NCBI GenBank assembly: GCA_009829735.1
Contig: CM020619.1
Span: 13,197,777-13,261,776, forward strand
From: Pyropia yezoensis
Taxonomy: Eukaryota > Rhodophyta > Bangiophyceae > Bangiales > Bangiaceae
Length of the DNA stretch: 64,000 bases
Direction: 5' to 3'
How positions within the stretch are numbered: position 1 is the stretch's first letter; every line of letters begins with the position of its first letter. The notes below the pieces were generated by a model. That model saw only the letters and a list, made by a program, of their open reading frames with translations. It was not told where the DNA came from and searched no databases. Positions 1 to 64,000 of this stretch are shown one piece after another. The position numbers and the translations under genes were made by a program.

Positions 1-246
1 GCTTTGGAAGCGTGGCGCCTCCCCTCACTGCCTGCGGCCAAACAGGGCCCGCAGGAGTACGTGTTCGATAAGTTCATCGACCACGGATGGGATGAAGACA
101 CTGACCGCCTCATGTTGAGGGTGCGTTGGTTTCGCTACAAAGCCAAGGATGATACGTGGGAGTATGTGGAGGACCTTCCCGCTGAGAAGGTCCGGGCGTA
201 CTGTGCCCGGAATGAGATAGACCCTAACAGCCCTCCCTCAACGTGA
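1..246 (+). CDS. pol polyprotein C-terminus with chromodomain (partial)
   Basis: The frame is open from the first base of the window and stops at 244-246, so this is the tail of a longer pol. Residues about 20-70 match a chromodomain: an N-terminal EYVFDKFIDH strand, an aromatic R-V-R-W-F centre where canonical chromodomains have VKW, and a D-T-W-E-Y segment corresponding to the usual TWEP box. In chromoviruses this module sits behind the integrase core and is known to direct integration toward modified chromatin. The catalytic domains lie outside the window, so they cannot be assessed. Confidence 0.8.
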   Translation, partial: ALEAWRLPSLPAAKQGPQEYVFDKFIDHGWDEDTDRLMLRVRWFRYKAKDDTWEYVEDLPAEKVRAYCARNEIDPNSPPST

Positions 247-357
247 GGGAAGGCCGAGCAACAGTGCCAAGAGAGTGCTTCAAGTCGAAGTGGTACGCAG
301 AGTGGCTTTTAACTACAGCCCTAACCCTCACACTCTCACAACAAAGGCAGCTGCCAA

Positions 358-2301
358 CTAGGCACGCATGCTAGACTCTCCCACTCCACGGCCCTCGCCC
401 TCACGTGGAGGCGAGCGGCGAGACCCACGCCGATAACGGTCTCCACTCGTTGGAGGGGGCGGCGGCTCCAAGTCGGAACCGTCGCGCCCCTCACGGTCGC
501 GCAAGTGGCGCCGACCGTGGCCACTCTTCTGCCTGGTCTTGCGCGCAAGTTTGCGACGCAGACGCTGGACAGACTCCGTCTCCGACGGGGTAGAGGACTC
601 CGAAACGGAGTAAGACAACTCGTCTTCCGATACGGAAGGAGAGCGCCGCGAGTGTCGGCGACGACGGCGAGGAGGCGAGTATGCCCGGCTCGCGCGACGT
701 TTGCCACGCCCAAGTGGGGATGGCTGGGGCATAATATCCCCAATGCGAGCCAACTCGGCTGTCATAAACTCCGCCACCGACTCGCAGCTCGCGGTCGCCA
801 CTGCAGTACGAACGCGCTTCTCAAGTTGAGGAGTCTCGGAACTCTGTAGGGTTCCGGTCGACGCGGCCAACCAGGAAATGGTGCGCACCAACGTGGTGAT
901 CATCATCTCTGAGGTTAGAGGCGTGGGCGGCAACACCAACTTGGGGTATACCGTCAGGAGGGTGGCCCCCAAGTTGGGGGACACCGGGGTGGAAGACTCC
1001 ACGGCCACGCTGATCGGGATGTTCCCGTGAGGTTGGAAAGGAACAGGAGGAAGCGGAGGGGCCCGCCGAGGTGGCGGTACCCGGGTGTAACTGCGACCCC
1101 GACTTGGGGCCCCCGCAGTGGGTTGAGTCATATGGTCATCATAGGACGGCACGGCCATAACTATGGGCTTGTCCGGGGGTGGCGCAGTGTGGCGATCCAC
1201 CCCCGGGGCATACGGGTAGTCCCCGATGCCCAACCCCTCTCGTAGGACCACACGGCCGTCGTGAAGTTCACGAGCGACCCACACGAACTGGCGAAGTGCG
1301 CCATCGTCCTTGGGCCCACGAGTGGGGCGGCGCAACTTGTGCTCAATGCTCTCCCACTCGATAAACTTATGGAGCCGGAGCATCTCCTCAAGTAGAGTGA
1401 GTTGTCCTGATGAGCACCCCTCAGCAACTAGCTGAGGGGTGAGCTGTTCCAAACCTTGGAGGAGCCGGAGGGGGAGATGCCAGAGCATCCCCCGCCGCTG
1501 AACACAGGACACCCAGGTCGACATGACCTCGAGGAGCCACTGGGTGGCCAACATGGCCCACACCAGGTGATCAGGGGCAGCCGTCAACATGACGGAGCCG
1601 AAGTGGTCAAGCAACCGTGGCAACAACGCCGGGAACCCGTAGGGAACCTCAACTTGAGGCCACCACTCGGGCTTCTTCGGATAGTACTGCTCCTTACTGG
1701 CAGCAGACTGTTGAGGAAACTCAAGTTGAGCCGAGGTCACCAAGTAGGGACCTCGCCGGAAGTCTTTCTCCATCCGCACATCAAAGTGATGAGTGTGTGG
1801 ATCGGCCTCGTGGAGGTACGGTGGGCGAGTTGCCACAGCGTCCCACGTGAAGGTCGGCAAGTCGCCGGGACGCGGGATAGTTCCCCCGCGGTCCACCATG
1901 GCCTTGGCACGCTGAACGTCCTCAACCTCCTCATCGTCCAGGAAGGCAAACTGGTCCGTCCTGAAGCCGGCAGGGAACCCGACCCTACGGGGATTCTTCT
2001 CCCGTAGGCGGTCCCATACCCGACCCATCGCTGCGCCAAGTCGGCCACAGCGAAGAACTGTCAACCCCTCCTCATAGAGAGGCCAAGCGGGGTAAAACCA
2101 CCGCCCCAAGGCCTCACGCGGGACAACTTGTCCCGCCTCCGGGGGAGACCCCGCCGTCAACCCAAAGCCGGGTGACGCGGGAGTCCCATCCCCCGGAGCG
2201 ATCGCGGAGCCCCCGCCGGAAGTCCCGGCGGCTGCTGCACCGTAGCTGGTGTCCTCCATACGCTCATCTAGAGAGTCCGTCTCCACTCCCGGGGTCGCCA
2301 T
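358..2301 (-). CDS. antisense ORF of the LTR retrotransposon (about 647 aa, unknown function)
   Basis: A long frame lies antisense to pol, between the pol stop and the 3' LTR. The start was taken at the ATG at 2301 (MATPGVETDS); the frame is open further upstream without another convincing ATG. Residues about 1-60 are Gly/Ala/Asp-rich. About 65-350 look like a folded domain rich in Trp and Leu. About 390-450 are Pro-rich. The C-terminal 120 residues are Arg/Ser-rich, with runs like those of RS or nucleic-acid-binding tails. Additional antisense ORFs between pol and the 3' LTR are known in several plant Ty3/gypsy lineages. I recognise no domain. It could be an acquired host gene fragment or an element protein. 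Confidence 0.6.
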   Translation of the reverse strand: MATPGVETDSLDERMEDTSYGAAAAGTSGGGSAIAPGDGTPASPGFGLTAGSPPEAGQVVPREALGRWFYPAWPLYEEGLTVLRCGRLGAAMGRVWDRLREKNPRRVGFPAGFRTDQFAFLDDEEVEDVQRAKAMVDRGGTIPRPGDLPTFTWDAVATRPPYLHEADPHTHHFDVRMEKDFRRGPYLVTSAQLEFPQQSAASKEQYYPKKPEWWPQVEVPYGFPALLPRLLDHFGSVMLTAAPDHLVWAMLATQWLLEVMSTWVSCVQRRGMLWHLPLRLLQGLEQLTPQLVAEGCSSGQLTLLEEMLRLHKFIEWESIEHKLRRPTRGPKDDGALRQFVWVARELHDGRVVLREGLGIGDYPYAPGVDRHTAPPPDKPIVMAVPSYDDHMTQPTAGAPSRGRSYTRVPPPRRAPPLPPVPFQPHGNIPISVAVESSTPVSPNLGATLLTVYPKLVLPPTPLTSEMMITTLVRTISWLAASTGTLQSSETPQLEKRVRTAVATASCESVAEFMTAELARIGDIMPQPSPLGRGKRRASRAYSPPRRRRRHSRRSPSVSEDELSYSVSESSTPSETESVQRLRRKLARKTRQKSGHGRRHLRDREGRDGSDLEPPPPPTSGDRYRRGSRRSPPREGEGRGVGESSMRA

Positions 2302-2639
2302 GGCTCTCCCCAAGTTGAGGAGAGACGCTCTGGCTATCGCGGCACGAGACCCGCCTCGAGTTGAGGGGGACTCGGATCGTGGGTATACGGGTGGCCTCCC
2401 CAGCGTGGGGCGGCCCAGTGGAAGGTGAAGGGGAGGTGGTGGTGATGGTGAAGTGTGAACCGAGGAGAGCAAGCTGCCGAGTGGGCAAGCTTGAGGAGAG
2501 GGGCGGTCAACGTGACCGCCTCCACATCCGCGTTACGTACTCGATGGGGGACAGCAAGTCGCGCCCCCAACGCCGAGACGTGCGTTTACGCACCCCCTCA
2601 CAGGGCCGACCGGGTCGGTCGGAACTGAGGAGAGGGGAG

Positions 2640-3109
2640 TGTGGCAGTATTGACCCCCAGGTAGGGGGGCAACACGTGCCATGCAAGGGGCGGCAGGCCA
2701 CTAGCCTGATCCGTTCCTCCCCCTGCATTTGGGTCCATATTCCCTAAGTTTGGGATACTTAGCTTAGTAGTAAATCCAACTTGGATTTGAGGGTTTTCTG
2801 CATTTATCGTCTTGAATTTTCGTGTGGCCCGGTGGGCAGGTGCTGGGGTGGGAGATTCTGAGTGGCGAGATTCTGAGTGGACCCTGGGGGGATAAGGGGA
2901 GGGACAGCGGGGCTTGGCCCTGCGTCCCCGTCCCGACCAAGAAACTGTTGGACCACACACCATCCTCTTGTTTGTCCGTGGGGGGTTTGCCCCACAACAG
3001 GGACAGAGTGTGTGCGACTTGCACTTCTTCCGGTTCCCCCGACACGGGAGGCAGCCCTAGCACACCGCCCCAACTTGGGTGCCGTGTGTGCTAGTGGTTT
3101 TTTGCCACA
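2640..3109 (+). repeat. 3' LTR (470 bp)
   Basis: The segment starts directly after a purine tract (2627-2639) with TGTGGCA and ends with TGCCACA at 3103-3109. This is a perfect 7-bp inverted terminal pair with the canonical TG...CA ends. The base just after the end begins sequence that reads into the helicase frame. The target-site duplication should be the first 4-6 bases after 3109 (CCCGG...), but its partner is outside the window. Confidence 0.8.
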
Positions 3110-3183
3110 CCCGGAAAGATGCGCATGTTGTAGCGGACGCTGGCAGTAGTGGTGGCCAGGAGCTCGCCCACTTCAGCCGCGAG

Positions 3184-6100
3184 ATGGTCGCTGCTGTCGG
3201 CGCCGTCTGCTCGAAATGGCTGCGCGAGCACGGGCCGCTGGTCGATTCTCCTTCCTGGCCGGAACAAGTGCGGTTTTTCCGTACCGCCTGGTCCACGGCC
3301 GTCTGGCCACCCGAGGCCGAGCGCTTCCTGCTCGACGCATGTGCGACAGACACTGCCACCGTGCATCAGGCGGTGCTGGCGGGCAAGGGTGGTACTGGAG
3401 CGCCCCAGCAGCCGTTAAAACTGCACACCCGCCTGTGGTCGCATCTGGTCGAGTCGGTCTTCGTACCTGCCGTCGTGGAGCGGGGTGGCGGTGACGACGA
3501 GCCTGTCCCGGCCGGTGCGGGCAGCCCTGACGACGTTGCCCTGCTGATGTCCATGCCAGGGACGCTGGCAATGGTGCCGACGGACTTCTTCGATGCTTTT
3601 AAAGAAGTCAATGCGTGGAGAATGGCCATATGTGTCATGGCGGCTTTGCTCTTCCCAACCGTTCTGGGACACCCGGGCGCTGCTGCTGCTGCCGCCCCGG
3701 CTACGGCCCTGTTTTCACGTTTTGCGAGGGTCACTGCCTCGGACACTGGCGTCGGGTGGCTGGTGGCGCCCAGCTCAAAGTTCCGACTGTCCGCCTGGGA
3801 CGTCATCCGTCGCCTAGCCGGTGTGGTGGGTGAGCGGGGGGGCGGACGGTCTGATTCGTGGTCCGTCATGGACCTGTTGGATGCGTGCTCTCCCGTCCTG
3901 CCCGACGGGGGGGGGCGCGGTGACTCCGCCTGCGAGACCACTAGCGCTGCCGCCCCGGGTCCGCCTTGTGGTGGTCCGCGACCATTTGACGCCCTGCACT
4001 TGCTGGGTGTTAGTGCGCGCACTGCTCGTGCGGCTCGTCACTGGAACGGCATCCCCCTGCAGCTGTTTGCCGTAAGAACGGCGTTTGTGCGGGGCGGCCG
4101 ACAGGTGCTGACGGACGTGAGCGCGGGGCCCCCGGCTGCGGCTGTGGGCTCTCAAGGCGATTCGGACAAAATGTCAGAGGGTGGGGCGCTCGCCCGTGTC
4201 CTGCACCTGCTCATGCGGCTGGGCATCCACCGAGACGTGTCGGAAGCACGGAGTGTCATCCTCTACGCGCTCGTCGGGTGCCTTGCCCGATTCGCCGATC
4301 CCACTGGGTGCTCCACCCATTTTGACATCTTGGACGCGGGACACATCGCCCCCGTTGTCAACGAGTGGGTTGACTCGCTGCCGAGCCTTTGGCAGGTTGC
4401 CGTCGGAAACGACAAGGCGGCGCGGACGCGATACAGCTGGGTGTACTATGCGGCCATTTACAACCTGGGGAGTATGCCGCTTGCGTCTGGTGTGCGGGCA
4501 TCTCGGAGGGCGCTGGCCAACGCAGCAATCGCCTGGTTGGTGTCCCCCTCGGGTATGTCGCCCTGGATCGGACGAGATTGCGAGAATACCTCTCAGGCCC
4601 TGCACAAGCTGAGGAGTTTGCTCTGTCCGCCTGCCAAGCCTGGCAAGCGGATCAGCCCCCTGGTCGAGCAACTTCGTCAGCGCATCGACGAATTACTCGG
4701 CGGGTCTGCTGCGCCAGACGACACTAGGGCGGGTGCTGCGCCAGACGACGCTGGGGCGGGGGCTGCGCCTGCCGATGAGGTAGGTGCCGGGTCAGGTGCC
4801 GACAAAGATGGGCGGCCTCCCCCAGCGCCCGATGCGACCATGGCGATTCCGTCCGGTGACGGTGACCCCGACGGCATTACCATTGGCGACGACGCGGGGG
4901 GCGAAGTCGAGTTTGTGTGCAACCTACCCGCAGTGGCGGTCCCAGACAATGTGTTGGCTGCGCAGGCAGTTTCCCCTGTCTACAATGCGGAACCCTGCAA
5001 CGTCATTGTGTTCATTGACGACGACTATGACTGGAATGACGCAGAGAACGATGACGTGACTGTCGTCAGTGTGGCCCGGGTGGTCCGGGCCGGCCAACTG
5101 GTCGGGCAGCGGCGGACGCCCTCCGCCACTGGGGCGGCCGCCTATGTGGCAGTAGCTCAGAGTGCCGCCACCTCTGTCGCGACGGTAGCTGCCACCTCCT
5201 CCGCGACGGCAGCCGTCCCAGGCGGGCCCTCTACGCCCGAGGTTGCTGTTACCGCTGCTGCTCCCGATGCTCCATCGGCGGCGGGTATAGCCACAGGCGC
5301 GGTGGATGCTGTGGCTGTGGGTGCTCCTGGCGTTGGTGCGGCTCCTGCGGGCACGGCGGCCGTGGCCGACGCGGGTGTTGGCGGTGGTGCACCTGCTGAA
5401 CCTGGTACTGCTGCAGCAACTGACACGGCGGGTGTGGCTGCGGTGGGCACGGCAGTGGCTCGGGGGGAGGAGCCCTCTCCCGCTTTGCCTGCAGTTGCAG
5501 ACGCGGAAGCGGCTGTTGTTGGAGGTGGGACTGCCGGCGTGGGAGGTCCTTGTATCGGTTCCCCGGGTGGTGGGGGGGACGCGTCTCCCACTGCAGCACC
5601 TCTGCCCGCGGCGGCGGCGGCGGCGGCGGGGGGTGATGCCAGCCGGGCCAGTCCTCCCACACTGTGTGGCGCGGATGGTGATCGGGTGGCGCTCGGTCAG
5701 CTGACGCTCTGTACGTCAGAGTCTGGGTGGACGGATGTCCCAACCCACCTGCGCCCGTCCCTGCTGTACGCAAGAGGACCTGGGGGCCGCTGGCAGGCCA
5801 TCGTTGTCGCCACCGTGTGTCAGCTAGCCGCCCGCGGTACTGATGAGGTGGAGCAGTCTACCGAAGGGAGCAACAAGGGCCATGGCGGCGGCGGCGGACG
5901 CAGTGGGCGCGTGACCACGTCGTCATTGTGCTCCCGCTTTGGCGTGGCTCGCATCGACGCGCCCATAACCCTGTCGTCGCCGCAGGTGGGGGGCTCCATC
6001 TTGGACGACCCACGGGCGTGTCGCATGTGCAGCGTGCTCGTGCGTATGCCCGCCCCCCGGGGTGGTCCCCCCGGTGGCGGCCGCCACCACCGCCGCCACA

Positions 6101-8317
6101 AGGACCGCGGGGGAGAGTGTCAAGTGGACCCCATAGACGCCACCCCGGGTGATTTGTGTGCCTTCTGGGTACCGGAACCCGTCGGCTCGGTGTGCAGCAC
6201 CCCCGTGGACGCCGTGTTTATTGGCCGCTGCGAGGACAAGGAGGGGCAACCCGGCGTGGGGGTTGGTGGCCCACCGCCCGCGGGGGCAGGCCAGTGGTGG
6301 GTGGACAAGACGCCTGGCCCGGGGCTGGACGAGGGGGACGATGACGCCGGCACGGCGCGCCACGGTGGCGCATCCAGTCCCCCCCGGCGGTGGTGGTTTG
6401 CGGTGCGTCGTTCAGACGTGCTGCGGATGCTCCATCGCCGGACGGCAAATGTGGTCGTCACCCTGTCTCACAGTATCCTGTCGGACAGCCGCGAGTTTGG
6501 CGGCCTCGGCCACTGGGACCTTCTTCCGCCAGTCATGCAGAGGGCGCTCGCCATCCACGCAACGCCTCCACACGGGGGACAGCAGATGGTACCTGTACCG
6601 GCACCGGGGCCTCCCCCCCTGCAGAGTGCTCCTCCACGCTACGCCCACCTGGACGAGTTCCAGTGGCGCGCAGTCGATTGCATGCGCCAGGGGCTGTTGT
6701 CGGACGAGTGTGACGTGCAGCTGGTGACGGACCCCCCCGGGACGGGCAAGACACGCGCCATTGTCTCCATGGTGGACATGGTACTTGGGACCCTGCCAGA
6801 CGGGCGGGTCCTGCTGACGTCGCGCACCAACACGGCGTGCGACGAGCTGTTGGACGCAGTGCACGAGTTGTTCTGTCCGTCGGGGGCTGCCAGTCGACAC
6901 GGCGTCGCGAAACCCGATGCCGTGACGCTCCTCCGTGTGGTGAACCCCCTCCGGATGGCCACCGTGCCAAGACAACGCACATTGACGCCGTGGTGGACGA
7001 GCGCCTTCTTGTCGCCTACCCGTCCGTGACAGCCGCGGTGGAACGGGCGAGGGCACGGGTGGCCGATGTGGGCCGCCGTGTGGATCGTTCCCGCGCCCAG
7101 GGTGCAGAGCCGGGCGCGAGTGGGTCACAAGTCCTCCTCGAGGAATGTGCCGATGCGAAACAAGCCCTGGAGGCTGCCTTGCGTCGCCAGCAGCGTGCGG
7201 AACGGGAGCTCCGCAAGCGCATCGTGGGCGGCGCGTCCGTCATTGTCACAACCACGTCAACGTCGACGGGGGCGCTCGTGGGGGGTCACGGGTTTTTGAC
7301 GCCATCATCATTGACGAGGGTGCGGCAACAAGCGTCCCTGCGTCTGTCGCCGCCATTGTTCGCGCCAAGCGGGCGGGGCGTGCGGGTGGCTCGTCAGATG
7401 AAGAAGAGGATGGTCATCCGGCAGAGCGGACCAAGTGCATTGTCCTTAGTGGCGACAATGCCCAGCTGAGGCCGAGCGCCGGCATGGAGTACAGAGGCGA
7501 GACACGGCCGATGGCATCCAGCGTTTTTGAGCGGCTCGCCAGGTTTCTGTCCGCTTGCGTCATCCTCTCCGTGCAGTACCGCATGCGGCCGCTGTTATGG
7601 TCCCTCCTCCGACAAGTCTTTTACCGGCACATTGGCTTATGGTCGGACGGGCGCGGGCCCAAGGCCCGCCATGAGGAGGGGTTTGGAACACCCGCGTGGC
7701 TAAACCATCCGGGACAGCCTGTTCGCTTTGGAGGGCTGCAAGTGACAGACACCTCCCGCCTGCCGGCCGACGATCGGGCGCACAAGACGGGTTCCACCAC
7801 CCCCAACAACAAGAGCCTGATTAACGTTGCAGAGCTTCGGTTGGTCGAGATGGCTCTTACGGATCTACTGCGGGCGTGGGCGACGTCCAGCGGGGCTACC
7901 GAGCTCAAGGTGATGCTCATCACCCCGTACACTGCGCAGCGGAACAAGCTGAATGAGGTGGTGCAGTCGATGAGAGACAGCAGGCGGCTGCCCCGCAGAC
8001 CATGTGCCGACGTCAGGGTGTCCACCGTGGATGGCTGCCAAGGCGCTTCTGTGGACTGTGTCATACTTTCCCTCGTGCGGTCAGAGCCTGGGGCGCCACC
8101 CGGCGGGAGCACCGACTTTTTGTCCGACGAGCGGCGCGTGAACGTCATGATGTCGCGGGCACAGAGCCATCTCCACGTGATTGGTGACATGGACTACCTT
8201 TCAAGCTCTGGGGGTGTGTGGAAGAGCTGGTGGGACGACGTCCGCCGTAGGTGGAGCCGTCCAGATCGACGGGACCGCGAGCACATCAACATTGTGGCTC
8301 CCGACAGGGTGTACTAG
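3184..8317 (+). CDS. UPF1/Sen1-like SF1B RNA/DNA helicase, reading frame broken twice
   Basis: A large superfamily 1B helicase, expected to unwind RNA or RNA-DNA hybrids using ATP. Motifs in order: Q-like DEFQWRAVDC, Walker A DPPGTGKT (about 6728-6751), Ia TSRTNTACDELL, II IIIDEGA (about 7300), III LSGDNAQLRPS, IV VQYRMRP, V VDGCQGASVD, and VI NVMMSRAQSH near the C-terminus. The N-terminal 1100 residues hold a helical part (to about residue 530) and long Ala/Gly/Pro linkers. The helicase core is spread over three frames. Switches fall near 6950-6985 and 7270-7300, and both look like one-base losses; the second lies in a short G run. No convincing GT-AG intron explains them. The start is uncertain: ATG 3184 is the first in-frame one after the LTR, but coding-like sequence begins right at the LTR edge (3110), so the retrotransposon may have cut off the true 5' end. 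Confidence 0.75.
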
Positions 8318-8505
8318 TCGGGAGTATCTTTTGTTTCTGGGGGGGAAAGTGGGGGGGGGGGGGGGGGGGGGGGCTGTACGGCACCCCCTCTTTTTTATGC
8401 TTTGAAGGTGTCGCTTTTCATGTGGTGGTCGGTTGTTCCCCAGTGTTGTTCCCAACTCCTGTCGTTGATGTTTTGAGTTGCGTGACCAGTTGGACAAAGG
8501 CTCAT
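8318..8505. other. short gap with a 23-base G run
   Basis: This is the space between the helicase stop and the decayed transposase. It contains a G homopolymer at 8351-8373 followed by a C/T-rich stretch. A terminal inverted repeat for the transposase to its right was looked for here and not seen. Confidence 0.5.
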
Positions 8506-9172
8506 ATGGCAAGGTCGCGCCCAAGTGCCACAGCACCGTCCGTGTATGTGAGCCCACAGCTCAGCGCCCAGGACTCCGCCGTGGTCGGCAGGCTCGATGG
8601 CGGGCTCATCGCGTCGCTCGCTCTCTGTCCGACGGTGAGCGCGCGGGGTCATCACTGGCCTCCTCCAACAGAAGAGGTCCTTCTGGGCCATCGGTACGGA
8701 TTTGGGGCGCTCCAAGAGCACCATCGCCTACGCAGCTATGGGCCATCCGCACGGAGTCCGCCCGCGCCAGGGTGGACAAGCGGGGTCGCCCCAAGGTTTT
8801 GACGGACCGTGAGCTCTGCAACGTCAAGCGGGCGCTTGACACCGACGGGTTTTCCTCTGTGGCATCCCTGAAGGAGATGGTGAATACCACGCGCACCCAA
8901 GCGACCAGCGGGCCCGAGAAGGGACCAGTGTCAGTCTCCGCTGTCCGCAGGGCCGTCTGGAGCTTGGGTTTTCACTCCAGGGGGAAGCGGCCAAGAAACC
9001 CTTCCTGTCTGCCAAGAACGTCGCCAAGCGCCTTGTGTGGGCCACAGCGCACCGCGGCTGGATGGCTCTGCGCGACGGGTGGGACCCCATTCCTGCTTTG
9101 TTTTTCAAGTCTCTCGTGGAGTCGATGCCCTGTCGTGTGGGGGGTGTGATAGCCGCTGCGCAGCGGATCTAA
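8506..9172 (+). pseudogene. decayed Tc1/mariner transposase, catalytic core deleted
   Basis: Pieces of a Tc1-type transposase in order but in several frames. ATG 8506 opens an N-terminal arm. A first helix-turn-helix is visible around 8690-8750 (LGRSKSTIAY). A second helix-turn-helix with its GRPK basic hinge is at about 8780-8980 (RGRPKVLTDRE, then VSVSAVRRAV and LGFHSR). Next comes the Tc1 linker KKPFLSAKNVAKRL at about 8990-9045. It then jumps directly to the typical C-terminus (KSLVESMPCR, then GVIAA) with a stop at 9170-9172. The roughly 150-residue DDE/D catalytic core between linker and C-terminus is missing, so no active enzyme can be made. At least two frame changes are present. Confidence 0.75.
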
Positions 9173-10538
9173 AACCGTGTATCTTATTTTCCGTGCATCG
9201 GGCCCAAACAGGCGGGCAGTGGATTGCAGGGGGGCGCCCAGGGGCCCCGTAAAGCCCGATTTCCGCGTGCAAGAGCGCACACGGCCGCGTTGTGACCGTG
9301 CTTCCTACTCTTTTTTTTTTTTTTTTTTTCTCCTCGACGACCGTCATCAGGACCGCAGGGCCTACATTCCCACGGCCTGTGTGCGTCTCGCCAGAGGGGC
9401 GTGCCGCGGGGCGCACAACAAGGCGACCGTGACCCGAGAGTACGTGTCTATGCAGCAATATCCACGTTTCATGGCGTGCCCGAATGGTGTCAGTCGCTGG
9501 TGCTGCACTGCTGCACTGCTGTGCAGGCTTTCTCACGTGACCGCGCAATGCAATGCGTTTGTGAGTGTTGCTGCAGGCACACGGTGTTTTGCGCGACCAG
9601 GGCCGCACTTCAAATTGTGCATGCCCTGCAGCGTTTTATGGTGCTTTTCCAAAAAATGGCCACATCGGTGTGGAATGCAACCTTTGACGGGACCTCGACA
9701 CCGCCCCTGGATGGTCTTCCAGGCGTGTCACACGTCCGCCAGACTTTCGGGGAGCTCGATTGTGTTGGTAAGTAGTGCTGGTTGTGGGGGTCACGTGCTC
9801 GGCGATGGCCAGTTTGCGGGCTTCCGGGGACCACTACGCAAACCGTGTCACAGGTTGCCGTGGGTTGCTGTGGACCGGTGAAATGGGCGAGGTGGTTCCA
9901 GTCTGGTGTGCTAATGCGGGCCTCGGGTTGTTAACTATGTGGCCTCACGACCCCCTCAGGCCTTCATGGTTATTGGCCGTTTGAATCTCAGAGGCGGACC
10001 CAAGTCGTTCCGTGAAACCAGGCCGGGTCTTCCAGTCCGGGTTGCGGCCTGCGAGTGCTGGTTGCGGACGCTTCCGGCAACCTGCGAAAACGTGTCGAGC
10101 ATGCGATTGGTCAATGTAATCACGAGGCTTGTCTTGCAACGTGTGCTGATTTGATTGCTCAGCATGCGTGGGCAGATGGCCTAAATGACGTGCCCAACCG
10201 TCACATTCTCTGGAGGTACATGCATCTCAGCCTGTGGCCGGTGCGATCTGCGCGCTCCGTGCCCTACTATTGGCTGCACGTGATGTGGACCAGTCCCGCG
10301 ATCAAGTGGGCCAGATACTGTTGCTGTTTGCATCGAAGGTTGCGTTCCCACACCGAGGTGGCCATTTTTGGGAAAAGCACCATACATGATGCCAAGGCGT
10401 GCACCGCTGACAATGTGAAATTTTACGGCTTTGCAGAAGCGGAGACGCCCGGGCCCGCGGGGCCTGCAAACAGGCATTCGACAGTGCGCGCACGTGCCGG
10501 CACGGAAAATAAGATACACGGTTTAAGACCCGCTACGC
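9158..10538. repeat. imperfect long palindrome derived from a Tc1-like element end
   Basis: Outer arms 9158-9196 and 10500-10538 are inverted copies, 36 of 39 bases identical by eye. The left one overlaps the last codons and stop of the transposase remnant. Inner arms 9637-9684 and 10336-10384 are again inverted copies (core GGTGCTTTTCC...AAATGGCCAC). Between outer and inner arms the similarity is patchy, and the left side is longer, with a T run at 9309-9329. No coding frame is supported inside. It may be the long terminal repeats of a Tc1-like element, or two truncated 3' ends joined tail to tail. A small TA or TAA duplication at the outer edges is possible but ambiguous. Confidence 0.65.
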
Positions 10539-10608
10539 TGGGGGTGCTAGCACGAGGTATTGTCCAGCCCAGGGCCTGGATTTGATGGGTGGCCTGTTGT
10601 CAAATCGA

Positions 10609-10659
10609 TCCGTACGAATCTCGTTTTTCGCCGTACGGATAATATTGGGATAATATTGG
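10609..10659. repeat. hairpin followed by tandem 11-mer
   Basis: An 8-bp perfect stem TCCGTACG (10609-10616) / CGTACGGA (10632-10639) has a 15-base loop rich in T. It is directly followed by two exact tandem copies of GATAATATTGG (10638-10648, 10649-10659). It lies about 1.6 kb upstream of the Fanzor start and could mark an element end or an initiator site; the role is inferred only. Confidence 0.6.
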
Positions 10660-11427
10660 GTACCGACTGTACGTAACGCTCTTCGGATCTTTGTAGACAT
10701 TGTTCGCCAGAGCTGACGTCTCGCGTTTGGTGCATAACGGAACGAGCTGGGCGGTCACATAGTTGTTCTATTGTGTGGGCGCGTGAATTAGTGTCTTCCG
10801 ATTGCGTCATGGTGGGGGGGGAAACCATAAAGAGAGGGCGACGGGCGGGGGAGGGGGGCGAATTGAATTTCGATATCTCAGATCCCCGACCACCGGCTGA
10901 CACCGACGCGGATCGAACCGGAGGGGAGGGGATTTGGGCGGCGGCGCGAGATGATGTTGAATTGGACGGTGACGGGGGTGTCCGGGGATGGGTGCTCTCA
11001 TCCGTCGGCCGCACGTTCAGCCACAGGCAGGTCCGGTCAGTCGCTTCCCTCGGCGCCCCCCGGGTCTGACGAGAGCCGTAGGTCCACGCGGCACGAGCGT
11101 TGTCGTGTGCTGGTGACAGGCCATTTGGAGGCACCGCGCGGTGAGCTCGCAGCATGGCAATGCCGTCTGTGGCGGTGGGTTTGAGGTACACGACTGCCCC
11201 CCCTCCCCCCCCACCAAGACGTCCAGGATGACATTTTTCCCAAACGGTGCGCGTAATGCATTGCAAACGGACGGGGCCTGCCGGAAGCACCAAAAGGCTG
11301 GGTGCCCGCGTCCCAACACGCCGCCCCACATGCACCGTGGCGAGCAGGCAGTGCCGAGGGTGGGTTCAATTGCAGTGTTGTTATTGTCCCGCAGCACGGT
11401 GGCGGTCACTCTCCCAATACGTGCCGT

Positions 11428-11469
<42 letters not shown>

Positions 11470-12104
11470 CGCTCGCTCGCCATGGTTGGGCGGGCCGCAC
11501 GGATGCTGGCGTGTCAGTCGGCTCAAATGCCGCAGTGCATGCGGTGCACTCCGTCCCGCACCCACCGTCGTGCTATTGGCGGCTGCCATGAGCACAGCGT
11601 CTGTGCGCGGTCTGCAATTGGGCCGCCAACCCCATCACCACCACCGCCGCCGCCACACCACCACCGCCAGCCCCACCACCGCCACCGCGAGCCCCTCCAC
11701 CACCACCGCCGCCGCGCCACAGGACACTCTCACGGCAGCCACCGTCGGCCACGGGTGCCTCGGCGATGAGAAGGATCTTTCATTTCCGGGGCGGTGAGCT
11801 AAGGCCACGCGACAGCCCACAGGGGCACGTGGCGGTGCGAGCATCCTCCGCTCTGCCCCCTGCCCGAGAGGTAGCGTCGGTTTGGGGGTGGCGGGGGGCG
11901 GGCGGCGGGGGGGAGAGGAGGGGGGCGGGGGGGGCGGGCGGGGGGGGGGGGTGGCGGGGGGGGGGGGTGGCGGGGGGGGGGGGGGGGGGGTTGGGAGGAC
12001 CTGGACCGCCGGCATCCTGACGGCCCGTGTAGCCCATCGCCAGCGTCTACAGCACGCGTACGGCAGCGAGTGAGGACCCCGGCCCGGATGGTGCCTTGCC
12101 AGAC
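10660..12104. other. non-coding region upstream of the Fanzor gene
   Basis: No supported gene. It holds low-complexity tracts: a G homopolymer at 11429-11469 (41 bases), a CCACCACCG-type microsatellite around 11635-11715, and mixed G runs at 11885-11993. Long open frames here are low-complexity and occur in several frames on both strands, so I do not call them. Confidence 0.6.
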
Positions 12105-12114
12105 CATAAATAGG
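12105..12114 (+). promoter_or_regulatory. TATA-like box of the Fanzor gene
   Basis: CATAAATAGG stands out as an AT-rich island in a GC-rich stretch, about 155 bases upstream of ATG 12269. A transcript starting about 25-35 bases downstream would begin near 12135-12145. That makes 12269 the natural first start codon and excludes the longer open frame upstream. Confidence 0.5.
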
Positions 12115-12268
12115 GCGGTAGGTGGTGCCCCGTGGTTCCCCATCTTTGCCGACCCCATCAGCCACCGTCGACAATCCCACCCACCCACCCTCCTCACAGT
12201 CGTTCCCACACACACAACCCGCTCTTCCGCCTCCACCCCCCCCATCCCCCCCCCGCCCCGGATTCACG

Positions 12269-15200
12269 ATGAACGATGATGACGACGGCAGCGACCAAGA
12301 CATTGGCGTCGACGGGCTGGACGGCGACACCACCTCAGACGAGGAGTGGGACCCGGCACAAGAGCAGGCGTACGTTCAGGACGCACGCAACGTGGTGACG
12401 CTCAAGCGGGCGGTGCTCGCCGCCAACCTGAGCCGCCTGCAGGGCGTGTCTGCACCCCACGGGGGCGACGCGGCCTCGTCGGCCGACTGGTCTGCCGCCG
12501 TCGCGCAGTTGCAGCAGGCGGCCAAGGATGAGGAGGCGGCGGGCCCCCTCGACGGCGCCGGCGAGGACCTCGTCGCGGCCATCACAGGCGCGGCAGAGGC
12601 GGTCAGCGTGTACTGTGGTGGTCGGGCGGCGCCAAGCGAGGCCGAGGTGGAGCTCGCCGCACGCGCCAAGACGGCCGCTGGGCTGATTGGCGTCGCCGCC
12701 GCGGGCTTGCCCCGGCGCGAGGCTGCCACTGACGCACCGCCCGCCCGCAAGGGGCGGACGCAAAAGTGTAGGGGATGTGGCGAGCCCGGGCACAAGGTCA
12801 CCTCTTGCAAGGCCCCGGCTGGTGCAGGGCCGGTGGCCGCTGCCGTCGCCGCTGCCGCTGCCGCCGCCGTCCCGGCGGCGGCGGCGGCGGCCGCTTCCAA
12901 GTGTCGCGACTGCCTGGGAGGGGGCCACAGCAGCGGGGACGCCGCCTGCCCGGTGCAGCGGCACTGTGGGGGCGTGTCAGCGGCCTACGACCGCGGTGTC
13001 AACCCCGACTGCAAGGACCCGCTTCAGAGCACTGGACGGCAGATGCGGGCGTGTACCGTGCCGGTGGGCGTCCTCGCGGGGGCGGTGTTTGGGGACGACA
13101 AGGACGACGCCGACACGCGCGCGGCGGTGGAGACGGCGCTGCAAGCAGAGCTGGAGGACCTCTCTGGGGCGGCTACCAAGCTCCGCTTCCTCATGCTCCG
13201 CGTCCTCGACGTGGCATTGCGCCGCCTGGTGTCGACCGTCGCGGACGCTGCCACCGACGACGCCGACTGGACGGGGGCCGTGCCCGCAAACTGGGCGCCC
13301 GTCTGGCTGTGGTTGGCCTACGCCTGCGGCTGCGAGGGTGTGTCTGGCAGTCCCCTGCAGGCGGGCACCGTGTGTGCGGGCTGTGGCAAGGGGCGGGCCA
13401 ACAAGCGGATGGCGCGCGCCCGCTCTGTGGTGACAACGAGCCACCCGCTGCTGGCAGAGGCGCTCTCGTACGCCCTGACGCAGGTGATGGCCGTGACGGC
13501 AGCTGCGTGCGACCGGTATCTTCCGGCGAGCAACAACACGGCACGATGGGAGCCCGTCGCCACCATCGTGGCCACCCACGCCGGGCGGTGTGTGGACGCG
13601 GCGTGTCGCAAGCTGGGCGCCAAGGCGGCCAAGGACGCGCTGGCCACCCCCCCCGCTGCCACGGCTGCTCCAGCGGGCGGCTCTGCCTGGGACACGGAGC
13701 GGCGGCTGACGCGGTGGGCGGCCGCGCGCTTCCGCGCGGGGACCGCGGACAAGGCAACGCCGAGCCGGCGGGGCCTCGACGGCGTCCCCCAGCACCTAGT
13801 CCAGGCGCTGGCGCAACGGGTGGCCGTCATGCGGGCGGCCATGCCACCCTCTGTGGCGGGCCTCTTTCCAGCAACGCCTGTGAAGAAGCGCCGCTGGTGG
13901 GCGTACGTGCCGTTTCTCCTCCACGTCCTGAATGTGGGTGTGGGGAGCCCGTACGCCCTCATCCCTGGCGCCCGAGCGGTGCTCCACGGTCACGGCACGC
14001 TGGTGCCGGACAAGATGCTCGCCCTGTTGCGGGCAGTTTCGGCCGCCACTGGCGTAGGGGTGCGTGGCCACCCCAGTCTTCGGGCATGGCCAGAGCTGCG
14101 AACCGGCGGTGCAGCGGTGCTGGCTGCCATGGCTGGTGTCGGTGGCCGCGCCAACCGGGCCGCCTCCCAGCTGTCTACCGACGGCGTGGCGGTAACGTTT
14201 TTTCTGTCTCGACCCGACACGGCCGCAGAGGCCGAGGCGCGGGCGGTGGCCTGGGCCAAGAAGCTGGACGGCGGTGGACGTGCGCGGGACCGCGGCGGCA
14301 AAGGCTTTGCGTCCCGGGCGGGGGTACTGACACAGCTCGAGCGGGCTGGCCTGCCGTTGGCGCGCGTCCGGTGGCTCCAGATGGTCGGTGGAGACCCGGG
14401 ACGGTCTGCCGTGCTGTCGGCAGCACCGGGTGAGCGCGTGGCGACGGCAGACCTCCCAGCCCGCCCCGCTGTAGCCGCGATGCGCGCCGCGTGGTCCCGC
14501 CACATGGGCTTGGACGCGCTCAACCGGGCGGCCGTGGCGCTCCTGCGTGGGGCGGGCGTCCAAGACGGGGTGGCGGCAGCCGCAACCGTGCCCGACGGCC
14601 ACCCACCGGCGGGGTCCAGGAAGCGGGCGGCGGCGGGCGCCCCGGCTGCAGGGGCGGGGACAGGGGGGAGCCGTTCCAAGCGACAAGCGCGGCGGTCGTC
14701 ACCCGAGGGCAGCGACGATGATGCGGCGGCGGTGGCCCCGGCGGAGGCGGGTGCGACGACGCCCCCCGAGGCAAAGACCTACCAGACGGCGAGCCCCGGC
14801 GGTGGCCACGGGCGCGTGCGGCGTGGGCCGCAGGCGTCCATCCGACGGGCCCGCCGCACCCAGCTCGCCACCTCGGTGCGGCGTGTGCTGCGTCGTACGC
14901 GCCTGTCCCGGTGGACTGTGCCCCGTCACGAGGCGGAAAAGGTGGCAAGGTGGCTGGTGGACCCCACTGCCGCGGCGGGCGACAGTGCCAGCGGCACCAC
15001 CCCAGACGCGCCGCTGCTGGACCGGGTGGACGCGCTGCCCCGGCGCAAGGGGTGTCGTCGACTGGCACCCGTCCCCGGCCTTCGCTACAGCCTGAGTGCC
15101 GCCCACTTTCGGGAGGCCAGCGGCGGTAACTTTTTGGCCCGTGCGTGGAAGCAGTGGCGGGCACGCAATGGTACTGGAGCGGGACCGGTGGCGGCGGCGG

Positions 15201-16513
15201 TGGCGGGACTTGTGGCGGCGGCGGGTGACGGAGGCGGCGTCGCTGGCCACCTACCACCCGTCGACCTGGCAGCAGCACACGGCACGATGCGTACCGGCGA
15301 CGACGGCAAGCACCTGCAGGCAACGCTCGAGTGGGCCGCCCGTCGGGACACGGTCGCGTACGGCCAGCGATTTGGCGCGCAAGCCACGCGACACCTGCGG
15401 GCGGCGCGTGTGCGCAAGGCCATCCAACGCGGCCGCTTTGCTGCCTCGGTGGCGCGGGACATGACCGGCGGCCTCCTTCGCCAGGTCCGTGGCGGCGGCG
15501 CGGTCGTCGTGGCCATGGGCACCGCGCGCGTGCGCGGGGGGGACGCCTGGCTCCGCCGCCACCTCCGACGGCTGTGCTGGTTTGTCGACCAGGACGAGTT
15601 CAACACGAGCAAGGCGTGTTCCGAGTGTCACGACAAGATGGTGCTCATCTACTCGACGGGCAACTCCCCCCCCAAGATTCCAAGAGAGCTGTATGGGCCG
15701 CCGGCCGGCCCTCTGCCGTCGACACGGCGTGTGCGGATGGCGGCTGGGTCGCGTCGGGGGCGGCCAAATCGGGCCCTCCCCTCTGCTACCCACGTGACGC
15801 GCCGAGGGCCAGACCCCGACGCCTACCGGGCGGCCGTCCGAGCCACTGCCCGTGCTGCTGCTGTGGCGCGGCGCGCGGCCGCGCTGGCCGCCTGTGCCGT
15901 CGAGGACCGCGCCGTCTATGTCTATGCCGACCAGGGGCGGCTGAGCGAGTGGGCGGCCAAGGGCTGCTACACGTGCTCTCTCGCGGCCCCACAAGGCCCC
16001 GGTCATCCAGCGCCACACCCGCCCGTCATTCGCAATCGGGACGACGTTGCGGCCCGCAACATGGCGTGGGTGGCCGCTCGTCGTCTAACGGGTACGGACG
16101 TGTGGCCTTTCAAGCGCCCGTTTGGTATGAGGTGGGCCTGGACGACCAAGCGTCCTCCAAGTGGTGTTCCCGTCCCGCCTGTACGTCGCACCCGTGCGAC
16201 TACGCGGGTCGATGTATGGCCCGTACTGGCTGCAGTGGACACTGTCGGCGACGGTGGTGGTGGTGGTGGTGGTGGTGGTGGCGGTGGCGGTGGTGGTGGC
16301 GGTGGCGGTGGCGGTGGCGGTGGCGGTGGCGGTGCCGGTGCCGGTAGGGGGGTTGTCGACGGCGACGCGACGGCGGCGTCCTGTACGACGCGACGCGGTG
16401 CTTCTGGTGGGGAACGGGTGGCGGCGGCCGGCAGTGCCATGGACGGGGTACGTCGGGCGGAGACGGGGGCGACAGACGCGCCCCGTGGTCTGGTGGACAC
16501 TGCAAGACGCTAA
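12269..16513 (+). CDS. Fanzor (eukaryotic TnpB-like RuvC nuclease) with N-terminal zinc knuckles
   Basis: One uninterrupted 1414-residue frame. The start at ATG 12269 is chosen because a TATA-like box lies at 12105 and the protein there begins with an acidic MNDDDDGSDQD segment. A CCHC zinc knuckle (CRGCGEPGHKVTSC) is at about residues 166-179, and a second, looser one (CRDC...H...C) at about 211-226. The C-terminal half carries the Fanzor signature: STDGVAVTFF, then a RuvC-I aspartate in GGDPG (D709), the RuvC-II glutamate in DQDEFNTSKACSECH (E1110), a zinc finger formed by C1117/C1120 with C1233/C1236, and RuvC-III in NRDDVAARN (D1258). All three catalytic acids are present, so it looks functional. 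Fanzors are RNA-guided DNA endonucleases carried by eukaryotic transposons and some large viruses. The last 110 residues hold a Gly run coded by a GGT/GGC microsatellite. Size is well above typical TnpB (about 400 aa), owing to N-terminal and linker insertions rich in Ala/Gly. Confidence 0.87.
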   Translation: MNDDDDGSDQDIGVDGLDGDTTSDEEWDPAQEQAYVQDARNVVTLKRAVLAANLSRLQGVSAPHGGDAASSADWSAAVAQLQQAAKDEEAAGPLDGAGEDLVAAITGAAEAVSVYCGGRAAPSEAEVELAARAKTAAGLIGVAAAGLPRREAATDAPPARKGRTQKCRGCGEPGHKVTSCKAPAGAGPVAAAVAAAAAAAVPAAAAAAASKCRDCLGGGHSSGDAACPVQRHCGGVSAAYDRGVNPDCKDPLQSTGRQMRACTVPVGVLAGAVFGDDKDDADTRAAVETALQAELEDLSGAATKLRFLMLRVLDVALRRLVSTVADAATDDADWTGAVPANWAPVWLWLAYACGCEGVSGSPLQAGTVCAGCGKGRANKRMARARSVVTTSHPLLAEALSYALTQVMAVTAAACDRYLPASNNTARWEPVATIVATHAGRCVDAACRKLGAKAAKDALATPPAATAAPAGGSAWDTERRLTRWAAARFRAGTADKATPSRRGLDGVPQHLVQALAQRVAVMRAAMPPSVAGLFPATPVKKRRWWAYVPFLLHVLNVGVGSPYALIPGARAVLHGHGTLVPDKMLALLRAVSAATGVGVRGHPSLRAWPELRTGGAAVLAAMAGVGGRANRAASQLSTDGVAVTFFLSRPDTAAEAEARAVAWAKKLDGGGRARDRGGKGFASRAGVLTQLERAGLPLARVRWLQMVGGDPGRSAVLSAAPGERVATADLPARPAVAAMRAAWSRHMGLDALNRAAVALLRGAGVQDGVAAAATVPDGHPPAGSRKRAAAGAPAAGAGTGGSRSKRQARRSSPEGSDDDAAAVAPAEAGATTPPEAKTYQTASPGGGHGRVRRGPQASIRRARRTQLATSVRRVLRRTRLSRWTVPRHEAEKVARWLVDPTAAAGDSASGTTPDAPLLDRVDALPRRKGCRRLAPVPGLRYSLSAAHFREASGGNFLARAWKQWRARNGTGAGPVAAAVAGLVAAAGDGGGVAGHLPPVDLAAAHGTMRTGDDGKHLQATLEWAARRDTVAYGQRFGAQATRHLRAARVRKAIQRGRFAASVARDMTGGLLRQVRGGGAVVVAMGTARVRGGDAWLRRHLRRLCWFVDQDEFNTSKACSECHDKMVLIYSTGNSPPKIPRELYGPPAGPLPSTRRVRMAAGSRRGRPNRALPSATHVTRRGPDPDAYRAAVRATARAAAVARRAAALAACAVEDRAVYVYADQGRLSEWAAKGCYTCSLAAPQGPGHPAPHPPVIRNRDDVAARNMAWVAARRLTGTDVWPFKRPFGMRWAWTTKRPPSGVPVPPVRRTRATTRVDVWPVLAAVDTVGDGGGGGGGGGGGGGGGGGGGGGGGGGGGAGAGRGVVDGDATAASCTTRRGASGGERVAAAGSAMDGVRRAETGATDAPRGLVDTARR

Positions 16514-17223
16514 GACAGCGCACATCTTGCCCGTGACCCGCACCTACCACGGGGTGCGTCAGCCGCCCCCTTTTTCGCCGACGAGCCAATTATGGGTAAT
16601 TGTCGGCCGTTCACTAGTAGGTTAGACGCCGGCTTTTCCCGGGGACCTTTCCCAGGATGAGTCGGATGTTTCCCGGAGGGGTTTAACCGATAGTTACTGT
16701 ACATTACCATACGTAACCTCGTCGGTGCACCCTTTGTTTCCCGCGCAAACTACCGAAACCCTTGTGCGGGTCTCTATCTGGGAAACCGCAACACGTGTGA
16801 CTTTCAGGTGGTCCTGCGCATCGCCTGCCCACAGGCCTCTCCTCGGCACCCCCCCCACCTCCCACTGCATGACTGGAGCTGATGGGGGGCATCTGCGTCG
16901 CCACAGCCACCCAAAGAGCCCCGCCCCCCCCTTGCGCCGTCGCCACGGCCTGGGCCGACCCCCTCTTTCGTGAACGCACGCTCCCTCCCCGTCTGCACAC
17001 CGCAAATGCGCGTCTCCTCCTTCCCATCTCGCAGAGCCGTGCATCCCCTCTCTTCCCCCACGCCATTTCCCTCCATCCCGCCCCCCCCCCCCCCCCCGCT
17101 CCAGGGACCCTCTTCCTTTCTCGAGCGACCGCTACGCATCCTTCTTTTCACCACCCCCCCCTCCCTCCCCGCCCCCCCCATCCCCTCTTCTTCCCCTCCT
17201 CACAGACCCCGCCCCGCCGCGCC
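16514..17223. other. 3' flank of the Fanzor gene, candidate guide-RNA/element-end region
   Basis: No gene seen. The first 200 bases are less GC-rich than the neighbours and contain CCCGGGG/CCCC-type short inverted segments around 16630-16685. TTTTTCGCCG at 16570-16579 also occurs at 10623-10632 on the left side. In TnpB and Fanzor loci the guide RNA is known to come from the non-coding 3' flank up to the element end, so this is where it would be expected. From 16830 the sequence becomes C/T-rich 5'-UTR-like sequence of the next gene. Confidence 0.35.
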
Positions 17224-18369
17224 ATGCGGGACTTTCGACCCGCGAGGCGTGGCCGGCGGCCACCCGCCGTTGCCGGCCGCCCGGTCGGCCGTGCCACTGC
17301 CGCCGCAACGGCCGACCGGGTGGACCTGCCGCTGCCACCGCCATACCCGGCGGCAGCGCCGGCGGTGGCGGCGGCGGCGGCGGCGGCGGCAAGCCGGCAT
17401 CCCCACTGGAGTCCCCATCGGGGGGGGGCGACGGCGGCCGCGGCCGCGCCACTCCCCGGCGCACCCCCTCGCACCCCCCCTACCGGCGACGTGGCCGCGG
17501 GCGGCAGGCCAACCCGCTCCCCTCCCAGCACCCCTCCCGCGGTGGCTGAGGTGCCGGCCGCGGCGGCGGCGGCGGCGGCGGCGGCGGCGTTGGCACGGGC
17601 GCCCGGCGGCAGCCGTGGCCACAGCCCCCACTGCAGCCCTTCCGTACCGGCGCAGGCGCTCCCCCCCCCCACCCCCCCCCCCTTTGACGCTCACCCCCCC
17701 CTCCCCACCCGCCCTGACGCTCACCCCCCCCTCCCCCCCCGCCCTGACGCTCACCCCCTCCATGCCGTCTGACTCGTCGGCGGCCGCCGACGCGGCGGCC
17801 GCCGCCGCCGCCGCCGCCCGGGGGCGCCTCGGCACCGCCCGCCGCCGCGGGGCGGTGTCCCCCGCCGCCGCCGACGCGGTGGGCGTGGCGGCCGCCGCGG
17901 CGGTGGCGGCCGCCGTCGCGGCAGCGGCGGACGCGCGTGTGACGGAGCGCCGCCACCTGGCAGCGGCGGTGGCGGAGAGCGCCGCCACCGCGGCGGCGGC
18001 GGCGGCGGCGGCCGAGGCGGCGGCGGCGGCGGCGCGCCCGTTTTTCCGTGTCCACCCGGCGTTGGAGCACCGGGCGGCGGGGGGGGCGGGGGGGGGGGTG
18101 CGCGGGGACCTTTCCCCCGACGCGGCCCTTCCGCTTGCCGGCGTCGTCCAAGAGGCAGAGGCGGCGGCGGCAGAGGCGACGGCGGCCACGGTGGCGACGG
18201 CGGCGGGCGAGGCGGCGTCAGCCGACGGCAGGGTCCACCGCCGCCAGTCGGCGGCGAGGCTCCACCTCCCCTGGGGTGCTGCAAAGGCGCGGCCACGCGC
18301 GGCCGTGGCGCCCCTGTGGGGCGGGGCGCCCCGGCAGGCCGCCGGCGGGGGCAAGGAGCCCCCGTCGGG

Positions 18370-18417
<48 letters not shown>

Positions 18418-19003
18418 ACCGGTCACTCCGCCCCGGCTGGGTGGCGCGCGCCGCCCCACCGACGGCGCCGACGCGGCGCTGGCTCGCGTACCGCAGGCGG
18501 GCTCCCCCGTGACTCCCCCGCCGTCGCCCCGCCCTCTTGTCGGCGGCGGCGGCGGCGGCGGTGACAGCGGCGGTGGGGGCGGCAGCGGCAGCCGCCGCGG
18601 CGGCCGCAAAGACAGTGACAGCGACTGGGCCCCCGCCGACGCCGACGCGGACAGCGACAGCGACGGCGACTGGCCCGGCGGCGGCGGCGTCGGCGGCGGA
18701 CGCCGCAAGCGGCGGCGGCGGCAGCCGGCGGCGCCAACCCCGCCGCCCAGCCGGGGACGTTGCCGCCCGCGGGCGGCGGGCGGCGGGCGGCGGCGGCCGA
18801 CTGCGAGGACGCTGGCGCCGTCCCTCACTGACGGCGGCGGCGGCGGCGGCGGCGGCCCGCCGCCGCGGCGGGCGTGGTGCCCGCAAGCAAAGGCGTTTGT
18901 CGCGGTGCGGCCCGCGGCAGTGGCCGGGGACGGAGGGGCAGGCCGGAGTGGGGGACCCACCGCCGGGGGGGGCACCCCCCCGGCGGCCCCGCCGCGGAGG
19001 TAG
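17224..19003 (+). CDS. low-complexity basic/acidic protein, putative nuclear (hypothetical)
   Basis: Two overlapping plus-strand frames make one plausible gene. ATG 17224 (MRDFRPARRGRRPPAV) runs to a stop at 17772. A second frame holds ATG 17762 (MPSDSSAAADAA) and runs to 19003. The junction lies in a repeat of C-rich units (about 17660-17760), so an intron, a repeat-length difference, or two separate genes are possible. The protein is dominated by Ala, Gly and Pro. Notable parts are an Asp/Ser-rich acidic block (DSDSDW, then DADSDSDGDW), a strong nuclear-localisation-like RRKRRRR directly after it, and a C-terminal RRAWCPQAKAFVAV segment that is not low complexity. No domain is recognised. 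The opposite strand is also open over most of this range because of codon bias, so the call is cautious. Confidence 0.4.
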
Positions 19004-19986
19004 CCGCCGCCCAACGTCCGACCCCCCCCCCCCACCCCCGGCCCGGCTCGTGTGTCTGTGTTTTCTTATTTTTCGCGCCGCGTTCTCTTTTTCCGCGTCT
19101 GCGCCCTGACCCTCCCCCCGCCCGTGTGGGGCGGAAAGCTCCCCCCTCCCCCTCCCCTTCCCCCGAGCGCTCCGGTCGCTTTTTTTTTTTTATTCTTCTC
19201 GCCTCTGGGTCATCACTGAGAGGAGAAAAAGGAGGGAGAAAGGGAAGGGGTGCGCGGCGCCAGCCCCGCGTGGCGGCAGCGGCACGGCCACAGCGGGAGG
19301 GGAGCACGTCCCCCCCCCCCCGGCTGGGCAGCCCCGCACGCGGTCGGGCGTTGCCGCGGGATGGCCCCGGCGGCGGCGCCGCCGCGTCGGCCCGAGCGGG
19401 AGGGGAGTCGGCGGAGCGCACGCGTGGGGGCTGGCCGCGGCGGGCCGCCGGACGCGGGGGGGGGGGGTGCAGCCCCCCCCCCTGGGCGCCCCCCACCAGC
19501 CAGGAGAGCCGGACCGTTTGAGGAGAGCGGACGCCTGCCGCGCGGCGGCGCTGCCCGACGGGGCGGTCCTGGCGGGGGGGGGGAGTCGGCACGCGGTCAC
19601 GGAAAGCAGGGGAGGACCTTGGACAGCGGGCAGCGGGGCGGCCACCGCCGCAGGGGACCCACCCCCACGCACGGTGCGCACACCAGGCCCGGGATCCACC
19701 CGTCGAGCACCGCGCCGACGGCGGGGCGCCCCCCCGCAGCTGCAGGCACCCCGACGCCGGCCGTGCTCCCCACCCTCCACCCCCCCCCCCCACGCCTGCC
19801 CCCCCCCCCCTTACCACGTTTGCAGCAAACCCGGCCCTGCGCCAGCCCCCACCAAGATTGCAGCCAACCCCCCCCCCGCTCCCCCGTCTGCCCCCCCAAC
19901 GCGCCCCCCCACCCCCCACCACCCCAGACGCGCGCGCCGCCGCCAGGCGCCTTGCCCCCACCCCCCCTCCCCCCGCCTCCCGATGA
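19004..19986. other. intergenic, C/G-rich, between convergent genes
   Basis: No supported gene. The sequence contains T and C homopolymers (for example 19180-19190 and 19311-19321) and serves as 3' flank for both the plus-strand gene to the left and the minus-strand GGT-like gene to the right. Open frames here are low complexity. Confidence 0.5.
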
Positions 19987-22639
19987 TCACACCGCGGCGG
20001 CGGCGCCCATCCGCCGCGGGTCACTGACGGCCATGACGCGGCGGCCCGGGGCGTCGCCCCCCGTCACCACCGCCGCGGCCACCAGGTTCACCCCCCCCAC
20101 GCCGCGCCCGCCCATCCCCCCCACCCGGTGGCCCGCGCCACGCGCGTAGACGCACCAGCGGCCCCACCAGCCGCCGACGGCGCCGCCCGTCGGGTCGAGG
20201 TACCCCCCCACCACGTCACACACGCCGGCGGCCGCCTTGCTCGCCGCCCCCCCCCACCCGCCGCCGCCGCCGCCGCCGCCCGCGACGGCCTCCATCCCCA
20301 GGGCGCGCCCCCACACGGCGGGCATCACCCGCGGGGCGGCAACGGCGGCGCCGACGCCCAGGCCGCCGTCCACCACCCCGATCAGCACGCCCAGCGTGGC
20401 GGCCGCCGCCGCGCCGCCCCCCCCGCCGCTGCCCAGGCCGGCCAGGCCGGCCGGCCCGCGGGACAGCACGACCGGCGCGGCGGGCGTGGCGGGCCGCGAC
20501 CGGGGGGCGAGCGCGTTGGCCACCGCCGGCGGCGGCGCGGGCGCCCGCAGCCGCCGCGAAAACGACCCGACCGCCGCGTTGAGGACGAGGCCCGTTGCCG
20601 CCGACGCGGCGGCGGCGCCCCACGGCGGGCCGTGGTGGGTGGCCGTCACCACCACAATTGTGCCGGCGGCGTCGAGGACCGACACGTGCGTCGCCGCCGC
20701 CGCGGTGGCGGGGTGGTCGGGTGAGGAAAAGGCGCTGCCGCTGCCGCGGGGCACCGCCCCGCGGGACGATGGTTTGACGGCGGCAGCGGCGGCGGCGGCG
20801 GCGGCGGCCGCCGCCGCCTCTGCTCGCAGCTCCTCCCCCGCGTCGACGGTCTGGTGGCGCCCGCCGGGGGTGTAGGTCCGGCCGCCGTGGGTGCGACGGC
20901 TGTCCAGCCGCCGCCGGCGGGCGGCCGCCCACGCCGGGTCCCCAACCGCCGCAACGACGGCGGCGGCCGACGGCGCCCCCCCCCGCTTCCCCCCCGCGGC
21001 GCCCACGACGGCGCGGAGGCCCAGGCCGTACTTGGTCGCCTCCACCACCCGCTGCCGCGCATCGTTGTGGGCGCCGCCGACGCCGGGCACGCCGTCCAGG
21101 ATGGCCAGGGCGGCGCCGACGGCGAGGCCACCCGACACGGGCGGCGGCGCCGTCTCCACCGTCAGGCCGCGGTAGGGAAAGACGAGCGGCGGTGGCGTAG
21201 CGACCGCGTAGGCCTCCATGTCGGCAGCCGAGAGGGTGCCCCCCGCGGCGGCCACGTCGGCGAGAAATGCCGCCCGGAGGGGGGTGTCCTCGTACAGCGC
21301 GGCGGGGTTGGCCGCCAGCTGCCGGAGGGTGGCCGCCAGCGCCGGCTGCCGCAGCCGCTCCCCAGCCGACAGCACCACCCGGCCGGGGGCGTCATCCCCA
21401 TCCCCCGCGTCGGCCGTCCCGTTGGCCGCCTGGCCAGACGCCACCGCCGCCGCCGCCGCCGCCGTCGTCACCGCCGCCGCCCCCCCCCCTGCGTCACGGA
21501 CCAGGAGGCGGCGGGTGCCAATCGACGCGGCGGCCTCTTGCTTTTTGGACAGCGTCGGGCGGGTAAAGAGGGCGGCGAGGGAGGGGCTGGCCGCCACCCC
21601 CCCCCCCCCCCCCCCGCGGTCGGCGACGCCGCCAGCACCGCCCCCAGCATGGGCGACACCGCCGCCCCGTCGGCGAGGCCCGCCGCAATGGCCACCAGCG
21701 CCGCCCACGGCAGCCGCCCGTGGGCGGCGTGCGCGGCGGCCACCGCCGCCACCGCCCCCGGCACGCCCACCAGCACCCCCGCCGTCGACCCGTTGGCGCC
21801 GGGCGCCCCGTCGAGCGCCCCGCCGTCGGGCGTCGCCCCGGGCGCCGCGCACAGGCCGTCGTAGACGGCCGTGCGGGGGGTGGGGGGGGGGGCGGCGGCC
21901 GTGCCCGCCGCAGCCGTCCGCCCCGCAACCCCCGCAGTGGCATTGGCGGCCGCCGCGGCAGTGCCGCCGCCGCCCCCCCCCGCCCCGCCCGCGGCGGTCC
22001 CGTTGAGTCGGACGAGGAGGACGGCCCCCCCCCCCAGCCCGCCCGCGTACCCCCCCAGCACCCCCTGACACAGTACCGCCACCACCGCCGCGTCGACGGC
22101 GTTGCCCCGCACCTTGCCGCCGGCGGCGGTCGCCAGGGCGCCCTCCCCACCCCCCTCCCCAGCAGCGGCGGCGGCGGCACGGGCCAAGGGGCGGGCCGCC
22201 GCCCCCCCGCCCCCCCCCCCCCCCCCCTCCCCCACCCCCTCTTCCATCACCGCCAAGGCGGCGGCGGAGCACACCCCATCGTCTGCCGCCACCGCCGACC
22301 GCGCGCCAGTCACGAGCGTGGTGCCCGCCGCCGGGGCGGGCGCCGCCCCCGGCGGCGGCGCCACCACCGGCGACAGCCGGCCGAGCGCCCACGGCAGCGC
22401 CAGGACGGCCGCGGCGAGGAGGCAAAAGCCAAGGAGGGTGGCCGCCGAGTGGGTGGCGGGGGGGGGGCGCCGGCGGGGGGGGCGCCCCAGGGGGCGGCCG
22501 CCGCCCGCCTTGACCGCCGCCCGGCCCGCCGGGGGGGGGAGGGGGAGGGGGGGGGGGGGGGGACAAGCGCGAGGACCTCCTCGTCGTCGGCGGCGTCGTT
22601 GGGGGGGGCGGGGGGGGGGCGGAGCGGGAGTGGCGCCAT
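19987..22639 (-). CDS. gamma-glutamyltransferase-like membrane protein, nucleophile apparently replaced
   Basis: An Ntn-hydrolase fold protein of the gamma-glutamyltransferase family, which normally cleaves the gamma-glutamyl bond of glutathione outside the cell. The ATG at 22639 begins MAPLPLRPPP. A hydrophobic anchor (LLGFCLLAAAVLALPWALG) fits the family's single-pass type II topology. Conserved stretches follow: GNAVDAAVVAVLCQGVLGGY, GGLGGGAVLLVRLNG, TAGVLVGVPGAVAA, YEDTPLRAAFLADVAAAGG, PPPVSGGLAVGAALAILDG, and the C-terminal AVSDPRRMG. At the autoprocessing site the family has T-(T/A)-H-x-S-V. Here it reads A-A-A-T-H-V-S-V, so the position of the catalytic Thr appears to be Ala. The frame changes at a C18 run (21597-21614) and again near a G16 run (22547-22562), so homopolymer length decides whether the gene is open. 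The Gly/Ala insertions are typical of this genome. Confidence 0.75.
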
Positions 22640-24109
22640 GGTCAGGTAGGGGGGTAGGTAGGGGGGAGCAGATGGGGAGAGAGAACAACAGAGACAAGGG
22701 AAGGGAAGGAGGGTGGACGTCCACGTCCGGACGGGGTCGACGAGCTGGTGGGGGGGGGCCTGGCGGAGACGGCAGCGTTGAGCCATCGGAGGAGGCCTCG
22801 AAGGAACTAAGCAAGCAAGAGCGTGTTAGAGATTGGCTTACAAAAAGTGTAGAACGTACTCGTGTCAAGCAGTCGTGTACTGTACAGTATGTGCTCGTAC
22901 TGTACAGATGTACTGTCCGGTCCAGTACCTCGGTCGCCCTACCCATGCCGCTCGTCGGCAGGACAGGGGGTGCTGGCGCCGACGGCAAAGGTGCTGCGCT
23001 GGAGTACCCTAAAAATATCATTGTCGCGGCGGGTTGCGGTGCGGGTGGCCAACGTGGCGCGAGGATGTAGGCGGTGCGTGCCTTTGCACATCCGTGCGGA
23101 CGGTGACCGATGCGCCGCCCGGTTGCAACGCGGCCACCCCCGCAGCAGCAGCTGCCACTGCCGCCACCACCGCCGCACCTTCACCGCTGTCGCCACCGCC
23201 ACCGCCGCCGCCGCCGCAGCCGCCGCAGCCGCCACGGCTGTTCAATAAGGGATGGCCTCACTCACGGGGGTTACGGCGGCGGGCAGATGCAAAAGCAGGA
23301 GCAGCTGTGGGGGGGCGGGCAGTCGGCTGGATGCGCAGGCCCCTGCGGCGGTCGGCCTGCCACGGCAACGGGGGCGGTCTTACAAGCGGCGACGGCAGGC
23401 CAGAGAGCTGTGCGCACCGTAGCAGCACCAGTATGTAGCGAAGGCGGTCCCCCCCCCCCCTCCGCAGTCCCACCCCCCGCCCCTACGGCAGCCGCCGTGG
23501 ACAACAACAACACGATGGCGGTAGCTGTGCCTCACTCCCGCGACCATCCGGCCCGGCCCGGCCAACGGCAACTTGACCGCCGCGGCCAGACGATGCCGCG
23601 GAGCTTGTCGTCTGCAAGCGGCGTGTTCCCGCCCCCCTTCCATCGATATGCCGAAATTTCGTTTCTGGTGGAGGTGCCCCCCACCGTGTCCTCCGACGGT
23701 CTGTACTTGTACATACAGTAAATAACTGTATCAACTGTTGGTGTCGATTGGTCAAGGGCTCGCCCACCAGATCCATTCGATATCAATTCTTTTGTATTCA
23801 AGCGCTGCAGTGCAAGACTCCGTACCAAAGACTGTAAGACAACCGTGGCAGAGTTGGAGAGCTCAGGCAGCTCAGGCAGCTCCAAACTATGGAGACACGT
23901 AAGAAATCCTTTGACGCCCGATTTTCTGCTCTTCCCCTTCGCGAGCGCGGCAGATCATGTGCCGCCCGCGTCAAGGATGATCGTCGTCTGCGCTTTTTGA
24001 GAGTGCGCGAGACGCAACATCTTCTGGCACCGACGCCACCCCTTCCCCCTTCCCCACCTTGGTCATCTTCCTCCGCTACCGTCCTCCCTCCCTCCCACGC
24101 GGCCGAACC
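22640..24109. other. divergent intergenic region
   Basis: It lies between the starts of the minus-strand GGT-like gene and the plus-strand HEAT gene, so it should carry both promoters. No gene is seen. It contains repeated TGTACA/TACTGTACAG motifs at 22881, 22901 and 23708, and is less GC-rich near 22800-22930 and 23690-23860. A CCG/CAG-type microsatellite lies at about 23140-23240. Confidence 0.5.
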
Positions 24110-25486
24110 ATGGCGGCTGTCTTGGTGGCCATCACCCCCGTCGCGTTCCTTCCCCCCCTTGCCCTCCCGCCTGCGGTGGGTGGCCGCCGACCACCCCGGG
24201 GTGGTGGCCGCGGCCGCCCCCCCCTCTTCCCCGCCAGGAGAGGAGCGGCAGCGTCATTCATGGCGCCGCCCCTTCCCCCCTTCCGCATCATTCCCCGTTG
24301 CGGTTCGTCGCTCCCACCCCCCCCCTCTCCCGCCCCCTCTGGCGGCCCGGCCGACAGCGACGGTGGCGGCGACGGCGGCGGAGACGGCGACGGCGGCGGA
24401 GACGACGACGACGGCAGAGGCGGCTCGCTTCCCCCCGACGCCCCCCGCACGCTGGCCATGGCGCGGTCATTGCTGGGCAAGGGCACCAAGGCCGCAGCGC
24501 AGCGGGCGCTGCTCCTGACCAGGTCCCTGCCGCCCGCGGCGGCGCTCGAAGTGCTCGTTGCTGCCCTCGATGGCAGCACCAATGAGTTTATCCGCGCTAC
24601 TGCCGCAGTCCAGTTGGGTCAGCTCTGGCCTCCCGTCGACCCGCCGGGCGGGCTGCCGCCGCCACCACCACCGCCGCCACCACCACCACCGGCCCTCAAC
24701 CGGTCAAAGGAGGTGGCGGCAGAAGGCCAGCCGCCGCCACCGCCAACGCCACCGCCACCGCCGCCGCCGTCGGTGGTGCCCATCATGGCCGCCGCGACGG
24801 TGCGACTGACGTCTCTCCTCGCGACCGCTCCAGAGGTGGGTGTTCGTTCCGCGGCGGCAGCGGGCCTTGGCTACCTCCCCCCCACCTTCCCGCCCGCCAC
24901 TGCCGACGGGGTGCCCGCGCTGCTGCGGTCACTCGTCGAGGACGCGGACTGGCAAGTTCACTTTTCCGCGCTCGTTTCCCTCGGCACCCTCCGCGCAGGT
25001 GGCGACGCCCCCGCGATCGTTGCGTCCTACCTGGCGCACCCCAACGACCTGCTGGTTCAGGCGGCGGTGGGTGCGCTGGGCGACATGGCCGACCCGGCCG
25101 CCCTTGATGCCCTCCTCCGCCTCGTCAAGGCGGACGACGTGATGGTGCGGCAGCGGCTGGCCGACGCGCTGGGCAAGTTTGGGGGGGCGGCGGCCCCGAC
25201 GGGGGGAGAGGCGAGAAAGCCTGCTGAGAGGGACGCCCCCGTCGTTGCGCCCAAGCTGACAGCCGCCCTCAGCACTTTGGGGAGGGACCCGAGCCGCGCG
25301 GTTCGCGAGGCGGCCGCGTACAGCGCCAAGGCGTTGGGCGTGCCGTTAGAGGGGGGCAAGCGCGACCGCCTGGAGCGGACCTTTCAGATGGACGCTGCCG
25401 CTGATGGCAGTGACGCGGGAGATGGGGGCGCAGGCGCGGTGGACGAGGGGGGGAGGTCAGCTGGGGGGGACGGCGGGGCGTCCTAG
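24110..25486 (+). CDS. HEAT-repeat protein (PBS-lyase-type), probably plastid-targeted
   Basis: 458 residues, single exon. The start is ATG 24110 (MAAVLVAITPVAFLPP). The first 60 residues are rich in Ala, Arg and Pro without acids, like a plastid transit peptide. An Asp/Gly-rich linker (about 90-125) follows. Then come helical pairs of HEAT type: ARSLLGKGTKAAAQRALLL, LEVLVAALDGSTNEFIRATA, VRLTSLLATAPEVGVRSAAA, VPALLRSLVEDADWQVHFSA, IVASYLAHPNDLLVQAAVGA, LDALLRLVKADDVMVRQRLA, and a last one with RAVREAAAYSAKALG. The D-x-x-V-R-x-x-A-A spacing is that of PBS-lyase HEAT-like repeats. In cyanobacteria and red algae such proteins include bilin lyases and phycobilisome degradation factors, so a phycobilisome-related role is possible but not shown. 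The tail is Gly/Asp-rich. Confidence 0.75.
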   Translation: MAAVLVAITPVAFLPPLALPPAVGGRRPPRGGGRGRPPLFPARRGAAASFMAPPLPPFRIIPRCGSSLPPPPSPAPSGGPADSDGGGDGGGDGDGGGDDDDGRGGSLPPDAPRTLAMARSLLGKGTKAAAQRALLLTRSLPPAAALEVLVAALDGSTNEFIRATAAVQLGQLWPPVDPPGGLPPPPPPPPPPPPALNRSKEVAAEGQPPPPPTPPPPPPPSVVPIMAAATVRLTSLLATAPEVGVRSAAAAGLGYLPPTFPPATADGVPALLRSLVEDADWQVHFSALVSLGTLRAGGDAPAIVASYLAHPNDLLVQAAVGALGDMADPAALDALLRLVKADDVMVRQRLADALGKFGGAAAPTGGEARKPAERDAPVVAPKLTAALSTLGRDPSRAVREAAAYSAKALGVPLEGGKRDRLERTFQMDAAADGSDAGDGGAGAVDEGGRSAGGDGGAS

Positions 25487-25962
25487 TCAGAAGGGTGGCG
25501 TGCCAGCCGGTGTGGTGGGTGAGTGAGGCGAGCCATGGCGGCTAGCGATCCGCGAGCGTAGTAGTGGGTCAGGGCAGTCGCTCTTTCTCGGTGATGTCGC
25601 TCCGGCAGTACGGAATCTGCCTCATCCAAATCACGACACAGGAATATGAACTCATCAAGAAAAACTCGCTGTGTCAACCAATCAAATTGTTCTTTGAAAC
25701 TCCAAACACGCCCTGTACATATGTACAGTACAGTACATCTGGAATTCTGTTGCAGCGGTTGCAACAACCACGAGCGCCTTGCTCGAGTCTGCAAGACAAG
25801 ATGATTGCCGCACGTACGCCGGACCTCACACCTTGCGTCCCCGCCGAGACAGCGGTTTGACCACCATCATCCTTCACCCGCGTTGCCGTCTTTCTCCCTA
25901 TTCCTCCATTCGTTTTCCTTTCCACCCCCTCCTTCTTCCTGCCAACCCCTCTTGTGTTCGCC
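25487..25962. other. intergenic, between HEAT gene and NDUFS6
   Basis: 476 bases without a gene. TGTACA occurs twice (25714, 25722) inside an alternating GTAC stretch, about 230 bases from the HEAT stop and 240 before the NDUFS6 start. The last 100 bases are C/T-rich, as expected for a 5' UTR. Confidence 0.5.
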
Positions 25963-26376
25963 ATGGCTGCCGCGCTCCGGACCGCCGCTGCCCTCCGCCG
26001 CCCACTCCTGGCGGCCCGCAGCAGCGGCGGCGGCGCCTTCCCCCTTGCTGCCTCCTACGCGCCTTGCGCGTGGGTGCGATCGGCCTTTAGCGCGGCGGCG
26101 GACGAAGCCGCCCCCTCTTTCCGGCACCTCCCACTGGGCGTCCCACCGCCCGCCACCGACGCCGCGGCGGTGGCGGCCAAGTGGTCGTCCGACGCAATGG
26201 CGCGCGTCGCCGCCGCGCCCGTCACGTTCGTCCCCGGCCGGCTCGCCACGTGCGATGGCGGGGGGGGGAGCCTCGGCCACCCGCTCGAGTTTATCAAGCT
26301 CGACTCGCCCTACCCGGCCGTGTGCAAGTACTGTGGCGCCAAGTTTATGAGCTCTGGTGGAGGGGGGGGGCACTGA
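25963..26376 (+). CDS. NDUFS6: NADH dehydrogenase (ubiquinone) iron-sulfur protein 6, mitochondrial
   Basis: 137 residues, an accessory subunit of respiratory complex I in the mitochondrial inner membrane. The start at ATG 25963 gives MAAALRTAAALRRPLLAARS, an Arg/Ala/Leu-rich amphipathic mitochondrial presequence. The C-terminal zf-CHCC domain carries the family's zinc ligands: TCDGGGGSLGHP supplies a Cys and a His, and VCKYCGAKF supplies the Cys pair, with the typical FIKLDSPYPAVC between them. In the family this domain binds zinc and helps to build the N-module. Length matches the family. Single exon, with a C/T-rich leader just before the start. It converges with the PPR gene. Confidence 0.92.
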   Translation: MAAALRTAAALRRPLLAARSSGGGAFPLAASYAPCAWVRSAFSAAADEAAPSFRHLPLGVPPPATDAAAVAAKWSSDAMARVAAAPVTFVPGRLATCDGGGGSLGHPLEFIKLDSPYPAVCKYCGAKFMSSGGGGGH

Positions 26377-27494
26377 GATGGGCGGCGGTGGGAGCGCGCA
26401 TGGAACGGGGGGGCTGGAGAAGGGGGAGAGGTGGGGAGGGGTCAAATATGTCGCTGCGCGCGTGTTCCTTGGCGGTGGGTTGGTGGTGAGTTGGCTGATG
26501 AGGAGGCTAGCAAGTTGGTGGGGCGGCGCAGGGGGAGCGGTTTTGCTTGCTGGGAGGCAGGGGGAAGGGGGGGGGGGGGGGGGATGGATGTGGAGGATTG
26601 CGTGACCACGGCGATCGGTCGTAGGCAGCCGTGACCGCCGGTTGGTGTGGATGGGTGCCGGTTTGGGGGAGGGGAGGATGCCGAGGCGCGGGGCGGGGCG
26701 GGCGACGGGACTGGCGCGGCGCGATGGTGCACCTGGGGTGGGTGGGTTGGGGCGCCCCCCCTTGGCGGGCCCACATCGGGGGTGCGGAGGAAGAGCTGCG
26801 GGGGCAGTCGTCGCTCTAGCGGCGGTGGCGATGCCCCTTCCCCCTCGGGGGAGCCAGTCATGGGCGGGGATGTGGTCTGTTTCCGCTCCTTCTCTTGTTG
26901 CGTGCCGTTGCGCCCAGCCGACTGGCTGTCCCTTTTTACCCCTCTTCCCGCCCCCACCGCTCTCCAATGCAAACGACGTGGCCCGCGTTGCCACGTGAGC
27001 GCGTTTCCCGCGCGCCAACCGCGACATGAGGAGTTGGCTCACCACGGGGCCCCCATCCAGCGCACCTGGAGCGGGCTGCCCGGCTGGACAGGCGCGACCG
27101 CTTCGCAACGGGGGGCGCCCACTGGGCGCCCGTCACGCAGGGGCGGGCTATCGAGGGGGGGTGGCCCACTGGCGGCGGGGCCGCACCGCCGCATCTCTGG
27201 AGGTGGCTTCAAGGATGAAAAAGAGAGAGCAGAGGACCAAGCCTATGAGGCTACCAACCCCAATACTGTACAAAACACGTACACGACCCACCGGGGTCTC
27301 TTGGAGACTCCCCCCTCATCACCACCACCAAGAACGCTGCAGGGTGTGGGCCCCGGCCAACCCCTCGCAGCTGCCCGCAAGGATGAAGAGAGACTAACGG
27401 GAGAAAAAATAAAAAAGAATAACAAGCAACCAGAGCACACGGCCCACCACTGTGCTCGGTGACAGCGTCGCAGCCCCCCATCCGACAGCCATCC
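26377..27494. other. intergenic between convergent NDUFS6 and PPR genes
   Basis: About 1.1 kb of 3' flank shared by two converging genes. It contains a G run at about 26563-26583, a TGTACA motif at 27267, and an A-rich piece near 27400-27425 (AAAAAATAAAAAAGAA). One plus-strand frame of 271 codons is open (26647-27462), but its composition is unlike neighbouring proteins and it has no recognisable domain. Confidence 0.5.
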
Positions 27495-30407
27495 TCAAAA
27501 TGCGCTCCACCGCGAGTCTATCGCGTTCCACCCGTGCTTTTCAAAGATCCGCCCGCTGGCCGTCCGCCGCCACGCCTCGTCGTCGCCGTCCACGCCGCCG
27601 CGACCCCGCCCGCGCGACCGCCAGCCACCGTCGCGCGGCTCCCGCGCGTCGGCGGCGCCCGACGCGGCACCGCCAGGTGCATCCCCAGCCCGGCCGGCAC
27701 GCCCGCCACCACCGCCGCTGCCGCCGCCCGCCGCCCAGCCGCCCTCGGCAGAGAGCGCCACCCCCTTCCACGCCTCGCTCACCGTCGCACACAGGCCGCG
27801 GACGGCGCGGCCCCAGGCGGCCGCGTCGGGCTTGTCGGCGTAGCCGAGGCCCTGCATATCCCGCCACAGTGCCGCGGCACGGCCGGCGACGAGCACCAGC
27901 TCGTCAACCTCGGCGCTCGCCGCAGCGCCGGCGACGCCCCCGCCGCCACCGCCGCGCCCGCCACCCCGCTGCACGCGGCGGGGCGGCAGCAGGCCACCGC
28001 CCGGTCGAACCACCCCACGGGAGATCGTGGACGGGGGCGGTGAGGCGGCGCGGCGATCACCGCCGCCCCCCATCGCCCTCGCGCTACTGCTGCCGCCACC
28101 TACGCCCGCAGACGCCAGCAGCGCGCGCAGAAGGTTAACTACCGAGGCGGCGCTGAGGATAGCGCCCCGCTCCCGCGCACGAGCGTACACGACCCACGCG
28201 GCGGCCACGTCGCCCCGCCGCAGCGCCGACGACAGCAAAGGCGCGTAGGTGCGACCGTCGGGGGTGACCGTGGGCGCCAGCGCCAGGCCTTGGGACAGGG
28301 GGGACGAAGAGCCGCCAGAGCTCGCCGGCGTCCCATCGGCAGCAGCTTCCATCTCTGCCACCACTGCCTCAGCCAGCGCCACCTCCCCCGCGTACGAAGC
28401 CACCCCCACAAACGCGTTGAGCACTCCGCGGTCGGGTGCAATCCCCGCGGCGCGCATCGCTGCCAGCAGCCGCCGCGCATCCGCGACGCCGCCACCGCGG
28501 CGTCCATATCCGTGGATGAGGCTCGTGTAAGTAACGGCAGTGGGGGAGGGGGCGCCGCCTCGCGCTACCGCAGCCGCGACGGCGGTCTCGGCCTCGGCAA
28601 TGCGCCCGCGCCGCACCAGGCCGTCGATGAGGGCGTTAAAGGCAGGGGTGGGGGGCGTCACCCGAGGCGGGGGGGACGCCAGCACGGCTGCGGCAGCTGA
28701 CAGCGCACCAGCTCGCGCCAGACCCGTCACCACTGCCGCCACGGTGATGGAGGTGGGGGGGGTGACCGATCCGGGCGCGGTCATCATGCCATACAATGCG
28801 AGGGCGGTAGTGACCCCGCGGGATTGGGGGGGATCTACCGTGCCCACCGCCGTTGCCGCTGCCGACGATGACGCAGTAGCGGCACCGCCTGGCCCCGAAG
28901 GTGGTGAAGGTGTCCGCGGCAAGCATGCCGAGATGACCGCCGTGAACGAGCGGCTGGTGGGTGGCACCCCCGCCGCACTCATCTCAGTTGTCAGTGTCTC
29001 CATCGCCGCCGCGTAGGCGCCCGCAGACGCCAGGCCCGTCGCCAAGCACGTATACGCGACAACCGCCTCGTCGACGGACGCCCACTGGCCAAAGCCCAAG
29101 GGAATGGTCGCTGCGACACGCCCATCCGTGCCGTCAGCTCCAGTAGCGGGAACGCCATTGTCAGCTCGAGGGGTGACACCTTCCACGCCTGCCGCGAGCA
29201 GCTGCCGTGCTCGGCGCCATCCCCCACCGCGCACCACTGCGCCGACCAGGCTGTTGCGCGTGACGTCGTCCACAACCCCTGCGCAAGTAAGGCCCGGGGC
29301 GACCTCATTTCCCGCCACCGCTTCGGCGACAAGCTCAAACGCCTCGTCCACCCGCCCTTGCTCCCCCAGCCCCCGCACTACCGAGTTAAGCGCCCGCCCC
29401 CCAGAGGCCACACCCCCCACCCCCCCTCGCAGCACACTCACAGCCCCATCCACGTCGCCCGCTCGCACCAAGGCCTCGACAAGCACGTTGCGGCCGACCG
29501 CATCGAGCACGACCCCGCGGCCAGCAGCCTCACGGACAAGGCGCCACACCTCGGATGCGCCGCCCGCCCCCGAGCGGCCAGCACCCTGCAAGAGGGCGGT
29601 ATAGCACCACATGCCAATCGGCACGCCCCGCGCATCCGCAGCACGCACCACTCCGAGGGCGGTGGCGTACGCGTCGACGCCGGCAGCGGGGCCACCGTTG
29701 CTCCCACCGCCACGAACGGCGGCAGTGGCCACCACTGCCACCAGCCGCTCATCGGGGACAGGGCGCATGCGGCCCAGGACGGATGTGGCAGGCGCCACCC
29801 TCCCCGCCGCCGCCAGTGCCGTCACTGCCGCCACATACGCAGACCGCCGCGGAGCGGCGGGGGCGGTGGTAGCTTCCAGTTGTGTCAGCAGGGCCAAGCC
29901 CGCCCGCGGCGCGGGGACGGCGTCAGTAAATGCGGCCATAACAGCGTCGTGGAGGGCAGCAGGAGGGGGGGACGCCACCGAAGCAAACAGGGCCACCGCG
30001 TCGGCCCACCGGCGGGCAGCCACCGCGGCCGCAGCGGCGGCCAGTGGGTCGCCATCTTCCCCAGCAGCGACAACAGGTTGGGGGAGGGGGGTGGATTGGG
30101 GGGTGCCGGGCGTCAATGAAGGGGGACACCGCCCCACCCGCTGCGACTGGGGGCGGGACTGGGAACCGGGTGATGACGAGGACGCCGCCGCCGCTGCCAC
30201 TGGCGACGTTGCCCCGTACGTCCCCCCCGCATCGGCGCGGTCGCAGCCAGGGGAGGGGGGGGCCCTGGCCGCCGCGACCGCATCGGCTGACGGGCGGGAG
30301 GGCAAGATGGGCGCGCCGCCCAGAGGACGACGACAGCGACGTAGGGGCGGAGGGAGCGGGATACGCCGCGGCAGTGTGCCAGAAGCGGCAGCAAACGCTG
30401 TGGCCAT
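27495..30407 (-). CDS. pentatricopeptide repeat (PPR) protein, organelle-targeted
   Basis: 970 residues in one exon. The ATG at 30407 begins MATAFAAASGTLPRRIPLPP, an organelle-type leader without acids. From about residue 120 there are many degenerate 35-residue helical pairs. Clear ones include DAVGRNVLVEALVRAGDVDG, RALNSVVRGLGEQGRVDEAF, VAYTCLATGLASAGAYAAAM with TEMSAAGVPPTSRSFTAVIS, TPAFNALIDGLVRRGRIAEA, AVTYTSLIHGYGRRGGGVAD with LLAAMRAAGIAPDRGVLNAF, and GRTYAPLLSSALRRGDVAAA. This is the P-type PPR pattern known from proteins that bind single-stranded RNA in plastids or mitochondria and act in processing, stability or translation. No DYW, E or SMR domain is visible. The C-terminus is Gly/Arg-rich and ends GWNAIDSRWSAF. 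The target RNA cannot be named. Confidence 0.88.
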   Translation of the reverse strand: MATAFAAASGTLPRRIPLPPPLRRCRRPLGGAPILPSRPSADAVAAARAPPSPGCDRADAGGTYGATSPVAAAAASSSSPGSQSRPQSQRVGRCPPSLTPGTPQSTPLPQPVVAAGEDGDPLAAAAAAVAARRWADAVALFASVASPPPAALHDAVMAAFTDAVPAPRAGLALLTQLEATTAPAAPRRSAYVAAVTALAAAGRVAPATSVLGRMRPVPDERLVAVVATAAVRGGGSNGGPAAGVDAYATALGVVRAADARGVPIGMWCYTALLQGAGRSGAGGASEVWRLVREAAGRGVVLDAVGRNVLVEALVRAGDVDGAVSVLRGGVGGVASGGRALNSVVRGLGEQGRVDEAFELVAEAVAGNEVAPGLTCAGVVDDVTRNSLVGAVVRGGGWRRARQLLAAGVEGVTPRADNGVPATGADGTDGRVAATIPLGFGQWASVDEAVVAYTCLATGLASAGAYAAAMETLTTEMSAAGVPPTSRSFTAVISACLPRTPSPPSGPGGAATASSSAAATAVGTVDPPQSRGVTTALALYGMMTAPGSVTPPTSITVAAVVTGLARAGALSAAAAVLASPPPRVTPPTPAFNALIDGLVRRGRIAEAETAVAAAVARGGAPSPTAVTYTSLIHGYGRRGGGVADARRLLAAMRAAGIAPDRGVLNAFVGVASYAGEVALAEAVVAEMEAAADGTPASSGGSSSPLSQGLALAPTVTPDGRTYAPLLSSALRRGDVAAAWVVYARARERGAILSAASVVNLLRALLASAGVGGGSSSARAMGGGGDRRAASPPPSTISRGVVRPGGGLLPPRRVQRGGGRGGGGGGVAGAAASAEVDELVLVAGRAAALWRDMQGLGYADKPDAAAWGRAVRGLCATVSEAWKGVALSAEGGWAAGGGSGGGGGRAGRAGDAPGGAASGAADAREPRDGGWRSRGRGRGGVDGDDEAWRRTASGRIFEKHGWNAIDSRWSAF

Positions 30408-31934
30408 GGCCGGCGGGAGACAGGGACGACGGGACGGGGGTTGGGGGGAGAGGGGAGGGGGGAGGGGGAAGGGGGGGGCGAAAGAAGGTCACCGCACCGG
30501 CCGAGGAAAGAGCTGTCGGCTGCCAAGGCTAGCCTCGTACCTGGACGGAGAGGCGGTGGAAAGGAGCGGGGATGACGAGGGGGAAGCGCCGTCGCCGCGC
30601 CACCACGCGCGCGGTGGGAGGGCGTGGAGGAAAAGCCGAGGCGCGGGCCGGAGGCGGGGCGCTCGCCGACCGTCCCTACCGCGGCACGATAGCGGTGGCG
30701 GCAGCGGTGGCGTGGAAGCGGAGCGGCGGGTGGTGGGCGTTGGAGGCAAGACGGCCATGATGGCCAAAGATGACGATCTTGGTGATTCTAGTGGCGGGGG
30801 GGGCCCTGGACGGGACAGGACCTGACTGGATCTCGAGTCCCATGTGTACAGAACACGGCAGCCATTCATTGGCCAGCCGCATCCCCCTGTGGTGCCGGGA
30901 CGCCATTGAAGCGAGTCTGGCGTCGGCCACCGCCTCACGTGGGGCCCTTTCCTCCACGCCAGCCATGAATTTTCAGACTGTTGAGCCAATAAGAGGACGC
31001 GAAGGAGGTGACTCCTTGTTCAAGCTTACTCCAAGTACAGTTCGGCCACAAGACTGTGGGCCTTTACTTGAGAGGACGAATTTCGTCTCTTCGGTCACCA
31101 TTCGACGCAGCTCCACGAACACCTGTGTCCTACTTAGATACTTCGCCTGTGTCCCTCTTCACTCTTGCCATTGCTCGCGACGTGCGGACACGCCCGAAGC
31201 CAGGGTTAGGACCTGAGCAGCGCCAGGAGCAAGAGACAAACGGTTCTCACGAGGAACTAGAGGGAGACGGGAATGGCGACGCGGGCTCCCGGCCAAGTCA
31301 CACCCTGCTGCAGACCGTGGGACAACATTTGCGAGTGCGGGAATGTCTAGCATGCAGCGACAGCACACCCACTCGACCGTACCCGCACAACCACTCAGCC
31401 GTGAGCCCACTAGTGCAGCCGCGGCAGATGGTGTCGTTGTTGACGCCCTGACATTACGCAGACTGACGGGCAGGAAGGCACTGACGGACCACACATACGA
31501 TGCGTATGAGCAGATCAAAGTGAACGCTCGCTACAATGGCACCATAGCGAGTGCCACCTGGGGAACCGTCAACAGAACGCGACGCTCAATCAGGGCGGGC
31601 TGAACAATGTGGTCGATGACGGCACCACAGAAAGTTGCACTGCGCTCGCGGCGCGCAGCTGTGGGTACCTATCTACGCAAGAGGCACCAAGGCAGTGTGA
31701 AAGAATGTTGGATTTCTTCAAAAAGATACAAAACAAGAGGGTAAACTACACTCCTATTCTCCCCTTCGCAAGGGTCGAATAGTACAAACGGTCCATCACG
31801 GGAGACCGACAGTCGCCACGCACCACCGCCAGGACCCCACACGCGAGGCGTAAGAGCGCGTGACTAGATCGCACCGCAAAAAACAAGTCCACCCACGATG
31901 CCATACACGACGCCGAAGCGAGCACAATTGGCTG
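30408..31934. other. intergenic; promoter side of PPR, 3' side of EF-1alpha
   Basis: No convincing gene. GC content falls from the PPR start toward the EF-1alpha end. A TGTACA motif lies at 30845. A short plus-strand frame at 31343-31603 has normal-looking composition (TLRRLTGRKALTDHTYDAYE) but no recognised domain or ATG context. It may be chance or a fragment. Confidence 0.4.
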
Positions 31935-33284
31935 CTATTTCTTGGCCGCCGACTTGGTCATCTTGCCCTCAACCTCCTTCTTCTCCACCGACTTGATGAC
32001 ACCAACAGCGACCGTCTGGCGCATGTCACGCACGGCAAAGCGGCCCAGCGGCGGGTACTGGGTGAAGGCCTCCACGCACATCGGCTTGGAGGCAACCATC
32101 TTCACCATAGCAGCGTCACCGGACTTGATCATCTTGGGCGTGTCCTCCAGCTTCTTGCCCGAGCGGCGGTCCATCTTCAGGATCAGCTCCGAGAACTTGC
32201 ACGCAATGTGCGCCGTGTGGCAATCCAGCACCGGCGCGTAGCCAGCGTGGATCTCACCAGGGTGGTTCAGGATGATGACCTGGGCGTTGAACGAAGCGCA
32301 CCCCTTCGGCGGGTCGTTCTTCGAGTCACCGCACACGTAGCCGCGCTTCAGGTCCTTGACCGACACGTTCTTGACGTTGAAGCCAACGTTGTCGCCGGGG
32401 CCGGCCTGGGGCAGCGCCTCGTGGTGCATCTCGACCGACTTCACCTCAGTCGACAGGCCCGAGGGCGCAAACGTCACGACCATGCCGGGCTTGATGAGCC
32501 CAGTCTCCACACGGCCCACCGGCACTGTGCCAATGCCGCCGATCTTGTAGACGTCCTGGAGGGGCAGGCGCAGCGGCTTGTCAACCGGGCGCTTCGGCGG
32601 GTCGCAGTTGTCCAGAGCCTCCAGCAGGCACGGGCCCTTGTACCACTTGCCGAGGGCGTGCGTCTTATCGGTCCTCTCGAACAGGTTCTCACCCGTCCAG
32701 CCCGACGTCGGCACCTTGGGCACCTTGGCGGGGTTGTACCCGACCTTCTTCAGGTACAGGTCCATCTCCTTGGACACCTCCTCGTAGCGGTCCTGCGACC
32801 AGTTGACGTTCTTGTCGTCCATCTTGTTGCAAGCCACAATCATCTGCTTGACGCCCAGGGTGTAGGCCAGCAGCGCGTGCTCGCGGGTCTGCCCGTTCTG
32901 GGAGATACCCGCCTCAAACTCGCCCGGCGGCGAAGCAATGACCAGGATGGCCAGATCCGCCTGCGACGTGCCCGTGATCATGTTCTTGATGAAGTCACGG
33001 TGACCCGGGGCGTCAATGATAGTGAAGCTGTACTTCTCCGTCTCGAACTTCCACAGAGCAATGTCAATGGTGATACCGCGCTCGCGCTCGGCCTTCAGTT
33101 TGTCCAGCACCCACGCGTACTTGAACGAGCCCTTGCCCATCTCAGCAGCCTCCTTCTCGAACTTCTCAATCGCGCGCTTCTCGATACCCCCGCACTTGTA
33201 GATCAGATGGCCGGTGGTCGTCGACTTGCCAGAGTCGACGTGGCCAATGACCACAATGGACACATGCTGCTTCTCCTTCCCCAT
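31935..33284 (-). CDS. tef1: translation elongation factor 1-alpha
   Basis: 449 residues, complete, no intron. This GTPase delivers aminoacyl-tRNA to the cytosolic ribosome. G1 GHVDSGKST lies at about residues 14-22, the effector region [15 protein letters not shown] at about 68-82, G3 DAPGHRD at about 91-97, G4 NKMD at about 153-156, and a G5-like [10 protein letters not shown]. Domain 2 and 3 landmarks [34 protein letters not shown] and [18 protein letters not shown] are intact. It ends with a Lys-rich tail. Start ATG 33284 is the universal MGKEK. Base composition is less extreme than in the neighbours, with many codons ending in C, as expected for a highly expressed gene. This is the best marker in the window for placing the organism. 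Confidence 0.98.
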
Positions 33285-34472
33285 GATGAGAGACTAGGTG
33301 GGCTGCTGCGATCCGGATATGGACGGACGACAGCACACACGACAGTAACAGCATGAATGGGAAGCCAAGCGCACAGCCAAACGAGACAGGAGATACTCAA
33401 GCAAAACAGAAACGTCAGCAACGATCCAGCACATCGTGTATCGACCGCGGACGCACGCGGGGGCACGCTACGCCAGGATCAGACCCATGAGACATCGAGG
33501 ATGCCATCGGGATCAACCAGCCGCACGTACTGCCCGAAGCATCTCTTCGAAGCGACGCCCGTCGTGGATGGACAGACACGTGCGTACAAAGACAACGACA
33601 AGCCCACCAGCACCCTCAGCTAGCGTACCTCTCACTCCGCGCGGGACGGGACTGGGCAACAACCGGTAGGTCGAGCGGGATGGTGGCGATAGCGGGATGC
33701 GTGTGCAGGTACCGGACGCGGGCGGGGTGGCAGCACGGACGCCGTCGACGCCCCTATGACTGGCACTGTTCTGCACAGTAGCCCCCCAAGCGTTCGTCAG
33801 AAAGATCCAGGCAGGGGGGAAATCGTGCAGGAAAAAGAGCACCGCCGGCGGCGACCGCCGGCGGCCGCCGTCAGCCGCAGGACGCGATGAAAAGGGCCCT
33901 CGTTGGCTGGCGATCGCTGTCGGCCGATCATACGTGGCAACAGACGGTGTTTGCCAGCCATCCGTTGGGACATGTGTCATGCATGCTACGGATACTTGGA
34001 CGTGTGACAACACTCCAAAATGGCAGCGGCAAAGGTGGGTGAGATAGCCTTCAAAAGTACCTGTTGGCCGTAATGACAGCAAAGCCCACGAGGCAAGCCG
34101 ACACGTGGCTGAAGACTTCTCAAAGACGTCATTCATAGTCTTCTTTCCGTGTGACCCTGGTTACACTTGGAATGTCAATAGGGATGCAGTCAATCCCCGA
34201 CCTGAACCCCGTATGTGTGCGTTCGTACGTGGGATTCAACAGCGACGAGCGGGGCGACGGAGGCCGCCAAGCGGGGCGCCAGCGCACAGCACTAGAGAGG
34301 TGTTAGGGGCACTGGCCGGCAGTTTTTTCACGCGAGAGGCGACGGCGTACGGAACCGAAAGGGCTCCGCGGCCAACGAGTGCATCGGGTGACGACCGCGT
34401 CAGCGGCGGCAGGCAGGACCCCAGGAGGATGAGGGGACTTGCACGGGTGCGCGGGCCCTTGCGTCGACGGGC
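33285..34472. other. intergenic; 5' flank of EF-1alpha and 3' flank of the NSUN6-like gene
   Basis: About 1.2 kb without a supported gene. It must hold the EF-1alpha promoter on the minus strand. A GCCGGCGGCG short palindrome-like cluster lies at about 33843-33868. I could not pick out a clear TATA box. Confidence 0.45.
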
Positions 34473-36302
34473 TCAAGCCAACTTTGGATGAGGTCCACGC
34501 GTCCCTCCCCCCTCGAGCGCTGCGGCGTCCGCTGCGTCGGGCGGGCACGACCACGGCCCAACCTTGCGGAAGCGGGCCGCAAAAAAGCCTGGCGTGTCCC
34601 CCGCCCCACCCCACGCCCAGCATAGGTCTGCCTCGGCGGGGGTGAGGCGGCGGCGGGGCCGCGGGCGCCCGGCGTCTGCCCCCCGCCCGCCGCACCCCCC
34701 CCTGTCTGTCAATCCCGCGGCGGCCCAGGTGGCCTCGGTGAGAGGGCGCCCCCCCGACGCGCCTTCCCCCCGGCCCCTCTGCAGCGGGGGTGCCTCGAGG
34801 GAGAGGGGAAACGACGCGAGCGCCCACGCGACCACCTCCTCATTCTCCAGGGGATCCACCGTGCAGGTCGAGTAGACGAGCACCCCCCCCACCCGGAGGG
34901 CCGCCACGGCGGGGCCAAAAAACCGCCGCTGGTGCGCCGCCGCGCCCGCCAGCGCCGCGGCGGCCGTGGCAGGCGCCCCCGCCAGCGGCCGCAGCCGCGG
35001 CCGGAGGCCCAGGCCCGAGCACGGCGGGTCCACCAGCGCCCCGTCGGCAGACCCATCGGGCAGGGGCACCCCCAGGCGGGTGGTGGCGTCGCCCGCCACG
35101 GCAACCAGCTGGGGCGGGTACAGGCCGAGGCGGGCGGCCGCGGCAGTGACGGCAGCGGCCTTGGCGGCCGACCGGTCGACGGCGACAACCCGGCCCGTGG
35201 GGCCCACAAGCGCGGCCACGTGGGTGGCCTTGCCGCCGGGAGAGGCGGTCACGTCCACAACCGTGTCGCCAGGGGAGGGGCCCAGCAGGTGCGCGACGGT
35301 AGCAGAAGGGAGGTTTTGGAGGAAGAGCTGCCGTGGCAGCACTCCGTGGAGGGAGGGGGGGGGGAGGGCCCAGTCGATGGTGCCTCCGCAGCCATCGTCG
35401 GTGTCTGCCGACCAGGGGGGGGGGGGGCCTGCTACCACCGCACGAACCGAGACGCCGAGGCCGCCCTGCGGCCGGCGGGGGCCAAACAGGTCCCGCCGCG
35501 ACAGGGCGGCCACCCCCCAGCCAACCACTAGCAGCCGTGGTGGCGGTGGTGGTGGTGACGGCGGCGGCTCGACCGCGCCAACCCGACGCGGCCGTCGCTT
35601 TCCCGCCCCCGCCCGCACCCGCGTGGCCGCCGCGGACCGTGCGCCGGCGCACAGGGCGGCGTCGGCGTCCACGACGAGCGTTACGGGCTTGCCCGCACGC
35701 ACCGCCGGGTGGGCGCCCACAATGCCCGCCACGTACACGTGGGCACCCCGGAGGATCGCCTCGCCGGTGCGACCGTCTAGAAAGACGGGGGGCGGCGCCG
35801 GGGGGGTTGTGGTGCCGCCGCCGCCGCCGCCGCCGCCGCCGACCCCCGGAGGGCCCCACCCGTCGTCGCTCCCGCCGCGGCCGCCGCCAGCCCCGGCGGT
35901 GGGGGCCGCCAGCGGCAGCGGTGGGGGTGGTGGAGGTGGTGGTGGTGGTGGGGGCACCAGCCTCAGCACCTCGGGCATGGACGGGTGCGTCGGCACCAGC
36001 CGGTACGCCGCGGGCGCCAGGTGCTCCAGCACCGCCGCTGCCGCCGCGGAAATGCCGTCGGGGGTGGGCGGGTGGAGCCGCACGGTGGTCGGGGGGGGGG
36101 TGGGGAGGGCGGAGAGGAGAGAGGCAACGGCGGGGGCGCCCAGGTGGGCGGTGAGGAGCGCCGCGACGGGGGCGGGGAGAACAACACTGGCCGGGGGGGG
36201 GGGCGGGGGTGACTGTGGAGCGGAGAGCAGGGGGCTCTTGGTCGCAGCAGGCTCTTCTCCCTTGGCCACGGCCATTGGCCGAGCGGAAGCGGCGGCGTCC
36301 AT
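34473..36302 (-). CDS. NSUN6-like tRNA/RNA cytosine-5 methyltransferase (NOL1/NOP2/Sun family)
   Basis: 609 residues, one exon, ATG 36302 (MDAAASARPMAVAKGEEP). A PUA-like domain lies at about residues 165-215 (RGAHVYVAGIVGAHPAVRAG, then KPVTLVVDAD). The catalytic Rossmann domain follows: QNLPSATVAHLLGPSPGDTV, SAM motif I DVTASPGGKATHVAALVG, motif II VVAVDRS, motif IV DPPCSGLGLRPRL and motif VI STCTVDPLENEEVV. Both family cysteines, one in motif IV and one in motif VI, are present, so it should be active. PUA plus MTase with QNLPS/SGLG.RP wording is the NSUN6 pattern; NSUN6 methylates C72 in certain tRNA acceptor stems and some mRNAs. The Pro/Gly insertion at about 115-160 is coded by a repetitive tract. 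A second insertion follows the PUA domain. Confidence 0.88.
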   Translation of the reverse strand: MDAAASARPMAVAKGEEPAATKSPLLSAPQSPPPPPPASVVLPAPVAALLTAHLGAPAVASLLSALPTPPPTTVRLHPPTPDGISAAAAAVLEHLAPAAYRLVPTHPSMPEVLRLVPPPPPPPPPPPPLPLAAPTAGAGGGRGGSDDGWGPPGVGGGGGGGGGTTTPPAPPPVFLDGRTGEAILRGAHVYVAGIVGAHPAVRAGKPVTLVVDADAALCAGARSAAATRVRAGAGKRRPRRVGAVEPPPSPPPPPPRLLVVGWGVAALSRRDLFGPRRPQGGLGVSVRAVVAGPPPPWSADTDDGCGGTIDWALPPPSLHGVLPRQLFLQNLPSATVAHLLGPSPGDTVVDVTASPGGKATHVAALVGPTGRVVAVDRSAAKAAAVTAAAARLGLYPPQLVAVAGDATTRLGVPLPDGSADGALVDPPCSGLGLRPRLRPLAGAPATAAAALAGAAAHQRRFFGPAVAALRVGGVLVYSTCTVDPLENEEVVAWALASFPLSLEAPPLQRGRGEGASGGRPLTEATWAAAGLTDRGGCGGRGADAGRPRPRRRLTPAEADLCWAWGGAGDTPGFFAARFRKVGPWSCPPDAADAAALEGGGTRGPHPKLA

Positions 36303-37325
36303 GTTAGTCTTTGGATGGGGACGAGCAGCACAGCCTGGTCAGTTGAGAGGGGGAGAGCGATGGGGGAGGCAAAGGTGGCGCCATCGCGATGAAGACCAGA
36401 CGCACGAATTGCCGTGGCGACGAAGGCCGCGGCGCGGCACAACAACGTCGGAGTCGGAATGTCGACAAAACGTAATCATTACAAGTCGTCTGTAAATTCT
36501 ACTGTTGCAAATCCATTTACAATCGGAGTGTACAATTAATTCCTCAGCTCATGCACTGGGCTTCTCCTCCCGTGCACTGGGACCACTCACACGAGGGGAA
36601 GCCCCACCGCTGTGTGGCAATTGGCTGCCACCCCGCCCCCTCCCCTCGGCAGAGCCGCTGACAAAGCAGGGGGGCGGCGGGGCGGCCGCCATCGACGTGG
36701 GACACCCCCCCCCCTCCCACGAGCGCCACTGTCCTCTCCCGCCCTCTCGCGGTCGTCCGCCGCGGGGCGGTGCGGCCGTGCCGCCCCCACGTCCTCGACG
36801 ACGACGGCCGGGCGGGGCGCCAGCGGGGACGCACCTGTAAGGCCGACGCTGCCGACGCTGCCGCCGCCACCGTCGCTGCCGCTGCCCGGCCACCGTGGCT
36901 GCTGCCGCCGCCGCCGTCGCCGCCGCCGTCGCCGCCACCGCTGCCGCCCCTGCCGCCGTCACTGCCACTGCCGCCGTCACTGCCGAGACGGCCGCTGCCC
37001 TCGACGGCCGCCTCCACCTCCGCCGTCGCCTTTGCTGCTGTCGCCGCCGTCGCCTCTGCGGTGGCTCCCTGCTCTCACGGCGCTCCCCGCCTTGAGAGCA
37101 CCTCCCCTCCGTAGCGCCACACTCGTCTACCCCTCTCCTCTCCTCTTCTTCCAGCCCCTCTTTCCCCCCCTCACCCCTCTGCCCTTGTTCACCCTTCCCC
37201 CTCCTGCGCCCAGTCTGGGCTGTGACGCTGCGCCGGCGGCCTCCCACCTCGTCTGGGCTGACACCTTGCGCCGCCCCCCCGCCTCTTCTTGGGCACCTTC
37301 TCTCCCCCCGCGGGCGCCGACCACC
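36303..37325. other. divergent intergenic region
   Basis: It lies between the starts of the NSUN6-like gene and the membrane-protein gene. A TGTACA motif lies at 36529 in an AT-richer patch (36460-36545). From 36600 the sequence is C-rich with CCG triplet tracts and probably includes the leader of the right-hand gene. The frame of the downstream gene is open through this part, but its composition there is repeat-like. Confidence 0.45.
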
Positions 37326-37425
37326 ATGCGCGCGCTGGTGCCACCACCGCCGCTCCACCGCCGCGAGGCGGTGTCACCCCCCCCTCCCGTGTCGCCTGTA
37401 CCGCCGCGGTGGCGTCGACGGATGC

Positions 37426-37457
<32 letters not shown>

Positions 37458-38758
37458 TCGCCCCGCCCACCCCGCCGCCTACTCCTGCCTGCCCTGGCGG
37501 CAGCCGCCGTGACGGCAGCAGTGGTGGTGGTGAGCGCCGCAGCGGCTGCAGGGGCGGCCGTAGCAGTGGGCGCGACGCCGGGCGTAGTGACTGCCGTTAC
37601 TGCCGGCGCCCCTCCCCCCGCCGTCGACCCCCCTCGCGGCCTGGCGCCTGTCTTGCTTGCTCTCCCCCCCCCACTCGCCCCTCATCCCCCCCGTGCGCCC
37701 GCGCTCCCCCCCCCTCTGAGCCGCACCGCGTCGGACGTGGAGCCGGCGGTCACGTCGGCGGCGGCCGCCGCGCTGGCCCGCGGCCGCGCCGCCCTCCGGC
37801 ACTACCACCGGGCGCTACTGTGGGTGGCCATCCCCGCGGGCCTGGCGCTGGCCTTTGCGGGCGTCCTCCTGCTGCGGCCGGCCCTGTTCATAGCGGCGGC
37901 CGCCCTCGGGGGCACCCTCTGTCACGTGGCGGCCGCGGCGGCGGTGGCCACCCCGGCGGGTGCCCCCGACGGCACCGCAGGCGGGGCGGCCTCGTCGCCC
38001 ACCGCCGCGGCGGTGGCGATTGGCGCGTCCTTGCTGGGCGGCGCCGCCGCGGGGACGGTGGCGCTCAAGGCGGTGACGGCGGGGGTGGTGGTGCTCGGGG
38101 CCGCCGTCGGGGGCCTCGCCGGCGTTGGCGCAGCGTCGGCGGGCGCCGCCGCCGCCCTCTCCTCTGCCGTTGGCCTGGGCGGCCGCGAGGCCCTGTGGGT
38201 GTGCGCGGGCGTGGGCGGCCTCGCCGGCGCCGCCGCGGCGGCGGCGCTGCAGGAGCGCATGCTCGTCACGCTCACCGCGTTTGGCGGTGCGGGTGCCGCC
38301 GTCGGCGCCGCCGTGGCCCTGGTGGGGGGCATTCCCCCGGGGGGGCTCGGCGCAGTCGAGGCCGCCGCCGTCAGCGGCTGGCCCGGCTGGGCGGCGCTGG
38401 GCGCGACCGCCGTGCTGGGCGCCGCGGGGATGGTCGTGCAGGGGCGGCTGCTCGACGGCAAGGGCGGCTGGGCGGGGGTGGGGGGGGTGGGCGCCGCCGT
38501 TGCCGCGCGGGGGGAGGACAGCCGCCGGGGGGTGGCGGGGGGGGGGGCGGTACCGCTGGGGGCGGGGGGGGGGGCGGGGGCGCCCTAGCCCCCGCACAAA
38601 CGGTGGTGGTCGTGCAGCCGGCGGCGGCGCCCGCGTCCGCGCCCGCATCGTCGGCGGCGGCGGCCGACGGCTCGACGGTGCGGGTGGCGCTGATGGGGGG
38701 CGCCCGGGGGGGGGGGGAGGACGACGACGCCAGCGTCTTTGACCGGGAGGGGTGGTGA
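37326..38758 (+). CDS. TMEM198/DUF4203-like multi-pass membrane protein
   Basis: The start is ATG 37326 (MRALVPPPPLHRREAV); ATG 37422 is an alternative. A hydrophobic segment (LPALAAAAVTAAVVVV) is followed by a Pro-rich loop. About six further Gly/Ala/Val-rich membrane helices begin with LLWVAIPAGLALAFAGVLLL. Near the end is LQERMLVTLTAFGGAGAAVG, matching the Q-(K/E)-x-x-x-x-x-x-T-A-(L/F)-G-G/A pattern before the last helix in TMEM198-type DUF4203 proteins. Vertebrate TMEM198 acts in Wnt signalling, but no function is known for algal homologues. The frame in use at the start stops at 38588 just after a G11 run (38563-38573 region). The adjacent frame continues with sensible sequence (PAQTVVVVQPAAAPASAP, then EDDDASVFDREGW) to 38758, so the true C-terminus probably lies there. 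Confidence 0.6.
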
Positions 38759-39965
38759 GGTGCCGCGACGCGTCGGCGGCGCCGCCGCTGCCGGATTGGC
38801 CGCGCCGCAGTGACCGCGACATGGACGGCAGCGGCCGTGGCAGGCAGCAGCGGCAGGCGGAGGGGGTGGCCACGGCGGTGGTCTTGGTACACCCGCCCGG
38901 TCCCGCCGTCGTACCAGGCAGCCGTCGTCTCGGGGGCGGCAGATTTGCAACCAAGAAGCGCAGGGAGACGGCGCAGGGAGACGGCGCCTGCGTGCGGGTA
39001 GAGGCATGCGGTGACGCACGGCTCGTTCATGGGCTCAGGGCGAGGTCGTTAAGAAAACGTGATGTCGTACACGTGGCTCATAGGCATACGTACCTGGGCC
39101 GGTCGCACAGACTGCGGTCGAGCCTTGCTCGGGGTGGACGAAGGACGTTTGGCTATGGCCGTCCCTGTCCAGTGCGCTCGGCGCCTATCTGATGCCACTC
39201 GCATGGTCGTCCGCCTGACCAGCTTCGTGCCCTATTCTGGGAGCAGCAGGGCAGAGGCGACGTGTTTGTGTGGCCCCCTGCCTGCGGCCGCGAAATGCGG
39301 TGCCGCTCTTGGACACTTCTTGTCCTTGACCAACCATCAATGCTCTTTGGGTCTTTTATGGTGCCTATGCCTACAACCTTCCCGCTTCCGCCAGTCCAGC
39401 CGGCGTCTACGTACATACACATGACGGGAAAAGCGGACTGAATAAGTATGTATGCTCGGCCAGGGAGAGGGGCTTGAAGGAGGTAGGGGGGGAGGGGAGG
39501 GGGGAGATGCCCGCTCGTAGCACCTCAACCAACATGAGCACCGCCGTGGATGGGCGCAGAGGCTGTCGACGGGCGCCTCGGGGGGGGGGCGACGACCCAC
39601 AACACCGCCGACGCGGCGGCCGCCGCGTCCGACGGGGCGCCGTACGTACCCGTTGGCCGAGGTGGATTGCCGGGAGGCAGACCGCAAGCCCACCGCCGCA
39701 ATGGAGGCGCGCCCGTCGTGCGCGGTGGGCGCGGGTGTGGGAACGGAGCGGTAGGGGGCGGGGGGCGCAACACCGCCCGCGCAACGGCGGCGGCCTGCTA
39801 CACGGCCGAGTGGCCACCGGCCCTGCTGCCAATGAGGTTGGGGCAACCTGAGGTGGGGCGGAGGCGGGGGCGAGGGCGGCCGCGGGGGCGGGGGGGGGGG
39901 GGAAACGCCGTTACAACCGGGCGACCTCGGGGTTGAGAGGGGGGGGGGGGCGCGACGGCGGGGGG

Positions 39966-40001
<36 letters not shown>

Positions 40002-40739
40002 CGGGGGGTGCCGGCCAACGCCAAACGGCGACACGCAGGCGGCACCGCGCTCGACGCGAGGCAAATAGCACCGCCGCACCCACCGCGAGCCCCGACGGCC
40101 CCACGTCAACAGCACGCCGACTGCGCCTTGGCGCGCCGGCGGGCCAAGAGGGCCGCGCGAGCGTGCGAGCTGGAAACGCCGTTCACTTGTGTAGGTACTC
40201 CAGGAGATCCGCTACAGCAGCAGCGTAGCGCGTGGCCCTCCGCCGGTAGCGGGCCCCCATCCGCCACGGGTCTGCTCAAGGCACTTGAACGAATACGGGA
40301 AGTACAAGGGTGGTGGCCAAAACTGCGGCCGCCGGCGCGCGGTGGCGCGTGAGAGGGCATAGGGAGGAGCACAGTGTGTACCTACATTCGTGCGCAGGCG
40401 CCATCATGGTACTACCTAGGATAGGTGAAGGGCAACCGAGGAGGGGCGTAGGGAAGGGGTGCGCACGACGGCCCAATGGCCATGGCTCCACAAGCAGAGG
40501 AGCCGTTTAGGCGGCACCAGTGGGGGCTGTGGTGTATGGTCCTACATAGGCGATACATCGGTAGCCATACCAAAATCTCTATGTCAAGAGTCACGCGTCC
40601 CACAGCCGCCCGTCTGGACCGCTGTCCGGCGCGTGGCGCAGCACCCACAGCCGCGCCCCCCACACGCAAGCGCACCCCAAGCAACGGCCTTCCCCCTCCT
40701 CCCCATCCCCCCCGTGTCGCCCGCACCCCCCCCCCCCCC
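38759..40739. other. gene-free stretch with long G run
   Basis: About 2 kb, 3' flank of the membrane-protein gene and of the converging peptidase gene. A 30-base G run lies at 39967-39996, with more short G tracts around it. A minus-strand frame of 255 codons (39337-40104) is open, but it is Pro/Arg-rich, lacks domains and overlaps the G run, so I do not call it. Confidence 0.5.
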
Positions 40740-43237
40740 TCACCACAGGGTGCAGCGGGTGGGCGGGTTGTACGGCGTCCCCGGAGAGCATTGAAAGGCA
40801 GCGGCAAAGGGCGCAAACTGGGATAACGGCCCCCGCACGCGCGCCCACCCGGGCGGGTGCACACGCTGTGCGAGGCCCCGCCGCTGCGCCTGCGGGCGAG
40901 CCACCTGGCACCAGTTTTGGGCGTAGGACGCGAAGAAGAGCTGCTCGGGGGTGAAGCGCCGCTCCAGCCGCCCGTTGCGGGGGCCCGTCCGCCCCGCCGC
41001 GAGGCGGGCGGAAAACGCCTCCCACGCCGCCGCCAGCCCGTACGCGTCGGCCTGCGACTCGCGGGCCGTGCGGTTGGCGTTGAGCGCCGCGCCGTCGGGC
41101 ACGTCGGCGGGCGCCTCCATAGCCGCGTACACGTCGTTGAGGCAGCGGGCCTTTTCGATAAACGCCGCCGTCGCGTTGGCAGACCACCACGTGCCGTACT
41201 GGCCCCGCGCGTCATAGGGCTGGCTGCCAACGTCAAAGGCGTGGCCAATCTCGTGACCGACAATCGTGGCGGCGCTGGCAAAGGTCATGGCGTGGGGGGC
41301 GTCGAGGGAGAAGAAGGGGTCCTGGAGGAGAGCTGCGCCGAGGGAAACGATGCCAAAAGAAGAAGAATAAAAAGAAGCTGAGGGGGAAACGGGATCAGAC
41401 AACAAGGAGCAGGGCCACCGTGACGGGTCAGATGGTTGCCACGCAGGGGACGGCACCGAGACGTGCTTTTCAGCGCCGCCCAGGTCGTCTGCGCCGCGGT
41501 CGTCCGCACGGCGGCGGACGCGCCGCCTCTCTCACCCGCCCCCAAGCGACGCACCCGCAACAAAACGTCACAAGGCCGCAAATCATGACATGGAAATGGC
41601 AGGTCACACAACAAGGGAACCACGAGGCACGCCAACGCACCAGCCGTCATCATGGCCGTGTTTGCCGTCGGCGTATACCACGCGTTGACTGTGGTCGGCC
41701 GCAAGGCGACCGACTGGTCCGCGGGCGTCGCCGTCCGCACCCACTGCTCCCGCCACGCCCTCGCGTTGGCCGACACAAACGACGCCGGGTAGTCGTTGGC
41801 GTCCGCCACCACCCCCGACGTATCTTCGGCCCCCCTCGCGGGGGTGACGTCGCCCACCAGCATGGCCATGGTGGCCAGCTTTTCCTGCACCACCGCCCTG
41901 GTGGGCGTGTCCAGCCAGTCGGCGCGGTCAACGAGGCGGCCGGTGGCCGCGCGGACGTCCTCTGCCATGGCCACCCCAAACGTCTTGTTGCTCGCCGGCA
42001 GGTGGGCGCCCGCAAAGGCGGTGCCCACCTCAGTTGGGAAGAGGCGGCCCGTCTGGCCGACGCACCGCGTCAGCGCCGGCTGCGGCGCGGTGACCCCGTA
42101 CACGACGGCGGCGTAGGCGTCCACGTAGCCCCGGGGGCGGGTGCCCAGGAGGTCCAGCCCGGCGTACGCCCGGGTGGCCGCCACCGCCAGGTAGGCCTGC
42201 AGGGGCAACAGGCCGCCGCCGCCGGGAGCGGTGGCGGCGGTCAGCCAGCCTTCGAGCTGACGCGCATACGCCTGCGGGGTCAGGAGGCTAATGTTGGCCG
42301 GCAGTGGGGCCCCTACGTCCTCCCCCATCAACGTCACCAGGGCGCCCACCAGGCTGCCCGGTGCCCACGCAGCCGCCCGGGAGGCGGCCAGGCGGTGGCT
42401 GTGGATGGGGGATGCGGCGTCGCCCCACGGGGGCACGCCCGCCTGCACCGCCGCCGCCGTCACGGGCGCTGGGCCGGAAAAGTTGACGAGGCGGGCCTCA
42501 AAAGCGGCCGCCGCCGCAGCCACCTCCTCCGCGGCCATTTTCCCACCCGCCGCCGTCGGTGGCAGGAGCCCCGCCTCCACGGCGGTGCCCGCCAGGGAGC
42601 GCAGCAGCTGTTTGTACGCCCCCCGTACGGCCTCCCCGTACGGGGTTGTCGCGGAAAAGGCCGGCTCGGCGGCGGTAAACTTTGGGACGGACGCGTACAC
42701 GGCGCGGACGCCCGGCCGCATGGGGTCGTTGATGACCCCAAACGTCCACACCGCCGACTCGACGCCCGCCCCGGCGAGCGCCGCCACCGCCCCCACCGCC
42801 GCCTCGACCGACGCGTTGGCGGCCGTCAGCGCCTGCAGGGCGGGGCGGAACCGCGCCAGCGGCGCCACGTCGGATCGCGTCGTGTTGGCGGCCATGCAGG
42901 ACGCGTAAAAGGCGCCCGGCTTGGTCGCCGCCACCGCGGGTGACCGCAGCAGCACGTCGACGGCCTCGTTGACGCGCGTCTGGATGGTGCGAAAGGTGCT
43001 GATGGAAGACTGCGCCCGCGGCGGTGGGCTGTTGGCCGCCCGCCAGCCGCCGCACGCCCACTCGTACGCGTCCACACACGGGTCGACAGACTCGTTGAGC
43101 ATGGACAGCACCGAGTTGGCAATTACGTCGGGGGAGCGGGGCACGCCAAAGCGTTGTGCCGCCGACGGGGCCGCAGCGGCGGCCGCCGTCGCCACGGCAA
43201 GCGCGGCCGCTAGCGCCCGGTTGACACGGCGACCCAT
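40740..43237 (-). CDS. M13 family zinc metallopeptidase (neprilysin/endothelin-converting enzyme-like), one intron
   Basis: About 729 residues from two exons: 41641-43237 and 40740-41332. The intron 41333-41640 (308 bp) has GT-AG ends and phase 1, and joins the sequence to MMTAALLQDPFF, the family's pre-zinc-site wording. The start at ATG 43237 gives MGRRVNRALAAALAVATAAA, a signal peptide or anchor. N-terminal part: SVDPCVDAYEWACGGW. Catalytic part: zinc motif VGHEIGHAFD (HExxH), third zinc ligand in ESQAD (family ExxxD, usually ENxAD). C-terminal hallmarks are FFASYAQNWC, PGWARVRGPLSQFAPFAAAF and a final TRCTLW. The paired cysteines are present. Family enzymes cleave peptides outside the cell at hydrophobic residues. 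All catalytic residues are seen, so it should be active. The intron shows a clearly less GC-rich sequence than the exons. Confidence 0.93.
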
Positions 43238-44302
43238 GGCGCGGGTGGCGGATGCGCAACAATGGGCGGGCGGGGAGTGGCGGAAGGGGGGTGGCCACCG
43301 GCGCGATGGGGACAACCAAGACACTGGGCCGCCGCCGCTGCCGTCGAGCGCTGTTGCCGCCCTCTATCGCCGCCGCGACCGCCGGGGCACCTCCTCTGTC
43401 CAAGAACGGGAGGTCCAACGCAGGCGACCCTGTTGCGCCACCGACGAGTCTCTGCTCTGACGGTCACGCCCTCTTCCCATCCCGCAATGGGTCTCTTGAA
43501 GGAGGCGGCGGCGCAGCGGGCGGCAGGCGTGCGCGCACGCCGCAGCAGGGGATGCCCCTCGGCACAGGCAGCGCGAGCCACGCGGCAGGCCGCAGGGATG
43601 GGCTCGACCGAAGGCCTCCGACCGGGGTGTGCGCTGGACGCCCATGCCGTCCATCGCTGTGCCTGCATTCCTGTATGTATGTAGTCACCGCCCGTCATCA
43701 TCGTCATGGTGGGGCGCTCCGTGCCACAACCTAGTACGTATTGAAAGCCCTTTGGCATGAGATGCCCATGACCTCGCAAAGAGGAGGACATTGAACAGTC
43801 CTGCTGGATCGCTCCATTCGTGTCCGACACGGTGTGCTTCCTTAGGACGATCATCATCATCGTCCTCGTGGATGATCCGCGGGGGTGACGTGCCGTCTGG
43901 GCGGGACGTGCAGTACAGAACGGACTTACGTATACGCCGAGCCTGGTCGCCCCACGGCGTCCAGTTAAGGCGCCGTCACAGGAGAGGCATCCCAGCGAGG
44001 TCGTCTACGCGGTTGGAAACTCTCTCCTTTTCGTCACGTCCACCCTCACGGCGGAGGGGCGGTTTCTCTTCGCAATACAAATAGAGGGGCACCTGTGATC
44101 CCCAAGAACACGTGGCAAAAACCCTTAAACGGAAGGAAATCTATTTTACGGACGGCTTCAAGAACGCGACTGCCCGACGACCCTCGGGGGCATGCACGCC
44201 CCGCCCACCTACGAAAACCTACCGGGTGGTGAACCAACCCACCCAGCATGACTATCGCGCCCACCTTCGCGGGCGGGGGCGGCGGACGCCACCACACCCG
44301 CC
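43238..44302. other. intergenic, no gene seen
   Basis: This region includes the 5' flank of the M13 peptidase gene and ends at the left arm of the inverted duplication. GC content is lower at 43660-44160. Nothing supported on either strand. Confidence 0.45.
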
Positions 44303-45200
44303 CCCCCTCTCCGTCTACCCCCTCAGCCTGCCCTCTCGACAACGTGACGCCCCCCCCCCCGGCGGCCGCCCCCCGACAGGGCCGCGGTTCAGTAGTCGTA
44401 GGCGCGGCACTTGCCCCTGGAGCACCGCAGGGAGGTGTAGCACTTGGCCGCCGTCGCCCCCCCACACGGCGCGGCCGCCCCCACCCACCGGGCGCACCTG
44501 CCGTCGTCACAGGTGGCGTCGGCGTAGCACTGGGCGGCGGCGGCGGCGGCGGGCCCGCAGGGCTGGCCCGCCGGCACGTACGTGGCGCACGCGCCGCTGA
44601 CGCAGCTGGCGTTGGCGTAGCACCTGGTGGTGGCGGCGGCCGTGCCCCCCCCGGGCCACCACACGCCTCCCCCGCCGCCACGTACGCCACTCACACGCCA
44701 GCGTCGCAGCTGGCGTTGCGGTAGCACCGCACGCGGCCGCCGCAGGGCTTGCCGGCAGCCACGTACGCGGCGCCACAGGTGCCGTTGACGCACACCAGGT
44801 TGGCTGCCGAGCACGGCTCGACGCGGCTGCACGACGCGCCCAGGCCGCGGTAGTAGGAGGAGGAGGGCCGTGACACCGCGTCGGTGACGTTGGCGGCAGA
44901 CGCCGCGGCGGCCGAGGCGCACAGGCCGACGGCGGCGACGGCAACGGCGGTAGCTTTGGCAAAGCCCGTAATGCAAGTGTCAGTGTCTGCGCAGCAGAAG
45001 GGTGGAGACGGGGATGGGCGCGAAGCGCTGGCGGCGGTGCCGCCATGTAGGTGCGGGTGGGTGTGGGTGAGCTGGGGCTGGTGGGCTTGCGTGGGTGTGG
45101 GTGCGCTCAGGGTGGGTGATGGCGGCGGTTGTCGTGATTGGTAGCACCGCCGGGCAGGCTCCTTGTACGCTTGCCTCCATTGTCTGGGGTGGACGCGCGT
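44303..45200. repeat. left arm of a large inverted duplication
   Basis: This roughly 0.9 kb segment is an inverted copy of about 47408-48292. Similarity runs from the 3' flank of the Cys-rich gene (CCCTCTCCGTCTACCCC side) through the gene and its upstream region to a TTGTCTGGGGTGGACGCG stretch. The arms are separated by about 2.2 kb. Differences are scattered point changes and short repeat-length changes, so the duplication is relatively recent. Confidence 0.85.
44389..44969 (-). pseudogene. secreted Cys-rich repeat protein, copy 1 (start codon lost)
   Basis: Inverted paralogue of the gene at 47635-48209. The position matching the other copy's start codon reads ACG (44969-44967), and no other in-frame ATG is seen upstream, so this copy is either silent or uses a rare start. 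The signal-peptide part (GFAKATAVAVAAVGLC) and all Cys-rich units are kept. The 71-bp intron is at the same place (donor GTGAGT at 44694-44689, acceptor CAG ending at 44624). An Ala run in the third unit is longer by two residues than in the other copy. Confidence 0.65.
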
Positions 45201-46220
45201 CGGCGCTTAGCCACGGCGGCCACCCAAAGGCAAGCCCGTCGGCCACCCCGGGGGGGGGAGCGTCGCCAGCCAGACCGCCGCGTCCGCGTCGGCGGGTGGT
45301 GGCCACACCCCGCCAGCGGCACGCGGCGCCCGCTCCCGCGGGTCTGGCTCCCGCGCGACCCCGTGGCGTGACGCGGCGCGCACCCGCCTGGCCGCGCCCG
45401 ACGGACCAGGCACAGCCAGCCCCCCTGCGCAGCAGACGCCGTGGCGTGGACGGGGCATGCGCGCATGGGCAACACCCCCCCCCCCCCCCCCCCCCGACCG
45501 ACGGGGCGACGGCGGTGGGCGGCCTGGCCGCCGCGCCGGTCCCCGCCGTGGATAGTTTTTTTTTTTGCCAGCCGCCCGCGGTCGTCTGCGCGCACGCCCA
45601 CCCCTGCTGGCTGCCTGCCCCTGACGTGGCTGGCCAGCTCCCTCCGCCGCATGGGGCGGGGAGGGGGGGTGGGGGAGGGAGCGGACGCGCGCGCGCGAGG
45701 CGGTTGGATGATGCGGGGGGCGCTTGCGCTGGTGCGAGGGGGGGACGGCTGCTGGGCGCCCCGGCCGGCGCCGCGTCCCCAGGGCCGACGGGTGCACGCA
45801 GGGGGGGGGCCGACGGGGGGCGCCGCCGCCGCGCTGTCGCCCCCTCCCCCCCCCCCAGCAGCGCGGATGGCCGCCACGGCGGCTAGGGAAGCAGGGGCGG
45901 GCGGGCGGGCGGGCGGGCGGGCGCCCCGGCTGCCGCCGCCCGCCGCGGCTGGCGCTCCCCCATCTCCGCCACGCCCCCTGCCGCCACCGCCCCTGCCCGC
46001 CACCGCCGCTGCCGCCGCCGCTGCCCGCTGCCCGCTGCCGGCACCTGCCCCTCCTTCTGCGCCTCCCCAGTACCCACCGCCCCCGCCCCGGTGGGTGGGG
46101 GGGCTGCCCGCCCGCCCGCCAGCGACGGCCGACGACGGTGTGTGTAGCAGCCGCGGCTACACCGTCCCGCAGGGAGGGGGGCGGGGGGGGGGAGGCGCGG
46201 GGTGAACCGACGCGCGGGAT

Positions 46221-46251
<31 letters not shown>

Positions 46252-46338
46252 GGGAGGCGGCAGCGCGGCGCGGGGGGCGGCCCCCCCGCGCTGGCGGCGG
46301 CTGCGCGGCGCACGGACGCGGCGGGGGGGGGCGCCCGC

Positions 46339-46379
<41 letters not shown>

Positions 46380-47407
46380 ACGCGCGGCCGCCGTCCACCC
46401 GCCGCCCGACGGCCGCCGTCGCGGACGGTGGGGAGGGGGGGGGGCGGGGGGGGGGGGGGGGGGGGGGGTGCGACCGCCGCCGCCGCCGCGGCGACGTTGT
46501 GGCCGGCCGGCCGGCCCGCCGGCGGCGCGTCTGCCCGGCGGCGCGCGCCGCCCGTCGGCAGCGGGCCACGCGTCCCGGCGGGGGCGCGTGCGCTGCCCCC
46601 CTCCCGCCCCCCCCCCCCCCCACCCGCGCGCGTCGTCGTCGCTGCGGCGGCCGGCTTCCCGCCGGGCACGCCGTCTGGGGAGCGGGGCGCCGCGCACCGC
46701 CGTGTGCCGCGCTGCCGCCCGCCGCCGTCGCCGCCACCGCCGCCGCCGCCGCCGCCGCCGTCGCCGCCGCTGCCGCCGCCGTCGGTTCCACGCCCGGTGG
46801 CGGTGGGTATGGTCTGGAGGGGACACGGAGCGGCTGGGGGCGAGCACCGGGCGAGCCGGGGGGGAGGTGGGGGGGGGGGGGGGGGGGGGGGGGGAAGGAA
46901 GGGGGCAGTTAAAAAAGTGGAAAGCGACGGCCCACTGGGGGTGAGGGGCAGCGCCGTACGCCTCGCCAGCGGGTCGCTTGCGGTGAGCCCGCACGGGGAG
47001 GGGAGCGGCGGGCGGTCGGCGCGCCCGGTGCCAAGACCGCCCGACGGCGCACAGCGGTGGCGGCGGGGGCGGCCCCCGCCGGGCGTCGTCACGGCCCGTG
47101 ACGACGGCTTCCCCCAGAGGCGAGCGAGTCGTCCGTCGGGGGCGGAAAAAAAAGGGAGGCGTGGGACATCCCCTGAGGTGGATGGGGGGGGGGGGGGGGG
47201 GGACAGTGGTGGGAGACGTGGGAGGGTGGGGCCTGTAGCAGAGGGCAACGTACGCCGCCCTCTGCCAAAAGGAGAGGCGACGCGATGCGTGGCCGACCTG
47301 CCTTGGGGCATGCTGCGGCTGTCCACGTGTAGGGCGCTGCCGGGCAGACACCCCACTCTGGCTGCCACCGTCGCTCGGCTGGTGGGCGCCGTCGGCTGGC
47401 CGCGCCA
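45201..47407. other. spacer between inverted gene copies, G-run rich
   Basis: 2.2 kb with extreme composition and no supported gene. G runs lie at 46221-46250 (30), 46446-46468 (23), 46869-46894 (26) and 47184-47202 (19), plus GGGC and CCG tandem repeats (45897-45922, 46346-46378). Very long open frames exist on the minus strand here, but they encode only Arg/Pro/Gly-rich low-complexity sequence. Confidence 0.6.
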
Positions 47408-48292
47408 CGCGTCCACCCCAGACAATGGAGGCAAGCGAACAAGAGGCCTCACCGCCGGCACTACCCACCACCACACCCGCCGCTTGACCCGCCACAAGCG
47501 GACCCACACCCACGCAAGCCCACCAGCCCCAGCTCACCCACACCCACCCGCACCTACATGGCGGCACCGCCGCCAGCGCTTCGCGCCCATCCCCGTCTCC
47601 TCCCTTCTGCTGCGCAGACACTGACGCATGCATCATGGGCTTTGCCAAAGCTACCGCCGTTGCCGTCGCCGCCGTTGGCCTGTGCGCCTCGGCCGCCGCG
47701 GCGTCTGCCGCCAACGTCACCGACGCGGTGTCACGGCCCTCCTCCTCCTACTACCGCGGCCTGGGCGCGTCGTGCAGCCGCGTCGAGCCGTGCTCGGCAG
47801 CCAACCTGGTGTGCGTCAACGGCACCTGTGGCGCCGCGTACGTGGCTGCCGGCAAGCCCTGCGGCGGCCGCGTGCGGTGCTACCGCAACGCCAGCTGCGA
47901 CGCTGGCGTGTGAGTGGCGTACGTGGCGGCGGGGGAGGCGTGTGGTGGCGGGGGGGGGGCACGGCCGCCGCCACCACCAGGTGCTACGCCAACGCCAGCT
48001 GCGTCAGCGGCGCGTGCGCCACGTACGTGCCGGCGGGCCAGCCCTGCGGGCCCGCCGCCGCCGCCCAGTGCTACGCCGACGCCACCTGTGACGACGGCAG
48101 GTGCGCCCGGTGGGTGGGGGCGGCCGCGCCGTGTGGGGGGGCAACGGCGGCCAAGTGCTACACCTCCCTGCGGTGCTCCAGGGGCAAGTGCCGCGCCTAC
48201 GACTACTGAACCGCGGCCCTGTCGGGGGGCGGCCGCCGGGGGGGGGGGCGTCACGTTGTCGAGAGGGCAGGCTGAGGGGGTAGACGGAGAGG
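47408..48292. repeat. right arm of a large inverted duplication
   Basis: Inverted partner of 44303-45200. It carries the intact copy of the Cys-rich gene with its upstream region. The upstream parts of both arms contain the same run of CCCACACC/CACCCACAC repeats. Confidence 0.85.
47635..48209 (+). CDS. secreted Cys-rich repeat protein, copy 2 (intact)
   Basis: ATG 47635 (MGFAKATAVAVAAVGLCASAA) gives a clear signal peptide ending near SAAAASA. The predicted mature protein is made of repeated units C-Y-x-N-A-S-C-x-x-G-x-C-x-x-Y-V-x-A-G-x-P-C-G: CVNGTCGAAYVAAGKPCGG, CYRNASCDAG, CYANASCVSGACATYVPAG, CYADATCDDGRCARWVGAA and CYTSLRCSRGKCRAYDY. The direct frame hits TGA at 47911-47913. A 71-bp GT-AG intron (47910-47980, donor GTGAGT, acceptor CCACCAG) restores a 167-residue protein and joins V-C-Y-A-N-A-S-C. 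The pattern is like Dickkopf-N/EB-type disulfide repeats. A role in the cell wall, adhesion or defence is possible but unknown. Confidence 0.6.
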
Positions 48293-49343
48293 GGGGGCTT
48301 GGGCAATGGCAGCTGTCGCCCCTGCTGGCAACACAGCGGCTTCGACGCTGCTGTGGCGGTGGCTGACGGCTGCTGGGTGTTGTCGGCGACCCCCGTCTTC
48401 GGAGGACGCGACGGTGTTGGGAGGTTGAGGCGAGCAGGACGAAGAAGGTGAGTAGGTTTCTTGGCGCCTTGATTGATGGCGCCGCAAGGGCCGTACTGTG
48501 CGCCAGAGAGTCCCCTCCTCTCTACCTCTGGAGGTTCATCCACCGGCAGGGTATAGTGGGAGCGGCGTTCACCCAGTGTGTCGCGGGTGCGGCAGAGGGC
48601 GGTGGCGGCAGAGCATTCGCCACAGGGCGGTCGCCTCGCCTGCTGCCGGCGTCAGGGGCGCGGACACCGTGGGGGTGCAGGCGGAGCGCGCAAAAGCGGC
48701 GCGTCCAACCGCCCCGACGTGGGTGGCGTAGGAAGGAAAGGGGGGGGGCAGCGAGCGAGAGTTTAGGCAGCAGTGTCACATGAAGAGAACAAGAAAGAAC
48801 CAACCATCATGGTTGATGATCAGACTCATGGTTCATGATGACCATGTCAAAAAATGTCCATCAATCTCTGGTGCACGGCGATTTGCGGTGAGATGTGATT
48901 ACATAGTGTGAGGTCCGCTGTCAGCCAGTGCGCTTGCACGTGCGCTTGAGGTCCGCCGGGTCTGGAGCAATGTACAGGCAGGTGCCCCGCCCGGGCGGCC
49001 GAGCTCCCCGCGGGGAGCTCCCGGCTCTGGCGTGGGACCCCGCGGCCGCTGGGGGCACCTCCACAGGGTAGACAAGGCACGTTCGCTGGCCCACACGGAC
49101 GCAGGCGTCCCGTCCGGTTCTGTCTGTCAGAACGTTTGTCGAGCCAGGGTGCAGCCTCCGCGCCCTTTTTTTTTACTTCATCCCCCTCCTGCTCTTCCTC
49201 TTGCAAGAGATCCCCAACGTTGGCCAGCTGGCGGCCGTTTGTCCCTCTGCCCCCTAGGCCTCATCTTACGCTCCGTCCCCCCCTGCCCTCCCCCCCCCCC
49301 CCCCCTCGCGACCCCAGCGCCATCCCCCCCCGACGCGCCCCAC
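48293..49343. other. intergenic; contains a perfect 20-bp palindrome
   Basis: No gene seen. At 49001-49020 lies a perfect palindrome with GAGCTC at both ends and a CCGCGG centre. At 48806-48846 there is an ATG/CAT-rich stretch with repeated CATGGTT and ATGATG words. The last 100 bases before the next gene are C/T-rich leader-like sequence. Confidence 0.5.
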
Positions 49344-50150
49344 ATGACGATCAAAGTCATTGGCGCGGGCTACGGCCGCACCGGCACCATGTCACTCAAG
49401 GCGGCGCTGGAGATCCTGTACGGCCAGCCCGTCTACCACATGGAGTCCATCCTGCTGCCCACCCCCCCCCACTCGACGGCCGACGACCTGCCCGCGTGGG
49501 ACGCCGCCTCCCGCGACGCCGCCGGCCCCGGCCACCCCGACTGGCAGGCGCTGCTGGTGGACCGCGGCTTTGTCGCCGCCCTGGACTTCCCCATTGCCCT
49601 GCACGTGGTGGACCTGGCGGCGGCCTTCCCCGCCGCCAAGGTCATCCTCACCGTCCGCCCGTCGGCCGACTGGTGCCGCTCGTGGGCGCACCTCCTGGAC
49701 GTCAAGTTCCGGGTCATCCGCCGGTGGGGCTGGGCGGCGCCCCGCCTGCGCATGGCGGGCGCGTGGACGACGCGGACCATCTTTGGGCCGCTCTTTGGCG
49801 CCTGGGACCTCCCCGAGGGGGGGCGCCTCGACGCGGCCACCTGCGTCGCCGCATACGAAGCACACAACGCGGCGGTGGTGGCGGCCATCCCCGCCGAGCG
49901 GCTGCTGGTGCTGCCGCTGGGGTCTGGCTGGGAGCCTCTGTGTGCCTTCCTCGGACTCCCCGTCCCGGCCGTGCCCTACCCACGGGTCAACGCGGCGGGG
50001 GGGGGGGTGGAGACCTTTTTTCGGCGCGTCCGGAACACCGCGCTCGCGGCGCGGGCGGCCGACGTGGCGCCCCGGGCGGCGGTGGCGGCGGCGGTGGTGG
50101 CGGTGGCGGTGGGGGTGGGGGTGGCCCTCGCGCGTGCGCGGCGGCCGTAG
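49344..50150 (+). CDS. Sulfotransfer_4-type P-loop protein with C-terminal membrane tail
   Basis: 268 residues, one exon. ATG 49344 (MTIKVIGAGYGRTGTMSLK) is chosen because the P-loop-like PAPS-binding motif GAGYGRTGTMSLKAALE of the sulfotransferase-related family begins directly after it. Further family landmarks are PVYHMESIL, DFPIALHVVDLAAAFPAAKV, ILTVRPSADWCRSW, AYEAHNAAVVAAIPAERLLV, LPLGSGWEPLCAFLGLPVP and PYPRVNAA. The last 25 residues (RAAVAAAVVAVAVGVGVALA, then RARRP) are a hydrophobic helix with a basic end, so the protein is probably tail-anchored. Members of this family are numerous in algae and fungi and mostly uncharacterised. Substrate unknown. Confidence 0.82.
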   Translation: MTIKVIGAGYGRTGTMSLKAALEILYGQPVYHMESILLPTPPHSTADDLPAWDAASRDAAGPGHPDWQALLVDRGFVAALDFPIALHVVDLAAAFPAAKVILTVRPSADWCRSWAHLLDVKFRVIRRWGWAAPRLRMAGAWTTRTIFGPLFGAWDLPEGGRLDAATCVAAYEAHNAAVVAAIPAERLLVLPLGSGWEPLCAFLGLPVPAVPYPRVNAAGGGVETFFRRVRNTALAARAADVAPRAAVAAAVVAVAVGVGVALARARRP

Positions 50151-52242
50151 GGTGTGCTGTGCCCCTGCGCATGGACACATGGAGAGCGCGCTGCGCGCAT
50201 CCGCACCGCTCCCCTGGCCGCGGGGGTCGCGCCTTATCAGCCACCGCGGCGCCGGCAGTGCTCTCGCCGCGGCCGGAGCGGCGCGGCCGCCACGCGGCGC
50301 CGTGGCGGCCGGCCGCGGCCACCCCACGGCCGCGCGTGCGCCCGTGGCGGGTGCGACACGCACTGCCCCGCCCCCCCCCCCCCCCCGCCCACAACCGCCC
50401 ACCGTTGGCCGTGGCCGCTCCCCCCCTCCCCGCCGCGCCGTCCCCGCGCTGCCGCCCCGCCGCCGTCGTTACCACTGCCCCAGGCGGCGTCCACCGCCCC
50501 CCCTGCGCTGGCGTCGTCTGCCCCCTGCGCTCCGCTCGCCGCGTCGCCGCCACCTCCTCCCTCCTGCTCCGCCAGCGAAGTAAAGCGGTGCCTTCCCATT
50601 AGAAAGGAGTAGTCGTGACGCTGGACACGTTGATGACAGACAGAAAAGGGTCATTGTCAGTGTGCGCCTCTTCTGTTCTTGGGCGCCGCTCCTCTTGTGT
50701 ATGTACCTTCCCACCTTCGCCCACAGCCATCGGCGCCGGGCCCGCCTTTTGCGGCTGGCAGGCATGTCCCCTCCCTCCTCCCCTGCCCTTGAGGCGGCGG
50801 AAATTATCTTCTTTCCCCACCGCCGCCGGGAGCGGCTCGAGCGGCAGCGGCGGCGGCGGCTTGGGGAGCGCACCGCAGCCAAGCCTTCAGGGACGTGGGC
50901 AGCGAGCGGGTCGCGGGGGAGCCGAGATGAGGTCGGACACAGTGGCGGAGGCGTCGTCTCCCGTACTGGCGGACGACCTGTGGCCGACATGGGACTCCAA
51001 GCTGAGCAACGAGGACTAAATAATGAGGGGGGGCGGGGGGCTGTGCGCGGAGGGAGAAGGTGCCACGGGCTCTGTCACGCCGCGGCTACCGCCCGTCATG
51101 GCATCTCTGTGGGGCTTGCCGCTGGGCACGCCCTGCCGAGCGCGCGGGCAATGTCCAACGCAGACGCTGATGAAGAACAAGCCGCCGACAAGGCGGCAGC
51201 AGCCAGCAGTGGGTGCGGAGGCGACAGGGCCAAGCGCCAGGACCGTAAGAAGGAACAGCCCCGCCTCTTGAAGCCAGCAATGTGGTGTCGTCTGCAGCAG
51301 TTTGTGGGTAGCACGCGAAAAACGGGGGGAAGCCGCTGGAAGCGAGGAGGCGTGCGCAGCGGAAAAGATTCGTCACAGCATAGACCGTGCCCACACATGT
51401 TGCGGGGGGTGACAGACACGATGCGAGGAGCGCGCACCGCGTGTTCTGGTAAACACGGGCGATCCGCGTAAATAGTGAGGGAGCTCGCGTACGGCACGAG
51501 ACTGACATGACATGTAAGTTTCATGCCGTACAGTGCCCGGGCGTGGCCAAACATATTTTCCCCATTCCCCCAAAATTCGTCTCGACCGCCTGCCCCTCAT
51601 CGTAGATGAATACACGTATCCCGTTTCCCTGAAGTTGTCAAGACTCAGTTCCAACGCAACGTGATAGGGCTGTGAATAGCGCCCCGTTTTGGCGGGGCGC
51701 GAGGCGCTTCTATTGCATAGCGCCAAAATCGCGGCTTAATTATGCCCCCGAAGAAGCCGTCGCGCCCCAAAGCGCCCCTTGTAGCTTTCCTATAATTTAC
51801 TTCTCCGACCTACAGCCGTTCTCCAAAAAAAAAACATGTCCCAGAGAACGGTTGTAGTTGCATCTTTGAACTCACGTAGTTGCTTGATCTTCGGCGCCGG
51901 CATGCCGAGTTCCGTCGCTCTTTTCATGCAGCTCCTTCGCTTCACGCAGGTGCCCCACTTTGGTGGCCTTGTCGACCATAGCGCGGGAAGCGACTCTGCG
52001 GTTGAAAGCGGACACAGCAGGAGCGCTGGAGACACTGAGGGGCAGAGGGCCTGTCGAGAACGTTCCGAGCAGGGCCATTAAATCCTCCGCGACAGTACAT
52101 TGGGCTCTGCTCTCCCACCTGACTTCCAATCCTCATCCGTCTCCGTCCGAGCATGTGCATCTGCCACCGTTTCGGCCTTACCTCCTTGTACGCTGACAGC
52201 TACGTTTTCCTTTCTCTTTATCTGGCTACTACGCCCCTTGCC
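50151..52242. other. gene-free transition from GC-rich to balanced composition
   Basis: Up to about 51.45 kb the sequence is GC-rich like the gene block. From about 51.5 kb base composition becomes nearly even. Inverted repeats lie at 51678-51700 (GCGCCCCG / CGGGGCGC) and 51810-51857 (14-bp arms around an A-rich loop). No reading frame is supported. Confidence 0.5.
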
Positions 52243-52244
52243 TA

Positions 52245-53923
52245 AAGGTAGATTCCATATAGCTAGGCCGGTCAAGAATAAGGCATAACAACGGCGTTAA
52301 TGATCGCTTCAAGCTGAAACTGTTCCACATTGCTCTTTGATGTGCCTCGGTACTGTGCTCTCGAAGAAAGCACTCAAAAGCACTGTGAAGCGTCCGTATG
52401 GCAGTCATATTGCGCTTTGTGTCATTTTATTCTTCTTGCAGCGGCTCGCGATGCGATGTTCCGGATTTTTGTCGCATCACATGGGAATGGTCAAGATCTC
52501 CTCAGGGGGGCTACTAAATAAATGGCTTGTACGACTTGTGTCCTTCGATGGGGAGGGGATGGGCCGGGGTCGGATCTTGCGACGATTGCGGCTCCCGGCG
52601 GGGGCGCGGGCGGGCGGTGGCGGTGCACATGCATCAATCTGTGGCGCAGGGGGGGGGATTGCCTGGGGCTCCCTATGGCACGACAGAGGCAGGAGGTCGC
52701 TACCTGCAACAGCGTGGCGGAGGGCGGGTGGCGGGAGGTGGTCTATCAAGGACTTTCGGCCATTGTATGCAACGACAACAGAGAGACTAACAAACGGCTG
52801 AGGGCTCCCTCAGCCCTCCTCCTCATCGTCCATACCCTCTGAGCCCCCATCTGTACGCTCATCCTCTTCGCTCTCCGAACCCTCATCGTCGGCATTCACC
52901 TCATCCTCCTCCACACACTCCATCTCCTGCTCGCGCCCCTCCAACTCGCCCTCGACGGCGTCGCGCGCGGCAGCCAACCCGCGGTAGAAGTTCTCCATCT
53001 TGATGGCGTGGTCCTCGTACTTCGCCCACACCTCGGGCGTAATCTTGTCGAACTCCTTTGCTACGAGATCTTTCAGCGATGACGGTGCGCTCACTCACCC
53101 CCGTCGCGTCCACCGTCCGCTGGACAACACGATGCAGTCCAGACGCGCGCCCCGCCCTGCGCTCCCGCTCAAAGAATGCGCGCACATTAGCGATAATCAC
53201 CGCACACTCCTTGGTCAGGCGCCCCACCGCGCGGTCCCTCGTGCGCGCGGCCGCAGTCACACGCCGAGGGGAAGGCATAGTGCCGAGCCTCGCGTGCCCG
53301 CGGCAAGGGTGCGCAGTGCTCGGGAATCGGGTGCGGGGTGCGTGACGAGGCTCCTCTGGGACCCACTGTGGGGCACCTGGTCAGAGATGCTGAAGGATCA
53401 AAAAAGGCGGGCACTCTGCGGGTGGATCAAGGTGGGATCTCTGGACTGAGCGGGCAGGCTCAAGTTGGACTTGGACGTAAGGTAGCCCCCGTCATGTGTT
53501 GCATGGACCAGATTTGATGTTGCAATCGGGTCAGAAGCCTCTCGTCTGCCTGATCTAACGGCGCTCCTTCCTCGCCCTCTCCTGCAGCGCAGAACTGGGG
53601 AGACGACCCACTGGTGCCAAAAATTTGCGACCAGTCGCGTCCTAACACGTTTTGCAAAGATGCCACTCGTCGAGAGTTGCTTGTATACTGTCACGGGCTC
53701 TTTCAGTGCAAAAAATACCCCGATTTTGTGAGGCCCGTAGCGCAGAAATATTTCTCACACTTTCCTTATACAGCGAATGCCCCAGCTCGGCGCAGAATTG
53801 GAAAGCCTGTGAGTTGTGCTTCCCTTTGAAAGAAGAGCAGAGTAAGAAAAAGAAGTAGCTTCGGAGCTATAGCGGATCAGACATGGGACGTGCAAACCGG
53901 CCTAGCTATATGGAACACACCTT
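52245..53923. mobile_element. non-autonomous Tc1/mariner-type DNA transposon (1.68 kb)
   Basis: Terminal inverted repeats of 28 bp (52245-52272 and 53896-53923) agree at 25 of 28 positions, sharing TTCCATATAGCTAGGCCGG inside. Both ends are flanked by TA (52243-52244 and 53924-53925), the target duplication of the Tc1/mariner superfamily. The inside carries a transposase remnant on the minus strand (52810-53278) and is more GC-rich than the surroundings. It cannot move by itself but could be mobilised in trans. Well-preserved ends suggest fairly recent activity. Confidence 0.85.
52810..53278 (-). pseudogene. transposase remnant: N-terminal HTH joined to the C-terminal end
   Basis: ATG 53278 starts MPSPRRVTAAARTRD, then VIIANVRAFFERERRAG and VVQRTVDATGVSERTV, a helix-turn-helix type seen at the N-terminus of many Tc1/mariner-related transposases. 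The adjacent frame then gives AKEFDKITPEVWAKYEDHAI, a typical transposase C-terminus, and an Asp/Glu-rich tail ending at 52810. The frame switch lies near 53060-53095. The DDE catalytic core that should lie between the two parts is absent. A GTGAGT near 53085 might be a splice donor, but the missing core shows a deletion rather than an intron. Confidence 0.65.
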
Positions 53924-53925
53924 TA

Positions 53926-56858
53926 GTGGTCGAGCTTTCTATGGCTTCTGGTCTCTCTCGACTCCGCAAAAGCGACACGCGCGTCGCAGTGGGCACCCCT
54001 CCCATCGGCTTGTGGAGCAGCACGGTCGACCGCTTCTTTCCAGCCGCCATTTTCGCACGCGGCACCTTCCAATGCATACGTATTGGGGCGGTAACCGCAC
54101 GGCTTGCCGTGTCGGGGGCAGGTGACGCAGCCGCCGTCATCCATGCGGTGGGCGGCCACAGCCGGTCAGTCCTGTCACCCTAAATGTGCCAAATGGGAAA
54201 GAGTATCGCCCCTCTAGGTAGGTATGCTAAGTTCAAATTGTTTATTGATCGTTCCCAAATCGCGGCCATCGACACGCGGGCGCGTGGGCACGTAGCACCT
54301 AGAAAGCGCCTTCTGCACGCCGAATCCGATGTCACAGACCTACAACGTTAGAAGCACGGGATCGGCCGCACATCATTCCCATTTTGATGTATATTCTGAT
54401 AGTCCGCCTCCATTATCGCCCCTATTTTTTGTATCACTCAACGCGAATGGTTTTGAGGCAACCAATTCGATCGTATGGGATTACATAAAGGGCGTTTGCA
54501 ACGAAAGTGTTACGCTCTACAGACATGGCGAAGTACCCCTGCTACTGGCAGCGAGTGGCGACCACGCTGACGCGATAGGTGCGCTGCTATGGCTTGTGGC
54601 GGTGCAAAAGGTTGAATTACTGCGACGGGAGGTCGCGCCCCCTAACTTGAAGGGCCGGAGCGAGTCCCTCTCGTGACGGCAGCGAAGAATGGGGACGGAG
54701 CGAGAGGAGCATGAAGCGCAAGTGATCCTACCGTACGTAACGCTCCATTCCAAGTGGTGAGGCAGGGACACAGTGCGATTGTCGATTTTATGTGGAGACT
54801 GTTGGCAACAGCTAAATCGATAGCTTCGCAGTGCGCCCTCATTTTACCAGGGCGTGGTGCTGGAGCGCTGGTACACGAATTCCGCTCCAAAGATCTCTAA
54901 TCTCACCCCGGGAGCGCCCTTGTACGTCACCCTGCAACTGTTCAGTTCAAAACAGTAATTACAGCGACCGATGATAGAAGCCTGGTTCTACCAGGCTTTT
55001 CTGTTTTCGGGTTGAACAGATCGCTTGGTGCGCCGAGATAATACACAGCTGCTGCTCTGTTCTGTTGCGCTGTTCCTTTTCTACTAAGCTCAGAGATTAA
55101 GGAGAAGACTCATCTGTGGTGGCATCTTGGTGCACTTTCTTGATGACTTCAGCAGGCCAAGTAATTGAACATTCACGTTCCGCGTGCGCGGTACGCCAAA
55201 CAGTCGTTGAACCATCTCCATAGTCCACTAGACGAGACCATAGGGGCTTGGCTACGGATTGCCCAATCCTCGAGCACTTTTACCTGTCTTGATGGAATCA
55301 AGGCAGGCGAAAGCCATTGCTGGCTGCATCTACGCCTTTCAACACGCACTTCGTAGCTTGAGGCTCCAAGGGGTTTCCCGCAATTTTACGATGTCTATCA
55401 ATTCTCTACTATTGCGAGGTGCCGATTTGTGGCCGATCCGAACAAGAACACAAGCGCATGAACAAGAGGGTGAGCCAACGGCGTGCCAGTGTGTGGGAAG
55501 TAACCAATAGCGTGCTGTGGCGCTCAGATCCCTGGAAGCATTTTATTGGCTGCGGCGACAGTGAGTCTCGTACTGAACGCTGATTGATCAAAACGCTGTT
55601 GTTTTCTCGACCGATCTCAGTCGTATCTCCTCTACCGCATGCGGCGTCCCCATCAGGTCTCAAGAGATCAGTTGTGCAACTGGCAACTGGTGCCGATGTG
55701 GGCGGGAAATCCCCTGGAAATCTCAGATCCTCCGTTTTCTCTTCAACTGACCCCCATGCGGAGCTTTCATTGGTCGGAGGAGCACCAGCTGTGGTCAGGT
55801 GCGCCTCATCTGAGGCATGCCATTGATCATCTGTATTTTGTTTGTGTTCCTGTCCGGATCGGCCAGAATTGGGCGCTCAGCAATAGGCAAGCCCGAAGGT
55901 CCATCGTGGGCTCTGCGCGCGTGACGACGAAGGCACGGGCTGTTAGAAGTTCCGCCCCCTAAGACAGCAGCCCAGCTATCCAGCTGTTCAGCATTAAGTG
56001 TTCACCCAGCTCACGTTCCCTATTAGTGAACAGTTCAACACTTGGAGAATTCTGCATCGCACTGATAGGAAGAGCCGACATCGAAGGATCAAGAAAATAC
56101 GTCGCAATGAACGCTTGGCTGTCACAAGCCAGTTCCTTTGTACCGGGTGACTCTGGTAGGTAATTCCCCACTACCAGTCTTTTGTCGCACCCTCTTTGCT
56201 TCTCCCGAGGCGTGGACCCGAGGTAGACAAAGGCACCGTCTCTAGTGGGAGTAGCTCGTACCTTAAGCTGAACGCCGCCGCACAGGTGTACAACTTGCAC
56301 TGCGCGGTCGTCAATGCACATGTTACCGCGCGTTGAACCGCAACGCTTTATCCCCGAACTATGAGGTAAGGAGCCAAGTCAGCTTCGGATTGTCCCTATA
56401 CAACGGATTGTTATCCGGCACCTTTTTGATCTATTCGCCTTCATGAATGGATTTTTATCCCATCCGCTTGGTACCGCCGTCCTATGAGTTCCTCGCATCC
56501 AGATGTGTTGCCCTACAAGAGGTTCTTTGACAAACATATGCCAGAAGCACTCTCCTTAGCCAAAGTGCATCCACGCAAACTTTTTTTTTTTTTTGCGCAC
56601 CAAGGCCGGACTAGACGATGAGCGAGGCGCACCCGCCTGATACGATAATATCATACAACTGTATGATTGACACAGTCTTTTTTCGTTCATCCCTGTGGTA
56701 CTACTTATGTTCCCAGCCGCTGGTATGTTAACGGCCTTCTGCAGCTCCTGCCATACGTGGTGGCGTTTATCTATAGGCACGCTTTCACGTCGGCAAGACT
56801 CTAACTTAAGCCGAAAGGGTGCCGTCGTAAGCACTCTTCGCCCACTGCCATCTAGTCG
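53926..56858. other. gene-poor, balanced-composition region
   Basis: No supported gene or RNA. A perfect 9-bp stem with a 3-base loop followed by T-rich sequence lies at 54978-54998 (AAGCCTGGT / ACCAGGCTT). A T run lies at 56580-56594. The longest open frames are about 110-120 codons and look random. Confidence 0.5.
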
Positions 56859-57403
56859 TTAGACTACACCCGTACCTTCTCCAAAAAAAAAGCCGTAGGA
56901 ACTGGCTGCGGATTGCTCATTGTTCTCGTCGCGGAACTGCTCGACAGGAAGAAGAACTTGGTTTCTCTCATCTCCGACAGCAGTAGGCGCCGGGGGGGGG
57001 ACGAGTACACCACCATGTTCCTCGTCTGCCGCGAAGTCATCCTCTGAAAGGTCCAGACGCTCGTTTTCGTCCTCGTACAGGTCTTCCTCCGCCTCCCCAC
57101 CACAGAGGTCTAACACACCCCCGCCCGCACAGGGTCCATCGTCATCCTCTGCCTCGCCACCGTCATCACCCTCCCATACTCCGCCCGCGCCCCCGACATC
57201 TCCACTCCCCCCTTCCCCCGCGGGTAGGGCAGCCTCCAACACAGGCCCCTCCCTCGTCTCAGCCCCTCGCCCACCGTCTCCCGTGCGTTGGCCGTCGACG
57301 GCACTCTCGTCATCGCTTGCGCGTTCAGCGAGAGGTCGATTGCGACCCCTGTGGACGAAGAACGTTGAGCGGCTAACGAGAGCAGGTCCCCTTGCGCCGT
57401 CAT
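56859..57403 (-). other. GC-rich island with an acidic open frame
   Basis: In the middle of the balanced-composition region a GC-rich island (about 56985-57540) contains minus-strand frames. One (56859-57242) codes for a very acidic stretch (YEDENERLDLSEDDF, then AADEEHGG); another (57110-57403) starts with ATG MTAQGDLLSLAAQRS. Together they resemble a disordered piece of a GC-rich gene, perhaps a transposed fragment. There is no domain and no clear gene structure. Confidence 0.25.
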
Positions 57404-60400
57404 CGGTGCAGCGCCAGCATGCGCACAGGCGCCTCTACAACAAGGCGCGGGGGGGGGGAGGGAAAGCCGGTGTGAGGGCCGGTGGAGGTGGATGGGGGTT
57501 GGCAGTCGAAGCGTGGCGCAATGGAGTGACGAAAGAAGGGATTAGCGTTGGCAGGCCCACTAGCTGCGTATTTATTTACTCTCAGATGCTGCCTCGGACC
57601 AGTCTCGGCGAATGCGTTTGTGGAAGGCTACCGCCGTCAAAGCACGACAGCCAATGAGGAGAAAGAGTAAGGCTCCACTGTCCTGCCATAACGCCAGGCA
57701 GTCTGCTAGGACTGGCCAGATCAAGATGGACGGTTCTGGGAGGCTCGCCATTGGACAGTCCTGGAACACTCTGCTAGGCTGCCCAGTTTTCCAGCTAGCA
57801 CTGTCCTGGATAACCTGCCATATCCTTGGCCCGACTGCTGAGCTGGTCGGATCAAAATGGAAAGCACGCTATTGGACAGTTCATATCGCCTGCCTGGATA
57901 ACCAGGCAATCGGCGGGTTATTCAGCCGAATGCCTGGTTATCCTGCCCGAAATTTCCCATAGGGCCCCTCCTCAGTCCTTTTGTAAGTGACGGTCCGAGG
58001 GGGGACTAGCGGATCACTTGAAGTCCACTCTTTAGACCTACCACAACGCGTGTTAACTCTTCTGACACCTCTGGCTTCACACCTTGGAGGTAAAAAGAAT
58101 CGATAGGTCATGCTTTCACAGTCTGTAATCGTACTGGAGATCATATCAAATGAGGGTGTACTCTTCTTTTACGTCAGGTTTCTGTTGTCACTGAGCTCAT
58201 CTTAGGGCACCAGCGTGACCTTTAACAGATGTGCCGCCCCAGCCAAACTCCCCACCTGACAATGTCCTCCGCGCAGGTCCATTTCCGAAGAGGTGTAAAT
58301 CCTAGAAAATGGGTGTTACCACCCAGTTCGGCTCGCCGGAGTAAGTAGAACAAGCCCGGGAGTACAGGTACTTCACTGTGGATCGCCAGCGGGAAGAGAC
58401 AAGAACGGCAAGCACCCCTGCCTCCATCGACACGTTCTATTCCCACAGGCAGCGTCAATCCAGCCTCCGAAGAGGCTAGACGTCTGCCGACCATTGGCGT
58501 CTATGCCTACGCGTGCGAGCAACCCCGATCATTAGAGCCAACCCATTTCCTAAAGTAACGGATCTATTTGCCGAATTCCCTTTTCTACATTATTCTATTG
58601 ACTGAGGCTGTTCACCTTGGGGACCTGGTGCGGATACGGGTACGGCCAGGTGTGAGAATTCCTCATCTGGCGCAAGTGTAAGACAGCTGCGTCCCCTGGG
58701 TCTTCAAGGGCTATTGCAAGTGTTCCGAACACCACAAGACGTGCGGTGCTTTTCCGGCGTTTCGCCCCCTATCTTTGGACAAACCGATTCCAGGGTGTTG
58801 GGCGCATTAAACAGAAAAGAGATCCCTGCTCGGAGCACCAGCGGACATCCCCAAGTTCAGTTGCGTTGCCGCATTTGCGGTAACCACAGTTTCCACATCC
58901 TGGTGCGGGACTGTTAACCCGCTTCCCTTTCGGTGGCCTGCGCTGCAAGAGCACACTTGAATACGGAGTTTCTCCATCTCTTAGGACCGACTAACCCCCG
59001 TCCAAGCACAGTTCGCGTGGCACCCTTCCGCACTTCAGTCTCCAAGAGTCTCACTTGAATATTGGCTACCACCACCAAGATGTACACTAGGGGTCGCCCC
59101 ACCCGAGCTTACGCCCTAGGCTTCCATGCGAGTGTACCGAGTTTCAAAAACCCCACGCCTTCTACTCATTGATGCTTCATATTTACCGCAACGGTGACGC
59201 CTCGGTCCCCCGCTTAAGCGCCGTACGTTTTTAGGGCTGATCAATTCGCCAGGCGAGTTGTGACACATTCCGTAGTGGATTCCGACTTCCATGGCCACCG
59301 TCCTGCTGTCCGTATGAACCATCTCCATTCCGGTGCCTGAATGAGCTGGGAGTTTGGCACCTTCGAATCGCTTTCGGTTCATCAAACATTGCCAGTTCTG
59401 CTTACCAAAATCAGACCGCTGAGAGCAAGCATTGTCCGCACGGCGTTCATTGTTTTAAGCAACGTTGCCGGCTCCTCACCTATTCTTTAGAAGTCGAGAG
59501 TAAGTCGAAAGAGTTGCCCCCCCGATGCCACGTCAATTGCTTTAACGGATGATACTGACTTGTATTTGCACCCGCCTTCCTGACGGAATCCTCGGAGGGA
59601 GCAAGCTACTATATGGTTCGATTAGTCTGTCGCCTTCTATCCCCAAGTTCCTTACAAGGCGTTCTTGTTCGCGCGCATGCGAGCTTGACGACACCTCTCT
59701 ATCGGTGCATTGTCATAGATGGGGCGTGAGAGCGAATAAGGGCAAGTTAAAATTGCACAAAATGTTCGGTTTCAGAGTCTACAAGAGAAAAAGGACTCTA
59801 TCGTCGTCCGTAGGGCTCTGTAAATCGTCCAAGGCACCTTGGAGGTCGTTGTTTGGGCGCTGCTAAGGCGCGAATAGGACGAGATTGTCCCCGACTTGCC
59901 CTCGCTGTTGAGGCGCGATTTGGAAAGGATCGTAGTATCAATGTGAGCTGACCAAGCTGGATGGTTCGCCAAGTCGAAGAGATCACTGGGGGACCAAAAC
60001 GCTAGCGTAAGCCGCAAGCGACGAACACTAAATTCACCGCGAGCTAATTAGAGGGCCTACCGTTCTATATAGGTTTCAAAACAAATAGTCAAACGGGGCT
60101 ACAAGGGCGCTTTCATGGCGCGATGACGGATCTCGGGCCGCTTGCGTGACGTGTTCTTGCGCCCCCGCCCCGCGCACTAGAAAAAAAAGGGGCGCGACGC
60201 ACAGCCTCAGAGTCTATCTCATACATCATCGCGTACGAGGTACTTTTCCTCTCCGGTCGTGCGCATGCGGCTCCTCGCTGGGAACCGATTCTTCGTATTT
60301 TTATTTGTTCTGCGACCACGAAGAAAATAAGAAAGAGTCTCCGGAAACCCTTGTGCGAGTGCGAAGAGAGCCTGAAAGAAGCGCACGCTGTAGAGCTCTA

Positions 60401-63400
60401 AGTGGCCACAGGCCGACGCTTCACTATCCAAATCCTAGATATCAACTCGCGCACGCTTTCTTTTGTCCGCTTTTTGGGACCCTACTTCTAATTCATGCAA
60501 AATGGGACCTTCTCGCGTGAAGAAGCCGCAGATGGCTCTCTTGCTGTGCCCATGAGAACAAAGAGCAGTCTGAGAAGCCGTCAATAACTGAACCCAGAAC
60601 TTTTGGCTACAGCCCCGACGCTGTCCACGATGACCCTGATGAGCAATATCATGACGCCAAAGGACAGCCTGTGACCTTCTCGCTCTATCGCAGCTGTGTT
60701 TTCCTCGGTGGCGTCCTTGGTTTCGAACATGCGTGTCAGTGAAGATGGACCTCGGCCACGTGCGATTGTTGTCATTTGATCCTGAATCTCACAGCGTACC
60801 CAGACAAGCGATGTATCAATTATATCGAGATTCGCGGACGTCATTGGAGGGCGCTTCAGATTACTCCACTCAACCACCGCTATTTTCGGTTGACCGACCT
60901 CGCAAGGGTGGATTTTGAAGTCATGCGCCGCACTTCTTCTGCTTACCTGCGTCTGATAGACCTCAAGCCAGGAGCATTTGTCATGATCTGCTGATTCTCA
61001 TTTAAAAACTGAAAGAACTAAATACGATTGCAGCCTGTAGAGGCACATCGGCCTCACTGTGGACCACTTCTAGTTCTCGCTGAAACGACAGGAGCACATA
61101 CTGTACTCATTCGTTGTAAAGCATGAATACAGACATGCGACTGCAAAAAACCATGACGCAACTGCGGGTGTACATCCGAACGTGCGCTTGTGCTCATCAA
61201 AGACTTTTTTCGTTGTTCTGTGTTTCTCCTGACTTTGTGGGGCTTACTTACAGCTCGGGACTCTCCAAATCGGATGCATTCAACAAAGCATTCTCCGCTC
61301 GTCCTGAAAACTGAGCTTGCCCGCTAAGACGGAATCCCGAAGATTGACTCTCAGAACTTCCTGTCCAGCTCCCTGGACCATTCCGATATCGATTCAGAGA
61401 ATTCTTAAGGTTCGTTTATGTGCCAGCCGTTGATATTTTCGCGACTTTCTTCTGTGCTTTCTCAAAAGCTACACGAAACAGCTTTCGAGGCCTGCGCTGA
61501 ACACAGTTGATGCAATCGCCAATCCACAAAGCTTAAACGAATTAATTTACTGTAGATGAAACAGAGTCATTCATAAAACGAGATGCAAGTGTAAGAAACA
61601 TTGGAAGACTGACACAAGTGAGACTTCCTGACCAGGCTGAGTAGCATCTTGCCAAAATTCTGAAAGACTGCTTGGCGGGCAGTCCTCGAAATCAATATGA
61701 GAATCGAACAGGCGTCATTGACAGTTAATAACTCAGATACTAGGAATGTTTTGTTCTTGCAGCAACTGTTGGCAATTCATTGTGTAATCCAGAAAATTGG
61801 TTTGGCAATAAGTGTATAAAAGCTCAACGTGTGGCTGCTTACCATGGAAACATCACTTTTTTGGCACTGAACATGTTGAGTTAGTCATACCGTCGTTAAG
61901 AGACGTTCAGCATTGCCATGACTTGAGAAGTCGCGCGATCAGGGGAGGTAAAGGCCACTTCTCGGATGATATTTGAAATTGCTCGATTTTCAAAGCCCGC
62001 TATCTTCGTTCGACTGTGCTCAAGAAAGTAAGGATTCTATAGTAAGCAGACGGAAATAGACATTAATTTACTTCGTAATCATTATTAGACCAGTTCTTAG
62101 AAATGTTAAAGGATCGTACTGTGTATATACCATGCCAGCTATTTTCTCTCATGATTTGTTGTTACATGGTCTCCCGCGAGATCTCTCGAAAGGAATCCTG
62201 GCGCACTGTGTTAGCGGAGGATGGGTCGATTTCGCCCATTCAGTCAATGGAAACCCCTTGCATAAGAAGAGGGGGGTCCACAGAGAAGCTCTTACCACAT
62301 GTGAATCAGTTTGGGAAGATGTGAAAGGATGACGATCATTGGCCAGTGCGGCTGGGTATCTCACGTTCTCGAATGGGAATTTACGCGCGGCACACAGGCG
62401 ATGGAAGAGAGTGGTGGCACTCCAAAAGGCAACGAGCAAATTGTCTCTCTCATCGACACGTGTACAGACGGATTAGTTTGTTATCCTACGGAAGGCGACA
62501 TCATGACTAGCGCTATGCTAGCCTGTGAGTGCCCATCCACAAAATACGGCAACTTTGGTACGGTTTCTCCTGCCTTTCAATGACAAGAAGTAATGAGCTT
62601 ATCACGGCTACCACTCTGGACGAGTCCATAACACTAGCCGCGATCAGGACAATGTATGGGACTAATCCATCGCTTGGAGCGACGCCTGGTGTGCACGAAA
62701 GGAAGCGACGTATTCCGCCCAAGCATATGGCATGTGTCTCCAAGAGAGGAAGAAAGAGATCTCGATAAAGATCAATAACTGCAAGGATCTATCCCCAGCA
62801 CCATGTACTTTCTAGAGACTCTCCGGGCCTCCCGACCCAGGACGATCATGTGAATATTGTTGAATACCTCATTATAGTGCGCTTGCGGCCCAGAACACCT
62901 AGGAGCATCACAGACCTAATGTTGACTGCGTCTTCCACACGCAAGACAAGTCTCGTCCCTTTAAGTAAGATAGTAGTGCTGGCATGCGCGTACCTAATTA
63001 GATGAACAAGGTCGCGTTCGTTAACCCAACAAGTTTTTTGCCGCCCGACGGGTTCATGGACAGCTCGATAAACACGTCGCAGTCTATGTCATGCACATGT
63101 CCGATGAGCTCTCTCACGCTCAATTGGCGCTTTTGTTGCTTGGCCTCCCTATCACAATGCTCATCTACCAACCAGACTCAGTTGGTGTGGATCTCCGGCG
63201 ATGTAACGAGCAGTACAGCAAGAGGAATAAGCCAAGAGGAATAAGCGTTGTGTGCGGAAATGCATTTCTCGGGCCAGCACTGCTTTCGTAGAATTGTTCA
63301 GGTGACAAGAATCTGATTTTATCAATAACCGGGACGGCAACGTCGTGGGAGCCGTTCTATAGACACGTCGAAGATGAGTAAGTCACAGAGCTAACAAGTT

Positions 63401-63600
63401 TTATCTCTTTTGCATCTACGTCGTTGGATATGCAGCGCAATGTCGACTTTTATGACAGTATTAACACATGTACATGCGGTTGTGTCCACTGAAGAGCAAT
63501 GCCCCTCCCTGTGCGCCCATTGGCGGCGGTGCCCGCGTCAGCACCTCCTTCAAAAACTCCCAGGTCTAAACGCCCCCTCCCCGTCAGCAAGGGGTGAAGA
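57404..63600. other. long gene-free region of balanced composition
   Basis: About 6 kb without a frame, RNA gene or mobile-element end that I can support. At 57660-57960 there is an imperfectly duplicated stretch (ATCAA(G/A)ATGGA and ATTGGACAGT each twice, GGATAACC-type words three times), ending in a strong hairpin. AT content rises toward 61-63 kb. tRNA-like clover-leaf signals were looked for by eye and not found. Confidence 0.45.
57896..57943. repeat. near-perfect 19-bp-stem hairpin
   Basis: Arms GGATAACCAGGCA (57896-57908) and TGCCTGGTTATCC (57931-57943) pair perfectly. After one A/A mismatch, TCGGC / GCCGA pairs again, leaving a 10-base loop. It is the end of a tract with related words and may be a small foldback element. 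Confidence 0.7.
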
Positions 63601-64000
63601 CCCCGGTGCCGTCAATAAAACCATGACGCCGTCAAACCCCTTTTGGAGCCAAAATCCTATCCCGGTGCCGTCAGAACCCGGTGCCGTCGAAACGACGGTG
63701 GAATCAAAACCCCGGTGGCGTCAAAAAAAAAAAAAAAAAAAACTGGTAGCGTCAAAACTCCTGTTCCGTCAAATCCCCGGTCGTGTCAAAAGCTATTGGA
63801 GTCATAAACCCCAATGGCGTCAGAACGCCCCGCCAAAATGCGCCCTCCCCTTCAGCCAGGCGCCATAATGCCGGTGGGGTCAAAATGCCCCGGCGCTGTC
63901 AAACCTACGGTGCCGTCAAAACTACGGTGCCGTCAAAACCCCTGTGGCGTCAAAACCCCGGAAGCGTAGAATCCCTGGTGTCGTCAAAGCCCTTGTCGGG
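63601..64000. repeat. minisatellite, unit about 17 bp, running off the right edge
   Basis: Degenerate tandem units of the type CGGTGCCGTCAAAACCC (with GGCGTCAAAA and CCGGTG cores) fill the last 400 bases. The best-matching neighbours are at about 63900-63950. An A run (63724-63740) interrupts it. The units are unequal, so this is not a CRISPR array. Confidence 0.75.

What the first reader, a model, noticed from the sequence alone, without database searches (positions are those of the whole stretch)
12269..16513. Intact Fanzor-type RNA-guided nuclease candidate in an alga
A single 1414-residue frame carries STDGV, RuvC-I D709 (GGDPG), RuvC-II E1110 (DEFNTSKACSEC), a four-Cys zinc finger (C1117, C1120, C1233, C1236) and RuvC-III D1258 (NRDDVAARN). 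The order and wording are those of Fanzor/TnpB. All catalytic acids are kept and the frame is open despite the repeat-rich context, which argues for recent activity or selection.
Basis: partly seen in the sequence, partly recalled or inferred. Interest (0 to 1): 0.9.

Follow-up and report, generated by a model that had tools for sequence, protein, structure and literature searches.

The report
Oversized Fanzor-like nuclease in red alga
A red-alga chromosome carries one copy of a repeated gene whose protein looks like an unusually large version of Fanzor, the eukaryotic relative of CRISPR nucleases; whether it cuts DNA with an RNA guide is untested.

Summary
It is one copy of a dispersed family: 18 relatives were found, 11 of them Pyropia yezoensis gene models on three chromosome-size contigs. 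Motif order is that of Fanzor1: TDGV, DPG, E six residues before CxxC, RD...N. E1110 is the Fanzor 'alternative' glutamate. Comparison with a two-sequence Fanzor1 profile scores 42.9; 40 shuffles reach at most 18.0. The Pfam match (PF07282) is below cut-off, but a Fanzor1 control scores about the same. Against: no direct match to a solved Fanzor; the fourth zinc cysteine is not kept in the three divergent relatives that cover it; D-E and E-D spacings are over twice those of the Fanzor1s compared, so the published 2013 spacing motif is not met; the AlphaFold model failed (pLDDT 33.9). New: an imperfect hairpin of 93 predicted pairs spans the stop codon (16402-16657), where a guide RNA would be expected. 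Verdict: a Fanzor1-like mobile-element protein, an enlarged variant of a known kind. Activity and guide RNA are unproven.

The parts
12269..16513 (+). Fanzor1-like ORF, 1414 aa plus stop
   Evidence: Translation; relatives at 97, 61 and 36% identity
12764..12820 (+). Zinc-knuckle-like CxxCx4Hx4C (residues 166-184)
   Evidence: PF15288 at E 2.1, 8.7 bits against a cut-off of 22: weak; present in P0003, absent in P0004
14174..14188 (+). STDGV, Fanzor1 TDG motif before RuvC-I
   Evidence: Aligned with L092, L093; SpuFz1 and GtFz1 show TDG at the same place
14393..14401 (+). RuvC-I D709-P-G
   Evidence: D kept in 13 of 13 relatives that cover it, DPG in 9 of 13 (sequences)
15596..15628 (+). RuvC-II alternative glutamate E1110, TS, and first zinc pair C1117/C1120
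   Evidence: E kept in 6 of 7 relatives that cover it; PF07282 sub-threshold match at residues 1104-1122
15965..15976 (+). Second cysteine pair C1233/C1236
   Evidence: C1233 kept in 5 of 5 relatives that cover it, C1236 in 2 of 5
16034..16060 (+). RuvC-III NRDDVAARN with D1258
   Evidence: NRD kept in 3 of 4 relatives that cover it
16402..16657 (+). Long imperfect RNA hairpin across the stop codon; candidate guide-RNA scaffold or element 3' end
   Evidence: 93 predicted pairs span the stop codon; z -4.5 with 200 shuffles for 16380-16640; strongest of 67 windows. No covariation or expression data

Best explanation
The ORF is the protein gene of a multi-copy mobile element of bangialean red algae. 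The protein descends from Fanzor1: an N-terminal part, then a split RuvC nuclease (D709, E1110, D1258) with a zinc-binding TNB-like segment, enlarged by long insertions. By analogy with Fanzor1 it would bind a structured RNA made from the 3' end of its own gene (candidate: the 16402-16657 hairpin), use the sequence just beyond the element end as guide, and cut matching DNA, helping the element persist. Shown here: motif order, profile similarity to Fanzor1, a dispersed repeat family, RNA-folding potential at the 3' end. Inferred: mobility by transposition, guide binding, cleavage, role in persistence, identity of the guide RNA.
For: Fanzor fingerprint DPG plus E six residues before CxxC (rule from PMC10711439, passages). 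Profile score 42.9 over 107 columns to Fanzor1, 40 shuffles at most 18.0. RuvC-I half: 20.05, 60 shuffles at most 15.3. MAFFT lines up five motifs with L092 and L093. L092 matches SpuFz1 at 1.1e-22 and GtFz1 at 1.5e-8 and has the same weak PF07282 score. 11 gene models in P. yezoensis, 80-97% identical. 3' hairpin.
Against: No direct PDB match to a Fanzor. HH-suite probabilities only 50-68%, 17.9% for the uncondensed alignment and 2.7% for the RuvC-I half. Spacings far longer than in the Fanzor1s compared. Fourth Cys not kept in divergent relatives. Structure model uninformative. No element ends and no transposase domain among 23 frames scanned. Fanzor controls were selected by the E..TS..C..C pattern, so that motif is not independent.
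Confidence: 0.6

Rival explanations
1. A Fanzor1 descendant that no longer cuts DNA: a decayed or repurposed protein whose RuvC and zinc finger are drifting.
For: Catalytic motifs damaged in several relatives: DTG in P0016 and P0017, DAC in P0018, DPA in P0019, Lys for E in P0007, NPE in P0011. Fourth Cys not conserved; Gly tract of variable length.
Against: This copy, P0003 and P0004 keep all three acids at 36-61% identity, which drift alone would not favour.
Confidence: 0.25
2. A member of the Fanzor2 or alternative-Glu TnpB branch rather than Fanzor1.
For: Profile scores are level: 41.3 (Fanzor2-like) and 43.7 (TnpB) against 42.9 (Fanzor1).
Against: The Fanzor1 match spans 107 columns, the others 58 and 49. 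The TDG motif is in Fanzor1 and not seen in the Fanzor2-like alignment. The RuvC-II strand ends 26 residues before E1110, 35 in L092, about 50 in Fanzor2-like proteins.
Confidence: 0.09
3. An unrelated repeat-element protein with chance Fanzor-like motifs.
For: Zinc-knuckle-like cluster, no family above cut-off, low-complexity Ala/Gly/Arg-rich sequence.
Against: Signature in 0 of 20,000 shuffles and 1 of 600 window frames; profile scores far above shuffles; no reverse transcriptase, integrase or transposase domain in it.
Confidence: 0.06

Closest known systems
Fanzor1 (SpuFz1, PDB 8gkh; GtFz1, PDB 9cer; IMG/VR proteins L092 and L093)
   Same: Order of TDG, DP[GN], Gly-ended RuvC-II strand, alternative Glu, TSxxCxxC, RD
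   Different: 1414 aa against 600-700 for most Fz1 (PMC11423790, passages); D-E 401 against 158-172; E-D 148 against 50-65; N-terminal zinc-knuckle-like cluster; fourth Cys not conserved
PpFz1 with its RuvC insertion domain (PMC11423790, passages)
   Same: An insertion of about 100 aa in RuvC of a working Fanzor1, so insertions are tolerated
   Different: Here the D-E stretch is about 230-240 residues longer than in the Fanzor1s compared; no sequence comparison with PpFz1 was made
CMe-1A, Fanzor1 element of the red alga Cyanidioschyzon merolae (PMC3627910, passages)
   Same: Red alga, multi-copy Fanzor1 element (about 150 copies reported)
Fanzor2 and alternative-Glu TnpB
   Same: Alternative Glu; level profile score over the Glu-to-RD part
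   Different: No TDG motif seen; shorter; fewer columns matched

Membership tests
Fanzor | DPG at RuvC-I | tested here: met
   D709-P-G; aligned with DPG of L092 and L093
Fanzor | Glutamate six residues before first CxxC of the zinc finger | tested here: met
   E1110 FNTSKA C1117; rule from PMC10711439
Fanzor | Acid of RuvC-III in an RD motif followed by ...N | tested here: met
   NRDDVAARN; aligned
Fanzor | Four-Cys zinc finger | tested here: inconclusive
   Four Cys present in the window copy; fourth kept in 2 of 5 relatives that cover it; cysteine pairs 112 residues apart
Fanzor | Spacing D-X(125,275)-[TS][TS] (PMC3627910) | tested here: not met
   403 residues between D709 and T1113
Fanzor | PF07282 match above cut-off | tested here: not met
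   12.4-14.4 bits against 26.3; Fanzor1 control L092 14.1 bits
Fanzor1 | Profile similarity to Fanzor1 | tested here: met
   Score 42.9, 107 columns, probability 57%, above 40 of 40 shuffles; no direct PDB match
Fanzor1 | Carried by a transposable element | tested here: inconclusive
   Dispersed family; no terminal repeats or target duplication found
Fanzor | Three acids in one RNase H-like site | tested here: inconclusive
   AlphaFold2 mean pLDDT 33.9
Fanzor | omega-RNA from the 3' end and RNA-guided cleavage | not testable with these tools
   Only folding potential at 16402-16657

The most novel reading that the evidence does not exclude
Bangialean red algae host a separate lineage of giant Fanzors, twice the usual size, with N-terminal zinc knuckles, large RuvC and zinc-finger insertions, and a guide RNA built as a ~250-nt hairpin that overlaps the last codons of the gene, so that protein end and RNA scaffold evolve together.
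Probability: 0.3. Interest if true: 0.65.

Novelty: new variant of a known kind. Interest (0 to 1): 0.48.

Why it matters
If active, it would widen the known sequence range of Fanzors: the profile libraries used here miss it, and the protein searches made here did not link it to a known Fanzor. It would be a native RNA-guided nuclease candidate in a cultivated seaweed group and a case for asking what large RuvC insertions do. The 3' hairpin makes the guide-RNA question testable from small-RNA data.

Tried and rejected
Whole-genome copy search (genome search, own) did not complete, so copy number rests on annotated P. yezoensis gene models, most of them partial; I could not judge whether a truncation is real or a gene-model error. 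Terminal inverted repeats: only low-complexity or short (9-19 bp) matches. PDB sequence searches gave Gly-rich, cytochrome or designed-protein noise or nothing. A viral-contig scan for family members found none. No second copy lies in the window (tblastn). The AlphaFold2 model was unusable, so no fold search was run. Single-copy host domestication was rejected because the family is multi-copy. Literature: the 20 listed of 3,419 papers hold no Fanzor; one search found 3 papers with Fanzor and Rhodophyta (two searched for passages, PMC10820777 seen only in the listing); none of the 12 listed of 81 holds both Fanzor and Porphyra. The library is partial and lists are capped, so this is weak evidence of absence in print.

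Control Fanzors were found with DNA patterns that encode E..TSK.C..CG, DE..TSK.C..C or DE[FY][RS]TS..C..C, so that motif is shared by selection; TDG, DPG, the Gly-ended strand and RD...N were not in the patterns. L093 was taken as Fanzor1 from its motifs and 33% identity to L092, not from a PDB match.
Full report
OBSERVATION. Window 12269-16513 (+) translates to 1414 aa followed by a stop, with each motif at the stated residue. The frame is open from 12122 (1463 aa) and is the longest in the window. In this G+C-rich stretch (72-74%) length alone is weak evidence: 184 frames of at least 150 aa exist, and codon-position GC does not separate the ORF from one antisense frame tested. The motif set is beyond chance: the ordered signature is in 1 of 600 frames of 60 aa or more and in 0 of 20,000 residue shuffles.

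WHERE IT IS. The protein is 97% identical to Pyropia yezoensis I4F81_002529, so the window is inferred to be nuclear DNA of that species or a near relative. Neighbouring frames look like ordinary host genes: gamma-glutamyltranspeptidase, HEAT-repeat, PPR, eEF1A-like, RsmB/F-type methyltransferase, M13 peptidase and sulfotransferase, an AAA_11/AAA_12 helicase upstream, and rRNA-like sequence at the far end. No transposase domain was found among the 23 distinct frames scanned with Pfam; the other frames were not scanned. No second copy lies in the window.

A REPEAT FAMILY. Three searches (8000 candidates scored in each) found 18 relatives. Eleven are P. yezoensis gene models (P0002, P0005, P0006, P0008, P0009, P0010, P0012-P0015, P0019) on contigs of 43.6, 34.3 and 29.4 Mb, 80-97% identical in the multiple alignments. 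Seven come from short ENA or 'lgn' contigs without a named organism (P0003 at 61%, P0004 at 36%, P0007, P0011, P0016-P0018). D709 is kept in 13 of 13 relatives that cover it, DPG in 9 of 13; E1110 in 6 of 7 (Lys in P0007); NRD in 3 of 4 (NPE in P0011); read. So this is a dispersed family with intact and damaged members. Their DNA could not be fetched: the genome search did not complete.

WHAT KIND OF PROTEIN. PMC10711439 (passages) separates Fanzors from TnpBs by DPG at RuvC-I and a glutamate six residues before the first CxxC. Both are met. The best Pfam hint is PF07282 at residues 1104-1122, 12.4-14.4 bits against a cut-off of 26.3; 4 of 15 family members show it at E up to 10, best 0.0049. 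NCBIfam gave nothing and PHROGs nothing for P0001.

CALIBRATION WITH KNOWN FANZORS. DNA patterns for the E..TS..C..C region, run on IMG/VR, brought in Fanzor2-like and TnpB-like proteins and two full-length Fanzor1 proteins: L092:2507-4522 and L093:1836-3797. L092 matches SpuFz1 (E 1.1e-22) and GtFz1 (E 1.5e-8), yet scores only 14.1 bits on PF07282, so a sub-threshold score is what a Fanzor1 can give. Profile comparison of the condensed algal alignment A5 with Fanzor1 (two sequences) gives score 42.9 over 107 columns, from before the RuvC-II strand to just after RuvC-III; 40 column shuffles reach at most 18.0. Fanzor2-like and TnpB-like alignments give 41.3 and 43.7 over 58 and 49 columns, with shuffles up to 22.7 and 19.1. 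HH-suite probabilities are only 50-68%, and the uncondensed alignment A3 against the Fanzor2-like set gives 17.9%. The RuvC-I half alone aligns TDG and DPG but weakly (score 20.05, E 0.017, probability 2.7%; 60 shuffles at most 15.3). MAFFT lines up all five motifs with L092 and L093. BLASTP of P0001 against L092 aligns only the DE.NTSK.C..C stretch at E 0.017. Because control Fanzors were chosen by that motif, it is not independent evidence; the other four are.

DIFFERENCES. D709-E1110 is 401 residues (172 in L092 and 168 in L093; 158 in SpuFz1 from residue numbers in PMC11423790, passages). E1110-D1258 is 148 (61, 50 and 65). Most Fz1 proteins are 600-700 aa (same passages). The spacing rule D-X(125,275)-[TS][TS] of PMC3627910 (passages) is not met (403). 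Of five relatives that cover the second cysteine pair, all keep C1233 and two, both P. yezoensis, keep C1236. By the strict 2013 pattern it is therefore not a member; by the RuvC fingerprints and profile evidence it is a Fanzor1-like variant.

STRUCTURE. AlphaFold2 on residues 205-1310 with 15 sequences gave mean pLDDT 33.9 and pTM 0.24. It says nothing about the site. A second job with Fanzor1 rows was never accepted.

THE 3' END. A fold scan of 67 windows of 240 nt over 11-19 kb (25 shuffles each, + strand) has its strongest value at 16401-16640 (z -7.0); other strong values are at 17121 (-5.6), 17241 (-4.1) and 12801 (-4.0). In 120-nt windows 16461-16580 has z -7.2, the next being -4.1 at 16241. 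With 200 shuffles, 16380-16640 has z -4.5 and 16430-16560 has z -2.4; 16514-16820 has z -3.5 with 100 shuffles. The larger values from few shuffles are rough. In 16400-16660, 93 predicted pairs span the stop codon (16402 to 16657); in fixed 261-nt windows this site has 88 such pairs, against at most 76 in 106 windows. The upstream arm codes the C-terminal peptide ending APRGLVDTARR, identical in P0009 and with one change each in P0003 and P0011; P0004 and P0007 do not have it. Fanzor and TnpB guide RNAs come from this end of their elements (established knowledge), so it is the first candidate. Covariation could not be tested.

MECHANISM. Most likely a Fanzor1-like, RNA-guided nuclease of a mobile element. 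Profile similarity, repeat status and RNA-folding potential are shown; transposition, guide binding, cutting and the role in element persistence are inferred.

Noticed in passing
58050-59600 and 62527-64000 (-): Three pieces of large-subunit rRNA (168-266 bits) and a low-scoring small-subunit rRNA match (64 bits) cut by the window end; possibly divergent, interrupted or decayed rDNA.
   Followed up: no
44300-45224 and 47381-48298: A 926-column inverted duplication at 95% identity inside the window.
   Followed up: no
9158-10538: Inverted repeats 9158-9196/10500-10538 (92%) and 9637-9687/10333-10384 (90%) frame a stretch of about 1.4 kb upstream; it looks like a small terminal-repeat element.
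   Followed up: no
3061-8317 (+): AAA_11 and AAA_12 helicase halves lie in two overlapping frames; an intron or frameshift is likely.
   Followed up: no
16252-16345: Six-base tandem repeat (15.7 copies) coding a long Gly tract; the tract is about 10 Gly in P. yezoensis P0009, so its length varies between copies.
   Followed up: partly
12105-12112: TATA-like CATAAATA about 160 bp before the ATG, then a pyrimidine-rich leader (seen by eye).
   Followed up: no
16620-16770: TTTCCC-type words recur four times downstream of the ORF (seen by eye).
   Followed up: no
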